64,000 nt of DNA. It comes from an uncultured Flavobacteriaceae bacterium (GTDB lineage Bacteria; Bacteroidota; Bacteroidia; Flavobacteriales; Flavobacteriaceae). Below, piece by piece: positions 1 to 64,000 of this stretch. The notes below the pieces were generated by a model. That model did not search any database. It saw only the letters and a list, made by a program, of their open reading frames with translations, and was not told the DNA's origin. Every line of letters begins with the position of its first letter. Position 1 is the stretch's first letter. The stretch is taken from assembly GCA_905479625.1 (NCBI GenBank), contig CAJQNF010000051.1:1-64000 (forward strand), written 5' to 3'. A program made the translations under genes and the position numbers.

Positions 1-12
1 CCGTTCCCAATC

Positions 13-510
13 TTGCTGCTACGCAATTCTGTTTTGCTTATTGATACCAAGCAGCGTAATAAATTAGAGGCGCTTCATATTTCTAGGAAAGAAATTTTTC
101 TGAAACAACATGACCTTATTAAACGAAAAGTAAAAGAGATCTCTGATTTGAACCTTGATCTTTCAAGTCAGCGGGAAAATTTGCAGCTGATGTTTTCACA
201 ATTAAAAGATTTGTCTGATAAAACTGATAAGTCATTTAGCGGAGCAGTTTTGGCTCAGGAAAAGAGACAGCTCAATGGTTTGGATCACTTGGAAAAAAGA
301 CTTCTAAAAGCCCAGAAGAGAAAATATAAAGAGATCGTAACGCGAATAATAAAAATTCAACAGGAGCTCTTTCCAAAACAAAGCTTACAAGAAAGACAAG
401 CTAATTTTTCGGAATTTTATGAGCTGTATGGTGAGAAGTTAATTCCATTGCTGGTCAGTGTATTAGACCCTTTGAAGTTAGAATTTGATTTAATAAGTCC
501 GGAGGATTAG
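13..510 (+). CDS. Hypothetical coiled-coil-rich protein, probably truncated at the window edge
   Basis: 165-aa ORF open at the left window edge; Lys/Glu/Leu-rich helical composition; no recognised family. Confidence 0.5.
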   Translation: MLLRNSVLLIDTKQRNKLEALHISRKEIFLKQHDLIKRKVKEISDLNLDLSSQRENLQLMFSQLKDLSDKTDKSFSGAVLAQEKRQLNGLDHLEKRLLKAQKRKYKEIVTRIIKIQQELFPKQSLQERQANFSEFYELYGEKLIPLLVSVLDPLKLEFDLISPED

Positions 511-938
511 ATTAAGCCGCAAATCATAAGGGCTTCTTTGTAGGCATCAGATCGATATTCGTAATTATATGTTCCCAGATCCTGGGGATGTATCCAAATT
601 AATTCATCGAATTCATCGTCTTGTGGAATGACATCTGCCTCTGGTCTGTGCCTGATTTTCACTATGGATAATTCCTGACCCATATAAACAGGATGGCAAT
701 CTGGCGGAAAAGGATACCTTACTTTTTGGTCATATACTTCTGAAATGTATTCGTGAAATAAGAGGTAATTCAGTTCCTCCTTTAATTCTCTTTCAATTCC
801 CTGAATAAGGTTCTCTTTTTCTTCCAGACCTCCTTGTGGAAACTTGTAACTTTTATCACGAGGTGAATATCCAATGAGGATCTTAGATTCTTCATTGACA
901 ATTACTGCCATAACCGCTTGTCTGTAAATTTTCCCCAT
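507..938 (-). CDS. Nudix hydrolase family protein
   Basis: Nudix-box-like motif GGLEEKENLIQGIERELKEELN (GX5EX7REUXEE). Confidence 0.85.
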   Translation of the reverse strand: MGKIYRQAVMAVIVNEESKILIGYSPRDKSYKFPQGGLEEKENLIQGIERELKEELNYLLFHEYISEVYDQKVRYPFPPDCHPVYMGQELSIVKIRHRPEADVIPQDDEFDELIWIHPQDLGTYNYEYRSDAYKEALMICGLI

Positions 939-956
939 GGTACAAATTTAGCAAAA

Positions 957-987
957 AAAAAGATGACCGGTTTTCCGGTCATCTTTT
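957..987. terminator. Rho-independent-type hairpin downstream of ORF 1010..1534(-)
   Basis: AAAGATGACCGG-TTTT-CCGGTCATCTTT with A/T tracts on both sides. Confidence 0.75.
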
Positions 988-1009
988 TAAAATCTATATG
1001 CATTTTAGT

Positions 1010-1534
1010 TTATGTGATAAATAAAAAGGAAAATAACGCGGCAAACTTTCCAATTTTTAAATTATCCAGACTTAAGAATCTATTTCTTCTTGATATTTTA
1101 ACTTCAGGTTTTTGTGTTTGATCTGCAACCAATTCAGAAACCTCACCAATTAACTGGTAACAGGCATTGATTAATTTTTCCTCTCTCGGAAGGTAATCAT
1201 TCTGTGGGTAAAGGATTAATAAGAAATCATCATTACTGTCAGAAGATGTAAAACTATCTTCCAATGAAGCTGCATCTTTATTTTCAATAAATTCCATGTA
1301 GATTTCTCTGAACACGGATATTTTACTTTTGTCGATGATCGAGAAATTAACAGAATCTAACAGGGCATCAATTTTATGGCTGAATGAAAGTGCGTTCTGA
1401 TGATTGCCCAGCAATTCAGAATTGATACTGTCAGTGATGTTTAGTTTTTCAGATAAGTAATCTGTAATCGTGCTCTCAACAAAAAGGGCAGATACAAAAA
1501 ACTCATTTCTAACTTTTACCTCGCTTATCTCCAT
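1010..1534 (-). CDS. Hypothetical protein
   Basis: 174-aa ORF with a hairpin terminator just downstream; no recognised family. Confidence 0.55.
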   Translation of the reverse strand: MEISEVKVRNEFFVSALFVESTITDYLSEKLNITDSINSELLGNHQNALSFSHKIDALLDSVNFSIIDKSKISVFREIYMEFIENKDAASLEDSFTSSDSNDDFLLILYPQNDYLPREEKLINACYQLIGEVSELVADQTQKPEVKISRRNRFLSLDNLKIGKFAALFSFLFIT

Positions 1535-1751
1535 GATTCAATCTTTTAAATATTATATATAATGAATAATTAAATTCAATTACATTTATTTAACGTTATG
1601 TGAGGGGAGTTATTATGAGGGTAATCTCAATTACTTTGCCAAAGCTTGATAATTGATCTTAAAACAAAGTTAAAAATTAAACCAACCTATCCTAATAAAT
1701 TGGATAAAAATACCTGAAATTGTTGATAAATTTCATGGTATTCCATGAATA

Positions 1752-1786
1752 AAAAAAGCCCTTTTGATCATCAAAAGGGCTTTTTA
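1752..1786. terminator. Hairpin terminator downstream of L31
   Basis: AAAAAAAGCCCTTTTGATCATCAAAAGGGCTTTTT inverted repeat with flanking A/T tracts. Confidence 0.8.
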
Positions 1787-1812
1787 AAATATTTTTAAAA
1801 ATAAATAAATTC

Positions 1813-2064
1813 TTATTTTTTGAATTTAGCGTATTTATTTTTGAACTTATCAATTCTACCAGCAGTATCAACCAATTTCATTTTACCAGTATAATATGGA
1901 TGAGAAGTGCGAGAAATTTCCAATTTAATTAATGGGTATTCAGCTCCTTCAACATCAATAGTTTCTTTTGAATTGGCAGTAGATTTCGTTAAAAAAACAT
2001 CTCCGTTAGACATGTCTTTAAATGCTACCATTCTATAATTTTCTGGATGTATTCCTTTTCTCAT
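1813..2064 (-). CDS. rpmE2: 50S ribosomal protein L31 type B
   Basis: MRKGIHPENYRMVAFKDMSNGDVFLTKSTA...ISRTSHPYYTGKMKLVDTAGRIDKFKNKY; no zinc-binding CxxC, as in type B. Confidence 0.95.
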   Translation of the reverse strand: MRKGIHPENYRMVAFKDMSNGDVFLTKSTANSKETIDVEGAEYPLIKLEISRTSHPYYTGKMKLVDTAGRIDKFKNKYAKFKK

Positions 2065-2202
2065 CGTTAACTCATTTAAATTTTATACTTTCGCTTCTCT
2101 TAAAAAGAATATTCAGCACTTGCCGAATTTGAGAGTGCAAATTTAAATAATATTTTTAAAACTCAAACATTATTTTAGGTATTTTAAACAAAAAATAATA
2201 AT

Positions 2203-3219
2203 ATGAATAAAATTGCTTACAATCTTACGTTGGCATTCCTCCTTATTCTGAATGCTTGTGGAAATAAATACCAGTTACAGTTAGAATCCCCCAAAAGTAT
2301 TCAGATAGATAAACCCTTAAAAATTGGCGTACAAGAGAAGAAAGGGAATCCTATTGATTCTGTTCAGTATTTCATAAATGGAGCCTTAATCAGCAATCAT
2401 GAGGCTGTTGATATCAAGAACTATAAATTAGGAAAGCAAGCTTTGTCAGCTACCATCTACTTTGACGGTAAAAGCAAAAAGCTGAACAATACGATCTACT
2501 TTTTAAATGACAAGGCGCCTGAAGTTTTTACCTATGAGGTGGTGAATGAATTTCCACATGATGATCAAGCATTTACCCAGGGTTTTGTTTACCATGACGG
2601 ATACTTTTATGAAAGTACCGGGCAGAATGGCAAATCTTCATTAAGAAAGGTTGACATTGAATCTGGAAAGGTATTGAAAAAGATAGATCTGGATAAACAA
2701 TATTTTGGGGAAGGTATGACGATTAAGGATGGTAAGATTTATCAGTTGACCTGGAGAAAAAAAGTAGGCTTTATTTATGACTTGGAGAACTTCGAACTTG
2801 AAAAATCATTTGAATACGGCCAAAGTCAAGAAGGTTGGGGTTTGACTCATAACAATGATTTTCTGATTAAAACTGATGGTTCTGAACGCATGTGGCTCTT
2901 AGATCCTCAAACGCTTAAGGAGGTTTCCTATATAGAGACCTATACCAATAAAAGGAAGGCTGAAAAATTGAATGAACTTGAGTTTGTTAATGGAAAGATC
3001 TATGCGAATATCTGGCAACAGAATTCTATTTTAATTGTTGAACCTTCAAGTGGTGCTATAGAAGGGATTGTTAGTTTAAAAGGTCTTCAGTCCAGAGCAG
3101 GTCAAAAAGGAGAAGACAACGTATTAAACGGAATTGCCTACGACAAGCAAAATGACCGTTTGTATGTGACCGGAAAGAACTGGAATAAGGTTTTTGAAAT
3201 CAAATTGATTGAAAAATAA
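2203..3219 (+). CDS. Glutaminyl-peptide cyclotransferase (glutamine cyclotransferase family), lipoprotein
   Basis: Lipobox LNACG; FPHDDQAFTQGFVYHDGYFYESTGQNGKSSLRKVD typical of the family. Confidence 0.88.
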   Translation: MNKIAYNLTLAFLLILNACGNKYQLQLESPKSIQIDKPLKIGVQEKKGNPIDSVQYFINGALISNHEAVDIKNYKLGKQALSATIYFDGKSKKLNNTIYFLNDKAPEVFTYEVVNEFPHDDQAFTQGFVYHDGYFYESTGQNGKSSLRKVDIESGKVLKKIDLDKQYFGEGMTIKDGKIYQLTWRKKVGFIYDLENFELEKSFEYGQSQEGWGLTHNNDFLIKTDGSERMWLLDPQTLKEVSYIETYTNKRKAEKLNELEFVNGKIYANIWQQNSILIVEPSSGAIEGIVSLKGLQSRAGQKGEDNVLNGIAYDKQNDRLYVTGKNWNKVFEIKLIEK

Positions 3220-4752
3220 ATGCATATGCTTCGTTATCTGTTCTTGATATTTATCGTTTTTATAACCTTGCAGTCTTGCAATGATGACATTTTTGAGACC
3301 AGTCCCAGTACCGGTCAATTGACTTTTTCAAAGGATACAGTTTTCCTGGACACCGTGTTTACGAATACAAGCTCTAGTACCAGAACTTTTAAGGTCTATA
3401 ACAAAAGCAATGCTCATATCAATATTCCAAGCATAAGGTTGGGGAAGGGCGAGCAGTCATTTTACAGGCTCAACGTAAATGGCGAACCGGGAAAATCATT
3501 CGAAAATATTGATATATTACCTAAAGATAGTATTTATGTTTTTGTAGAAGCCACGGTAGATTATACCAAGGTGAATGATCCTCTTTACATTGATGAAGTT
3601 ATTTTTGATCAGGGAGATAATGAGCAGGAAATAAAATTGATAACCCTTGTTCAGGACGCTTATTTTTTATTCCCTGAAAGAGATGCTGATGGAATAAAGG
3701 AAAAGATCGTTTGGGGTATTGATGACGAAGGTGAGGAGATATTGGTGGATGGTTTTTACTTGGACGGCAATACAACCTGGACCAATGAAAAGCCTTATGT
3801 TATTTATGGTTATGTAGGTGTAAACGTGGGTAATACGCTTACTATTAATAAAGGAGCGAACATTCATTTTCATGAAAATTCAGGCCTTCTTGTTGAAAAA
3901 AACGGTTCATTAAAGATCAATGGAACTTTAGATGAAAAAGTAATCATTCAGGGAGACAGGCTGGAACCATTTTATGAAGATATCGCCGGTCAATGGGGGA
4001 CGATTTGGTTACGAGCTGGCAGTAAGGAACATATGATCAACCATGCCGTGATTAAAAACAACATCATTGGGATTTTAGTCGACACAATTGGAAGCGAAGC
4101 GCAACCCACGCTTACAATTCAAAATTCAGAGATTTACAATACCAGTAATTTTGGAATTTTCGCCCGTGCGGCGAATATTAAGGGTTCTAACTTGGTTATA
4201 GCAAACAACGGACAATCTTCTCTTGCTTGCACTTTTGGTGGCACCTACAATTTTACGCATGCTACCTTTGCCAACTTTTGGTCAGGTGGTATAAGAGAGT
4301 TTCCTGCGGTACTTGTCAATAATTTTCAGTTGTCTACAGGTGGTAATGATTCAGGAGGATTGGTTGTCAATGATTTATTAGCAGCAAACTTTACAAATTG
4401 CATTATAGACGGGAATCAAAGTGTTGAATTCCTGCTTCAAAACAATGATCAGGCGGCCTTCAATTTTAAATTTAAAAATAATTTATTGCGTTTTTTAGAT
4501 CCAGGAGGCAACCAGTCAAATAACCCTCTTTACGATTTTGATGACACCGATAAGTATCAGGATAATATCTTTAATGGGGAATCAGATTTTGAAGATGTCA
4601 ATGAGAATAAATTTCGCATTGGGGATGCGTCCGATGCCAAAGCTAATGCGGACCAATCAGCTGCCCAGCAAGTTCCCTTTGACCTTTTAGGAGTAAATCG
4701 TGTTGTTTCTCCTGATATGGGTGCCTATCAGCATATTATTTTTGAAGAATGA
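3220..4752 (+). CDS. Lipoprotein with right-handed parallel beta-helix-like region
   Basis: Lipoprotein signal (LQSCND); repeated short beta-rungs (LTIQNSEIYNTSNFGIFARAANIKGSNLVIANN); starts immediately after the cyclotransferase gene. Confidence 0.7.
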   Translation: MHMLRYLFLIFIVFITLQSCNDDIFETSPSTGQLTFSKDTVFLDTVFTNTSSSTRTFKVYNKSNAHINIPSIRLGKGEQSFYRLNVNGEPGKSFENIDILPKDSIYVFVEATVDYTKVNDPLYIDEVIFDQGDNEQEIKLITLVQDAYFLFPERDADGIKEKIVWGIDDEGEEILVDGFYLDGNTTWTNEKPYVIYGYVGVNVGNTLTINKGANIHFHENSGLLVEKNGSLKINGTLDEKVIIQGDRLEPFYEDIAGQWGTIWLRAGSKEHMINHAVIKNNIIGILVDTIGSEAQPTLTIQNSEIYNTSNFGIFARAANIKGSNLVIANNGQSSLACTFGGTYNFTHATFANFWSGGIREFPAVLVNNFQLSTGGNDSGGLVVNDLLAANFTNCIIDGNQSVEFLLQNNDQAAFNFKFKNNLLRFLDPGGNQSNNPLYDFDDTDKYQDNIFNGESDFEDVNENKFRIGDASDAKANADQSAAQQVPFDLLGVNRVVSPDMGAYQHIIFEE

Positions 4753-4789
4753 TTTTGCCCAATTAGAATAAAAGTTAAACATAAATTAC

Positions 4790-5482
4790 ATGAGCTCAAA
4801 AAGAATTCTGGTAACAGGAGCCAGCAGAGGAATAGGATTAGAGCTGGTCAGGCAGCTTTCGGATAGCGGTCATCAGGTACTTGCCTTAAGTAGAAATGCA
4901 GGAGGTCTTGAAAAGCTGGCGTCAGACTGCGAGACATTAAATGCTTTACAAACTAATATTACATCAGATACTGGGATTGATAAAGTGGTGAAGTTCGTAA
5001 ACGATAACTGGGGGACTGTGGATATTGTCATCCATAATGCCGGAGCATTACTTCATAAACCCTTAAAAGAAACAACGGTGGATGATTTCCAGAGGATCTA
5101 TCAGGTCAATGTTTTCGCTGTTGCTGAATTGACCAGAAGACTCGACCCGTTTTTTGTTGAAGGGACTCATGTTGTTGCTATTAGCAGTATGGGAGGCATT
5201 CAAGGAAGTATGAAGTTTGCCGGCCTTGCTGCTTACAGTTCGTCAAAAGGAGCAGTCATCACTTTAATGGAGCTGCTGGCTGAAGAATATAAAGAGAGAG
5301 GGGTTTCTTTTAACGCCTTAGCGCTTGGAGCGGTACAGACCGAAATGCTAAAAGAGGCATTTCCTGACTATGATGCTCCGGTAACTGCAAGAGAAATGGC
5401 AACATACATCTCAGAATTTGCACTAAAAGGACATAAGCTATTTAACGGTAAAGTGTTACAGGTATCGAATTCAACCCCATAG
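4790..5482 (+). CDS. Short-chain dehydrogenase/reductase (SDR)
   Basis: N-terminal VTGASRGIG; HNAG; YSSSK active-site motif. Confidence 0.93.
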   Translation: MSSKRILVTGASRGIGLELVRQLSDSGHQVLALSRNAGGLEKLASDCETLNALQTNITSDTGIDKVVKFVNDNWGTVDIVIHNAGALLHKPLKETTVDDFQRIYQVNVFAVAELTRRLDPFFVEGTHVVAISSMGGIQGSMKFAGLAAYSSSKGAVITLMELLAEEYKERGVSFNALALGAVQTEMLKEAFPDYDAPVTAREMATYISEFALKGHKLFNGKVLQVSNSTP

Positions 5483-5515
5483 TGGGAAATTTTACAACAG
5501 AAAAGTAATCATTGC

Positions 5516-6115
5516 TTGGAAACAAAAATAGAAATTCTTCAAAAATACCTTCCAGAGGAAGCCTTGGGAAAGGTGATCGAGCTGATAGAGCGTTATCCCT
5601 GCCATCTCAAAATTGTAAATAAGAGAAGCAGTAAACACGGAGATTTCAAAAGGTTCAATGATGGAAAGGTACAGATTACCATCAATAATGACCTAAACCC
5701 ATATCGGTTTTTATTGACACTTGTTCATGAATATGCCCATTTGGTGACTTTTCGGGAATATAAAAGCGTAAGACCTCATGGGGTCGAATGGAAACGTAAT
5801 TTTAAATTACTGATGTTGCCTTTTCTTAGTCCTGAAATATTTCCTGATGACTTACTGAAACTTCTGGCAAATTACCTGATCAATCCCAAAGCGAGTAGCG
5901 ACGGAGACATTAACTTATCTTTAGCTTTTAGAAATTATGATCGTTTTTCGGATAAAACACTTATTTTTGAGATTCCGGATAGGAGCCGATTTCAGTACCG
6001 AAACAGAGCTTTTATCAAGGGAAAAAAAAGACGTACAAGATATGAATGTATCGAAATACTCACACATAGAAAATACATATTCCACCCACATGCAGAGGTG
6101 GAGCTTTTAAAATAA
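5516..6115 (+). CDS. SprT-like zinc metallopeptidase-domain protein
   Basis: TLVHEYAHLVTF (HExxH) in a SprT-like context; no ATG at the listed start (TTG), so the start is approximate. Confidence 0.8.
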   Translation: METKIEILQKYLPEEALGKVIELIERYPCHLKIVNKRSSKHGDFKRFNDGKVQITINNDLNPYRFLLTLVHEYAHLVTFREYKSVRPHGVEWKRNFKLLMLPFLSPEIFPDDLLKLLANYLINPKASSDGDINLSLAFRNYDRFSDKTLIFEIPDRSRFQYRNRAFIKGKKRRTRYECIEILTHRKYIFHPHAEVELLK

Positions 6116-6119
6116 AATT

Positions 6120-7190
6120 ATGAATAAGAACTATTATGCTGTAATTATGGCTGGGGGAGTTGGTTCCCGATTTTGGCCTGTAAGCACACCTGATAATCCC
6201 AAACAATTTCAAGATATGCTGGGTACAGGAGAGTCGCTTATACGGCAGACTTTTAACAGATTATCAACCTTGATCCCTCAGGACCAAATACTGATAGCGA
6301 CTAATCAGAGGTACAAGAATTTAGTGATGGAGCATTTGCCTGAAGTAACTGAAAATCAGGTATTGCTGGAGCCGGCTATGAGAAATACGGCTCCGTGTAT
6401 TTTGTATTCAGCGCTTAAAATTATGGATCAGAATAGTGAGGCTGTAATGATCGTCGCACCCTCGGATCACCATATAGAGGATGAAGCAGAATTTGTGCGA
6501 AATGTAAAGTCAGCTTTTGAGGCCTGTCAGAAAAATGATATTTTGATGACACTTGGTATAAAACCAACAGGACCTAATACAGGGTACGGCTATATTCAGT
6601 TTGAAGAGGGTGAAAGGGAGGTGAAAAAGGTTAAGAACTTTACAGAAAAACCTGATTTAAAAACAGCGGAAAAATTTATCGCACAAGGGGATTATTTATG
6701 GAATGCCGGTATCTTCATCTGGAGCGTAAAAAGCATTCTTGATTCTTTTAAAAGAAGCCTTCCTGAGATGTGTCATTTATTTGAAAAGGGAGCCTCTTAT
6801 TGGAATTCTAAAAAAGAAACTGATTTCATTACAGATCACTATGCTGAAGCCGAGAATATATCTATCGATTATGGTATCATGGAAAAGGCCCAAAATGTAT
6901 ATGTAATGGGTACGGATTTTGGTTGGAATGATCTTGGAACCTGGGGTTCCTTATACGATAAGCTTGAAAAGGATGAAGCTGATAATGCAATTGTTAATGC
7001 CAAAAGCTATTTTATAGATGCTAAAAACAACATGATCAGTACCAAAGGAGGTAAAAAAATTGTGGTAGCGGGTATCAGTAATTATATTATTGTTGAAACT
7101 GACGATACGATCATGATTTATCCTAAATCTGAGGAACAGAAGATTAAAGAGGTTTCAAAAGAGGCAGAGAAGAGATTTAGGAAAGACTAA
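6120..7190 (+). CDS. Mannose-1-phosphate guanylyltransferase
   Basis: VIMAGGVGSRFWPVSTPDNPKQF pyrophosphorylase motif; FTEKPD; WNAGIFIW. Confidence 0.93.
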   Translation: MNKNYYAVIMAGGVGSRFWPVSTPDNPKQFQDMLGTGESLIRQTFNRLSTLIPQDQILIATNQRYKNLVMEHLPEVTENQVLLEPAMRNTAPCILYSALKIMDQNSEAVMIVAPSDHHIEDEAEFVRNVKSAFEACQKNDILMTLGIKPTGPNTGYGYIQFEEGEREVKKVKNFTEKPDLKTAEKFIAQGDYLWNAGIFIWSVKSILDSFKRSLPEMCHLFEKGASYWNSKKETDFITDHYAEAENISIDYGIMEKAQNVYVMGTDFGWNDLGTWGSLYDKLEKDEADNAIVNAKSYFIDAKNNMISTKGGKKIVVAGISNYIIVETDDTIMIYPKSEEQKIKEVSKEAEKRFRKD

Positions 7191-7232
7191 TTTTTACTAC
7201 ATTTACTAAGGTCATCGATAAGTCAAGCTTTT

Positions 7233-8681
7233 ATGGAAGAAAATAAGAAGGATCAGATAGTAGAGGATAAGAAATTTAAGGAACAAAAGGAAGAGGTCCA
7301 AAAGGAATTTAAGGGCTTTTTTCAGAGTTTAAAGGAATATATCCCCCAGCTTTTAAGTATTCGTCGGGATACGGATAAGGAGGCGACTGCAAAAACGATC
7401 AGAGAAGGTGTATCCATAAAGGGGCAAACAGCCTGGATTTTGGTTTTTTCAATATTGATTGCTTCCATTGGATTGAATGTAAGCTCGACAGCTGTTGTGA
7501 TTGGAGCGATGTTAATATCTCCTTTGATGGGACCTATTCTTGGAATCGGGTTTTCCATTGGAGTAAACGATGTGGATACATTGAAGTCTTCAGTGATCAA
7601 CTTCGGTGCCATGGTTTTTTTAAGTCTATTGACTTCTTTTATATTCTTTAGCATACCCATTTTTAAGGAGGCTACTCCAGAAATCCTTGCCCGTACTAAA
7701 CCGGATGTAAGAGATGTGTTGATCGCCATGTCCGGTGGTTTAGCACTGATCATTGCAATCAGCCGAAATAAGCCCCAGTTCAATACAGTAGCGGGTGTGG
7801 CTATTGCTACCGCTTTGATGCCGCCATTATGCACGGCCGGATTTGGTCTGGCAACCGGACAATTTAACTATTTCGGAGGTGCAATGTTCCTTTTTACGAT
7901 TAATTGTATCTATATAGCCCTTGCGGCTTTTGTTATCACAAAATACTTAAAGTTCCCTATGCTTAAGTATATCAATCAGGCCAAAAGAAAAAGGATTTCC
8001 CGTGTTGCTTCTTTGATCGCTTTGGTCATACTGGCGTTTAGTATTTATCTTTTTTACCAATTATATGTCTTAAACGATTATACAATTAAAGCTGAAAAAT
8101 TCATCGAAAATTTGAAGGAAGAAGGCGTAAATATTATTGGGGATAATAAGGAAAGTATTAATTTTAAGGAACAAGAGATCAAGCTATATGTTTTTGGCAG
8201 TGACTATTCACCTAAGGATAAAGAAAGGTGGGAAGAGCAAATTCAGGAATTGGGATTGAAGAACACAAAGCTGACTATTTTAAAAAGTCAGGATGATTCA
8301 GGTATACGAGAAGATATAGACAAAATCAAAGAACTGTATATCAATTCGCATCAAATGCTGAGTTCAAGAGATGAAACCATCAAAGAAAAGGACTTAAGAA
8401 TCAATGAACTTGAAAAAGACTTGAGGAGGTATTATGCCAATGAGGTTCATTTTGATAGAATAATCAAAGAAATTCAGATCAATTATGCTGATTTAGAGCA
8501 AATTGGATACTATCGAGAATATATTTCAAATTTTGAAAAAATGGATACACTCAATATTATATCTGTAAGATGGAGGAAGAAGGTGTCCAATCGTCAAAAA
8601 AAGCAACAGGAAGAGAAGTTAAAGGAGTGGTTGCAGACCCGTTTGAATATTAAGAATTTAGAAATCAGACAGCTTAAATAG
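7233..8681 (+). CDS. DUF389 / TIGR00341-like membrane protein with C-terminal coiled coil
   Basis: SSTAVVIGAMLISPLMGPILGIGFSIGVND and ATALMPPLCTAGFGL typical of DUF389; cytosolic C-terminal extension. Confidence 0.85.
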   Translation: MEENKKDQIVEDKKFKEQKEEVQKEFKGFFQSLKEYIPQLLSIRRDTDKEATAKTIREGVSIKGQTAWILVFSILIASIGLNVSSTAVVIGAMLISPLMGPILGIGFSIGVNDVDTLKSSVINFGAMVFLSLLTSFIFFSIPIFKEATPEILARTKPDVRDVLIAMSGGLALIIAISRNKPQFNTVAGVAIATALMPPLCTAGFGLATGQFNYFGGAMFLFTINCIYIALAAFVITKYLKFPMLKYINQAKRKRISRVASLIALVILAFSIYLFYQLYVLNDYTIKAEKFIENLKEEGVNIIGDNKESINFKEQEIKLYVFGSDYSPKDKERWEEQIQELGLKNTKLTILKSQDDSGIREDIDKIKELYINSHQMLSSRDETIKEKDLRINELEKDLRRYYANEVHFDRIIKEIQINYADLEQIGYYREYISNFEKMDTLNIISVRWRKKVSNRQKKQQEEKLKEWLQTRLNIKNLEIRQLK

Positions 8682-8747
8682 TTTTTTTGAACCTCTTACT
8701 AATCTAAGTAATGATGCCTTAAAAGAGATTTCTATACAATAATTATG

Positions 8748-9509
8748 TTATCCTTTATTATAAACTTCTCTCACTTTCTTATATAGGTTTGAAGAGTATA
8801 CAAAATCTGTAACAGCCTTGTTATCAGTTTTAAATATTGTTTTAAAGGAGCCTTCCCACTCTTTTAATCCTTCTTTAAGGAAAATGATTTTTTCACCTAT
8901 TTCCATCACTGAATTCATGTCATGAGAATTAATGATAGTGATCATCTGGTATTCATCCGTAATTTCCTGGATCAGATTATCTATAACAATAGCTGTTTTA
9001 GGGTCAAGGCCAGAATTGGGTTCATCACAGAACAGGTATTTAGGATTCATCACTATGGCTCTTGCAATCGCCACCCTTTTTTGCATACCTCCCGAAAGTT
9101 CTGCAGGGAATTTAGTATTTACATTTTCAAGGTGTACTCTATTTAGAACGAAGTTCACCCTGTCTTTCATTTCCTCATCTGTTTGATTGGTAAACATCTT
9201 GAGAGGGAATTTAATATTGTCTTCTATCGTTTCTGAATCAAAAAGGGCACCTCCCTGAAAAACCATACCTATTTCCTTGCGAAGATCTCTTTTTTCTGAT
9301 AATGTCATTTTACTGTAATGACGATTATCATAACAGATATCACCTTTTTCAGGATAATAGAGGCCGAGAAGGCATTTTAGAAAAACAGTTTTACCGGACC
9401 CGCTGGTTCCAATGATCATGCTCGTATCTCCTTTGTGAAAAGTAGCCGAGACGCCTCTTAGAACGTGTTGATCGCCAAAGGATTTATGTATATCTGTAAC
9501 TTCTATCAT
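8748..9509 (-). CDS. ABC transporter ATP-binding protein (MlaF-like)
   Basis: Walker A GTSGSGKT, signature LSGGMQKRVAIARAI, Walker B YLFCDEPNSGLDP; next to an MlaE-type permease. Confidence 0.93.
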   Translation of the reverse strand: MIEVTDIHKSFGDQHVLRGVSATFHKGDTSMIIGTSGSGKTVFLKCLLGLYYPEKGDICYDNRHYSKMTLSEKRDLRKEIGMVFQGGALFDSETIEDNIKFPLKMFTNQTDEEMKDRVNFVLNRVHLENVNTKFPAELSGGMQKRVAIARAIVMNPKYLFCDEPNSGLDPKTAIVIDNLIQEITDEYQMITIINSHDMNSVMEIGEKIIFLKEGLKEWEGSFKTIFKTDNKAVTDFVYSSNLYKKVREVYNKG

Positions 9510-10250
9510 CTATCCTAATAGCATTTGGGTTAGGAAATAATTTAGTAATATGATCAAAATACTTGTCCAAACAACAGCCTGTGTACTTGCTTTGCCCACT
9601 TCCAGAGAACCTCCTTTAACATAGAAGCCATAGAATGACGGAATCGTTGAGATGACAAAAGCAAAAACCATTGTTTTAATGAGAGCGTACCGAATCAAAT
9701 AAGGTTGAAAATCCATTCGTATTCCTTCAATATAACTATCTGAGGCAAATAAACCTGTCATAAAACCAGAAACCCATCCTCCGAAAATACCTAAAAACAT
9801 AGCTAGCATGACAATAAAAGGATAAAAGAGAACAGCTGCAATAACTTTTGGAAGCACCAGAAAGTTTAAAGCATTGACTCCCATTACTTCCAGCGCATCT
9901 ATTTGTTCTGTTACCCTCATGGTTCCAATGCTTGAGGTGATATAGGAACCTACTTTTCCAGCGAGAATAATCGACATAAAAGTTGGCGCAAATTCAAGAA
10001 TAATCGATCTTTTAGTGGCAAACCCTATTAGATATTTGGGAATCCAGGGAGTATCAACATTCAAGGCTGTTTGAATGGCGACCACTCCTCCTACAAAAAA
10101 AGAAATAAAGGCAACTATACCCAAGGATTTTATACCTAGCTCTTCAACTTCCTTAAATAAACTTTCTCTGAATACTGAACCTTTCTCCGGTTTTTTAAAA
10201 ACCTGCCCCAGCATGATAAAATAAAGTCCAATGTTGTGAAAATATTTCAT
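9510..10250 (-). CDS. MlaE-family ABC transporter permease
   Basis: FFVGGVVAIQTALN, IGTMRVTEQIDALEVMGVNALNFLVLPKV typical of MlaE/YrbE. Confidence 0.93.
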   Translation of the reverse strand: MKYFHNIGLYFIMLGQVFKKPEKGSVFRESLFKEVEELGIKSLGIVAFISFFVGGVVAIQTALNVDTPWIPKYLIGFATKRSIILEFAPTFMSIILAGKVGSYITSSIGTMRVTEQIDALEVMGVNALNFLVLPKVIAAVLFYPFIVMLAMFLGIFGGWVSGFMTGLFASDSYIEGIRMDFQPYLIRYALIKTMVFAFVISTIPSFYGFYVKGGSLEVGKASTQAVVWTSILIILLNYFLTQMLLG

Positions 10251-10344
10251 ATCGATTTCAATAGTGCTAAAATATTAAAATTTGACTGACAAATAGATAT
10301 ATAAACTCCTTTTATCCTTAAATTTGGCCACAAAAAAAGAATTC

Positions 10345-11982
10345 ATGAGAAAGTTGTTGTTGGTTTTTTGTTTAATACATTTTTCATCAAATGTTTTTGC
10401 TCAAGATGTTACTAAGGTTGACCGACCCAAATTAATGGTAGGTATTGTAGTTGATCAGATGCGCTATGATTATCTGACAAGGTTTTACGATAGGTATGGA
10501 GAGGAAGGCTTTAAAAGGATACTGGGTGAAGGATTTAACTATGAGAATGCCCATTATAATTATCTGCCTACTGTAACTGCAGTGGGTCATGCCTCTATAT
10601 ATACAGGAACAACTGGTAGTCAACATGGGATTATTGCAAATGACTGGTACGACAAATATGCAAAGAAAATGATCTATTGCGTAGATGATTTTAATTATCA
10701 GGCGGTGGGGACAGAAGAATTGAATGAGCAAAAATCTCCTGTAAATTTATTGGCAACTACGGTAACGGATCAGCTCAGATTGTCTCAAAACATGAATGGG
10801 AAAACAGTAGCCATTGGACTTAAGGATCGTTCGGCTGTGCTTCCGGGAGGCCATACATCTAATGGGTCTTATTGGTTTGTGGGAAAAAATGACGGTAAAT
10901 TTGTTACCTCTTCATTTTATATGGATGCCTTACCAAAATGGGTCAAGGATTTCAATAATAATGGACTTGCAGAAAAATACATGAAAAAGAAATGGGAAAC
11001 CTTGTATCCCATCAAAAGTTATAAGGAAAGTATAGAAGATGACAATCCATATGAAGGCTTGTTTTATGGGGAGGAGAAACCGGTTTTCCCTCATGATCTG
11101 AAAAAATTAAAGGATAAAAATGGCAATTATGATTTGATTAAAGAAAGCCCTTTTGGGAATTCTATATTGGTTGAATTTGCGAAAGCAGCTATAAAAGGTG
11201 AAAAGCTTGGTGAACGAGATTATACTGATTTTTTGGCCATTAGTTTTTCAAGTCCTGACTATATTGGTCATCGCTATGGGTCAGATTCAAAGGAAATTGA
11301 AGACACTTATTTAAGGTTGGATCTTGATATAGCGGAGCTTCTGGATTATTTGGATAATAAGATAGGGGAAGGTAATTATACATTGTTTTTAACCGCTGAC
11401 CATGCCGTTGTGCCTGTTCCTGCCTATTTAAAGTCTTTGAAGATTCCTGCAGGATATTTTGACTATGCAGCATTTAGGATATATTTAAATGAGCTCTGTC
11501 AAAAATATTATGGAGCCTCTGACCTTATTGAAAATTTCTCAAACAATCAGGTTTTTTTGAATCGTGATGCTTTGGATAGATTAGATCTTGTTGCGGCTGA
11601 GGTGTCTCAGCGATTGGCTGATGACATGATTAATTATGAAGGTGTCAACAAAGTGGTGACCGCAAGAACTCTTCAGAACACCAATTTTACATCCGGGATT
11701 ATGACTTATATCCAAAACGGATATAATCAAAAGCTATCAGGTGATATTATGATGATTCCAAATCCTGGTATGATCTATAAAAGGCAAACGGGCACTACCC
11801 ATGGATCCGGTTATAGTTATGACAGGCATGTTCCGATCATGTTTTTTGGAAAAGGGATACAAAAAGGAAGGAGCCGCGGGTATGTGGAGATTATTGATAT
11901 TGCTCCTACGGTATCAAACCTATTGCAAATATCATTTCCTAATAGTCATTCAGGAAAAGTTTTGATAGAAGCACTGAAATAA
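10345..11982 (+). CDS. PafA-like alkaline phosphatase (type I phosphodiesterase superfamily), secreted
   Basis: Signal peptide MRKLLLVFCLIHFSSNVFAQ; VGIVVDQMRYDYL, PTVTAVGHASIYTGTTGSQHGI (nucleophile Thr region), LTADHA. ORF track starts at 10324, internal ATG at 10345 preferred. Confidence 0.88.
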   Translation: MRKLLLVFCLIHFSSNVFAQDVTKVDRPKLMVGIVVDQMRYDYLTRFYDRYGEEGFKRILGEGFNYENAHYNYLPTVTAVGHASIYTGTTGSQHGIIANDWYDKYAKKMIYCVDDFNYQAVGTEELNEQKSPVNLLATTVTDQLRLSQNMNGKTVAIGLKDRSAVLPGGHTSNGSYWFVGKNDGKFVTSSFYMDALPKWVKDFNNNGLAEKYMKKKWETLYPIKSYKESIEDDNPYEGLFYGEEKPVFPHDLKKLKDKNGNYDLIKESPFGNSILVEFAKAAIKGEKLGERDYTDFLAISFSSPDYIGHRYGSDSKEIEDTYLRLDLDIAELLDYLDNKIGEGNYTLFLTADHAVVPVPAYLKSLKIPAGYFDYAAFRIYLNELCQKYYGASDLIENFSNNQVFLNRDALDRLDLVAAEVSQRLADDMINYEGVNKVVTARTLQNTNFTSGIMTYIQNGYNQKLSGDIMMIPNPGMIYKRQTGTTHGSGYSYDRHVPIMFFGKGIQKGRSRGYVEIIDIAPTVSNLLQISFPNSHSGKVLIEALK

Positions 11983-12013
11983 ACTTAGACTATATATTTA
12001 ATTCATTTCACAT

Positions 12014-12720
12014 AAAAAAACTCTCCATTTTCATGGAGAGTTTCCTTCTTTAACAATAACAATTTTCCCTAGTTTTAAAATAAAAAAACTAATGAGACTA
12101 TACAACGCACATTTATTTTTCATATTGTAATATGAGTGAAAAAATAAAAATATCTTATGAAATGTTGGAATAAGAGCCCTGTCAATTAATAGGTTAACTA
12201 AAAAGAAAAAACTCTCCATTTTCATGGAGAGTTTCCTTCTTTAACAATAACAATTTTCCCTAGTTTTAAAATAAAAAAACTAATGAGATTATACAACGTA
12301 CATTCATTTTTTATATTGTAATGTGAGCAGAAAATAAAAATACTTCAAGAAGTGTTGGGCCAGGATGCTTGTCAATTATTGATTTAACTAAAAAGAAAAA
12401 ACTCTCCAAATTAATGGAGAGTTTTCCTTCTTTAACAATAACAATTTTCCCTAGTTTTAAAATAAAAAAAACTAATGAGATACTACAACGCACATTAGTT
12501 TTTTATATTGTTTCAGAAGAAAAATAAATGAATAATTTTTTAAATAATTACTTGAGGTAAATAGACATGGATAGCTCAAAAAAAGATAGGATAGTGTAAA
12601 TAAAAAAACTCTCCATTAATTTGGAGAGTTCTCTTCTTTAACAATAACAATTTTCCCTAGTTTTAAAATAAAAACTAATGAGATACTACAACGTATATTC
12701 ATTTTTTATATTGTAGCGGT
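12014..12720 (-). repeat. Four-copy tandem array of ~190-bp units, each with a terminator-like hairpin and a ~110-bp conserved block; candidate small-RNA or structured 3' UTR array on the minus strand
   Basis: Units start near 12014, 12205, 12395 and 12602. Each has AACTCTCC-loop-GGAGAGTT followed (plus strand) by TTCTTTAACAATAACAATTTTCCCTAGTTTTAAAATAAA(n)CTAATGAGA-N-TACAACG...TATATTGT. Confidence 0.85.
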
Positions 12721-12770
12721 GCAGGAAAAAAACCAAGAATTTTTGAATTATTTATTTAAGGCTTTAGCAG

Positions 12771-14111
12771 CTATTTTTTTCCTTTGGTCTTGGGTGGTCT
12801 TGTTTTAGGCTTTTTATACTTTTTTTTGATCTCTCTTTTGTAAGATCCACCTAAATTTATTTTTTTATTTTTTTCACTTTTTTCGTGAAAGGCCTCTCCT
12901 GATTTTATCTTTGGTTTTTCTCTACCGCCTATCTCTCTTTCGGAAGTGTTGTCTTTTTCTTCAGGCATAAGTTCATTTGAAATCATTACTTCTTTTGGTA
13001 ATGGTTCCAGTGGAATTTCAGTTTGCATGAGGATTTCAATTTCCAGAACCGCTTCATCTTCTCCGGGAACAAATAAAAATATAGCTTCTCCGCTTTTTCT
13101 AGCCCTTCCGGTACGTCCGATTCTATGGATATACTGTTCCGGGTATGAAGGAGCGTCAAAATTGATCACGTGGCTAACACCGAGAATATCCATACCTCTT
13201 GATACAATATCAGTAGCTATGAGTATTCGGATCTTTCCTTCCTGAAATTTATCAATGGCCTGAAATCGGTAATTTTGTGATTTGTTTGAATGGATAAGAT
13301 CTAATTCTTCTCCAAAAAATTCTTTTAATTCTTCATAGAGTCTATCAGCAATTTTCTTATTTTTAGTAAAGATCAATACTTTATCTAACCCCTCTTGTAT
13401 GAGGAGGTAGTGAAGATAGTTTACCTTGGTTTTGTAATTGGGTATCGCAATACCTTTTTGCTCTATTTTCTCTAGCGGGGTTCCGACTGGTACGATCTCT
13501 ATCTTTTTAGGGCTTTTAAAGAAGCTTTGGATCAATGTGTCAACTTCCTCGGTAATAGTCGCAGAAAACATGATGTTCTGCCGCTTTTTTGGCAGTATGT
13601 CAAGAATATTAAGCAATTGAGGTCTGAATCCTATAAAAAGCATTTCATCCACTTCATCCAAAACCAATTTTTGAATAGCAGCGAGTCTCAGTACTCCTGA
13701 AACAGCCAGGTCAAATAGCCTTCCCGGTGTGGCAACCAAAATATCGAGCCCTTCGCTAACCAAATCTTTTTGAGGATTGATATTGACTCCTCCATAAACA
13801 CCTGCAATTCTTACGTTTTGGTAAGTGGTAAGTTGTTTGGCAACAGATACCACCTGAGCTACGAGTTCTCTTGTTGGAACTATGATTAGTACCCTTGGAT
13901 GTACCTGTTCTGAAAAACTAAGTGATTTTAAAACTGGCAGGAGGTAGGCAAGGGTTTTCCCCGTGCCGGTTTGAGCGAGCCCAACCATATCATTTCCTGA
14001 GTTCACTGCTGGAATCGATTTTTCCTGTATTGGAGTTGGGTTTATAATGCCCATGTCGTTTAAGGCTTTTAATTGTGGCTTGTTAATTTTTAAGTCCTCA
14101 AATGATTTCAT
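12771..14111 (-). CDS. DEAD-box ATP-dependent RNA helicase
   Basis: AQTGTGKT, DEVDEMLFIGF, SAT, IHRIGRTGR; basic C-terminal tail. Confidence 0.94.
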   Translation of the reverse strand: MKSFEDLKINKPQLKALNDMGIINPTPIQEKSIPAVNSGNDMVGLAQTGTGKTLAYLLPVLKSLSFSEQVHPRVLIIVPTRELVAQVVSVAKQLTTYQNVRIAGVYGGVNINPQKDLVSEGLDILVATPGRLFDLAVSGVLRLAAIQKLVLDEVDEMLFIGFRPQLLNILDILPKKRQNIMFSATITEEVDTLIQSFFKSPKKIEIVPVGTPLEKIEQKGIAIPNYKTKVNYLHYLLIQEGLDKVLIFTKNKKIADRLYEELKEFFGEELDLIHSNKSQNYRFQAIDKFQEGKIRILIATDIVSRGMDILGVSHVINFDAPSYPEQYIHRIGRTGRARKSGEAIFLFVPGEDEAVLEIEILMQTEIPLEPLPKEVMISNELMPEEKDNTSEREIGGREKPKIKSGEAFHEKSEKNKKINLGGSYKREIKKKYKKPKTRPPKTKGKK

Positions 14112-14191
14112 CGGTGGTTGTTTTATTTTGCAAAATTAATTATACATTCGGGAATTCTATCATAAGTTGGATAAATATTAGTTTTAGTTGT

Positions 14192-14740
14192 ATGATGAAG
14201 TTTTTAATGCACAGGCTGGTTGCACTTGTTTTTAGTTTATTTCTCGTGTTTTCTTGTTCAGGTGATGACTCACCACCAGAGCCAATTAACAACGAGTATG
14301 AGCTCGATGGTTCGTTGTTTGAAATTCGTACAAATATGTATTGGGAATCTGAAGCGAATACGGGTGTTGTTGATCAGATCAGATTGCTGGAGCCTTTACC
14401 CGATAGTGCTTTGTATGATTTGATCATGATCAGTCCTGTTCCAGGACCTTCTTCTCTGGCAGGAAATTATGTGTATAGTAAAACTGGCGATATTGGTACT
14501 TATGATTTGAAATTCGCACATGCAACGGACGGAGTGGATGAGCTGCTATGGTTTACGAATGGTGATCAAGGAGAGAAGCTTCAGATTGAAGTAATGGGTG
14601 AGGAAAATGGGGAAGATATTTATCGTATACTGGTTTCAGATTTTGTTTTAAATTATGGATATTGGGATTATTTGGCAGGAAAATGGGTTTCTTTGGGTCA
14701 AAAGAGTTTTAGATTAAGCTATGAAGGCCCCATAGAATGA
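14192..14740 (+). CDS. Hypothetical lipoprotein
   Basis: Signal peptide with lipobox (LVFSCSGDD); internal ATG at 14192 preferred over the track start at 14102. Confidence 0.65.
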   Translation: MMKFLMHRLVALVFSLFLVFSCSGDDSPPEPINNEYELDGSLFEIRTNMYWESEANTGVVDQIRLLEPLPDSALYDLIMISPVPGPSSLAGNYVYSKTGDIGTYDLKFAHATDGVDELLWFTNGDQGEKLQIEVMGEENGEDIYRILVSDFVLNYGYWDYLAGKWVSLGQKSFRLSYEGPIE

Positions 14741-14796
14741 TGAAGAGTATTCATGAGGATTGTTGAGAATATAATTTAGCGTCATTAAAAAAGGTA

Positions 14797-15186
14797 TTAC
14801 AACGCATTTATGCAATTCTCTAACTTTTTCTTCACTTCTTTAGCCAGATCACCTAAATTTTCGCTTTCTACTGCTTGCATTGAAGCCATAGGGTCAACAG
14901 CAGAAATTTCAATTTCACCGGGTTTCTTCTCTTGAACAATTACATTACAAGGTAGCATGGTCCCGATTTTGTTTTCTGCCAGCAATGCCTTATAAGCGAA
15001 TCCCGGGTTGCAGGCCCCAAGTATTTTGTAATTATAAAAATCAACATCAAGCTTCTTTTTTAAGGTTGCCTTTAGGTCGATTTCGGTTAAAATCCCAAAA
15101 CCTTCATTTTTTAAGGATTCCGTAATTCTAGCGATACCATCTTCAAAAGATATGTTTTTTAAGGTTTTGTTTATGTAGTAACTCAT
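14797..15186 (-). CDS. DUF302-domain protein
   Basis: GFGILTEIDLKATLKKKLDVDFYNYKILGACNPGFAYKALLAENKIGTMLPCNVIVQE. Confidence 0.88.
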   Translation of the reverse strand: MSYYINKTLKNISFEDGIARITESLKNEGFGILTEIDLKATLKKKLDVDFYNYKILGACNPGFAYKALLAENKIGTMLPCNVIVQEKKPGEIEISAVDPMASMQAVESENLGDLAKEVKKKLENCINAL

Positions 15187-15537
15187 AACTTAATATTTTA
15201 ATTTAGTTTCTTCAGCATCCTATAAAGTTACTGATTTTAGTTTTTTTTAGCGCCTTATTTTTTTATTATTTAAGGTGCTGATTCATATTTTTTTTGAGGT
15301 CAAATCGGCTTCATTTTTTTAAATCTACCGGAAGTTTCCCTATGCTATATTGGTAGAAATTGAGTGACTGTCAAATAAGGTTTATGGCCTTCAAAAGGGT
15401 GGTGGGAGTGGTGTTTTGCAATAGCAGATAATGTATGTAAAAGTTAAAAAACGAAAGTCGTTTTAAAAAAAAGGCCAAGCAGTTATTTTTCGAATTAAAG
15501 TATTGACTTATAGATAGTTAAATTATAAATCATAGAT

Positions 15538-15558
15538 ACTATAGAATTTATCTATAGT
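15538..15558. promoter_or_regulatory. Inverted repeat ACTATAGA-ATTTA-TCTATAGT in the long intergenic region before the glucan PUL
   Basis: Perfect 8-bp arms with a 5-nt spacer, read directly. Confidence 0.35.
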
Positions 15559-16017
15559 TGTAAAATAAAATAAAACCGTATTTTAATTTTAAATGTAAAA
15601 ATTTATAAATCAGGATTTTAATAATTGTTAATTAATGTTGAGATTAAAATTTTGTAAAATTAAGTGTATTCTGAAAAAATGAAGCTAACGAAGTCAAATA
15701 TAGTGATAATTATGTTGAAATTAAATGAGTATATATGACCTGTTAAAAGGGCTAATTTTCTTCGGTAAATAGATAATTGGTCTAAAAATAAATTTAGAAA
15801 ATTTCAATTCAACAAAAGAAGTTTTTAAGTCGAATTGTTTCTTGAATATTCAAACCTGCATTGTTAAAATATTCAGCAGAACTATTTAATGACAACATCA
15901 TTTTCTGAGAATAATTGGCTATAAATATTAAGATTGAAAAAAGAATTTAATCTTAAAGCTACTTTTCTTATTTTTGCTTTTTCTATGAAACTAATAAAAT
16001 TTGATATGTTGAAATTT

Positions 16018-16875
16018 ATGAATAGTGCTAAATTAAAAAGTTATGTTTTAAGTGTTAGTGTAATGCTGCTGGTGCTGTCTTGCGGAGGTGATAGTGATGA
16101 TTCGAATCCAGGACCAATAGATCCGGGAGGAAATACACCTGTTGTTCCTGATGAAAATTTTGACGAGCTAGTTTGGTCAGATGAGTTTGAGGTAAATGGG
16201 AGTCCTGATTCAGAAAAATGGACCTATGATTTAGGTGATGGTTGTCCGGATTTATGTGGATGGGGTAATCAAGAAAAACAATATTATACAGACAGGGTAG
16301 AAAATGTTAAGGTAGAAGACGGGTTGTTGAAAATAACAGCATTAAAGGAATCATTTGAGGGTTCAAATTATACTTCAACACGATTGTTGACTCAGGGTAA
16401 ATATGAATTTACTTATGGTCGACTTGAAGTGAAAGCTAAACTTCCTGGCAGTGGAGGAACATGGCCTGCAATCTGGATGCTGGGTTCTAATATTTCAAGC
16501 AGAGGCTGGCCTGCATGCGGGGAAATTGATATTATGGAGCAAACAGGAGATGACAAAAGAGATATTTCAAGTGCATTACACACACCCTCTAGCTCCGGGA
16601 ATACAATGAATAAAGGAAATCAAACGATTAATGATGCAACTGATGAGTTTCATGTGTATACTGTTGAGTGGAAACGCAAATCAATTGTTTTCTCTGTAGA
16701 TGGAATTGTACATTATAGTTACGGGCCTTCCAACCAAACCGACAGTAACTGGCCTTTTTACGCTGATCAGTTTATAATTCTCAATGTAGCTATGGGTGGT
16801 ACACTTGGTGGAAACATTCCAAATGATTTCGATCAGTCCTCCATGGAAATTGATTATGTAAGGGTGTATCAATAG
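16018..16875 (+). CDS. GH16 family beta-glucanase (laminarinase-like), lipoprotein
   Basis: Lipobox VLSCGG; LVWSDEF; catalytic EIDIME; WPAIWMLG. Track start 15934; ATG at 16018 fits the signal peptide better. Confidence 0.92.
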   Translation: MNSAKLKSYVLSVSVMLLVLSCGGDSDDSNPGPIDPGGNTPVVPDENFDELVWSDEFEVNGSPDSEKWTYDLGDGCPDLCGWGNQEKQYYTDRVENVKVEDGLLKITALKESFEGSNYTSTRLLTQGKYEFTYGRLEVKAKLPGSGGTWPAIWMLGSNISSRGWPACGEIDIMEQTGDDKRDISSALHTPSSSGNTMNKGNQTINDATDEFHVYTVEWKRKSIVFSVDGIVHYSYGPSNQTDSNWPFYADQFIILNVAMGGTLGGNIPNDFDQSSMEIDYVRVYQ

Positions 16876-17006
16876 ATTTTGGAGTTGAATTAAATAATTT
16901 AGCTGAATAGTATTTTGATTCTTTACCTCGTGTGAATCGCAGGCGCATGATGTGACCATTGTGATTACTAGAATTTATGCCTGTCAAGCAGACCTGAATA
17001 ACTATT

Positions 17007-19811
17007 ATGAGGCGACTTTTATTTTTTGTAATTTATGCATTACAGTTCCAGGGTTTATCTGCTCAAGAAATACCTCCTGTGCAGAATTATGGCATTGCTG
17101 ATTTTGCTGCGGGCAGTCAAAACTGGTCTATAGCCCAGTCAAAAGATAAACACCTTTTTTTTGGTAATAATATTGGTTTATTAGAGTTTGACGGGTCTCA
17201 CTGGACACTGCATCCTTCTCCTAACGGAACCATTATTAGAGCGGTTCATACCTTTAATGACCTTGTTTATACTGGGGGTTATATGGATTTTGGATATTGG
17301 AAAAAAAATGATCTTGGACTTCTGGATTATTTTTCCTTGACAAATGAATTGTCGATAGAACTCATAGAAGATGAACACTTTTGGAATATAACCTCAAGAA
17401 ATGAGTGGATTTTGTTTCAGTCTTTAGATCGAATATATCTTTATAATTCAAAGAGTCAAAAGGTTGAAGTAATTGAGCTGGTGATGTCTCGAGCAAAAAT
17501 ATTCAATCTGTCGGATAATATTTATGTACAGAAAGGTGATGGAGGGCTTTACAGCATTCAAAACGGTAAAGCCGTTCTAGAATCTGATGACCCATTATTT
17601 CAAGATAATTTTGTTGTCGGATTATTTGAACATGAGGATGGTCTACTAATTTTTTTGGAGAAAGGATCTTTTTACCTTTTAAAGAATGGAATTATTGAAG
17701 AATGGAGAATTGATAACCTGGAACTGAGTCCTGATTCGATCATTTATTGCAGTATCAAACTACATGACGGCAGTTTTATTCTTGGAACTGTGTCTAAAGG
17801 TTATATCCGTTTGGATAGCCAGGGTCATATTTTGGAAAGAATTGATCAGGAAAAAGGTTTAGGGAATAATACCATTCTGTCCGCATATGAAGATTTCGAT
17901 AAAAACCTTTGGCTGGGTCTCGACAATGGAATTAGTGTCGTTAATTTAAACTCAGCATTTAAATTTTATACTGATAATAAGGGAAAGTTGGGGTCAGTCT
18001 ATTCATCCCTTGAGGATGAAGACAATTTTTATCTGGGGACAAATCAGGGGCTTTACACGAAAAGAAAATCGGTGACTGAGGATTTTCAATTAATAAAAGG
18101 CACTGCCGGGCAAGTTTGGGATTTAAAAAAAATATACGGTACAATTTTTTGTGGGCACACGAAGGGTACTTTTTTGATAAAGGGCAATGTGGCCAATCTT
18201 ATTTATACACAATCAGGTACCTGGGAAGTTAAAAAGGTTCCTGGAAGAAAGGATATATTACTTCAGGGAAATTACAATGGTTTAAGCACCTTGGTCAACA
18301 TCAATGGGCGGTGGGTTACTGGTGGAAAAGTAGAAGGATTTGATATTTCATCTAAATCATTTGATTTTGTAGAAATGAACAAGTTGGTTGTAAACCATGA
18401 GTTTAAAGGACTGCATGTACTCGATATGGATGATGAATTGAATTTAGTAAAAAAAATATCCGTAATTCAGCCAATAGGTTTTGATTCAAATGTATTTACA
18501 TATCAGAATGCGGTCAGATATGCCTCGAATGAAGGTATATATACATTAGATCTTTTTACAACTCAGTTAAAAAAAGATACTTTGTTAACCTCTCTTTTAT
18601 ACGAGAGGAATGATGCAATCTTTGGAAGATTGATTTCAGAAAAGACGCAAGGAAGGCTATGGGGTTTTTCTCCGGATAATATTATTTACCTCACTCAAGA
18701 TAGGTTTGACGGTATTCCTGAAAGAAAAGAGATTGCTATACCACGGTTTTTTAGGCAGAATCAGGGGCTTACTGGTTATGAGAATATTTCTTTAACTACT
18801 CAAGGAAATTACATTATCGGTTCTTCAAATGGCTTTGTTGTGATGGACCTTCGTAAATTTCAGGAACGCGATTACACTATTCAGATCAATACTATTCAGA
18901 AAAAGTTTCAAAATTCGGAAAATGAGTATGTCATTATTGATGAGGCTGGTAAATTTAGTTTTGAAGAGAATAGTTTTATAGTATCGTTTAGTGTTCCTAC
19001 TTATGATAAATATAGTGCGATTTCCTACCAATACCAATTAGTGGGTTTATATGATGGCTGGAGTAAATGGATGAATGAATCCAATATCTCTTTAGAAAAT
19101 TTACCTTTTGGTGATTACGTGCTGAATATCAGGGGCAGGGTAGGTAATACATTGACCAGCAATGTCGCTTCCTATAATTTTAGCGTTCAAAAGCCTTGGT
19201 ACTTGTCAAATATGGCCATCATCGTTTATATATTGATTTTCGCAGTTATTATGTTTGTGATCAACAGACTTTTTTCCAGATATTACAAAAATCAAAGAAA
19301 TAGATTGATTGAAGATAATAAGAAAAAGATAGAGCTGACTCAAATGGAGAGTAAGCAAGAGATCATGAAATTAAGAAATGATAGACTCAGAAACGAATTA
19401 GAAAGTAAGAATAGAGAATTGGCAACAACAGCGATGAGTTTGATCAATAAGAATGAGTTGTTACTCGGAATTAAACATGATTTGTTGCAAATGGGAGATA
19501 AGGCTTCTCGTGATGAGGTCATCAAAGTGGTCAATAAGAATCTTAATAATAATAGTGACTGGGAGTTTTTCAAAGAAGCATTTAATAATGCGGATAAAGA
19601 TTTTTTAAATAAAATGAAAAACAAACATCCGGAACTAACAGCAAACGATTTGAAATTTTGTGCCTTCTTAAGGCTTAATCTCAGTTCTAAGGAAATTGCT
19701 CCATTGTTGAATATCTCTGTAAGAAGTGTCGAAATTAAGAGATATCGATTAAGAAAAAAAATGAACCTGGATCATTCGATTAACCTAATTGATTACATCT
19801 TGGAAATTTGA
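17007..19811 (+). CDS. Transmembrane one-component regulator: sensor beta-propeller, triple-tyrosine (Y_Y_Y) domain, TM helix, coiled coil, LuxR-type HTH
   Basis: Signal peptide; repeated WLGLDNGISVVNL-type propeller units; ISYQYQLVGLYDGWSKW...FGDYVLNIRGR (Y_Y_Y); TM MAIIVYILIFAVIMFVI; C-terminal LTANDLKFCAFLRLNLSSKEIAPLLNISVRSVEIKRYRLRKKM. Confidence 0.85.
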   Translation: MRRLLFFVIYALQFQGLSAQEIPPVQNYGIADFAAGSQNWSIAQSKDKHLFFGNNIGLLEFDGSHWTLHPSPNGTIIRAVHTFNDLVYTGGYMDFGYWKKNDLGLLDYFSLTNELSIELIEDEHFWNITSRNEWILFQSLDRIYLYNSKSQKVEVIELVMSRAKIFNLSDNIYVQKGDGGLYSIQNGKAVLESDDPLFQDNFVVGLFEHEDGLLIFLEKGSFYLLKNGIIEEWRIDNLELSPDSIIYCSIKLHDGSFILGTVSKGYIRLDSQGHILERIDQEKGLGNNTILSAYEDFDKNLWLGLDNGISVVNLNSAFKFYTDNKGKLGSVYSSLEDEDNFYLGTNQGLYTKRKSVTEDFQLIKGTAGQVWDLKKIYGTIFCGHTKGTFLIKGNVANLIYTQSGTWEVKKVPGRKDILLQGNYNGLSTLVNINGRWVTGGKVEGFDISSKSFDFVEMNKLVVNHEFKGLHVLDMDDELNLVKKISVIQPIGFDSNVFTYQNAVRYASNEGIYTLDLFTTQLKKDTLLTSLLYERNDAIFGRLISEKTQGRLWGFSPDNIIYLTQDRFDGIPERKEIAIPRFFRQNQGLTGYENISLTTQGNYIIGSSNGFVVMDLRKFQERDYTIQINTIQKKFQNSENEYVIIDEAGKFSFEENSFIVSFSVPTYDKYSAISYQYQLVGLYDGWSKWMNESNISLENLPFGDYVLNIRGRVGNTLTSNVASYNFSVQKPWYLSNMAIIVYILIFAVIMFVINRLFSRYYKNQRNRLIEDNKKKIELTQMESKQEIMKLRNDRLRNELESKNRELATTAMSLINKNELLLGIKHDLLQMGDKASRDEVIKVVNKNLNNNSDWEFFKEAFNNADKDFLNKMKNKHPELTANDLKFCAFLRLNLSSKEIAPLLNISVRSVEIKRYRLRKKMNLDHSINLIDYILEI

Positions 19812-19840
19812 CACGCTACAAGTGTTAATAAATAGTCAAT

Positions 19841-19862
19841 ATTACTACAACATTACCACAAC
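19841..19862. promoter_or_regulatory. Direct repeat ATTACTACAAC / ATTACCACAAC upstream of susC; candidate regulator binding site
   Basis: Two adjacent 11-bp copies with one mismatch in the regulator-susC intergenic region. Confidence 0.35.
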
Positions 19863-20081
19863 ATTTATTTCTTAATATAAAGTTAACGTCAGTTTGCAGT
19901 TTTTTTTCTCCACTGATTCGGCATAGTCATATCCACCGTTTTAAAGCACTAGTTGTACTATTTTATCAATTTTATGTACTCTATTATCAAGGATTGCTGC
20001 ACGTTGTATGTTTTTTGTATAGGCATAAAAAGAAAAATTATGTCAGATCTCTTGTATTTTTCGGATTCAAAATATTGTTAT

Positions 20082-23000
20082 ATGAAGTCAAAAATAATTT
20101 TACTTGTGCTCTTTTTTGCAGTAACATTTGGATTTGCTCAAAATGTTACGGTAACAGGAGTAGTTTATGAAAGTGCTGATAGCCCTTTACCGGGTGTTAG
20201 TATTTTAGTTAAAGGAACCAGTTTGGGGACGGCGACCGATTTTGATGGAAATTTTAGTCTTGATGACGTTCCTATCTCATCAGTGTTGGTTTTTTCATAT
20301 GTTGGTTTTCAAAATTATGAGGTTCAAATTGAAAACGATACCCCATTAACGATAACTCTGTTAGAAGATGCAGAGGCATTGGATGAGGTCATTTTGATTG
20401 GTTATGGAACTCAGTCAAAAAAGGAAATAACCGGTGCTGTATCGGTAGTTGGATCAGAGACCATCGAAAAACTGAATCCGGTACGTGTTGAACAGGCTTT
20501 ACAAGGGCAGGTTTCAGGTGTTAGCATAACAGCCCAATCAGGATCTCCTGGTAGTGGATCTAATATTAGAATACGTGGTGTAACTACAAATGGTAATAAT
20601 AATCCATTAATACTAGTAGATGGAAATGTGATAGAAGACCTGAGTGTGATCAATCCAAATGATATTGAGAGCATAAACGTATTAAAAGATGCGACAGCAG
20701 GTATATATGGTGTGAGAGCGGCTAATGGGGTAATTTTGATTACGACCAAATCAGGTTCTATGAGCAGCGACCTTAAATTTGATTTGGATACATATGGTGG
20801 GATTCAGGAAACAACAAGACAATTACCTGTATTAGATGCAACTGAATATGGCGTTCTTGTAAATGAGGCTTTTGTTGCCGGTGGAGATTCTCCACCTTTT
20901 TTAGATTTTACGCAATTAGGTTCAGGTACAGACTGGCAAAAAGAAATATTTCAAACGGCTCCTATCGCTAATGTCAATTTCGCAGTCAATAAGGGTTGGG
21001 AAAACTCTAAGCTATCTGCGGGTACTTCCTATCTTACCCAAGATGGTATTGTTGGAGGAAGCGATGCTAATTTTAATCGTTTTACAGGGAGAGTGAATTA
21101 TAACCTTGATTTTTTCAAGAATTTTAAGCTAAATACTTCATGGATCTATACAAGTACCAATAGAAAGAACTTATTGGAAAATACCCTTGGTTCTGTGCTA
21201 TTCAATGCTTTGAATATGGCACCGAATTTAACGGTAAGGGATCAAAATGGTGATTACACATTGGCAGAAGGGCTGGGGAACGAAGTTATTAATCCTAAAG
21301 CACAAATTGAAAATACTTATAACAATACCCATGTTGACAAAATCAGTGGAGCTATTGGTGTTAATTATAATTTTTTAGAACATTTTACTGCTGAATCAAG
21401 ATTCCAGTTTAACTATTCTGAAGTAACAGGTAAAGTTTTTTCACCCGAAGTATACTATGGTTCAGGTAAGGTCTTTAACGTAACCAGAAATAGTGTAACT
21501 GAATATCAAAATATTTACAGAGATTATACCTGGGATAATTTTATTACCTATAAAAACACCTTTGGTGACGATCATAACTTAACAGCATTGCTTGCGATGT
21601 CAGTGCGTCAAGAAAGTGGTCAATTTTCAGGGGAAACGGGATTCGATATTCCTGACAATTCTTATAAGAATGCCAGTATAGAAAATGCATCTGATGTGGT
21701 TGATAATTATCTCAATGGTGGCGACACTTATGATACAAGGTTGCTTTCGTATTTTACAAGAGTTCAATACGATTTTAAGAGTAAATACCTTTTATCAGTT
21801 GTTTTACGGAGAGATGCATCTACAAGATTCGGACCTGAAAACAGAGCTGGATATTTTCCTTCTGTTTCCGCAGGATGGGTCATGTCTGATGAGTCATTTT
21901 TGGAAAAAAGTGACTGGCTGAATTTCATGAAAATAAGAATTAGTTATGGAATCGTTGGGAATGATCGTATTGCTGATTATGGTTATGTATCTCTGTTAAA
22001 TGGTGAAGCTACTTATGTATTTAATAATGAGTTAATCTATGGTAGGGCAGAAGGAGCGTTGGCCAACCCTGAGATCAAGTGGGAGAAACAAAAGACTTTT
22101 GATGTGGGTCTTGACATGAAATTTTTAGACAATAAGATTGATGTCACGATGGATTACTTCAACAAGACAACAGATGATTTGTTGCTTGTTCCTCAGGTTT
22201 CAGGAATTCTTGGAGGAGCAGCACCAGGATCCAGACCACCAATTGTTAACGCAGGTTCAGTTGAAAATAAAGGTTTTGAATTTCTAATTTCATATAGAGA
22301 CGATATCTCTGATGATTTCAGATTCAATATAAGTTATAACATGACCTATCTGAAGAATGAAGTGACTCTTGTAGCCGGTGAAAATGGTTTTGTTACCGGT
22401 GGGTCATTTGGTGTTGGACAAGATCCTCCATCCAGAATGGAAGTCGGACAACCAATCGGATATTTTTACGGACTTAAAACAGATGGTATTTTTCAAAATC
22501 AGGGAGAAGTGGATGATCATGCGACGCAAGTCAATGCCTCGCCAGGAGATCTGAGATATGAAGATATCAATGAAGATGGTAAAATTGACGAAGATGACAG
22601 AACTTATATTGGAGATCCTATTGCACCATGGATTATGGGTTTAAATTTAGGATTGAATTATAAAAACTGGGATTTTGGAGCTAATTTTATCTCTTCTATT
22701 GGAAACGAGATTGTTAGAAACTATGAGCGTAATCAACCACTTACCAACAGGAGCAGCTATTTCTTAAACCGATGGACTGGTGAGGGAAGTACTGATTCTT
22801 TTCCAAGAGTGACTACAGGTCCTAATTCAAACAGTTTATTCTCAGATTTTTATGTAGAAGATGCCTCATATTTGAGGATTTCAAATATTCAACTGGGGTA
22901 CACTTTCAATATGGATAATTCCAAAGGCATTGACAAATTCAGGTTATATGCCTCTGTTAATAATGCTTATACATTCACAAAATACAAAGGATATGACCCA

Positions 23001-23096
23001 TCAGCTTCCACAGGGCAACCAATTGGCGGTGGTATAGATCAAGGATTTTATCCAATTCCAAGAGTCTATATGCTGGGTATAAATCTTAAATTTTAA
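20082..23096 (+). CDS. SusC/RagA-family TonB-dependent outer-membrane transporter
   Basis: Signal peptide MKSKIILLVLFFAVTFGFAQ; carboxypeptidase-like N-terminal domain (GVVYESADSPLPGVSILVKGTSLGTATDFDGNF); plug IGYGTQSKKEITGAVS; ILVDG; C-terminal beta barrel. Internal ATG at 20082 preferred over 19953. Confidence 0.96.
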   Translation: MKSKIILLVLFFAVTFGFAQNVTVTGVVYESADSPLPGVSILVKGTSLGTATDFDGNFSLDDVPISSVLVFSYVGFQNYEVQIENDTPLTITLLEDAEALDEVILIGYGTQSKKEITGAVSVVGSETIEKLNPVRVEQALQGQVSGVSITAQSGSPGSGSNIRIRGVTTNGNNNPLILVDGNVIEDLSVINPNDIESINVLKDATAGIYGVRAANGVILITTKSGSMSSDLKFDLDTYGGIQETTRQLPVLDATEYGVLVNEAFVAGGDSPPFLDFTQLGSGTDWQKEIFQTAPIANVNFAVNKGWENSKLSAGTSYLTQDGIVGGSDANFNRFTGRVNYNLDFFKNFKLNTSWIYTSTNRKNLLENTLGSVLFNALNMAPNLTVRDQNGDYTLAEGLGNEVINPKAQIENTYNNTHVDKISGAIGVNYNFLEHFTAESRFQFNYSEVTGKVFSPEVYYGSGKVFNVTRNSVTEYQNIYRDYTWDNFITYKNTFGDDHNLTALLAMSVRQESGQFSGETGFDIPDNSYKNASIENASDVVDNYLNGGDTYDTRLLSYFTRVQYDFKSKYLLSVVLRRDASTRFGPENRAGYFPSVSAGWVMSDESFLEKSDWLNFMKIRISYGIVGNDRIADYGYVSLLNGEATYVFNNELIYGRAEGALANPEIKWEKQKTFDVGLDMKFLDNKIDVTMDYFNKTTDDLLLVPQVSGILGGAAPGSRPPIVNAGSVENKGFEFLISYRDDISDDFRFNISYNMTYLKNEVTLVAGENGFVTGGSFGVGQDPPSRMEVGQPIGYFYGLKTDGIFQNQGEVDDHATQVNASPGDLRYEDINEDGKIDEDDRTYIGDPIAPWIMGLNLGLNYKNWDFGANFISSIGNEIVRNYERNQPLTNRSSYFLNRWTGEGSTDSFPRVTTGPNSNSLFSDFYVEDASYLRISNIQLGYTFNMDNSKGIDKFRLYASVNNAYTFTKYKGYDPSASTGQPIGGGIDQGFYPIPRVYMLGINLKF

Positions 23097-23101
23097 TAAC
23101 T

Positions 23102-24565
23102 ATGAAAACACTTAAATTAACATCAGTACTGTTATTATTTATATTTATAATAGTTACTTCCTGCAGTGATGATTTTGTAGATGTTGAATCACAAGATCCA
23201 AACTCAGAAGATTATTTTAACGATGAAGGCGATTATCAGGATGCCTTGATAGGAGCTTATGACCTTTTACAATCATCTTATATCAATGTGATGCTAGGGG
23301 AAATTGCCTCAGACAACACACTCTCTGGAGGTGAAAGTGCAACAGACGTTTTAGGAATACAGGAAATTGACGAAATGATCCATACTCCGGTAAATCAGCA
23401 ATTGAGAGATATTTGGAGCTGGATGTATGCAGGTGTGAATCGTGCAAACTACATCATGGAATTTCAGGATAAAACTGATTTCCCTGGCAAGAATGAAGTC
23501 ATTGGGCAAGTTCGCTTTTTAAGAGCTTATTATTATTTTGAATTGGTAAAATGGTTTGGAGATATACCTTTTTCAGTCGATAAAAGGATTCAGTTTGGAG
23601 ATCAGTTTGAAATTGAAAGAACGCCAAAAGCTGAGGTATACGCCCAGATGGAAAGTGACCTGATCTTTGCTGCAGAAAATTTACCTGCATCTTGGGATGA
23701 AGCTGAGACTGGCAGAGCTACCAAAGGAGCTGCTCAGGCCCTTTTAGGCAAGGTATACCTATATCAGGAGAAATTCTCAGAAGCAGCTGCTGCTCTTGAC
23801 CTGGTTGTCAATGGACCTTATGAATTGGTCACTGACTACAATTCCATATTCGAACAGGAAGGAGAAAATAATATTGAATCTGTTTTTGAAATTCAATATA
23901 CTGATAAGGAAGGGGCCGGATTTGGATGTTTACAATGTAGTGAAGGTAACGTAGCTGTTGGTTTTAATGGTATAAGAAATTATACAGGTCCAGATTTCAA
24001 TTCGGGATTTAGCTTTAATGTGCCAACTCAAAAGGCCGTTGACTTATTTGAAGAAGACGATCTTAGAAAGGATGTTGCAGTACTCGACATAGAGGCCTGG
24101 TCGGCTTCTAACGGATCTACTTTTTCCATAGGCTATAAGCATACCGGTTATTACAACAGGAAGTATATCGCGCGTAAGGGAGGTCTTAATACAGGAGATG
24201 CAAACCTTACCAATCCAAATAATTACAGAGCTATTCGCTTTGCTGATGTGCTGTTGATGGCTGCCGAAGCTTATAACAGAGGTGGGCTGGGAGATGAAAC
24301 TGCACGAATTTATTTAAACCGTGTAAGGGTAAGGGCCGGATTGGCTGAAACCGCAGAAACAGGTACTTCATTGACAACTGAAATCTATAAAGAAAGACGT
24401 GTTGAACTTCTAGGTGAAGGTCATCAGTTCTTTGATTTGGTGAGAACCGGCAGAGCCGCGCAAGAAATACAAGGATTTATAAGTGGGAAGCATGAATTAT
24501 TTCCAATTCCTTCCATAGAAATAGAATTAGCAGGAAACCGTTGGGAACAAAACCCAGGTTATTAA
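23102..24565 (+). CDS. SusD/RagB-family glycan-binding lipoprotein
   Basis: Lipobox TSCSDD; GQVRFLRAYYYFELVKWFGDIPF; C-terminal ERRVELLGEGHQFFDLVRTGRA...LFPIPSIEI. Confidence 0.96.
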   Translation: MKTLKLTSVLLLFIFIIVTSCSDDFVDVESQDPNSEDYFNDEGDYQDALIGAYDLLQSSYINVMLGEIASDNTLSGGESATDVLGIQEIDEMIHTPVNQQLRDIWSWMYAGVNRANYIMEFQDKTDFPGKNEVIGQVRFLRAYYYFELVKWFGDIPFSVDKRIQFGDQFEIERTPKAEVYAQMESDLIFAAENLPASWDEAETGRATKGAAQALLGKVYLYQEKFSEAAAALDLVVNGPYELVTDYNSIFEQEGENNIESVFEIQYTDKEGAGFGCLQCSEGNVAVGFNGIRNYTGPDFNSGFSFNVPTQKAVDLFEEDDLRKDVAVLDIEAWSASNGSTFSIGYKHTGYYNRKYIARKGGLNTGDANLTNPNNYRAIRFADVLLMAAEAYNRGGLGDETARIYLNRVRVRAGLAETAETGTSLTTEIYKERRVELLGEGHQFFDLVRTGRAAQEIQGFISGKHELFPIPSIEIELAGNRWEQNPGY

Positions 24566-24586
24566 AAACACATAAAAAGAAGAAAG

Positions 24587-27500
24587 ATGAAATATTTAAA
24601 AACCCTTTTAGTATTAATTTTATTTGGAACGGCGTTCGTTTCTTGTGAAAAAGACGAAGTTTCTTATGCTTTTCAAGAAATATCGGCGCCTACCAATGTT
24701 ACGGCTAATTTTGATGTAACACAAGATGACTCAGGATTGGTTACTGTAACGCCATCCGGTGAAGGAGCAGAATCATTTAAAGTTTATTGGGGAGAATCTG
24801 CCAATGAAGATCCGGAAATTGTTACTCCAGGTGGATCATTGGATCATACCTATGCAGAAGGAGAATTTAAGGTAAGAGTAGTGGGTGTAGGATCAACAAA
24901 TCTTACCAGCGAGTACCAACAGATGCTAACGGTGTCTTTTAGTGCTCCTGAAGAGTTGAAAGTAACAATAGATCAGAGTTCACCAAATCCAAACTTAATT
25001 AAAGTGAGTGCAACAGCAGTAAACGCAACTTTGTTTGATGTTTACTTTGGTGATGTTGAAGATGAAGAACCAACTCAATTGATGCCTGATGAAACAATAG
25101 AGTACACTTATGAAGCTACCGGTGATTATACCGTAAGAGTTGTTGCTAAAGGTGCAGGAGCTGCGACTTTAGAATATTCAGAAGAAATTACCATAGCAGA
25201 GGCTTCAGGTACAATTGCATTACCAATTACATTTGATGATCCAACGGTAAATTATGTTGAAAATATAGATGGCGCTTTTAGTGTGGTGGATAATTCATCA
25301 AAAGGAGGATCTAATGATACTGATTCAAAAGTAGGTGCCATTGAGAATGCAGGAGATGCCTATGAAGCTATTGTAGTGAATTTAGGAACACCTGTAGATT
25401 TTGCTTCTAATAAGAAGATTACCATAAAACTATATTCAACAACTGCTATTCCTATAGCGATGAAATTTGAAGGAGGAGTTGATGGAGAGCGTGAAAATGA
25501 AGTAGTGGTGCAACATGGTGGAACAGGTTGGGAAGATTTAACTTTTGACTATGCAACCGATGCTACTAAGAGTTATATCGATGGAAACCAAGGTGTAGGA
25601 GAACCATTTGTACCAACTGGAAAATATGCAACCATGGTGATCTTTGTTGATTTTGCGGGAACAACTGCAGGAACATTTTATATTGATGATATAGAACAGG
25701 AAAACCTTAACACAACACCATTGGAGCTTCCGATTAGTTTTGACGATGCATCTGTAAATTATGAAGGATCAATAGATGGGTCTTTCAGTGTGGTTGATAA
25801 CCCTGCTCCGGGAGGTGCAAATAATGTTGCATCCAAAGTAGGTGCTATAGAAAATGCAGGAGAATTGTACGAAGCCATAGTGCTTAACATGGGAGTGCCT
25901 GTAGATTTTAGTAGTAACAAAACTATCACAGCAAAATTATGGTCAACTACAGAATTGCCTGTAGCCATGAAGTTTGAGGGAGGAGTCAATGGAGAGCGTG
26001 AAAATGAAGTCGTTGTAACTCACGGCGGAACAGGTTGGGAGGACTTAACTTTTGACTATGCCAACAATGCTACAAAAAGTTATATAGATGGAAACCAGGG
26101 AGTAGGAGAACCTTTTGTTCCTACAGGGCAATATGCTACTATGGTCATCTTTGTTGATTTTGGAGGACCAACAGCTGGAACATTCTATATTGATGATATA
26201 GTGCAAGAAGGAACAGCGGTAGCATGTACTGAAGAAATGGATGAAAACATTGATCCTGCAGCCGGTGATATCAACTGGACATTTAAATCCAAAGATATTG
26301 ATCACAGTTTTGAACCATTTGGAGATATCGCTTCTGAAATTGTAAATAATCCAAATCCTTCAGGGATCAACGAAAGTTGTAATGTACAGAGTTACATAAA
26401 AACAGCAAATTGTCAAACTTGGTCTGGTGTTGGAAAGGGTTTAGCAAATGCCATCGATCTTACCAGTGCTCCTAATAAAGCCTTTAAGTTAATGGTATAT
26501 GGGGAATCCAAAACAACAAAAGTAACCTTGCAGTTGGAATTTGAACCATTTCCAAATACAGATCCTCTTGTAGCTATTGATCAGGAGATGACAAAAGTAG
26601 GTGAGTGGGAAGAATTAACATTCGATTTCTCAGCGCATTCAGATAAGACTTTTAAAAGTATTATAGTTTATTTTGACAGAGACAACACTTGTGATGATGC
26701 AGTGTATTATTTTGATAACCTGAAACAGGTTGCAGGTGATGACAATGGAGGTGGACCAATTGGCGGAACAGGGCCAACAACTTTCCCTATTGATTTCGAA
26801 ACTGCAGAAACAGGAGCTAGCTCAAAATTTGATGTTTTTGAAGCGGATACACCTCCACTTGAAGTTATTGCTAATCCTGATATGTCAGGAGAAAACACTA
26901 CAGCAACTGTAGCTAAATTTACAGCACCATTTGGTGGAGCCGACTATGCTGGTACGGTTACTGCATTGAAAGACAAATTTACTTTGGATGCAACGAATAG
27001 TTCAGTTTCCATTATGGTTTGGAAATCTGTAATTAGCGACGTAGGAATTAAGTTTGAATCAAATAAGGCTTCAACTGGTGAGATTAAAATTGCCAATACG
27101 AAGATTAACGAATGGGAAGAAATTGTTTTTGATTTTTCAGGTAAAATAGGTGAAGGTAGCTCTACTGATATTGATGCCATAGTTGTCTTCCCTGATTTCG
27201 ATGCCAGAACTCAAGACAATATCGTTTATTTCGATAATATAACTTTATCGGCTTCATCCGGCGGAGGTGGTTCAGGTCCAGATTCTTCTGCTCCTATACC
27301 TTCAGCGAAAACATCTGATGTGAAATCAATTTTTAGCGATGCCTATGACGATGTGGCGGGAACAGATTTTTTCCCAAATTGGGGTCAGGGTACAACTTAT
27401 GAACAAATTGACCTGATGGGTGATGCAGCAATCAAATATGCCAATTTGAATTATCAAGGAATTGCCATTGGATCTGCAGTTGACGCTACAGGATCTGAAA

Positions 27501-28258
27501 GTATTCATATTGATATATGGTCGGATGATTATACAGTTGTTCCTTTCTTTTTGATAAGTGCAGGTTCCGGAGAAAAGAGTGTTAACCTTTCCGTTGAAGC
27601 AAATAAGTGGAATAGTATTGATGTTCCATTGAGTGCATTCACTGATCAAGGACTAGCAGTTAATGATATTATTCAATTCAAGTTTGATGTGCAACCTAAT
27701 AATGGGGGCACCATTTATATCGATAATCTTTATTTTGAGGTAAATGATTCAGGAGGCTCAGCCTCACTTGAGTTACCTATCACATTTGATGATTCATCTT
27801 TGGATTATGAAGGATTAATTGATGGCTCGTTTAGCGTTGTTGACAATCCTGCTCCAGGAGGCGCCAATAATGTGGCTTCAAAAGTAGGTGCTATTGCAAA
27901 TGCAGGAGTTAACTGGGAAGCTATTGTAGCCAACATGGGAACAGCAGTTGATTTTAGTACGGATAAAACGATCAAAATAAAAGTTTGGTCAACAAGCTCA
28001 TTACCAATATTATTGAAGTTTGAAGGCGGTGTTAACGGAGAACGTCAGAATGAAGTTTCAGTGACTCATGGTGGAACAGGTTGGGAAGAATTAACCTTTG
28101 ATTTTGCCACCAGTGCTACAAAAAGCTATATAGATGGTAATCAAGGTGTCGGAGAAGCTTTCGTCCCAACAGGGCAATACAAAACTATGGTCATCTTTGT
28201 TGATGGTCCTGGAACAGCTGCTGGAACATTTTATATTGATGACATAATTCAAGAATAA
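24587..28258 (+). CDS. Modular surface glycan-binding lipoprotein: two PKD/Fn3-like modules plus six CBM-like jelly-roll modules, three of them near-identical
   Basis: Lipobox FVSCEKD; repeated modules LPI(T/S)FDD...GAFSVVDN...GGTGWE(D/E)LTFDYA..ATKSYIDGNQGVGEPFVPTG(K/Q)YATMVIFVDF...TFYIDDI. Confidence 0.85.
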   Translation: MKYLKTLLVLILFGTAFVSCEKDEVSYAFQEISAPTNVTANFDVTQDDSGLVTVTPSGEGAESFKVYWGESANEDPEIVTPGGSLDHTYAEGEFKVRVVGVGSTNLTSEYQQMLTVSFSAPEELKVTIDQSSPNPNLIKVSATAVNATLFDVYFGDVEDEEPTQLMPDETIEYTYEATGDYTVRVVAKGAGAATLEYSEEITIAEASGTIALPITFDDPTVNYVENIDGAFSVVDNSSKGGSNDTDSKVGAIENAGDAYEAIVVNLGTPVDFASNKKITIKLYSTTAIPIAMKFEGGVDGERENEVVVQHGGTGWEDLTFDYATDATKSYIDGNQGVGEPFVPTGKYATMVIFVDFAGTTAGTFYIDDIEQENLNTTPLELPISFDDASVNYEGSIDGSFSVVDNPAPGGANNVASKVGAIENAGELYEAIVLNMGVPVDFSSNKTITAKLWSTTELPVAMKFEGGVNGERENEVVVTHGGTGWEDLTFDYANNATKSYIDGNQGVGEPFVPTGQYATMVIFVDFGGPTAGTFYIDDIVQEGTAVACTEEMDENIDPAAGDINWTFKSKDIDHSFEPFGDIASEIVNNPNPSGINESCNVQSYIKTANCQTWSGVGKGLANAIDLTSAPNKAFKLMVYGESKTTKVTLQLEFEPFPNTDPLVAIDQEMTKVGEWEELTFDFSAHSDKTFKSIIVYFDRDNTCDDAVYYFDNLKQVAGDDNGGGPIGGTGPTTFPIDFETAETGASSKFDVFEADTPPLEVIANPDMSGENTTATVAKFTAPFGGADYAGTVTALKDKFTLDATNSSVSIMVWKSVISDVGIKFESNKASTGEIKIANTKINEWEEIVFDFSGKIGEGSSTDIDAIVVFPDFDARTQDNIVYFDNITLSASSGGGGSGPDSSAPIPSAKTSDVKSIFSDAYDDVAGTDFFPNWGQGTTYEQIDLMGDAAIKYANLNYQGIAIGSAVDATGSESIHIDIWSDDYTVVPFFLISAGSGEKSVNLSVEANKWNSIDVPLSAFTDQGLAVNDIIQFKFDVQPNNGGTIYIDNLYFEVNDSGGSASLELPITFDDSSLDYEGLIDGSFSVVDNPAPGGANNVASKVGAIANAGVNWEAIVANMGTAVDFSTDKTIKIKVWSTSSLPILLKFEGGVNGERQNEVSVTHGGTGWEELTFDFATSATKSYIDGNQGVGEAFVPTGQYKTMVIFVDGPGTAAGTFYIDDIIQE
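25220..25702 (+). repeat. CBM-like module copy 1 (protein-level repeat)
   Basis: LPITFDDPTVNYVENIDGAFSVVDN...TFYIDDIEQE. Confidence 0.85.
25727..26209 (+). repeat. CBM-like module copy 2 (protein-level repeat)
   Basis: LPISFDDASVNYEGSIDGSFSVVDNPAPGGANNVASKVGAIENAG...TFYIDDIVQE. Confidence 0.85.
27773..28255 (+). repeat. CBM-like module copy 3 (protein-level repeat)
   Basis: LPITFDDSSLDYEGLIDGSFSVVDNPAPGGANNVASKVGAIANAG...TFYIDDIIQE. Confidence 0.85.
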
Positions 28259-28277
28259 GAAAATAAAATATAACCAT

Positions 28278-29909
28278 ATGAAAACTATATATAAAAGCAT
28301 ATTTTATTTGCTGATCATTCTGGGAATGAATGGATGTCAGGAAGATGAACCAAAGTTAGAAACGCTTTTGGTTCCCACAAACATGGAAATCAATGCCCAA
28401 GTTTTTGATGATGAGTCAGGTAATGTAACAGTAACGACTACAGCGGATAATGCCCTTACAATACATGTTGTTTTTAAGGAAAATGCAGAACCGGTTGTGG
28501 TTGGTCCAGGTGAACCTGCCCAGTTTCAGTATATCCGATCTGGAGATTACGCCCAGATCATTACGGTAATAGCCTATGGGCCAGGTGGGATCGCCTCATC
28601 CAAGACCATTAGTATAGATCTATCCGTACGTCTTATCATTGATCCTGATATTTTGAAAAAAATTGCTGGAGACGGCAGTAAACGATGGGTTTGGAATAAG
28701 GAAGAAGAAGGGCACTGGGGTGCCGATGCTGCATTTAATGATCAGAATGATGGTTATAAAGCACCTCCGAATACATTAAACCCATGTGCTTATGATGACG
28801 TTTTGATTTTTGGTTACGATGCAAATGATACCTATTCTTATGAAATGGAATTAGGTGAAAACAATGAAACCCTTGTTGGTTGGGCTGATGTGCAATATTT
28901 CTTTCCAAATAGCACTCCTGTTCAATATGTTGATGAATGTCATGACATTACCAATACCAATCCTAAAATAGAGACAGATACAGGTTTCCTTATTTTTCGA
29001 GGTGAAGATGGTGAATTATATTTACAGGTTGAAAATAGTACCCTTTCTTTTTGGTCTGGAGCACAGGTCTATAAGATATTGGAACTTACTGACGATTTAT
29101 TATCTGTGAGAGGTGATCATAAGCCAATACTTGAGGATATAGAGATTGCTTATTATCACGAATTCAGACCAGAAGATTATGATCCTAATCAGGATGATGA
29201 TTTTACAGAACTTGTATGGCAGGATGAATTTGACACTGATGGAGCTCCTGATGTGGAAAAATGGAACTATGACATAGGTAAAGGCAATAATGGTTGGGGT
29301 AATAATGAATCTCAATATTATACGGACAGATCTGAAAACGTTACAGTTTCTGATGGTACCCTTAAAATTACGGCTAAGAAAGAAAGTTATGAAGGAGCTG
29401 AATATACTTCGGCAAGGATGAAAACTCAGGATAAATATGACTTTACTTATGGAAGAGTTGATGTAAAAGCTAAACTAGCTGGTGGCGGGGGAACCTGGCC
29501 TGCAATTTGGATGCTTGGTTCAAATATTTCAACGGTAGGATGGCCCAAGTGCGGTGAAATGGATATTATGGAGTATGTTGGGAATAATCCTGGGACGGTA
29601 CAAAGTGCTATTCATACGCCTTCAAGCTCGGGTAACACTGTCAATGTGAAAAGCAGCCCTATAACAAATGAGACAAGTGAATTTCATGTTTATTCGGTGA
29701 TATGGTCAGGAGATCAAATTAGCTTTTTAATAGATGATGAGCGTTTTTATACTTACAAGCCAGAAACCCTGGATCAAAGTACCTGGCCTTTTGACGCAAG
29801 CCAATTTTTAATATTGAATGTTGCCATGGGAGGTAACTTAGGAGGCTCTATTGATCCTGATTTTAGCGAATCTGTAATGGAGATCGATTATGTAAGAGTC
29901 TATCAATAA
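28278..29909 (+). CDS. GH16 beta-glucanase with N-terminal PKD-like module, lipoprotein
   Basis: Lipobox NGCQED; N-terminal module resembling that of the preceding gene; LVWQDEFDTDG; catalytic EMDIMEYVG. Confidence 0.92.
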   Translation: MKTIYKSIFYLLIILGMNGCQEDEPKLETLLVPTNMEINAQVFDDESGNVTVTTTADNALTIHVVFKENAEPVVVGPGEPAQFQYIRSGDYAQIITVIAYGPGGIASSKTISIDLSVRLIIDPDILKKIAGDGSKRWVWNKEEEGHWGADAAFNDQNDGYKAPPNTLNPCAYDDVLIFGYDANDTYSYEMELGENNETLVGWADVQYFFPNSTPVQYVDECHDITNTNPKIETDTGFLIFRGEDGELYLQVENSTLSFWSGAQVYKILELTDDLLSVRGDHKPILEDIEIAYYHEFRPEDYDPNQDDDFTELVWQDEFDTDGAPDVEKWNYDIGKGNNGWGNNESQYYTDRSENVTVSDGTLKITAKKESYEGAEYTSARMKTQDKYDFTYGRVDVKAKLAGGGGTWPAIWMLGSNISTVGWPKCGEMDIMEYVGNNPGTVQSAIHTPSSSGNTVNVKSSPITNETSEFHVYSVIWSGDQISFLIDDERFYTYKPETLDQSTWPFDASQFLILNVAMGGNLGGSIDPDFSESVMEIDYVRVYQ

Positions 29910-29923
29910 ATAGCTTTAAGAAT

Positions 29924-29960
29924 TAAGAGGGCGTAAGTTAATGGGACTTGCGCTCTTTTT
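29924..29960. terminator. Hairpin after the second GH16 gene
   Basis: AAGAGGGCGTAAGT-TAATGGG-ACTTGCGCTCTT followed by TTT. Confidence 0.6.
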
Positions 29961-30043
29961 ACTTTCGAATATTGCCAATTTACTATCAATAAAATCTAAT
30001 AATTAATGTTAAATTTGGCATTGTATTAAAAAATTCAAGCCAT

Positions 30044-31540
30044 ATGAAAAACAAGAATAACATTTCAAAAATATTCTTAGGTATAATTCTGAGTGGTGTT
30101 TTAGTAACTGCATGTGAGAAGCCTGCTAAAGAGGTGCTTGAAGAAGAAAAAAAAGGTACTCCGGTAAGCGTTTCTGAAACTGCAGTGTATACTACGGCTC
30201 ATCAAACGGAACTTAACCTTTCACAAACCGGTACCGTCAATTTTGAAAATTTTCAGCAGCCGCTGGAAACTGAGGCTTCAATATTGGTCAATATAGATCG
30301 TTTACACCAAACTTTTGTTGGAATAGGAGCAGCTTTGACAGATGCTTCTGCAGAAACTTTTTACAAACTTGACAAGGACCAGCAGGATTTATTTATGGAA
30401 GCTTATTACAGCATCGATAAAGGAATTGGTTATTCATTGGGAAGGACCATTATTCACAGCTGTGATTTTTCTACCGGGAGTTATACTTATGTTGAAGAAG
30501 GAGATGCAGCATTAAAGACATTTAATATTGACCACGACAGAAAATTTCGTTTACCCTTTACCAAAAAAGCTATAGAAGCTGCCGGAGGAGAACTATTAAT
30601 GTACGCAAGCCCCTGGAGTCCACCTGCTTTTATGAAAACGAACGGGAGTATGCTTCAAGGAGGGAAATTGAAACCTGAATTTTATCAGTCCTGGGCCAAT
30701 TATTATGTCAAGTTTATAGAGGCCTACGAGAAGGAAGGAATTCCTATTTGGGGATTGAGTATACAAAATGAACCCATGGCGACCCAGCGATGGGAATCTT
30801 GTATTTATTCTGCTGAGGAGGAAAGAGATTTTTTAAAAAACTTTTTGGGGCCAACACTTGAGAAATCAGGAATGGGAGATAAAAAAGTAATCGTTTGGGA
30901 TCATAACAGAGATCTTTTATTTGAAAGAGCCAATGTGATCTTAAGTGACCCGGAAGCCAATAAATATGTTTGGGGAACAGGTTTTCACTGGTATGAAGAT
31001 TGGAAAGACGGCACGCCAATGTTTAAAAATGTGGCAGGCGTGAATGATGCTTACCCTGATAAAAAACTGATCTTCACCGAAGGTTGCAATGAAGGTTACA
31101 ATCTTGAAAGATTACAGAATGATGATCCTAAACTTGCTGAGCGATATGGAAAGGCGATGATCAATGATTTTAATAATGGCACTGTTGCATGGACCGACTG
31201 GAATATTTTATTGGATCAGAATGGAGGACCTAACCATGTTCAGAATTTATGCTTTGCACCAGTTCATGGAAATACAGATACAGGTAAATTGATGTTGACC
31301 AGATCTTATTATTATATAGGGCATTTTTCAAAATTTATTCGCCCTGGTGCGAAAAGAATTTCGACTGGAACCACAGCTAATCATTTAAGCTCCACTTCTT
31401 TTCTTAATACAGACGGAAGTGTTGTTGTGGTAGCTATGAATTCAAGTGACAAGGAACTTAATTATATGTTAAGTATTGATAATAAGACCGCTAAATTGTC
31501 TATGCCCGCGCATGGAATACAGACCATAGTCTTGAAATAG
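30044..31540 (+). CDS. GH30 family glycoside hydrolase (candidate beta-1,6-glucanase), lipoprotein
   Basis: Lipobox VTACEKP; GIGAALTDASAETFYKL; SIQNEP acid/base and FTEGCNEG nucleophile regions; FSKFIRPGAKRI. Confidence 0.9.
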   Translation: MKNKNNISKIFLGIILSGVLVTACEKPAKEVLEEEKKGTPVSVSETAVYTTAHQTELNLSQTGTVNFENFQQPLETEASILVNIDRLHQTFVGIGAALTDASAETFYKLDKDQQDLFMEAYYSIDKGIGYSLGRTIIHSCDFSTGSYTYVEEGDAALKTFNIDHDRKFRLPFTKKAIEAAGGELLMYASPWSPPAFMKTNGSMLQGGKLKPEFYQSWANYYVKFIEAYEKEGIPIWGLSIQNEPMATQRWESCIYSAEEERDFLKNFLGPTLEKSGMGDKKVIVWDHNRDLLFERANVILSDPEANKYVWGTGFHWYEDWKDGTPMFKNVAGVNDAYPDKKLIFTEGCNEGYNLERLQNDDPKLAERYGKAMINDFNNGTVAWTDWNILLDQNGGPNHVQNLCFAPVHGNTDTGKLMLTRSYYYIGHFSKFIRPGAKRISTGTTANHLSSTSFLNTDGSVVVVAMNSSDKELNYMLSIDNKTAKLSMPAHGIQTIVLK

Positions 31541-31578
31541 CCAGTTAAAATAGTTAATCAAATAACCAACCTTACAAT

Positions 31579-33090
31579 ATGAATAAGTCGTACACCCTAT
31601 TTATTAGTTTTATCGTGGCCTTGGGCGGATTCCTTTTAGGATTTGACAGCGCCGTAATTTCAGGTGCCGTAAGTGGTATCCGTACCTATTTTGAAATGTC
31701 AGATTGGGAATTAGGTTTTTCAGTCGGTTGTGTCATTTTTGGAGCCATGGCAGGTAACATTGTCGCAGGACCTATGAGTGATAAATTTGGAAGAAAAAAT
31801 GTTTTACTTGTCACGGCGATGCTTTTTACCATATCTGCTCTTTGGTCAGCAACTGCAACCACTTATGTTTCGTTTGTAATTGCGAGAATTATTGGTGGTA
31901 TAGGGATTGGCGGAGCAATTTTGATTGCACCCATTTATATAGCCGAAATAGCGCCTCCTAAGCTAAGGGGAAGTCTCGTTTCATTAAATCAACTGAATAT
32001 TGTTATTGGTATTTCAGTGGCCTATTTTTCTAATTATTTCTTAAAAGATTTGGAAGGTGAAAGCTGGCGATGGATGTTAGGGGTTGAAGCTATTCCTGCT
32101 ATTATTTATTTTTTAGCACTTTTTGCAGTGCCAAGAAGCCCACGCTGGTTGATTCAAAGGCTGAATTTAGTAAAGATTGCAGAAAAGACACTTATTAAGA
32201 TTGGAGGGAAAGAATATGCCCAGTTAACCATAGAAGAAATTCAGAGAGGAATTGCAAAAAAAGAAGCGAAAGGAACTTTTTCGGATTTGTTTAGCAGCCG
32301 AATGAAAACCATAATGATTATTGCCCTTGGAATTGCTTTCTTCCAGCAGATCACAGGGATCAATGCTATTTTTTATTATGCCCCGACTATTTTTGAACAA
32401 GCAGGAGGAAGTACAGACAGTTCATTTCTTCAGGCTATTGTAGTTGGATTGACCAACTTGGTATTTACTTTAGTCGCTATTAGACTCATAGATAAATTGG
32501 GACGTAAACCGCTGTTGATTATCGGCACAACGGCTATGACTATTGCCTTGTCTATGGCCACATTGGCATTTAACAATGCCACATATGATATTAACGCGAC
32601 CACATTAGCGAAAATTGAGAATCAGGAAATGAAGACAGGCCTAACAGCTTTGGAAGGAGAATCTTACAATTCTCAAAAAGAAATGTTTACGGCAGTGAGT
32701 CCTTTATTGAGCGAGAAGCAATTGTTTAGTTTTAAACGGAACGAAATCAAGAATTTTATAAGTATCAACGCGACAATGGTATTAATTGCAATCCTATTAT
32801 ATGTAGCAGCTTTTGCCATATCTCTTGGCCCAGTAATGTGGACCTTGTTATCCGAAATATTCCCGGGTAATATAAAAGGAATTGCTATATCAGTTGTTGG
32901 ATTCTTTAATTCTTTGGTCAGTTATACAGTTACTCAATTCTTTCCGTGGGAACTTACCAACTTAGGACCAACCATGACCTTTGCCATTTATGCCGCGATG
33001 GCTGTTTTATCCTTATTATTTGTGAAGAAATATGTGATAGAAACAAAAGGAAAAAGTTTGGAAGAAGTTGAAGAATTATTGACGAATTGA
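31579..33090 (+). CDS. MFS sugar transporter (sugar porter family)
   Basis: GFLLGFDSAVISGA; DKFGRKN; PRSPRWL; QQITGINAIFYYAPTIFE; ETKGKSLEEVEE. Confidence 0.95.
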   Translation: MNKSYTLFISFIVALGGFLLGFDSAVISGAVSGIRTYFEMSDWELGFSVGCVIFGAMAGNIVAGPMSDKFGRKNVLLVTAMLFTISALWSATATTYVSFVIARIIGGIGIGGAILIAPIYIAEIAPPKLRGSLVSLNQLNIVIGISVAYFSNYFLKDLEGESWRWMLGVEAIPAIIYFLALFAVPRSPRWLIQRLNLVKIAEKTLIKIGGKEYAQLTIEEIQRGIAKKEAKGTFSDLFSSRMKTIMIIALGIAFFQQITGINAIFYYAPTIFEQAGGSTDSSFLQAIVVGLTNLVFTLVAIRLIDKLGRKPLLIIGTTAMTIALSMATLAFNNATYDINATTLAKIENQEMKTGLTALEGESYNSQKEMFTAVSPLLSEKQLFSFKRNEIKNFISINATMVLIAILLYVAAFAISLGPVMWTLLSEIFPGNIKGIAISVVGFFNSLVSYTVTQFFPWELTNLGPTMTFAIYAAMAVLSLLFVKKYVIETKGKSLEEVEELLTN

Positions 33091-33159
33091 TATTAAAAGT
33101 GTAATCATTCGCGTAATGCTGAATGTAAAAAAAAATACAGCTATTTTAAAAATATAATA

Positions 33160-36100
33160 ATGAGTGCAAACCATATCTACATAGGAAATAATGAAACTTC
33201 CTTTGAAACAAAAGAAATAAAAGGTGAATTAATTTTCTTTGAGAATGAAAATTATTATAAAATCACGAATAATGATGCCATGAGACCTTTCTTTATGAGC
33301 ATTGTTAGTGATTCAAATCATTGGATGTTTATCTCGAGTAATGGAGGCTTGTCGGCTGGTAGAAAGGATTCTGAATCATCTTTGTTTCCCTATTATACAG
33401 ATGATAAAATAACAGAATCTGCTGATATCACCGGAAGTAAAACAATCTTGCAGATTCATAAAGAAGGCAAAACTTACCTTTGGGAACCTTTTTCTGACAG
33501 ATATTCAGGCATATACAAGACGCATAGAAACTTATACAAAAACAGTTTTGGAAACAAGGTGGTTTTTGAGGAAACCAATGAAGATTTAGGTCTCACATTT
33601 AGATACCAATGGAATTCAAGCGATAAATTTGGGTTTGTACGAAAATCAACCTTGGTCAATGATATAAATTCAAGTAGTAAGATTTCGGTTTTAGATGGGA
33701 TTCAAAATATACTGCCTTATGGTGTTAATGCTGGTTTACAAAATGATAGAAGCAATTTAGTTGACGCCTATAAAAAGTGTGAATTAGAGGCAGCGGTGGG
33801 TATTGGAATTTATGCTTTAAGTGCAATAATTGTTGATAAAGCAGAACCAAGCGAGGCTCTAAAAGCAAGTACAGTATGGTCGACTGGAATCGAGAATGCA
33901 ACATATCTATTGTCGTCTTTACAAGTTGACAAGTTTAGAAAAGGTCAGGAAATAACGCAAGAGGCAGATATTAAAGCGGAGAAAGGAGCTTATTTTGTGA
34001 GTTCAGATATAACTTTAGCACCTAATTCTGAGAAAACCTGGATGATGGTTGCAAATGTTAACCAAACAATGGTGAACATAAGTGAAATTGGTGAAATGAT
34101 TAGGAAAGGAGTTGATCTTAATGCTATTGTACAGGCAGATATTGAGCTAGGGTCCAAAAAATTATTGGAACTGAATGCTGCTTCAGACGGGGTACAATTA
34201 ACTGCCGATAGTTTGATGAATACCAGGCATTTTTCAAATACTCTTTTCAACATTATGCGAGGAGGAATATTTGATGACGGCTATCAAATTGAAAAATGGG
34301 ATTTTGTAAAATATATTGAAATTGCTAACAAAAAAATATTTAAGAAAAAAGAGGCGCTTTTAGAAAACCTTCCCGAATTATTTACATTGAGCCATTTAAA
34401 AGAATTGGCTTTAAAAGATGCAGACAAAAACTTTAAGAGACTTGTCATTGAGTATATGCCGCTTAAATTTAGTAGACGGCATGGTGATCCAAGTAGACCC
34501 TGGAACAGGTTTTCAATTAATACAACGAGTGAATTAGATGGTTCAAAAATATTGGACTATGAAGGAAACTGGAGGGATATTTTTCAAAACTGGGAAGCCC
34601 TGGCTCATTCATATCCTGAGTTTATCGAAAGTATGATCCATAAATTCCTGAATGCGACAACTTTTGATGGTTATAATCCATACAGAGTAACAAAAGGCGG
34701 CTTTGACTGGGAGACAATTGAACCAGATGATCCTTGGTCATATATCGGGTATTGGGGAGATCATCAAATTATCTACCTATTAAAATTTTTAGAGTTTATT
34801 GAACATCATTACCCCAGTCAATTGGCAAAATACTTTGATCAGGATATTTTTGTTTATGCCAATGTGCCCTATAGGATTAAAAGTTATGCAGATATCTTGT
34901 TAAACCCTAAAGACACGATTGATTTTGATCATGAAGCGGATGAAAAAATTGCTCAAAAAAGAGTAGAATTAGGTGCTGATGGGGCCTTACTAAGGGATAA
35001 AAACTTTTTTATCTACAAAGTCAATCTTATTGAAAAACTGTTGGCAACAGTTTTGGCAAAAGTATCAAACTTTATTCCTGAGGGAGGAATTTGGATGAAT
35101 ACACAAAGGCCTGAATGGAATGATGCAAATAATGCTTTGGTAGGAAACGGTGTATCTATGGTAACCTTGTATTATCTGAGACGCTTTTTGAATTTCTTTG
35201 AAGGAATAGTCCAAAACATGCCTGAAGGAGACAATGAAGTATCCATTGAATTGGCCCAGTTTTTTAATATGGTACTCGACACTTTTAAAGACAATACCCA
35301 TATACTTTCGGGAAGAGTATCCGATAAGGATCGAAAAACTGTCTTAGACGGACTTGGAAATGCGGGGAGTGAATTCAGAACAGGTATTTACGAAAATGGT
35401 TTTTCTAGTGATAAGGCTGCCATTTCAAAAACTGATTTATTAACGTTTTTAAAGGTTTCCAAACAATATTTGGACCATACTATAGACGCGAATAAAAGAG
35501 AGGATAATTTATTCCATGCCTACAATTTAATGACAGTTGAGAGTGATTCAGAAGTTTCAATCTCTTATTTACCGGAAATGTTAGAAGGCCAGGTAGCTGC
35601 TTTGAGTTCAGGATATATCTCCGGAAAGGCTTCATTAGAAGTTTTAGATGCCTTGAAGAAAAGTGCTTTATTCAGACCGGATCAATACAGTTATATATTG
35701 TATCCTAATAAAGAGTTACCAAGATTTGATGTAAAGAATAATATTCCGGCTCATAAAATAAAGACTTCAGGTTTACTGAAGCAGCTTTTAGAAGACGGGA
35801 ACAAACAAGTTGTTGAAAAAGACGTAGATGGAAACTTCCATTTTAACGGAACATTCAACAATGCAGAAAGTTTAAAAGAAGCGCTTTCAAGCTTGCCAGT
35901 CGAACAATATGGCGAGCTGGTTGAAAAAGATACAGACTTACTTTTAGAAACCTTTGAAGAGATTTTTGATCATAAATCGTTTACAGGAAGATCGGGAACT
36001 TTTTATGGTTACGAAGGCTTGGGTTCTATTTATTGGCACATGGTTTCAAAATTAGTCTTAAGTATTCAAGAAACTTGCTTGTTAGCTATTAAAAATGGAG

Positions 36101-36621
36101 AAGATGATGTTGTCATTGGCAAATTATTAGACCATTATTACGAAGCCAGCGAGGGAATCGGAGTTCATAAATCACCAGAGTTATACGGAGCCTTCCCAAC
36201 TGATCCGTATTCGCATACGCCTGGAAGTAAAGGAGCACAGCAACCTGGGATGACGGGTCAGGTTAAAGAGGATATCTTAAGTAGATTTGGAGAATTAGGA
36301 GTGTCTGTTGCCGATGGAAAACTGATGTTCAATCCTCGTTTACTTAGACAAGAAGAGTTTTTGAAAAGTCCTGAAACATTTAAATATGTTGATATTCAAA
36401 AGGAGTTAAAAGAGATTGAAGTAGGTAGCGATTCACTTTGTTTTACCTATTGTCAAATCCCGGTTATATACAAACTAGCCTCAAAAGAGGGGATACAAGT
36501 GCTGTTTGGTGATAACAATGTTTTAGAATCTGCAGAGATGTATCTCGATGCACAAACAAGTAAAAAAGTTTTTGAAAGATCCGGAGAAATTAGCCAGATT
36601 ATTGTTTCAATAAAAAAATAG
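33160..36621 (+). CDS. Very large (1153 aa) cytosolic protein, putative GH94-clan beta-glucan phosphorylase (GH161- or GH149-like)
   Basis: No signal peptide; N-terminal NHWMFISSNGGLSAGRKDSESSLFPYYTDDKI; GGFDWETIEPDDPWSYIGYWGDHQIIYLLKFLEF; size and PUL context fit beta-1,3-glucan phosphorylases. Family call from memory only. Confidence 0.5.
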   Translation: MSANHIYIGNNETSFETKEIKGELIFFENENYYKITNNDAMRPFFMSIVSDSNHWMFISSNGGLSAGRKDSESSLFPYYTDDKITESADITGSKTILQIHKEGKTYLWEPFSDRYSGIYKTHRNLYKNSFGNKVVFEETNEDLGLTFRYQWNSSDKFGFVRKSTLVNDINSSSKISVLDGIQNILPYGVNAGLQNDRSNLVDAYKKCELEAAVGIGIYALSAIIVDKAEPSEALKASTVWSTGIENATYLLSSLQVDKFRKGQEITQEADIKAEKGAYFVSSDITLAPNSEKTWMMVANVNQTMVNISEIGEMIRKGVDLNAIVQADIELGSKKLLELNAASDGVQLTADSLMNTRHFSNTLFNIMRGGIFDDGYQIEKWDFVKYIEIANKKIFKKKEALLENLPELFTLSHLKELALKDADKNFKRLVIEYMPLKFSRRHGDPSRPWNRFSINTTSELDGSKILDYEGNWRDIFQNWEALAHSYPEFIESMIHKFLNATTFDGYNPYRVTKGGFDWETIEPDDPWSYIGYWGDHQIIYLLKFLEFIEHHYPSQLAKYFDQDIFVYANVPYRIKSYADILLNPKDTIDFDHEADEKIAQKRVELGADGALLRDKNFFIYKVNLIEKLLATVLAKVSNFIPEGGIWMNTQRPEWNDANNALVGNGVSMVTLYYLRRFLNFFEGIVQNMPEGDNEVSIELAQFFNMVLDTFKDNTHILSGRVSDKDRKTVLDGLGNAGSEFRTGIYENGFSSDKAAISKTDLLTFLKVSKQYLDHTIDANKREDNLFHAYNLMTVESDSEVSISYLPEMLEGQVAALSSGYISGKASLEVLDALKKSALFRPDQYSYILYPNKELPRFDVKNNIPAHKIKTSGLLKQLLEDGNKQVVEKDVDGNFHFNGTFNNAESLKEALSSLPVEQYGELVEKDTDLLLETFEEIFDHKSFTGRSGTFYGYEGLGSIYWHMVSKLVLSIQETCLLAIKNGEDDVVIGKLLDHYYEASEGIGVHKSPELYGAFPTDPYSHTPGSKGAQQPGMTGQVKEDILSRFGELGVSVADGKLMFNPRLLRQEEFLKSPETFKYVDIQKELKEIEVGSDSLCFTYCQIPVIYKLASKEGIQVLFGDNNVLESAEMYLDAQTSKKVFERSGEISQIIVSIKK

Positions 36622-36623
36622 AG

Positions 36624-37922
36624 ATGAAAATGAATTTTAAACTTAAAATATTGGCGATCGCAGCCATCTTACTAGTAACTGTTGGATGTGGAAATAAGTC
36701 AAAAAAAGAAGCCGAAACCGTTGATAAAGATAAAGAAATGACTAAAGTGAAAGATAGAACTGCTGCTGAGATACTGGGAAACCCGGATTATTTAGCCATG
36801 TCTTATGGAGGTTACAGGCATGTTGATCATGATATAGAACCCACATTAGACGAATTAAAAGATGATATGAAACTATTGTCTGCTATGGGAGTTAAAATTG
36901 TGCGTACCTACAAAGTACACTTGCCACAAGCAGCTAATTTATTAAAAGCAATTTCTGAATTAAAGAAAGAGGATCCTGATTTTGAAATGTATGTGATGTT
37001 GGGTGCCTGGATCGATTGCAAAAATGCATGGACAGATCTGGAGCCAGATCACGAGGTGGAGAGTGAAGCAAATGCTCCTCAAATTGAAGAAACTGTAAGA
37101 TTAGCAAATCAATATCCAGCTATTGTAAAAGTTATTGCAGTAGGAAATGAAGCGATGGTTCATTGGGCGGCAACGTATTTCGTTCGACCTTCAGTTATTT
37201 TAAAATGGGTAAATCATTTACAAGGTTTAAAAGAAGCTGGAAAACTTCCCAAAGATTTATGGATCACCAGTTCTGATGACTTTTCTTCCTGGGGAGGAGG
37301 CGGTGCGGAGTATCATACGGAGGATCTCGAAAAATTATATAACGCTGTAGATTATATCTCGATGCATACCTATCCTTATCACAATACGCACTACAACCCT
37401 GAATTTTGGATTATAGAAGATGATGAGAAATTATCTGATGTGGAGAAAATTGATGCTGCGATGATTCGTGCACAAGCTTTTGCAAAGAAGCAATATGACA
37501 GTGTTTCAGGTTATATGAAAAGTATTGGTGTTGAGAAACCTATTCATATTGGCGAAACAGGCTGGGCTACAGTTTCAAAACCAGGGGATTTTTATAGTGC
37601 TACAGGATCCAGAGCAACTGATGAATATAAATCAGGAATGTATTATAAATTGATGCGCGAATGGACAAATGAGGCTGGTATGTCATGTTTTTATTTTGAA
37701 GGATTTAATGAGCCATGGAAAGATTCGAAAAACCCGATGGGTTCTGAAAACCATTTTGGCTTATTCACCAAAGAAGGCCAGGCTAAATATGCCTTATGGG
37801 ATATGGTTGATAGTGGGGTTTTTGAGGGATTGACTAGAAATGGAAACCCGATTGTTAAAACTTATAATGGAGATAAAGAGGAATTAATGAAACAGGTTTT
37901 GGTCCCTCCCACAGCTGAGTAA
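36624..37922 (+). CDS. GH17-like beta-1,3-glucan-active lipoprotein
   Basis: Lipobox TVGCGN; GVKIVRTYKVH; VGNEAMVHW; IHIGETGWAT; ACFYFEGFNEPWK. Confidence 0.8.
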   Translation: MKMNFKLKILAIAAILLVTVGCGNKSKKEAETVDKDKEMTKVKDRTAAEILGNPDYLAMSYGGYRHVDHDIEPTLDELKDDMKLLSAMGVKIVRTYKVHLPQAANLLKAISELKKEDPDFEMYVMLGAWIDCKNAWTDLEPDHEVESEANAPQIEETVRLANQYPAIVKVIAVGNEAMVHWAATYFVRPSVILKWVNHLQGLKEAGKLPKDLWITSSDDFSSWGGGGAEYHTEDLEKLYNAVDYISMHTYPYHNTHYNPEFWIIEDDEKLSDVEKIDAAMIRAQAFAKKQYDSVSGYMKSIGVEKPIHIGETGWATVSKPGDFYSATGSRATDEYKSGMYYKLMREWTNEAGMSCFYFEGFNEPWKDSKNPMGSENHFGLFTKEGQAKYALWDMVDSGVFEGLTRNGNPIVKTYNGDKEELMKQVLVPPTAE

Positions 37923-37933
37923 ATAACGATTAA

Positions 37934-38965
37934 ATGCATAATAAAAAATTCATTATAATTGGCGCATTAACACTTGTGCTCGTAAGTAGTTTACTCTCTT
38001 TTTGTACACCTTTTAATCATGCAGAAGTAAAGATTTCAGGACGTCAGATTATAGTAAATAACAATCCTTATATAATAAAGGGTATTTGTTATCACCCTGT
38101 TCCTAAAGGTAGTGATAAAAGAGACTTTGGGAACTTGACTAGGGATTTAGCCCTCATGGTTGAGGCAGGAATAAATACCATAAGAGTTTATGAGCCCATC
38201 GATGATAAAGTTGTTTTGGATAAAATACATGCCGCAGGGATAAAAGTGATCATTGGATTTGGATACAATCAAGGTGGAAATTATGATATCCTGTCAGGCA
38301 CATTTATCGATTATATAAATAAATACAAAAACCATGAAGCCATTTTGCTTTGGGAACTCGGCAATGAATATAATTATCATCCGGAATGGTTTGAAGGGGA
38401 CCTTAAAAACTGGTATACGGCATTAAATAATGCCGCAGACAGTATTCATAAAAATGATCCTTCTCACCCGGTAACTACTGCTCATGGAGAGTTGCCAGAT
38501 GCATTAGCTCTATCTTCTTGTCCTAATATTGATGTTTGGGGAATGAACGTTTATCGTTGGGATAATCCTGAAGGAATATTTTCTCAATGGAAGGCCATCA
38601 GTTCAAAACCTATGTACTTATCCGAAGCCGGAGGAGATAGTTATATGTCTATTTCGAAAGATGGTTATGAGAAAGGGGTAAATGAAAAAGTGCAAGCTGA
38701 TGCAAATGCCAAAATTCTTGAAAGCGTTTTTAATAATTTAGAAGTGTCTTCTGGGGTAACCTTATTTTCATTCACAGATGGATGGTGGAAGGCAGGAAAT
38801 AATGACACCCAGGATGCTGGTGGGTGGGCACCTAATAGTACGGGTGTGCCCTATGACGGAACTCCTAATGAGGAATATTGGGGGATTGTGGATATAGACA
38901 GGAAGAAAAAAGAAACATTTGAAGTTGTAAAAATAAAGTTCAATCAATCATCCAATAAAAATTAG
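37934..38965 (+). CDS. Clan GH-A TIM-barrel glycoside hydrolase (GH2/GH5/GH72/GH158-like; exact family unresolved), lipoprotein
   Basis: IIVNNNPYIIKGICYHP; GINTIRVYEPI; LLWELGNEYNYH; PMYLSEAGGD. Confidence 0.7.
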   Translation: MHNKKFIIIGALTLVLVSSLLSFCTPFNHAEVKISGRQIIVNNNPYIIKGICYHPVPKGSDKRDFGNLTRDLALMVEAGINTIRVYEPIDDKVVLDKIHAAGIKVIIGFGYNQGGNYDILSGTFIDYINKYKNHEAILLWELGNEYNYHPEWFEGDLKNWYTALNNAADSIHKNDPSHPVTTAHGELPDALALSSCPNIDVWGMNVYRWDNPEGIFSQWKAISSKPMYLSEAGGDSYMSISKDGYEKGVNEKVQADANAKILESVFNNLEVSSGVTLFSFTDGWWKAGNNDTQDAGGWAPNSTGVPYDGTPNEEYWGIVDIDRKKKETFEVVKIKFNQSSNKN

Positions 38966-38980
38966 AGAAAGAATAACTAG

Positions 38981-40492
38981 ATGATCTTATCAGACTACAA
39001 ATATATGAACCGGTTTAATTCTTTTATTTACACCTTAATTCTAATGACCATGATGGGATGTAATACAAAACAAATGGAATTGGAAGTTGAAGTTTATGAA
39101 ACTTCGGCCAGTGGCAATAAGCTCAAAAAAATAACAGAATTTGCCTCAGGACAAAAGGAGGCAGTTATTAAATTACTACCCAAAGATAAGTTTCAAACGA
39201 TTACAGGATTTGGAGGGTCATTTACGGAGGCCTCGGCATATCTGTTAAACAATGTGAGTAAAGAAAATCGGGAAAAAGTTCTTGAGGCTTATTTTGGGGA
39301 AGAAGGAGCCAGGTATTCACTGACTCGGACACATATGAATTCATGCGATTTCTCCTTAAGCAATTATTCTTATGCTCCCGTTGAAGGAGATAAAGACTTG
39401 AAGAGTTTTTCAATTGATGAAGACCGCGAAGATTTGATCCCCATGATTAAAGATGCCATGGCCATATCGAAAGATGGATTTAAAATTCTCTCATCCCCAT
39501 GGACAGCACCACCCTGGATGAAAGACAATAATGATTGGCGAGGAGGTAAATTATTACCGGAATATAATGATACCTGGGCCTTGTTTTTTTCAAAATATAT
39601 AGAGGCCTATAAAGCAGAGGGCATTGATATATGGGGGTTCACGGTAGAAAACGAACCTTTAGGCAACAATAATAACTGGGAAAGTATGCATTTTACGGCC
39701 CAAGAAATGACTGAGTTTGTACAGTATCATCTTGGTCCAAAGCTTGAGGCAGACGGACACAATGTTAAGATTTTGGGTTATGATCAAAACCGAGATCATT
39801 TAAAAGATTGGGTAGATGTGATGTTTGAAGACCAAGCCTCTTCAAAATATATAGATGGAACTGCAATTCATTGGTACGCAAGTACCTATGAGGTTTTTCC
39901 GGATGTATTGCAATATGCTCATAACAAGGCGCCGGATAAATACCTGATACAAACAGAAGCTTGTGGAGATTCTGAAATCCCTAAATGGAAGGATGACCAA
40001 TGGTATTGGTCTAAAGAATCTACAGATTGGGGATGGGACTGGGCGCCCGAGGATCAAAAATATTTACATCCTAAGTATGCACCTGTCAATCGTTATGCAA
40101 GAGATATTATCGGATGTTTGAATAATTGGGTTGATGGTTGGATCGATTGGAATATGGTCTTGGATAGGCAAGGAGGCCCAAACTGGTTTAAAAATTGGTG
40201 TTTAGCACCAGTTATAGTGGATCCTGAAAATGATGAAGTTTACTTTACACCAATCTTTTATACCTTGAGTCATTTCAGTAAATTCATAAGACCAGGTGCA
40301 ACACGTATAGGGTTTGAAAATTCAGATGAATCTTTAATGGTTACGGCGGCAAAAAATGAAGATGGGTCAATTGCTGTAATTGTATTTAACGAGGGAAATA
40401 CATCGAAAAATTTTAGCTTGTCTCTAAATGAAAAAACAGTTGATATTAAAATAAGTGAAAAAGCGATTCAAACAATAAATATCCCAAATTAG
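38981..40492 (+). CDS. GH30 family glycoside hydrolase, second copy, lipoprotein
   Basis: GFGGSFTEASAYLL; WGFTVENEP; LIQTEACGD; SHFSKFIRPGATRIG. Confidence 0.9.
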   Translation: MILSDYKYMNRFNSFIYTLILMTMMGCNTKQMELEVEVYETSASGNKLKKITEFASGQKEAVIKLLPKDKFQTITGFGGSFTEASAYLLNNVSKENREKVLEAYFGEEGARYSLTRTHMNSCDFSLSNYSYAPVEGDKDLKSFSIDEDREDLIPMIKDAMAISKDGFKILSSPWTAPPWMKDNNDWRGGKLLPEYNDTWALFFSKYIEAYKAEGIDIWGFTVENEPLGNNNNWESMHFTAQEMTEFVQYHLGPKLEADGHNVKILGYDQNRDHLKDWVDVMFEDQASSKYIDGTAIHWYASTYEVFPDVLQYAHNKAPDKYLIQTEACGDSEIPKWKDDQWYWSKESTDWGWDWAPEDQKYLHPKYAPVNRYARDIIGCLNNWVDGWIDWNMVLDRQGGPNWFKNWCLAPVIVDPENDEVYFTPIFYTLSHFSKFIRPGATRIGFENSDESLMVTAAKNEDGSIAVIVFNEGNTSKNFSLSLNEKTVDIKISEKAIQTINIPN

Positions 40493-40537
40493 AAACAGGA
40501 ATCATTCCTATGGGAAACTAACTAAAAACCAAACACT

Positions 40538-42880
40538 ATGTCTACAGTCTCTAAAAAAGTTCCATTCGGTCAAAAAGTCGCCTTTGGAATTGGTATGCTT
40601 GCCAATCAAATGTTTCCTGCAGCCATGGGTATATTTATGGTAGTATTAGTGCAAGACCTGGGTTTTCCCGGTTGGATGTGGGGGGTGATATTCTTTACGC
40701 CTAGACTTTTTGATTCTATCACAGATCCAATTATGGGGTTTATTTCGGATAATACGAAATCAAAATATGGAAGACGTAAACAATATGTTTTATTAGGCGC
40801 TATAATAATGGGAATTTCATTCTCAATTCTGTGGCAATTGTATAGAGAAAATGGTATAGAATATAATTTCATTTATTTTATGTTATGGTCTTTTATATTT
40901 TATTTAGGGTTAACAATTTTTAGTGTGCCTTATGTTGCTATGGGCTATGAAATGAGTGATGATTTTCATGAACGAACCAATATTATGGCTGTTGCCCAAT
41001 GGATTGGACAATGGGCATGGGTTATAGCACCATGGTTTTGGGTAATTATGTACGATCAGGGCTGGTTTGAATCTGCTGATGTTGCCACAAGAACAATAGC
41101 CGTTTGGGTTGGCGTTATTTGTATGATTTTTGCAATGGTGCCTGCTATTTTTATAAAGAGTAAATCTACATTAAACGAAGATTATCAACCGTTAAATGTA
41201 AAAAATATAGGAAACAGTTTTAATGGAATTATTGATGGGTTTAAGGAGGCTTTCAAAAATAAACCTTTTAGAAAATTATGTATTGCCACTTTTTTGGTCT
41301 TCAATGCTTTTAATACAGTTGCTGCTTTTACTTTTTTTATTGTTGTCTATTATTTATTTAGTGGGGATGCTGGTGCGGCCGGAATATGGCCTACGCTTTT
41401 TGGCAGCTTAGGTGCTTTATCTACAACATTCCTGGTTATTCCAATAGTGACGAGAATGTCGAAAATAATGGGAAAAAAAAGAGCTTTTATAGCATCTCAA
41501 AGTATTTCAATCCTAGGGTATTTTATGCTTTGGTTTTTATTCATACCCGGAAAACCCTATATGTTCATTTTCGCCTTACCATTTTTTGCTTTTGGTATAG
41601 GAAGTTTATTTACACTAATGATGTCTATGACGGCAGATGTAATTGACCTTGATGAATTAAATACAGGATTGCGAAGAGAGGGTGTTTTTGGGGCCATATA
41701 TTGGTGGATGGTTAAGTTTGGTTTTGCCATAGCTGGTTTATTAAGTGGTCTAATTTTGTCAATTATAGGTTTTGATGCTGATGCTGCTTCTCAGACGGAA
41801 GGGGCAATAACCGGATTAAGATTATTCTTTTCAGGCTTACCAATGCTAGGAACGTTAATTGCTATTTTAGTGATGTGGGGTTATGACATGACCGAAGAGC
41901 GCGCCAATGAAATAAGTATCGAATTGAATAGGCGCAAGGCTGCTGAAAGCCCAGACCTCACTGCCAAATATAAAAGTGGTAAATTATTATCATTTGTATC
42001 AGAAGGTTTAAATATTGATTCAAAAAACAGTATTGATTTCTCCACAAAATCTAAGGCAGAAATTAAAAAACGCTATGCCAGTTCATTGAAGGATGGTCTT
42101 TACGGTTTATGTTTTAGTCCTTATGAGGAAGGACAGGATATTGGCGATATCTTAACTGAAGATCAAATAAGAAAGCGAATGGATATCATTGCTCCTTACA
42201 CGAAATGGGTGCGTTCTTTTTCTTGCACAGAAGGCAACGAGTTTATTCCTAAAGTAGCGAAAGAAAAAGGGCTAAAAACAATGGTTGGTGCCTGGATTGG
42301 GAATGATAAAGCTCAAAATGATAATGAGATTAGCGCCTTAATTAATCTTGCGAATCAAGGGCATGTTGACGTAGCAGTAGTCGGAAATGAAGTTTTACTT
42401 AGAAACGAATTGACAGTGCAGGAAATAATTGATTATATCAAACAAGTAAAACGGGCATTACCAGACATATCCGTTTCTTATGTGGATGCTTATTATCAAT
42501 TCTCAGAGCATCCAGAACTGGTTGAAGTTTGCGATGTTATTCTGGCTAATTGTTATCCATTTTGGGAGGGTTGTCATATAGATCAAGCATCAAATTATTT
42601 ACAACAAATGTATAAAGTTGTCGAAAAAGCTTCACAAGGTAAATCAGTTATGATTACTGAAACTGGTTGGCCTAGCGAAGGGGATAAAACAAATGAAGCA
42701 GAAGCTACCCAGGAAAATGCCATTAAGTATTTTATCGATGTTAACAATTGGGCAAACAAACAAGGAGTGAAGTTGTATTATTTCTCATCATTTGATGAAT
42801 CTTGGAAGGTTCATCACGAAGGAGATGTGGGGCAGCGTTGGGGAATTTGGAATAAAAATGAAGAACTAAAAAATATATAA
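40538..42880 (+). CDS. Fusion protein: GPH-family MFS sugar transporter (about aa 1-475) joined to C-terminal GH17 domain (about aa 490-780)
   Basis: Single 780-aa frame. N-terminus FGQKVAFGIGMLANQMFPAAMGIF, FDSITDPIMGFISDNTKSKYGRRKQYVL, VPYVAMGYEM (GPH hallmarks); C-terminus YGLCFSPYEEGQ...VVGNEVLLRN...VMITETGWPS...YFSSFDESWK (GH17), highly similar to the next ORF. Confidence 0.9.
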   Translation: MSTVSKKVPFGQKVAFGIGMLANQMFPAAMGIFMVVLVQDLGFPGWMWGVIFFTPRLFDSITDPIMGFISDNTKSKYGRRKQYVLLGAIIMGISFSILWQLYRENGIEYNFIYFMLWSFIFYLGLTIFSVPYVAMGYEMSDDFHERTNIMAVAQWIGQWAWVIAPWFWVIMYDQGWFESADVATRTIAVWVGVICMIFAMVPAIFIKSKSTLNEDYQPLNVKNIGNSFNGIIDGFKEAFKNKPFRKLCIATFLVFNAFNTVAAFTFFIVVYYLFSGDAGAAGIWPTLFGSLGALSTTFLVIPIVTRMSKIMGKKRAFIASQSISILGYFMLWFLFIPGKPYMFIFALPFFAFGIGSLFTLMMSMTADVIDLDELNTGLRREGVFGAIYWWMVKFGFAIAGLLSGLILSIIGFDADAASQTEGAITGLRLFFSGLPMLGTLIAILVMWGYDMTEERANEISIELNRRKAAESPDLTAKYKSGKLLSFVSEGLNIDSKNSIDFSTKSKAEIKKRYASSLKDGLYGLCFSPYEEGQDIGDILTEDQIRKRMDIIAPYTKWVRSFSCTEGNEFIPKVAKEKGLKTMVGAWIGNDKAQNDNEISALINLANQGHVDVAVVGNEVLLRNELTVQEIIDYIKQVKRALPDISVSYVDAYYQFSEHPELVEVCDVILANCYPFWEGCHIDQASNYLQQMYKVVEKASQGKSVMITETGWPSEGDKTNEAEATQENAIKYFIDVNNWANKQGVKLYYFSSFDESWKVHHEGDVGQRWGIWNKNEELKNI

Positions 42881-42882
42881 TT

Positions 42883-43770
42883 ATGTCTGTAAGAGCAGGA
42901 AAAATAAGATCATTAATTGGAATAGACCAAGCTGATAAAACCGATAAAGGGTTACAGAATTTATATAAGAGGCTATTAAAAAATGGAATGCATGGCTTGT
43001 GTTTTAGCCCTTATGAAGAAGGGCAAGAGCCTGGAGATCAAATTTCTGAGGAGCAAATCAGGAGAAGGATGAAAATAATAAAACCATATACTAAATGGAT
43101 TCGTTCATTTTCTTGTACCGATGGCAACGAAGTCATTCCTCGTATCGCTCATGAATATGGTATTAAAACAATGGTTGGTGCCTGGTTAGGAGACGATCCG
43201 GAAATCAATAAGCGAGAAATAGCCAACTTAATTAAATTGGCAAAAGAAGGTTATGTTGATATTGCAGCAGTAGGAAATGAAGTGATGTATCGTAAAGACT
43301 TGTCTGAAGATGAATTATTGGCTTTTATGCATCAGGTAAAAGAGGCCGTTCCGGAAATACCTATGGGCTATGTAGATGCTTATTATGAATTTTCAAACCG
43401 CCCGAGAATTACAGAAGCATGTGATGTGATTTTGGCAAATTGTTATCCGTTTTGGGAAGGCTGTAGTTTAGAGTACTCATTAATTTATATGAAAGAAATG
43501 TACAATCAGGCTGTTAAAGCAGCCAATGGAAAAAAAGTGATCATTTCTGAAACGGGATGGCCATCTATGGGAGGAAGTTTTCAAGGCTCGCACCCATCTT
43601 TTCCAAATGCAATGAAGTATTTTATCAATACACAATTATGGTCACAGCAAGACGATATAGATATTTTTTACTTTTCGTCCTTTGATGAATCCTGGAAGGT
43701 AGGATCAGAAGGGGATGTTGGTGCTTTCTGGGGTCTATGGGATAAAAATGAGAAAATCAAGAAATTTTAA
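42883..43770 (+). CDS. Stand-alone cytosolic GH17 family protein, paralogue of the fused domain
   Basis: HGLCFSPYEEGQEPGDQISEEQIRRRMKIIKPYTKWIRSFSCTDGNE; AVGNEVMYR; IISETGWPS; no signal peptide. Confidence 0.88.
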   Translation: MSVRAGKIRSLIGIDQADKTDKGLQNLYKRLLKNGMHGLCFSPYEEGQEPGDQISEEQIRRRMKIIKPYTKWIRSFSCTDGNEVIPRIAHEYGIKTMVGAWLGDDPEINKREIANLIKLAKEGYVDIAAVGNEVMYRKDLSEDELLAFMHQVKEAVPEIPMGYVDAYYEFSNRPRITEACDVILANCYPFWEGCSLEYSLIYMKEMYNQAVKAANGKKVIISETGWPSMGGSFQGSHPSFPNAMKYFINTQLWSQQDDIDIFYFSSFDESWKVGSEGDVGAFWGLWDKNEKIKKF

Positions 43771-43809
43771 GAGATAGTTTAAGACGAAAAAAAAATTAAT
43801 AAAAGGAAA

Positions 43810-44739
43810 ATGAATTATACAACAGCATTAAATATGGCGTCAGGAAAAGCTATTTGTTATTCTGGTTTTCGAGAAGGTCAAAAACCGGGAGGAGTTGTTC
43901 CGAGCTATGAAGAGATTAAAGAAGATCTTCAAATGCTTCAACATCATTGGCAATACCTTCGCCTGTATGACTGTGATCCACATGCTGAAATAGTTCTAGA
44001 AGTTATCCAAAACGAGAATCTTGATTTTAAAGTAATGCTTGGTGCATACATTGTTGCAGAAGCCAATAATTACGGTTGTCCATGGGGTGGGTCTTATTCT
44101 GAAGATCAGTTGCACAACAATAAATCAATCAATGAAAAACAGATCAGGAAGTTAATTCATTTAGCGAACAAATTTCCCGACATCATATTTTCATTATCTG
44201 CAGGGAATGAGGCTTGCGTTGATTGGACGGATCACTATGTACCCGTTGACAGTGTCATCGAATATGTAAAGATGATAAAAAAGGAAACCAAACAGCCAGT
44301 TACATTTTGTGAAAACTATCTCCCTTGGCTCGACAAGCTAAAAGGTCTGGTGGAAGTAGTCGATTTTATTTCGATTCATACGTATCCGGTTTGGGAGTAT
44401 AAGAACATTCATGAAGCAATGGAATATACAAAAAGCAATTATTTTGCTGTTGCAGATACGTATCCTGATAAACCAGTGGTTATCACTGAAGCCGGATGGA
44501 CAACCTATTCAAATGGAAAAGGTATTTGTCCAAGTAATGTAAGTGAAGAATTTCAAAGCATTTATTATAATGATTTGATGGATTGGAGCATGGATGCAAA
44601 TATTCTTACCTTTGTTTTTGAAGCTTTTGATGAATCCTGGAAAGGATCTAGCGAAGCCTTGGAGCCCGAAAAGCATTGGGGACTGTTTACAGTGAATAGA
44701 AAACCAAAAAAAGTTATGCAGAACCTTTTTAGCATATAA
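43810..44739 (+). CDS. GH17 family protein, no signal peptide
   Basis: CYSGFREGQKPGG; LSAGNEACVDW; VVITEAGWTT; FVFEAFDESWKG. Confidence 0.85.
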   Translation: MNYTTALNMASGKAICYSGFREGQKPGGVVPSYEEIKEDLQMLQHHWQYLRLYDCDPHAEIVLEVIQNENLDFKVMLGAYIVAEANNYGCPWGGSYSEDQLHNNKSINEKQIRKLIHLANKFPDIIFSLSAGNEACVDWTDHYVPVDSVIEYVKMIKKETKQPVTFCENYLPWLDKLKGLVEVVDFISIHTYPVWEYKNIHEAMEYTKSNYFAVADTYPDKPVVITEAGWTTYSNGKGICPSNVSEEFQSIYYNDLMDWSMDANILTFVFEAFDESWKGSSEALEPEKHWGLFTVNRKPKKVMQNLFSI

Positions 44740-44879
44740 TAAAATGCGGAGTTGAAATAAAAGGATTCATTAGATCTGTTCTCGAGGTGTTTACGATAAT
44801 AAAAGCGAATATAACTTATTCTATATGTGGGTTAATTGCTTTTTGATACAGGATAATGTAGTTATATAATTCAACAGGT

Positions 44880-45638
44880 ATGTGGTTAAAAAATATAGTT
44901 TTTCTTTTAGTGACCTCCATAAGCTTTTGTCAAAGTGAACGACAATTGGTATGGGAAGACAATTTCGATGGTGATTTCCTTAATACTGAAGTTTGGAGTT
45001 TTGAACTTGGAGACGGCTGCCCTAATTTATGTGGCTGGGGAAATAACGAACTTCAGATCTATACCCAGAACAACCATGAATTAAAAGATGGACTCTTAAC
45101 AATTACAGCTAAACATAAGAATGGTGTATATTCTTCATCAAAAATAAACACACAAGGGAATCAAGAATTTCAATACGGCAAAATTGAAGTAAAAGCAAAA
45201 TTACCAAAAGGTAAAGGTTTATGGCCGGCATTTTGGATGTTGGGATCCAATATAAAAGAAGTAGGATGGCCATTATGCGGTGAGATCGATATATTGGAAT
45301 ACGTGGGAAAGGAGCCGGAGACAATTTTCACGACCCTTCATACTGAAGATAGTCATGGGTCTTCAATCAACACAAGAAAGGATGTCGTTAAGGGAATAGA
45401 AGAGGGGTTTCATATTTATTCAATTGACTGGACCAAAGACAAGATCGATTTTTATATTGATAACAATCTGTTTTATTCATTTCTACCAAAAAACAAAACT
45501 GTTGAAGTTTGGCCTTTTGATCAGCCTTTCTATATGATTCTTAACATGGCTATAGGCGGTAATTTTGGCGGAGCTGAAGTTGATAACAGCATGTTTCCTC
45601 AAGAATTTGTAATAGATTATGTGAGGGTATATCAATAA
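44880..45638 (+). CDS. GH16 family beta-glucanase, secreted
   Basis: Signal peptide MWLKNIVFLLVTSISFC; LVWEDNFDGD; catalytic EIDILEYVG; FVIDYVRVYQ. Confidence 0.93.
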   Translation: MWLKNIVFLLVTSISFCQSERQLVWEDNFDGDFLNTEVWSFELGDGCPNLCGWGNNELQIYTQNNHELKDGLLTITAKHKNGVYSSSKINTQGNQEFQYGKIEVKAKLPKGKGLWPAFWMLGSNIKEVGWPLCGEIDILEYVGKEPETIFTTLHTEDSHGSSINTRKDVVKGIEEGFHIYSIDWTKDKIDFYIDNNLFYSFLPKNKTVEVWPFDQPFYMILNMAIGGNFGGAEVDNSMFPQEFVIDYVRVYQ

Positions 45639-45791
45639 ATAAATTTCAGAAAGTTTAGATCAGGTGATAATTGTCAGAGGAATAGTCAAAAAAACGATCT
45701 ATTTTTGGAAAATTGATTTTTTTGGAAATTATAAATTCTTTTATAATATCTAAAAAAAACGTCTCGTTAATTATTTTATATCTTATTTGCC

Positions 45792-47300
45792 ATGAAAAAT
45801 ATTTTGTCAGTTTTGTTGGTCATTCCTATGCTATTATTATGGTCATGTAGTGACGATTCCACAGAAATTGAACCCGTGGTTCAAGGCACGGAAATTACCA
45901 AATTTTATTTTTTAAAAGCCAGTAATCCAGATCTGGATGTGGATCGGTATGCAACTATAGAAAATGATATCATAAGTACTAGACTACCTTTGGGCAGTGA
46001 CATTCAAAATATGGTGGCAAGTTTTAGTCATAGCGGCGCTGAAGTCCTGGTGAATAACATTGCACAAATTAGCGGTGAAACTGTTAATGATTTTACTGAA
46101 ATACAAAATTATAGAGTAAGTACTATAGATGGTAAATCGGGTCAATATGAAGTTGATATGACTTATTTTACAGGTCTTCCTGTGATCTACATAGAGACCG
46201 AAAATAATCAGGAGATTGATTCCAAAGAAGATTATTTTACAGGAACTTTATCCATGGAGGGTGGCCGTTATTATTCAGATTCACCTACGACCCCAATGAA
46301 AATTCGAGGCAGAGGGAATTCAACTTGGGGTGTTCATCCGAAAAAGCCTTATCAGTTAAAGTTCGATGAAAAGACAGAAATGTTAGGAATGCCGAAAGAT
46401 AAAAAATGGATCTTCCTTGCTGAATTCTCAGATAAGGCACTAATAAGAAATAAAATTGCCTTTGAATTGGGTTATTTGAGCCAATTGGATTATACACCTC
46501 AAAGTGTTTTTGTCGAGGTAGTAGTCAATGGTACTTATAATGGGATGTATCATATTTCTCAGAAAGTTGAAGAAAGTGACAACAGAGTGGTTCTGGGTGA
46601 TACGGGTTATTTACTAGAGATTGACCAGTTGGGAAGACTGGACCCGGATGATGTTTATTTTAGAACAGATAAGTTTTTGATCAATATAAAAGAACCCGAA
46701 ATAGAGTATAACAGTAATGAGTTTAATTATGTGAATGATTTGATCAATGAGTTTGAAGACGTATTAATGGGTTCTCAATTTAAGGATCCTGACGTGGGTT
46801 ATGCCAAATATATTGATATTGATAGTTTTATTGACTGGTATCTTATCAGTGAGATTACTAAGAACCAGGATTCCAAAAGCTTTTCAAGTATTTTCCTTAA
46901 TGTGATTCCTGGTGAAAAAATAAAAATGGGTCCACTTTGGGATTTTGATCTTGCTTTTGGAAACGTTGATTATTCAGAGTGTGAATTTCCAACGGGATTT
47001 TGGGTAAAACATCATGACTGGTATGCCAGGCTTTTTGAAGATGCGGTGTTTGTGGAAAAAGTAAAGAACAGATTTTTATATTATAAAGATAACCAGAATT
47101 TCATTCTGGAAAAAATGGACTTTTACGGGAATCAGTTAAAATGGTCTCAGCATGAAAATGATGTGAAATGGGATTTATTTGGAAGGTATGTTTGGCCTAA
47201 CCCAGTATTTTATGATTCACATCAAGCTGAGCTTGATCATCTGAAAAACTGGTATATTGATAGAATGAACTGGTTAGATACAGCGTTTAAAGCTTTATAA
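45792..47300 (+). CDS. CotH-like kinase-fold lipoprotein
   Basis: Lipobox LLWSCSDD; KIRGRGNSTWGVHPKKPYQLKFDEKTEMLGMPKDKKWIFLAEFSDKALIRNKIA; GPLWDFDLAFGN. Confidence 0.88.
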   Translation: MKNILSVLLVIPMLLLWSCSDDSTEIEPVVQGTEITKFYFLKASNPDLDVDRYATIENDIISTRLPLGSDIQNMVASFSHSGAEVLVNNIAQISGETVNDFTEIQNYRVSTIDGKSGQYEVDMTYFTGLPVIYIETENNQEIDSKEDYFTGTLSMEGGRYYSDSPTTPMKIRGRGNSTWGVHPKKPYQLKFDEKTEMLGMPKDKKWIFLAEFSDKALIRNKIAFELGYLSQLDYTPQSVFVEVVVNGTYNGMYHISQKVEESDNRVVLGDTGYLLEIDQLGRLDPDDVYFRTDKFLINIKEPEIEYNSNEFNYVNDLINEFEDVLMGSQFKDPDVGYAKYIDIDSFIDWYLISEITKNQDSKSFSSIFLNVIPGEKIKMGPLWDFDLAFGNVDYSECEFPTGFWVKHHDWYARLFEDAVFVEKVKNRFLYYKDNQNFILEKMDFYGNQLKWSQHENDVKWDLFGRYVWPNPVFYDSHQAELDHLKNWYIDRMNWLDTAFKAL

Positions 47301-47336
47301 TAGATTATTAATTCTTATGGGTAACAGCACTAGAAA

Positions 47337-47406
47337 GAGCAAATTTATTTTAAGTTCTGTTATTAATCAAAAATATCTTCTATCTTGCTGAGCAAATTTT
47401 TTTTAA
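47337..47406. repeat. Direct repeat GAGCAAATTT(A/T)TTTTAA (17 bp, two copies) upstream of MFS transporter
   Basis: Copies at 47337..47353 and 47390..47406, one mismatch. Confidence 0.5.
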
Positions 47407-47421
47407 AATCAATTCACTATT

Positions 47422-48879
47422 ATGGGACAAGCTAGTACAAAAAGAATCAATATTTATTTCGTAACCATTGTTATTACCCTCGGGGGATTGCTATTTGGAT
47501 ATGATACAGGTGTGATCAATGGGACACAGTTTTATTTTTCGAAATATTTCGAATTAACCGGTTGGTTAAAAGGATTTATAGTGAGTAGCGCACTAATAGG
47601 AGCACTTTTAGGAGCTGCTTCTGCTGGGATGATCTCAAAATCAATTGGGAGAAAGAAATCTTTGATTATATCGGCAGTTCTTTTTGCGATGTCAGCCTGG
47701 GGATCAGGATTACCCGATATACTGCCTGAATCGATGACCTTAATGGTGATTTTTAGGATTCTAGGAGGAATAGCTATTGGTATGGCATCAATGAACGCAC
47801 CAATGTATATAGCTGAGATAGCTCCGGCTAAAAATAGAGGTACGCTGGTTACTTACTATCAAATGGCTGTAGTTATTGGTTTCTTTGTGGTCTTTCTTGC
47901 GACTTATTTTATTGGAAACGGACTTACAGAACAACAGAATATTGATTATGGATGGAGGTATATGTTTTGGTCAGAATTAGTGCCAGCACTTGCCTTTTTT
48001 ATACTGCTTTTTATGGTGCCGAAAAGTCCTCGATGGCTCATGATCAAAGGAAATGAAGAGGAGGCGAAGAATGTTTTGGTAGCCATTCATGGTCAGGAAA
48101 TGGCTGATAAGGAATTTATTGAAATTAAAGAATCTATCCAGCAGGAAGGAACTGTTAAGAAAGCATCGATCTTTCAAAAGTCATTGTTCCCAATTGTAGT
48201 TATTGGTACAGTACTTTCTGTCTTACAACAATTTACTGGAATTAATGCGGTGCTCTATTATGGTGCCGATATATTCGAACAGGCACTTGGATTCGGAAAA
48301 GAAGATATTTTATTACAGCAGATTCTTTTAGCCACTGTAAATTTACTCTTTACATTCATTGCTATGTTTACTGTTGATAAACTTGGTCGAAAGCCTTTGT
48401 TAATCATAGGTGGTTTTGGGATGTTGATTGGTTTCTTGATTATGGGTTTCACCTTGTATTTTAGTGATTATTCAGCATTGAATTCAGCAGGTTTACCTTC
48501 AATTTCATCTACAGAAGGAATCATTTGTTTGGTAGGAATTCTTATGTTTATAGGCTCCTTTGCTATGTCAATGGGACCGATTGTATGGGTATTATTATCT
48601 GAAATATTTCCAAATAGTATCAGAAGTACCGCGATGGCAATTGCTGTTGCAGCGCAATGGCTGGCGAATTATTTTGTATCTCAGACCTTCCCGATCATTG
48701 TTGAAAGTGAGGCGAATGGACTAGTTTCATCTGGAGGAACATGGAATAATTCTTTACCATACTTTTTATTCTCGGCATTTATAGTTTTCATCATCTTCTT
48801 CACATGGAAATGGATTCCTGAAACGAAAGGAAAAACCTTGGAAGAAATGGAAGCTATTTTTAATAAAGGAAAAAGCTAA
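47422..48879 (+). CDS. MFS sugar transporter (sugar porter family), second copy
   Basis: GGLLFGYDTGVINGTQ; KSPRWLMIKGNEEEA; QQFTGINAVLYYGADIFE; ETKGKTLEEME. Confidence 0.95.
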   Translation: MGQASTKRINIYFVTIVITLGGLLFGYDTGVINGTQFYFSKYFELTGWLKGFIVSSALIGALLGAASAGMISKSIGRKKSLIISAVLFAMSAWGSGLPDILPESMTLMVIFRILGGIAIGMASMNAPMYIAEIAPAKNRGTLVTYYQMAVVIGFFVVFLATYFIGNGLTEQQNIDYGWRYMFWSELVPALAFFILLFMVPKSPRWLMIKGNEEEAKNVLVAIHGQEMADKEFIEIKESIQQEGTVKKASIFQKSLFPIVVIGTVLSVLQQFTGINAVLYYGADIFEQALGFGKEDILLQQILLATVNLLFTFIAMFTVDKLGRKPLLIIGGFGMLIGFLIMGFTLYFSDYSALNSAGLPSISSTEGIICLVGILMFIGSFAMSMGPIVWVLLSEIFPNSIRSTAMAIAVAAQWLANYFVSQTFPIIVESEANGLVSSGGTWNNSLPYFLFSAFIVFIIFFTWKWIPETKGKTLEEMEAIFNKGKS

Positions 48880-49096
48880 ACTTAATCTGTCTTATAGATT
48901 GATGCTTGGAAAAACCTGAGTATCAATATCTGATAATCATTTTGTTGAGTCGAACTTTTAGATAGTATAATATACCTGAAAGAATGACTTGGTGAGGTGT
49001 GCTCTTGGATACACATACAGAACAAAATGTAGACTTGGCATATGAAGTTACGCTACAATGATTTATAGGAAATTATAAGTTCTAACTATATAAATT

Positions 49097-50101
49097 ATGT
49101 TCATTGTTAATTCATTCTCCATTGCGGTGGTATTGCTTTTTATCACTATGCTTTGTTGGGGGTCATGGGCAAATACCCAAAAGCTCGCTACCCAAAAGTG
49201 GCCCTTTCAATTGTTTTATTGGGATTATGTAATAGGAATTTTTCTATGTGCTCTTGTTTTGGGACTTACACTTGGTAGTTCAGGGGAGGCTGGAAGACCC
49301 TTTATAGAAGACTTGCTACAAGCGGACCAGTCTTCGATTTTGGCATCTTTTTTAGGCGGTGTAATTTTTAATTTAGCGAATATCTTATTGGTTGCGGCCA
49401 TAGATATAGCGGGTATGGCTGTGGCTTTTCCAATCGGTATAGGTTTGGCCTTGGTTATTGGTGTTGTGGTCAATTATATCAAGTATCCAATTGGTGATCC
49501 TTTGATGTTGTTTGTAGGTGTATTACTAGTCGTAATCGCTATTTTACTTGATGCAAAGGCCTACAAAAATATTTCTACAAGAAATACCACGGTATCCAGC
49601 AAGGGAATAGGTCTTTCCTTAATAGCTGGAGTTTTAATGGGTTTCTTCTTTCGTTTTGTAGCAGATTCCATGTCGGTAGATTACACAAGTCCTGAAGTGG
49701 GTAAGTTTACACCGTATAGTGCTTTCTTTATGTTTTCTATAGGAGTGTTTATCTCTAATTTTCTTTGGAATTCTATAGTGATGGTTAAACCATTCTCTGG
49801 AGAACCAGTGAAATACAAAGATTATTTTACGAAGGGAAGTTTAAAATTACACAGTATAGGTTGGCTTGGAGGAATTATCTGGGCAGTTGGAATGTCATTC
49901 AGTCTGTTGGCATCTGAAAAGGCCGGCTTTGCTATTTCGTATGGTTTAGGACAAGGGGCCACCATGGTTGCAGCGATTTGGGGTGTATTTGTATGGAAGG
50001 AATTTAAAACTGCTGATACAAAAACAAAAAAACTGATCAATATGATGTTTGGGTTCTTTATTATAGGCTTGGTCCTGATCATCTATGCACGATTAAAATA
50101 A
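49097..50101 (+). CDS. GRP-family (glucose/ribose porter-like) DMT sugar transporter
   Basis: ITMLCWGSWANTQKLATQKWPFQLFYWDYVIGIFL; GVIFNLANILLVAAIDIAGMAVAFPIGIGLALVIGVVVNY; VWKEFK. Confidence 0.85.
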   Translation: MFIVNSFSIAVVLLFITMLCWGSWANTQKLATQKWPFQLFYWDYVIGIFLCALVLGLTLGSSGEAGRPFIEDLLQADQSSILASFLGGVIFNLANILLVAAIDIAGMAVAFPIGIGLALVIGVVVNYIKYPIGDPLMLFVGVLLVVIAILLDAKAYKNISTRNTTVSSKGIGLSLIAGVLMGFFFRFVADSMSVDYTSPEVGKFTPYSAFFMFSIGVFISNFLWNSIVMVKPFSGEPVKYKDYFTKGSLKLHSIGWLGGIIWAVGMSFSLLASEKAGFAISYGLGQGATMVAAIWGVFVWKEFKTADTKTKKLINMMFGFFIIGLVLIIYARLK

Positions 50102-50102
50102 A

Positions 50103-51023
50103 GTGATCATGAAAAAAAACATCCTGGTTATCGGTAGTTCAAATACAGATTTGGTAATTCAAACATCTCATTTTCCTGAACCGGGCGAAACTGTAATGGG
50201 AGGAGTATTCAGCACTTTTGCCGGGGGAAAAGGAGCGAATCAAGCAGTTGCAGCAAGCCGACTAGGAGCAAAGGTCACTTTTGTCGCACGTGTGGGGAAC
50301 GACGATTTTGGACGACAAGCTATCGATGGCTTTGATAAAGAAGGAATAACGACCAGTCATATTTTTATAGATGAGAATGAGCCAACTGGGGTAGCATCCA
50401 TCATTATCAATAAAGACGGTGAAAACACTATTGTAGTTGCACCAGGAGCAAATAATATGCTTTCTAAGACAGACATAGAAGCGATTGTATCTTTGGTCGA
50501 AGCAACAGATATTGTACTGGTTCAACTAGAGGTTCCGCTTGAAACTGTCACCTTCGTCATCCAATTAGCTCATAAATTGCACAAAAAAATAATTCTAAAT
50601 CCGGCACCGGCCGTTAAACTCGATTATAATCTATTTTCATATCTTGATATAATCACGCCAAATGAATCCGAAACAAAAATACTTTTAGGCAAAAAAGTAT
50701 CAGACCTTAAATCTGCTTCTGAGGCAGCACAGGTATTTTTAGATAAAGGGGTTAAAAATGTGGTCATCACTCTTGGGAAACAGGGTGCATTTTTTAAAAA
50801 TGATCATGAAGAGTATTTGATTCCTGCTATCAAGACAGAAGTAATTGACACAACTGGAGCAGGTGACACCTTTAATGGAGCTCTTGCTGTAGCAATATCT
50901 GAAGGGAAAAGCTGGAGAGATGCTCTTGACTTTTCTAATAAAGCAGCTGCTATTAGCGTAAGTCGATTGGGCGCCCAAAGTTCTATTCCTTTTCGTAAAG
51001 AGATAGAAGCAATTGATTTATAA
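50103..51023 (+). CDS. rbsK: Ribokinase (PfkB family)
   Basis: NILVIGSSNTDLV; GGKGANQAVAASRLGAKVTFVARVGNDDFG; DTTGAGDTFNGALAVA. Confidence 0.92.
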   Translation: MIMKKNILVIGSSNTDLVIQTSHFPEPGETVMGGVFSTFAGGKGANQAVAASRLGAKVTFVARVGNDDFGRQAIDGFDKEGITTSHIFIDENEPTGVASIIINKDGENTIVVAPGANNMLSKTDIEAIVSLVEATDIVLVQLEVPLETVTFVIQLAHKLHKKIILNPAPAVKLDYNLFSYLDIITPNESETKILLGKKVSDLKSASEAAQVFLDKGVKNVVITLGKQGAFFKNDHEEYLIPAIKTEVIDTTGAGDTFNGALAVAISEGKSWRDALDFSNKAAAISVSRLGAQSSIPFRKEIEAIDL

Positions 51024-51184
51024 ATTGCTATTTTTTTCTGTTATTATTTAGTAATTTAATGTGATCTTTATAGGCAGAACATTATATTTTTCCCAAAAAA
51101 ACATTCGATAATGACAAAATAGTACTACTACTTTCATTTCGATATTTGTAATTTTGATTCTTCAATATTAAGATATTCGAAATC

Positions 51185-52798
51185 ATGTCAGACTTAAATA
51201 AATTATCCTTAAAAGAGAAGTTAGGCTACGGTCTAGGCGATGGGGCAGCCAATATTGCCTGGAGAGGGGTAGCGACTTTTCTATTTATTTTTTACACGGA
51301 TGTTTTTGGTCTAAGCCCGGTAACGGTGGGTGTCTTAATGTTGGTTGCACGATTTAGTGATGGAATTAGCGATGTGATCATGGGTGTTGTTGGCGATCGT
51401 ACCAGATCAAAATACGGAAAATTTAGGCCTTGGATCCTATGGACAGCTATTCCTTTGGGCCTTATATTGTCTCTATTGTTTACTTCACCTGATTTAACCG
51501 ATTCGGGTAAAATAGTATATGCTTATGTGACATATATCTTTTTCACACTGATTTATACGGCAAACAATGTTCCTTATGGAGCGCTTATGGCTGTCATGAC
51601 AGGTGATGACAAAGAAAGAACGAGTCTTGGTTCATTTAGGATGGTGGGTGCTTTTGGAGGAGGTATGCTTGTTCAGGGTGCTTTGCTTTTTCTTGTTGCT
51701 CATTTTGGAAATGTAAATCCTGAAATTGGGATAGAACAGTTGGAAGAAGAGAAGTTTAGAGTAACGGTTTCTGCATCATCAGAGGTAGAAAGTGTAAATA
51801 TTAAGACGGAAAACGGCATTGCTGATTTCATATGGGATGACAAAAGTATTGATGTATCTCAAAATGTTCCTACTCATGGAAAAAGTTTCGCTTTGGAAGC
51901 GGATAAAGAATATACTTTTATCGTTACCGGAGAACCCAATATCGTGGCTGATAGTATTTCTCTGATTGATCAAAAAAGAGGTTATAGTAATTCGATGTAT
52001 GTCATGTCGATCTTTCTCAGTCTATTTATGTTTATAACCTTTTATACAACGAAAGAAAGAGTTCAGCCACCTAAGACTCAAAAGAATGATTTAAAAAGAG
52101 ATCTTAAAGACCTGATCAACAATAAACCCTGGTTGGTTTTATTAGTCATCGGTCTTTTATTCAACGTATATAATTCCATCAAACAAGGGATTGTTATCAT
52201 TTATTTTACCCACTATTTAAATAATCAATTGCTGGCGGCTTCATTTTTGGTAGCCTTGATGCTAGCTTCTGTTGCCGGCGCTATGGTGACTGCTCCTCTT
52301 GGAAAGAGGTTTGGCAAGAGAAATTTATTCATTGGAGCTTTACTTTTTTCTGGAGGCATAAATTCATTATTCTTTTTTCTTGGGCCAACAGATGTCACAG
52401 CAGTGTTTACCATAGGTGTTGTTTCTGAATTTGCTTCAGCTATTTTCCCGACTTTGTTTTTTGTGATGTTAGGTGATGCTGCAGATTATTCTGAATTTAA
52501 GAATGGCAGAAGAGCTACTGGTTTAATCTACTCAGCAGGATCGTTTGCTACGAAATTTGGTGGTGGAATTGCAGGTGCTATTATAGGTTTTGTTTTAGGA
52601 GCTTATGCATATAATGGCCAGGACGCTGCTTCAATAGAAGGGGCAATACCAGGAATCATTATGTTGATGAGTTGGGTGCCAGCCGTAATTACGGTCATAG
52701 CTGCAATTTTTATGTTTATCTACCCATTGAATCAAAAGAAAATTGATGAGGTCACTACTGAATTGAATAACAGAAGGTTAAAAGAGAGTAAAATTTAG
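51185..52798 (+). CDS. GPH-family MFS sugar:cation symporter with a ~90-aa soluble central insert
   Basis: LSLKEKLGYGLGDGAANIAWR; RFSDGISDVIMGVVGDRTRSKYGKFRPWILW; insert FRVTVSASSEVESVNIKTENGIADFIWDDKS...EPNIVADSIS. Confidence 0.9.
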   Translation: MSDLNKLSLKEKLGYGLGDGAANIAWRGVATFLFIFYTDVFGLSPVTVGVLMLVARFSDGISDVIMGVVGDRTRSKYGKFRPWILWTAIPLGLILSLLFTSPDLTDSGKIVYAYVTYIFFTLIYTANNVPYGALMAVMTGDDKERTSLGSFRMVGAFGGGMLVQGALLFLVAHFGNVNPEIGIEQLEEEKFRVTVSASSEVESVNIKTENGIADFIWDDKSIDVSQNVPTHGKSFALEADKEYTFIVTGEPNIVADSISLIDQKRGYSNSMYVMSIFLSLFMFITFYTTKERVQPPKTQKNDLKRDLKDLINNKPWLVLLVIGLLFNVYNSIKQGIVIIYFTHYLNNQLLAASFLVALMLASVAGAMVTAPLGKRFGKRNLFIGALLFSGGINSLFFFLGPTDVTAVFTIGVVSEFASAIFPTLFFVMLGDAADYSEFKNGRRATGLIYSAGSFATKFGGGIAGAIIGFVLGAYAYNGQDAASIEGAIPGIIMLMSWVPAVITVIAAIFMFIYPLNQKKIDEVTTELNNRRLKESKI

Positions 52799-52823
52799 AG
52801 TTTATTATAAAATTTAAAAAGAA

Positions 52824-55259
52824 ATGAAATACGGTCATTTTGATGATGCCAATAGGGAATATGTGATCACAAACCCTAAAACCCCTTATCCATGGATCAA
52901 CTATCTGGGTAATGAGGACTTTTTCTCACTGACTTCAAATACCGGAGGAGGTTATACTTTTTACAAGGATGCTAAATTCAGAAGACTTACACGTTACAGA
53001 TATAACAATGTGCCTGTTGATGATGGAGGGAAATATTTTTATATCAAAGATGGTGATACAGTTTGGTCGCCGGGATGGAAGCCTGTAAAAACAGAACTTG
53101 ATAGCTACGAATGCCGTCACGGGATGAGTTATACAAAAATTAAAGGCTCAAAAAATGGTGTAAGTACGGAAGTGTTGCAATTCATTCCACTAGGTTTCTG
53201 GGGAGAGATCCAAAAAGTTAGTATTAGCAATGACAGTGCTGAGGTCAAGAAATTGAAGTTGTTTTCTTTTGTAGAATGGTGTTTATGGAATGCTGAAGAT
53301 GACATGACTAATTTCCAACGAAACTTTAATACCGGGGAAGTTGAGATAGAAGAAAGTGTGATCTATCATAAAACTGAATTTAAGGAAAGACGAAACCATT
53401 ACGCTTTTTATTCTGTCAATAACGATATTCAGGGTTTTGATACAGATCGGGAATCATTTGTTGGTTTGTATAATGGGTTTGATAGCCCTGATGCCGTAGA
53501 TAAAGGGACGCCTGGAAATACGATCGCGCATGGCTGGTCTCCGATAGCTTCGCATTATCTTGAGATAGAATTACAGCCAGGAGAACAGAAAGATCTGGTA
53601 TTTATGCTGGGTTACGTTGAGGTTGATAAAGACGATAAATGGGAATCTAAGGCAGTGATCAATAAGAAACCTGCCAAGGACATGATCAAAAAATACGATA
53701 CAGTGGCTAAAGTTGATGAAGCCTATGAGGAACTCCGTTCTTACTGGGATAACCTGCTTTGCACCATTTCGGTGGAATCTGGTGATGACAAACTAGACCG
53801 TATGGTCAATATCTGGAATCAATATCAATGTATGGTCACCTTTAATATGTCTCGTTCCGCCTCTTTCTTTGAGTCAGGAATTGGCAGAGGGATGGGATTC
53901 AGGGATTCAAACCAGGATTTAATTGGCTTTGTGCATCAAATACCTGAAAGAGCAAGAGAAAGAATTTTTGACATTGCCTCGACACAATTTGAAGACGGTT
54001 CATGTTACCACCAATACCAACCCTTAACCAAAAAAGGAAATTCTGCCGTAGGTGGAGACTTTAATGATGATCCATTGTGGTTGATACTGTCAACTACTGC
54101 CTATATTAAGGAAACAGGAGATTTCTCTTTATTGGACGAAATGGTTCCCTTTGACAATGACGCTTCAAGGGCCAAACCTCATTTTGACCATCTAAAGGCT
54201 TCTTTTTACCATGTGGTGAATAATTTAGGACCTCATAAATTGCCTTTGATTGGCAGGGCCGACTGGAATGATTGCTTGAATTTAAATTGTTTTTCAAATG
54301 ATCCAAATGAGTCTTTTCAAACAACTGGAAATAAAAAAGGTGATACAGCAGAATCATTAATGATCGCTGGATTATTTGTGGTGTATGGCAAGGAATATGT
54401 TGACTTATGCAGATTTGTTGGAAAAGATGAGGAAGCTGATAAAGCTCAAAATCATGTAGATCAAATGATAGAGGCCGTTAAAGCTCATGGATGGGACGGA
54501 GACTGGTATTTAAGAGCCTATGACTATTATGGTAAAAAAATAGGTTCCGATGAAAATGAAGAAGGTAAAATCTTTGTGGAATCTCAAGGCTGGTGTGCTA
54601 TGGCTGAAATTGGCAAAGAGGAAGGAATGGTTGAAAAAGCATTGGATTCAGTCAAAGAGCATCTTGATTGTGAATACGGCGTAGTCCTTAATTATCCTGC
54701 TTTTACAAAGTACCATATAGAATACGGTGAAATTTCTACCTATCCTGCCGGATACAAAGAAAACGGAGGTATTTTTTGCCATAATAACCCATGGATCATG
54801 ATAGGTGAAACTATGCTGGGGAGGGGTGATCATGCCTATGATTATTACACAAAAATAGCGCCAAGTTTCCTTGAAGATATTTCAGATTTACACAAGGTTG
54901 AACCTTATGTATACTGTCAGATGATCGCCGGAAAAGAAGCATTTAAGCCTGGTGAAGCTAAAAATTCATGGCTTTCTGGTACAGCGTCATGGAATTTTTA
55001 TGCAATTACCCAATATATTCTTGGTGTTAGACCCGAGTATGATGGTTTACGCATAGACCCATGTATTCCTAAAAAATGGGATGGCTTTAAAATGCAACGA
55101 AAATTCAGAGATGCTACCTACCAGTTGGAAATAAAAAATCCGGATCATGTCAGTAAGGGAGTGAAGCATATCATAGTAAATGGAGAAACTTTAAGCTCAA
55201 ATGTAATTCCACTACTTGAGAAAGGTAAAAATCATATAGTCGAAATAATTATGGGATAA
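52824..55259 (+). CDS. GH94 glycoside phosphorylase (cellobiose phosphorylase-like; acceptor linkage unproven)
   Basis: [73 protein letters not shown]-type C-terminus; cytosolic. Confidence 0.92.
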
Positions 55260-55282
55260 ATGACTTGGTTTTTTACTGAATG

Positions 55283-55322
55283 AAACTCCTGATGGCTTCT
55301 GCCATTGGGAGTTTTCTTTTAT
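55283..55322. terminator. Hairpin terminator at the end of the GH94 gene / PUL
   Basis: AAACTCCtgATGGCttctGCCATtgGGAGTTTTCTTTT. Confidence 0.75.
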
Positions 55323-55345
55323 TGATAGAGCTAATGAAGTATTTG

Positions 55346-56218
55346 TTATAAAACCCGTTGCATCCCTACAAATTCTTTTCGGAATTCACTCGGTGTACAT
55401 TCTTTTGATTTTTTAAAGATACGGTTGAAATTGGCTATATTATTGAATCCACATTGATAACTGATTTCACCAATACTCTTTTCTGATTCGATAAGCCATC
55501 GGCTGGCATAGCTGATTCTTGTATCATTAACGTAATTGATAAAGGTTTTTCCTGTCCTTTTTTTAATGAATCTATTAAAGGAAACAGGACTCATATTTAT
55601 CAATTGAGAAATTTCATCCAAGCCTATTTTACGGGAATAGTTTTCCTGGATATATTCATATACCTTTTTGATTCGCTCACTGTTCTGGAAGTCGTTCATT
55701 TCCGAAAATTGCGTAGACAAGAGAGTCTGGTTCTCAGATCCGGCAAGGTCATTTAAAATAGAAATAAACTCTAGAAAATAATTGATCCCGTTTAGTTTAG
55801 GCAATACCATTAACCTGGGCATAATGTTCATGGTAGTTTCCTGTGAAAAAAGGATACCGTGTTTTGAACGGTTGAACATATCTCTGATGCATTTAAAGAT
55901 ACGCCTTGACAGCATTTTTTCATTGAGTAGATCTTGTTGTATATGTATAGTGACTTCATAAATTTCCTTACAGGTGCATTTGTTTAACTCCCAGCCATGA
56001 GTTAGGTTAGGACCTACCAATACCAATTCTGCGTCGCTGATCACACCTGTATGGTCTCCGATAATTCTTCTTACACCTTCACCTTTATAAATAAAATTTA
56101 ATTCATACTCCGGATGAAAGTGAATAGGAAAATCAAAGTCATCCTTTACCCTTTCATAAACTAAAAAACTATCCTCCGGGCTTAATTGTGTTATTTCTCT
56201 GTGTACGCTGTTCCTCAT
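55346..56218 (-). CDS. AraC-family transcriptional regulator with N-terminal cupin-like domain
   Basis: FPIHFHPEYELNFIYKGEGVRRI (cupin); IGLDEISQLINMSPVSFNRFIKKRTGKTFINYVNDTRI...IGEISYQCGFNNIANFNRIFKKSKECTPSEFRKE. Confidence 0.93.
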   Translation of the reverse strand: MRNSVHREITQLSPEDSFLVYERVKDDFDFPIHFHPEYELNFIYKGEGVRRIIGDHTGVISDAELVLVGPNLTHGWELNKCTCKEIYEVTIHIQQDLLNEKMLSRRIFKCIRDMFNRSKHGILFSQETTMNIMPRLMVLPKLNGINYFLEFISILNDLAGSENQTLLSTQFSEMNDFQNSERIKKVYEYIQENYSRKIGLDEISQLINMSPVSFNRFIKKRTGKTFINYVNDTRISYASRWLIESEKSIGEISYQCGFNNIANFNRIFKKSKECTPSEFRKEFVGMQRVL

Positions 56219-56588
56219 AATTCACTTCTACTTTTGCATCAACCAAGGTTTGACCCTAAATTGACAAAATAATATAAGTTGATATTAGTAAATCCAAATA
56301 TATCGTAAATTTTTTAAATAACCATTTGAGTCCTTTTTTGATCTATAAATACATGTATTCATTGGGGTTCAGTAAGTTTAGAAAAACAAGCACTGTGTTT
56401 TTCATCGAATTTAAGAATTAGTTGTTGGGATTTTTGTAACTAGGGGTGTTTAATTCTGACAAAATTGTCTCAATCATTAATTGCCTGAATACAATTATAA
56501 TTGGAAGAAAGTTACCTGGTCAAATCTGAAAGAAAACTACTACATTTTTTTTAAGGAGATGATTAATTTTCTGATTCGATAAAAAATT

Positions 56589-56628
56589 AGCGCCTGATAA
56601 AATGATCACACTCATTTTATCAGGCGCT
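56589..56628. terminator. Long perfect hairpin downstream of the GIN-domain gene
   Basis: AGCGCCTGATAAAATGA-TCACAC-TCATTTTATCAGGCGCT, 17-bp arms. Confidence 0.8.
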
Positions 56629-56648
56629 ATACATATTTTTTCAAAAAT

Positions 56649-57401
56649 TTAGTTGACTTGGTGAATTGTAGCTTCTCCTAAGACCAGACCTCTGTTCACC
56701 ATAGGGCTTCCTTTGTAATGTACGGTGGCTTCTCCATAAGCTGTCACTTTAAGCTCATCAGAGACTTTTAATTTCACACGCCCTTCTCCATAAGCAGTTA
56801 CTTTGGCTGTGCTATTTTGAACACCATAGGTATTGACCTCTCCTTCACCGTAGGAAATAATACGTTGACGCTTGGCATTACCTTCTTTTACTTCAAGATA
56901 AGACTCTCCATACATAGTGGTGTAAAATTCCTGAACTTCAATCTGCTTTAAATAAACCTCACCTTCTCCATAAATTTTCAGGGTTAGTTTCTCACACTTA
57001 ATTGGGCTGATAACTTTGTGCGTTTCCTCACCTCGTAAGGATAGCTCTTCCAGCTCTGTATAAAATACTTTGGCCGAAACAATTGTTCCGTTGTAAATAG
57101 CGTGTTTTCCTTTGTAATCATCATATTTGACTTTTTCTGATTTGGTATACATTTTGGCATCATCCAAATAAATATGCAAAGTATTGCCTTTGACTTCTAC
57201 ATTGAGTTTGTCCATAGACACCTCGATATCTTCAATAACGACAGATTGCGTATCAGCTTTTTCGAAGATCACTTCAATATGTGGACTGATGATCACTTCA
57301 TCAAAGGACCCTACATCAAAGGTTTTTTTCTGAGCGAATACACTACTTGCACTCAGGATCATCAGAGCGAACAGAACGCTTTTTACATATGTTTTTTTCA
57401 T
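56649..57401 (-). CDS. GIN-domain (DUF2807-like) secreted protein
   Basis: Signal peptide MKKTYVKSVLFALMILSASSVFAQ; FDEVIISPHIEVIF; repeated YGEGEV/YGESYL/YGEGRV/YGEATV units. Confidence 0.8.
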   Translation of the reverse strand: MKKTYVKSVLFALMILSASSVFAQKKTFDVGSFDEVIISPHIEVIFEKADTQSVVIEDIEVSMDKLNVEVKGNTLHIYLDDAKMYTKSEKVKYDDYKGKHAIYNGTIVSAKVFYTELEELSLRGEETHKVISPIKCEKLTLKIYGEGEVYLKQIEVQEFYTTMYGESYLEVKEGNAKRQRIISYGEGEVNTYGVQNSTAKVTAYGEGRVKLKVSDELKVTAYGEATVHYKGSPMVNRGLVLGEATIHQVN

Positions 57402-57618
57402 GGGGCTAATGTTTATGTATTAAAGAACGGCCGATATTCGGCACTGGTTTCTATAAAGATACCAATAATTTGAAATTGTTACAGTTAACAATGAAATAAT
57501 CAAATAAAGAGGTCAATAGGTAAGAAAATGAACATATAAAATTTTCTTAAATTTGACTAACTTAACCGAAGTTCTATGAGTATGAAGTGAATATAGATAG
57601 TAGGTTTAAAAAAATAGT

Positions 57619-58434
57619 ATGATTAAAATATTTGGAGGTTTGTTTTTATTTTTTTTAGCAAGCTCAGTAAATGCTCAATTAGTGAATATTGAATCTCAAA
57701 GAATGCAAACAGATAATGTGCGCTTTGTTTTAAAATCGGATTTTCTTTTTAATTATTCAAATAATGATGGAATATATATTTATCGGTTTGATATTGGGCT
57801 GGCGACACAATATAAATTCAAAAATATGAACAATACTGTTTTTTTTATTGGAAATTACGGATTGATCAGAAGTGAAGGTTTAGATTATCAAAATTCCTGG
57901 TTTTTACATCTAAGATACAATAGAAAACTAGGCCAAAATAAAAGATTTAGGCTGGAAAGTTTTATTCAAGATCAGAGTAACGAATTACTTTCTATTAATT
58001 CAAGAAATCTGATAGGGTTGGGCCTTCGTTATAAATTTGTGAAAGGCGATTATTTTCATGCTTATGTGGGTAATTCCTATATGTATGAAAAAGAAGTGAG
58101 TGAAATTGTTGACCAGAAATATTATAATCATAGAAACAACACTTATTTATCCTTAACACTGAGATTGCCTAAATCAGGTCTTGAACTTTTAAATACAGTT
58201 TATTTTCAACCGCTTTATACGGATATCAGCAATTTTAGAATACTTGAGCAATTTAAAGCAGAAATGCCATTATTCGGTAACCTCAGAGTATCAGCATTAT
58301 TTAATTATTTTTACAATAACTTAAACCCATTAGGCACAAGTGAATTCACATCCAATATGAGTGTTGGTCTTACCTATCAGATTGAGGCTTCTCCTCCGAA
58401 ACAAAAATATATACCGGCGTATAAAATGTACTAA
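57619..58434 (+). CDS. DUF481-like outer-membrane beta-barrel protein
   Basis: Signal peptide ending SVNAQ; alternating beta-strand pattern; YNRKLGQNKRFRLESFIQDQSNELLSINSRNLIGLGLRYKF. Confidence 0.75.
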   Translation: MIKIFGGLFLFFLASSVNAQLVNIESQRMQTDNVRFVLKSDFLFNYSNNDGIYIYRFDIGLATQYKFKNMNNTVFFIGNYGLIRSEGLDYQNSWFLHLRYNRKLGQNKRFRLESFIQDQSNELLSINSRNLIGLGLRYKFVKGDYFHAYVGNSYMYEKEVSEIVDQKYYNHRNNTYLSLTLRLPKSGLELLNTVYFQPLYTDISNFRILEQFKAEMPLFGNLRVSALFNYFYNNLNPLGTSEFTSNMSVGLTYQIEASPPKQKYIPAYKMY

Positions 58435-58543
58435 ATTTTATTTGCAAGATGATCATACTATTAATTAACAACTGCTTACGACAGGAACTACATGGATCTT
58501 TAAATAAAAATTACAATTATAAAGTATCAAAGTCTAATATAAT

Positions 58544-60763
58544 CTATCCCAAAACCTTTGAACTACTACCCATAAATGGTTGATCATAAAAGCGTTTACC
58601 AGTGGCTTTATACAGAGCATTGGCAACAGCACCCATAATAGGAGGGAACGGAGGCTCTCCTAAACCGGTTGGATCTATTTCATTTTCTACAAAATGTACT
58701 TCAATTGATTTTGGTGCTTCACTATGTCTGATAAGACGGTATTTGTCAAAGTTATCCTGACCAGGCACTCCTTCATTAAAGGTCACTTCACTATACATGG
58801 CATGACCTATACCATCTACCACACCACCTTCAGCCAAATTGATTGCCGCATCCGGATTCACCACAATACCACAGTCAATAGCACAATATACCTTTTCAAT
58901 TACAGGAGAGCCATTTTCTACAACCATATCCAATACCTGAGCCACATAACTGTTATGACAGTAATAGGCAGAAACTCCGCGGTGCAGGTTAGGATCTTCT
59001 TTATCCCAATTTGATTTTTCTTTTAACAATTCAAGAACTCCTGCATAACGTTCGGCTTCATAATCATTTTTTTCACCAACGGGACTATTTTTTGCTTTTT
59101 CCAAAAGTTCCAAACGGAAGTCAATGGGGTCTTTTCCCATTTCTTCAGCTACTTCATCAAGAAATGATTGCTCAGCTCCGGCAATGAAATTCGATCTTGG
59201 GGCACGAAATGCGCCTACACTTATATTTGACGATGCTGTCCAGGCCTCTGCCAGGTAGTTATCAACGGCTCCAGCCGGAAAACGATTGGCAAAAAGCGGG
59301 CTTTCAGGAATTCCTCCGGCATTTACATGGAAAGCGATCAATTTATTATTTTCATCTAAAGCGGCACGATAAGTAGCTAGATAAGCGGGACGGTATATAC
59401 CAGTTGTCATATCGTCTTCTCTTGTATAGATTAACTTAACAGGAGCTTTCACTTTTTGGGAAATGACAGCTGCCTCCACTAAAAAGTGACCATAAAGTCG
59501 CCTTCCAAATCCTCCACCCATTCGTGTCATTTGGATATCAACTTGTTCTAACTCCAAACCTAATCGAGCTGCAACAGTTTTTTCCATAAATTCAGGAGTT
59601 TGTATTGGCCCTGCGAGCTCTGCTTTACCCTCTGTGACGTCAGCAAAGAAATTCATGGGCTCCATACAATTATGGGCTAAAAAAGGACAAGAATAACTTC
59701 TTTCTATGATTTTGGCTGCTTTTTTAAATACAGCTTCAGGATCACCATCTTTGCGTTTTACCTCGGCTTTCTTGGCTTGCATTTCACGCATCAAAGCCAT
59801 GTGGCCTTTAGAGTTTTCCAAAGCAGTGGGAATATCTTTATTGTCAGATCCAATAGATTGCCATTGAATATTCAGTGCTTTTTTTGCATTTAAGACTTCC
59901 CAAGTTGAACTTCCAACCACAACCACAAGGTCAGGATAGGTATTCACATCAGACCATTGTAATTTATAGTCTTCATTATAGGTTTTCATGGTGAAAACAT
60001 CCTTGATTCCCGGCATTGCTTTTGCTACAGAGTCGTCAACTGATTTCAGTTTCATTCCGAAGGCAGGTGGATGAGCAATCATCGCTATAAGCATGCCTTC
60101 CCGGTCATAGTCCAAACCAAACAAAGGCTGTCCTGTTACTATTTTTGGTCCGTCTACATTTTTCCTGGAGGTTCCAATAATTTTAAAATCTTTAATTTCT
60201 TTAAGGGCCACTTCTTCAGGAACAGGTATTTGCGAAGCCGCAGATGCCATTTCCCCATAACCTGCTGAATTACCACTTGCTGCATGTGACAATATACCTG
60301 CTTCAGTCGTTATCTCATCGACCGGAACCTGCCATGCCTGAGCGGCTGCCTCTTTCAGCATATGTCGAGCTGAAGCTCCTGCCATGCGGAGACTGTCCCA
60401 CCCTTGACGAATAGATTGACTTCCTCCAGCCAATTGACGGGTAAAAAGATCTGTATTCAATGCAGCTTGTTCTACAATGACGTTTTGCCATTCAGCATCA
60501 AGTTCTTCAGCCACAAGCATGGGCATGGAAGTTTTGACATTTTGACCAATTTCAGGATTAGGAGACATGATGGTGATCAAACCGTTTTCACCAATCTTTA
60601 GGTAGGCGTTGATATTAAACCATTCCTTTGGCATGTTCAGGACTTGTTCAGGGGTTGGTTTACAAGATGCCAGCCAGCTAAAACTGAGCATCAATCCTCC
60701 CCCGGCAAGGGCAGAACTTTTCAAAAAAGAGCGTCTTCCAAATGTTGTTTTTACGAGTGTCAT
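58544..60763 (-). CDS. Xanthine dehydrogenase-family molybdopterin-binding subunit (IorB-like), Tat-exported
   Basis: Tat signal FGRRSFLKSSALAGGGLML; RMGGGFGRRLYGHFLVEAA; GAFRAPRSNFIAGAEQSFLDE; GLGEPPFPPIMGAVANAL. Confidence 0.92.
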   Translation of the reverse strand: MTLVKTTFGRRSFLKSSALAGGGLMLSFSWLASCKPTPEQVLNMPKEWFNINAYLKIGENGLITIMSPNPEIGQNVKTSMPMLVAEELDAEWQNVIVEQAALNTDLFTRQLAGGSQSIRQGWDSLRMAGASARHMLKEAAAQAWQVPVDEITTEAGILSHAASGNSAGYGEMASAASQIPVPEEVALKEIKDFKIIGTSRKNVDGPKIVTGQPLFGLDYDREGMLIAMIAHPPAFGMKLKSVDDSVAKAMPGIKDVFTMKTYNEDYKLQWSDVNTYPDLVVVVGSSTWEVLNAKKALNIQWQSIGSDNKDIPTALENSKGHMALMREMQAKKAEVKRKDGDPEAVFKKAAKIIERSYSCPFLAHNCMEPMNFFADVTEGKAELAGPIQTPEFMEKTVAARLGLELEQVDIQMTRMGGGFGRRLYGHFLVEAAVISQKVKAPVKLIYTREDDMTTGIYRPAYLATYRAALDENNKLIAFHVNAGGIPESPLFANRFPAGAVDNYLAEAWTASSNISVGAFRAPRSNFIAGAEQSFLDEVAEEMGKDPIDFRLELLEKAKNSPVGEKNDYEAERYAGVLELLKEKSNWDKEDPNLHRGVSAYYCHNSYVAQVLDMVVENGSPVIEKVYCAIDCGIVVNPDAAINLAEGGVVDGIGHAMYSEVTFNEGVPGQDNFDKYRLIRHSEAPKSIEVHFVENEIDPTGLGEPPFPPIMGAVANALYKATGKRFYDQPFMGSSSKVLG

Positions 60764-60818
60764 TGTCTTTAGTTTTTTGTGAATGAATACAGTTGATGGG
60801 TGCGTCGAAAGAATCGCT

Positions 60819-61283
60819 TTAAGCGTTTTTTAAATTGGCTGCAGTCTTGATTGCTTTCTTGATCCTGGTATAGGTGCCACAACGGCAAATATTACCGTCC
60901 ATCACTGCATCAATTTCTTCATCACTGGGATTTGGATTGTTATTTAAAAATGCACTGGCTTGCATGATTTGCCCAGCCTGGCAATAGCCACATTGGTACA
61001 CATCGTGCTCTAGCCAAGCCTTTTGAACAGGATGGTCACCATTTTCTGACAAACCTTCTATAGTTGTAATTTCCTGACTGCCCACGGCAGAAACTGGCAC
61101 GGAACAGGAGCGAACCGCTACGCCACCAAGATGAACTGTACAAGATCCACATTGTGCAATTCCACAGCCATATTTTGTGCCTACTAATTTCAAGTGGTCC
61201 CGAAGCACCCATAATATGGGAGTTGTAGGATCAACCTGAACTTGTTGACTTTTTCCGTTAATGTTGAGGTTATAATCTGCCAT
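60819..61283 (-). CDS. (2Fe-2S)-binding subunit (IorA-like) of molybdo-hydroxylase
   Basis: [16 protein letters not shown] and [11 protein letters not shown]...[12 protein letters not shown] cluster motifs. Confidence 0.95.
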
Positions 61284-61541
61284 GATATAAATTTTTATTG
61301 ATAGCTTTTATATGTTGAATCTGGAAAGAATCCAGAATTATTTTTCATGAAATCAATTGTTCTTTCATCTTGATAATTAATATCATGATGAGGTCAATTA
61401 ATTCTATTTAAATTTAGGAAAAAAAAAACAACTGGAATAGAGGGATTTAAGAAAAAGTTTTTAACAACGATTTGATTTACAGTTAAATGAATTTAAAGGG
61501 GCGGGATTCAAAATAATAATTACCTTCAACTAAGCCGTAGA

Positions 61542-62627
61542 CTATTGCTCTAACTTTTTTACGGCTGCTGTCATGACTTTAAAGCATTCCGTTTGACTGC
61601 CCTTTTCATCCATAACAGGAGGACTAAAATAATCATCAATAAAACTATCGGCAGAAGACCATACAGTTTGCATCATTCCCATAAATTTTTTGCTTGTTTC
61701 CGGGGTGGAATTATTTTTAAAATCAGCCATCATTTGCACTTGGGCTTTAGCGACTTCTGGTTTTCTCCATGGGCATGCAATCACATCAAATCCTTTTAAA
61801 GCAAAATAAGCTGGTGTAGGGATGGCTTTTTCATAATGCCAATCACATATGACAACTGTTTTAGGGATCATATCAATGGCTCTTGCGGTATTGTTCATAC
61901 TGCCTTCCCACATGCCTATGTCTGAAGTAGAAGCATCGATCAATCGATCTCCCCACATCCATAACCTTTGTCCTTTTGCAGTTAAATGGTTGCTTAAACG
62001 CGTCACTTCTTCGGCAAATAAGGTTGCAGGATCCATTCCTTTACAACGAGGACATTTTGGGTCAGCAATATAAAATACTTCGTCAAGTCCTGCATGAAAA
62101 GCATTTGCCTCAAATGCCTCCATGATCTCATCCATTAAATCGAACACCACATCATGTACTTCAGGATGTTGAGGACAGTAGCTCTTACAGTATAGACCAT
62201 CGTCATTGGGCCATTCATATTTTTCAGGAATTTTTATATGGGGTGTTTCATCAAATTCTGGATAAACTTCCAATAGTTTATTGGTCTTTTCTGCCCAACT
62301 TTGGTGGCCCAAAAGATTGACCTGAGGTATTAGATTGATCCCGCTGTTTTTGCAGGAAGCCACAATTTTTTTGACATCCTCTTCAGTAAGCGGGTTTTCG
62401 TCTTGCAACTCAGGCCTTGATTTATATGCATAATTGAAATCAACTCTCAGGACCAAAGTGTTGATTCCTGCCGGGGCAAGTTCATTTTCAATAAAATCAA
62501 CAAATTTATCAACGCCGTTACGATCAGGTGCGGCGATACAAAAACCATTAACAGCAAATACATTTTGAGCCATCATCACACATGGATAAAACAAGGTAAT
62601 GAGTAGTAAATAAATTGTCTTTCTCAT
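61542..62627 (-). CDS. GH20-like (beta-N-acetylhexosaminidase superfamily) secreted protein
   Basis: Signal peptide MRKTIYLLLITLFYPCVMMAQ; LIPQVNLLGHQSWA; NAFHAGLDEVFYI (HxGxDE-like catalytic pair). Track start 62705; internal ATG at 62627 preferred. Confidence 0.75.
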   Translation of the reverse strand: MRKTIYLLLITLFYPCVMMAQNVFAVNGFCIAAPDRNGVDKFVDFIENELAPAGINTLVLRVDFNYAYKSRPELQDENPLTEEDVKKIVASCKNSGINLIPQVNLLGHQSWAEKTNKLLEVYPEFDETPHIKIPEKYEWPNDDGLYCKSYCPQHPEVHDVVFDLMDEIMEAFEANAFHAGLDEVFYIADPKCPRCKGMDPATLFAEEVTRLSNHLTAKGQRLWMWGDRLIDASTSDIGMWEGSMNNTARAIDMIPKTVVICDWHYEKAIPTPAYFALKGFDVIACPWRKPEVAKAQVQMMADFKNNSTPETSKKFMGMMQTVWSSADSFIDDYFSPPVMDEKGSQTECFKVMTAAVKKLEQ

Positions 62628-62716
62628 GTTAAATCTTAACGTACTTCTCATCTTAAGGGCCAATTCTAATTGTAAAAAAACTATTTCATAAAACATATCA
62701 AACAAGAGTCGATCTG

Positions 62717-62733
62717 TTACTATACTATAGTAA
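62717..62733. promoter_or_regulatory. Perfect palindrome TTACTATA-C-TATAGTAA upstream of the GH20-like gene
   Basis: 8-bp arms, 1-nt centre, about 90 bp upstream of the preferred start. Confidence 0.35.
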
Positions 62734-62975
62734 AAGCAAAAAAAAAACAGTTGTTTAAAAATACAAAAATAGTACTGTTAGCAAAAGGTAAAATGATAAT
62801 TTTAAAAGGAGTAGGGAAGGTTGGGGAACTCATTAGGTAATACCTACTTTCATAAAGCCTTTAGACCTTAATGGCACAGATCTGTGAGCAGCAGAAGAAG
62901 AATTCCTTTAAGTAAACTTAGTCTTAAGCATGTAAAACGCATCAAAAATCAATAAGAATAAGCCTAGTTAAACAA

Positions 62976-63004
62976 AGAAAGAACCAATTTAATGGTTCTT
63001 TCTC
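62976..63004. terminator. Hairpin terminator downstream of proteorhodopsin
   Basis: AGAAAGAACCA-ATTTAA-TGGTTCTTTCT. Confidence 0.75.
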
Positions 63005-63037
63005 AGTATTATAAACTCAAATTTTCGACAAAGCCGT

Positions 63038-63760
63038 TTATTCTGAGGAATTTACGGCAAGGCTGTAAATAACCAGACCAAATCCGATTTTGTTTACGGC
63101 ATCACCAATATTGTAAATGACATCCATGGAAAGGGCACCATTTAAGAAATCATACCACCCAGGAGTTCCGGCCATATAGCCTAGAGGATAGATCGCCCAT
63201 CCTACAAGAACAAACCAACAAAGGGTTTTGTGTGCACGTAAAACTGCACCACCGGCTTGTTCTGCCAGCTTTTTGGCACTTCCTAACCATATTTCATATA
63301 CGATATAGAAATAAGCTAATCCTGAAACAAGACCCCAAACCTGCGCCTGATCTCTGTAAACAGCTTCCCCAAAGTATCCTGTAACTAGCATAATAACTGA
63401 AGCAAAAATTAATCTCCACATCAGTGATTTCTTTGCACCGGCAACTTTCAAGATTAAATAGAATTCCACACACATTAAGGGCACAGTCAAAATCCAGTCA
63501 ACATATCTAAAGAAAGTAGGGGAATCACCGTTGGTAGCCCAGTAATCCCTCATATACCAGTAATGAACAGCGGCGATAAATGTAATTAATCCCGACACTA
63601 AAATTGAGGTTTTCCATTTTCTATCAAAATTATTCATGGAGAAAAAGAAAAATACAGATGCAGCCATCATAGCCATACATCCGACAAAAAAAGTAAAACC
63701 AACATAATCATCTTGAGCCATCTTTGGAACAAGAGCAATAAAATTAAATAAGGTTGTCAT
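63038..63760 (-). CDS. Proteorhodopsin, DTE-type proton pump, green-tuned residue
   Basis: RYVDWILTVPLMCVEFYLILKVAGA (D97/T101/M105/E108 equivalents); Schiff-base Lys in GDAVNKIGFGLVIY; ATG at 63760 preferred over 63811. Confidence 0.96.
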   Translation of the reverse strand: MTTLFNFIALVPKMAQDDYVGFTFFVGCMAMMAASVFFFFSMNNFDRKWKTSILVSGLITFIAAVHYWYMRDYWATNGDSPTFFRYVDWILTVPLMCVEFYLILKVAGAKKSLMWRLIFASVIMLVTGYFGEAVYRDQAQVWGLVSGLAYFYIVYEIWLGSAKKLAEQAGGAVLRAHKTLCWFVLVGWAIYPLGYMAGTPGWYDFLNGALSMDVIYNIGDAVNKIGFGLVIYSLAVNSSE

Positions 63761-63921
63761 AATATTTATTTTGTTAAAATTGTCCAACAAATATAGAAAA
63801 AAATTAGACAAAACAGTACTTTAAATTATTATTTTCATATTTTAGCTACCTATAATTTGCTGAATATCATATTTTGAGCTTAAATAATGTTAAAATAGTA
63901 CTGACTTTCTTTTTATTGTGG

Positions 63922-64000
63922 ATGACTACCCAGTTCGACACACAGATTGAAAATCACATGGCGTATTTCCTGATCTTGAGTCTTGGAATTTTACATGGAT
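63922..64000 (+). CDS. blh: Probable 5' end of a Brp/Blh-family beta-carotene 15,15'-dioxygenase, truncated by window edge
   Basis: In-frame MTTQFDTQIENHMAYFLILSLGILHG, with upstream in-frame NNVKIVLTFFLLW; membrane segment ending in LGILHG as at Blh N-termini; divergent from proteorhodopsin. Exact start uncertain. Confidence 0.65.
   Translation, partial: MTTQFDTQIENHMAYFLILSLGILHG

Follow-up and report, generated by a model that had tools for sequence, protein, structure and literature searches.

A GPH symporter-GH17 fusion in a variant-1 laminarin PUL of an uncultured Flavobacteriaceae bacterium: a putative importer with a tethered cytosolic hydrolase

Why should a sugar carrier and a glycoside hydrolase be encoded as one chain, and what would such a chain do for the cell? 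The question is raised by a 780-aa reading frame in the window, by which we mean the whole stretch of 64,000 nucleotides analysed here (contig CAJQNF010000051.1, from an uncultured Flavobacteriaceae bacterium). We read its product as the sugar importer that serves a variant-1 laminarin PUL at the inner membrane, with a tethered cytosolic GH17 hydrolase that would supply cytosolic processing, and we give this reading a probability of roughly 0.88. Much marine carbon is stored as laminarin, and a physical coupling of its uptake and cleavage could affect the speed of bacterial uptake. The reading frame is divided as follows.

40538-42880, plus strand: GPH symporter-GH17 fusion (FbGH17B/FORMB_24740 type), 780 aa, open frame without internal stop
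40538-41947, plus strand: 12-TM GPH/MelB-type symporter domain, residues 1-470, N-in/C-in (Pfam PF13347, hydropathy, positive-inside bias, Foldseek)
41948-42067, plus strand: linker, residues 471-510, variable, of low confidence and without TM segment (column entropy, pLDDT)
42068-42877, plus strand: GH17 TIM-barrel domain, residues 511-780, predicted cytosolic (Pfam, PDB search, model, Foldseek)

Both halves were recognised by sequence search. In Pfam, residues 16-452 match MFS_2/GPH (PF13347, E=1e-66, 225 bits) and residues 688-778 match Glyco_hydro_17 (E=1e-12), while among PDB sequences MelB matches residues 12-463 (E=2e-16) and the beta-1,3-glucanosyltransferase RmBgt17A (4wtp) residues 537-762 (E=2e-37). 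Against TIGR00792 the carrier half scores 195 bits over the full model, below the curated cut-off of 231, and the GH17 half found no match in NCBIfam, which therefore holds no model of the fusion. An AlphaFold model built from 47 intact fused sequences (mean pLDDT 85.5, pTM 0.62) places a low-confidence stretch, at about residues 471-500, between a helical membrane domain and an alpha/beta domain, for which the best Foldseek matches were MelB 9old (TMt 0.86) and RmBgt17A 4wtr (TMt 0.88, rmsd 2.2), respectively. The preliminary description had claimed a GPH-type carrier and a GH17 domain in a single chain and had proposed structure prediction as a check; the prediction recovered both folds. By sequence and predicted fold, the N-terminal domain is a member of GPH (TC 2.A.2) and the C-terminal domain, a TIM barrel with two catalytic Glu, a member of GH17. 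The carrier half shares GPH fold and topology with the melibiose permease MelB (9old, 7l16), which differs in having no enzyme domain, only 17-19% identity and another substrate. The fused GH17 domain, in turn, shares its fold, the catalytic Glu pair and the +1/+2 subsite Trp/Glu with RmBgt17A of Rhizomucor miehei (4wtp/4wtr), whereas the latter is a fungal transferase with Tyr102 and without a transporter.

Such an architecture was described already in 2018, and the window protein is another case of it. FORMB_24740 (FbGH17B) of Formosa was reported as a multi-modular MFS-GH17 protein of a kind common, by BLAST, in marine Flavobacteriia, and a coupling of uptake and hydrolysis was proposed (Unfried et al. 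2018; PMC6246565). In vitro, its GH17 activity was that of an exo-beta-1,3-glucosidase, acting on debranched laminarin only and converting oligosaccharides to glucose (PMC6246565). In a 2023 study, most of the variant-1 laminarin PULs that were expressed during a North Sea bloom contained such a fusion, with cases from Bacteroidota as well as Gammaproteobacteria (PMC10108472). The preliminary description, which knew of no characterised transporter-GH17 fusion, thus loses its claim to novelty to published work in which the protein had been assayed and the same coupling hypothesis put forward. Like FbGH17B of Formosa sp. Hel1_33_131, the window protein joins an N-terminal MFS and a C-terminal GH17 domain in one gene, has its place after GH17A and GH30 in a laminarin PUL that also encodes GH149 and SusCD, and is non-aromatic at the Tyr136 site (Met in FbGH17B, Leu in the window); the organism differs, and the likeness drawn here is one of architecture, locus and site residue. 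With a 12-TM MFS/GPH carrier and a GH17 domain in one ORF, and with GH149, GH17A, GH30 and SusCD around it, it is a protein of the FbGH17B type. The same fusion and PUL type are found in North Sea Bacteroidota and in SAR92, Luminiphilus and SAR86 MAGs (PMC10108472), the gammaproteobacterial copies being likened by their published description.

The fusion is embedded in the following genes.

17007-19811, plus strand: Y_Y_Y/GerE (LuxR-type) regulator at the PUL head (domain search)
19953-24565, plus strand: SusC/SusD pair, SusC from 19953 and SusD from 23102 (domain search)
24587-28258: large repeat protein, 1223 aa, lipoprotein-like
from 28278: GH16
from 30044: GH30
from 31579: sugar-porter MFS
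33160-36621, plus strand: GH149 beta-1,3-glucan phosphorylase without signal peptide (NCBIfam NF058639, 1802 bits)
36624-37922, plus strand: GH17A-type lipoprotein, of the periplasmic endo-laminarinase type (Pfam)
37934-38965: GH2/GH72-like barrel protein, 343 aa
38981-40492, plus strand: GH30 lipoprotein, of the GH30_1 debranching beta-1,6-glucosidase type (Pfam; order as in PMC6246565 and PMC13188888)
42883-43770, plus strand: free GH17, 295 aa, without signal peptide, MlGH17B-like, predicted cytosolic transglycosylase
43810-44739, plus strand: third signal-less GH17, of another subgroup, 26% identical to the fused domain
from 44880: GH16

Judged by its gene content, this locus is a variant-1 laminarin PUL. 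The order GH149-GH17A-(GH30)-fusion-free GH17 is kept across Bacteroidota, and of 101 fused loci, 94 have a free GH17 immediately downstream of the fusion, at a median distance of 3 nt; among the remaining 7, several are cut off by a contig edge. In the window the free gene, whose product is 54% identical to the fused GH17 domain, begins 2 nt past the stop codon of the fusion (at 42883). The GH149 enzyme requires a DP of at least 2 (PMC6484121). Several other genes of the locus deserve a remark. The protein at 24587-28258 consists of several near-identical modules (LPITFDD..YEGSIDGSFSVVDNPAPGG..) with hardly any Pfam match and is a candidate laminarin-binding repeat protein. That at 37934-38965, which occurs in only some related loci, begins with a hydrophobic segment, contains a TIM barrel of the GH2-C type and weakly resembles GH72. 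The third GH17 (43810-44739), with the motifs LSAGNEA and VITEAGW, is in many loci the gene directly 3' of the free GH17, and a CotH-kinase family protein (PF08757) is encoded at 45792-47300, between GH16 and a sugar transporter.

In the mechanism that we propose, the GH30 and GH17A lipoproteins would make linear laminari-oligosaccharides in the periplasm, the GPH symporter half would import them, and the tethered exo-type GH17, mainly a hydrolase like FbGH17B, would cleave them just inside the membrane; glucose-1-phosphate and glucose would then be produced from the cytosolic pool by the free GH17B-type transglycosylase and GH149. These last two may cooperate on short chains, by analogy with MalQ and MalP, which act together on maltodextrins. 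To our knowledge, no transport substrate has been measured for any member of this fusion type.

How tightly, then, would import and cleavage be coupled? Being fused, carrier and GH17 are necessarily made at 1:1 and in the same place. Metabolic channelling, the direct hand-over that the preliminary description had inferred, would go further: the GH17 site would dock where the carrier opens to the cytosol, take the oligosaccharide directly and pull transport forward. That the two domains form one chain on the same side of the membrane is in keeping with channelling, as are the coupling proposed by Unfried et al. 2018 (PMC6246565) and the retention of the fusion across many families, together with one separate fusion of a free gene. 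Nevertheless, the linker is the least conserved part of the protein (mean column entropy 2.40, versus 0.84 and 1.18 in the two domains), its modelled confidence is low (pLDDT about 48-62 around residues 471-500), there is no sign of a fixed domain interface, and carriers 88-89% identical occur without any GH17 domain, all of which make channelling a possible but doubtful extension. The linker of 30-40 residues looks flexible and resembles a loose tether; the segment at nt 41960-42060 that had been picked out as a linker from the outset corresponds to residues 471-510, that is, to this poorly conserved, low-confidence stretch. Since the linker varies, the pTM is moderate and near relatives often lack the domain, co-location with fixed stoichiometry is the simpler reading.

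The second question is which reaction the fused domain would catalyse, for which three of its residues are central (roles taken from PMC11005184).

42389-42391, plus strand: Glu618, acid/base, in VVGNEV (equivalent to Glu99 of RmBgt17A and Glu133 of MlGH17B; alignment)
42659-42661, plus strand: Glu708, nucleophile, in ITETGWPS (equivalent to Glu189 of RmBgt17A; alignment)
42398-42400, plus strand: Leu621, at the site of the transglycosylation-linked Tyr102 (RmBgt17A) or Tyr136 (MlGH17B; alignment)

Both Glu motifs had been recognised in the preliminary description, and the catalytic site is intact, with E618 and E708 invariant in fused (97/97) and free (117/117) homologues alike. Also invariant in the homologues are W676 and E677, which correspond to Trp191 and Glu192 of MlGH17B. 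The Tyr-Trp-Glu triad that marks the +1/+2 subsites of transglycosylases is nonetheless incomplete in the fused domain, its Tyr being Leu621; an alternative assignment of the Tyr136 site to M582 (KTMVGAW) was ruled out, as numbering against RmBgt17A gives residue 621. In the neighbouring free GH17 the triad is complete, and its E133, Y136, W191 and E192 bear the same numbers as in MlGH17B. This difference extends to the wider sample: site 621 holds Leu in 62, Met in 24, Tyr in 6, Gln in 2, His in 2 and Phe in 1 of the 97 fused domains, and Tyr in 106 and Leu in 11 of the 117 free ones, so that Leu or Met replaces the transglycosylation-linked Tyr in 86/97 fused domains. A transglycosylase of the MlGH17B/RmBgt17A kind, rebuilding or trapping imported oligosaccharides, would fit the invariant W676 and E677 and a nearest solved structure that is a beta-1,3-glucanosyltransferase, but it is improbable in view of Leu621, of the Tyr102Ala substitution that abolished transfer in RmBgt17A (quoted in PMC11005184) and of FbGH17B, which carries Met at this site and is reported to be hydrolytic. 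Because the Tyr is lost in the fused domain and kept in the free enzyme, the former is probably a hydrolase, a prediction that rests on one site, Tyr-to-Leu, and the latter probably a transglycosylase. The preliminary description had left the choice between the two activities open for the fused domain; it now leans to hydrolase and away from transglycosylase. The predicted hydrolase matches the reported activity of FbGH17B, and the predicted free transglycosylase matches MlGH17B of Muricauda lutaonensis, an enzyme placed in the cytoplasm and encoded beside an MFS carrier in a laminarin PUL (PMC11005184, PMC13188888). MlGH17B belongs to the same GH17 subgroup as the fused domain (PMC11005184), but as a free 295-aa transglycosylase it has its window counterpart in the gene at 42883-43770, not in the fused domain.

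Alignment-averaged hydropathy places 12 membrane segments within residues 20-445 of the fusion and none past residue 446, with neither a 13th helix nor a signal before GH17, and the even-numbered, cytosolic loops contain 22 Lys and Arg residues, the odd-numbered ones 2. Because the 12 TM segments, the positive-inside bias and the MelB fold put both ends of the carrier in the cytosol, the GH17 domain is predicted to be cytosolic and membrane-tethered, as had been proposed from the start, while the orientation of the domains is uncertain owing to the model pTM of 0.62. An odd TM count or an inverted insertion would make the domain periplasmic, and Unfried et al. do call some pathway enzymes periplasmic residents (their drawing is a homology model); set against the topology evidence just given, such a placement is very improbable.

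That an assembly, frameshift or read-through artefact has fused two neighbouring genes is conceivable, as relatives without the fusion have a free GH17 close after the transporter on the same strand, but its probability is negligible, since the fused domain belongs to the fused lineage, a free-lineage neighbour is still present at 42883, and collinear intact fusions occur in 27/400 sampled genomes of the family and about 75 further loci. The source assembly is a draft of 151 contigs with about 84% completeness, and support for the junction comes from these relatives, among them both sampled congeners, one with the fusion on a single-contig genome; the frame is uninterrupted, as first described. 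Among the 27 genomes, 25 have a full-length match without inner stop, and in the other 2 (G351, G176) the fusion involves a carrier from a second clade, which is more distant. A survey of domain architectures, likewise suggested in the preliminary description, found the fusion widespread in Bacteroidota: in genome contigs, 80 loci were found, mostly with the fusion intact (record titles name Flavobacteriaceae, Saprospiraceae, Cyclobacteriaceae, Chitinophagaceae, Lewinellaceae and others), and the roughly 75 additional intact fusions are spread over many families. Apparent larger fusions of 1020-1045 aa (G133, G044, G051 and others) were set aside as separate genes in the same frame, because on translation stops lie between carrier and GH17. 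A control search of 14 well-known genomes with PF00332 gave no match and hence no comparison.

The history of the domain bears on why it is tethered. In a first GH17 tree of 214 domains, fused and free domains are parted by a single branch with support 99. A wider GH17 tree has one fused protein (L157/L174, genome G438) nested in the free lineage; its linker has kept sequence from the start of the free gene, and the stretch read past it holds no free GH17 copy, which together indicate a separate fusion event. This protein (L174, 1881-4343, minus strand) has 820 aa and joins a carrier to a GH17 domain that belongs, like MlGH17B, to the free lineage. A few deep-branching fused domains, most of which hold Tyr or Phe at site 621, may represent a further independent origin. 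Fused and unfused carriers, by contrast, are intermixed: the state changes 21 times on a FastTree tree, where well-supported branches force at least 11 of the changes, and 18 times, at least 7 of them forced, on an IQ-TREE tree that has 70 rows and omits the far outgroup. These counts do not distinguish gain from loss of the GH17 domain. The carriers nearest to that of the window, up to 88-89% identical, include both fused and unfused ones; the domain is dispensable in close relatives, as carriers there lack it. A recent join of the window's carrier with the neighbouring free GH17 was also considered and rejected, because the fused domain clusters with its fused counterparts from other taxa and the window still has its free copy.

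New here, as far as these comparisons reach, would be the two separate lineages of fused and free GH17, with one exception, on transporters that switch domain presence many times over; the usual lack, in the fused lineage, of the transglycosylation-linked Tyr that the adjoining free enzyme retains; and one separate fusion of a free gene. With about even confidence, we suggest that fused GH17 domains form a distinct lineage specialised for hydrolysis at the membrane and paired with a free transglycosylase sister, that the module is gained and lost on very similar carriers, and that the fusion arose more than once; that this lineage is nearly always tethered is a statement on our sample, because free copies were drawn mostly from beside carriers or as best matches. 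If true, this would suggest that tethering itself is selected for. A natural experiment is offered by carriers that are up to 88-89% identical yet differ in having the domain, and by a hydrolase-like fused enzyme beside a transglycosylase-like free sister; with these, the benefit of tethering, and with it the value of coupling import to hydrolysis, is directly testable. Further along the window, 51185-55259 encodes another GPH symporter, which has 537 aa and an insertion at about residues 180-260, followed by a GH94 phosphorylase, a carrier-plus-phosphorylase pair that is unfused.
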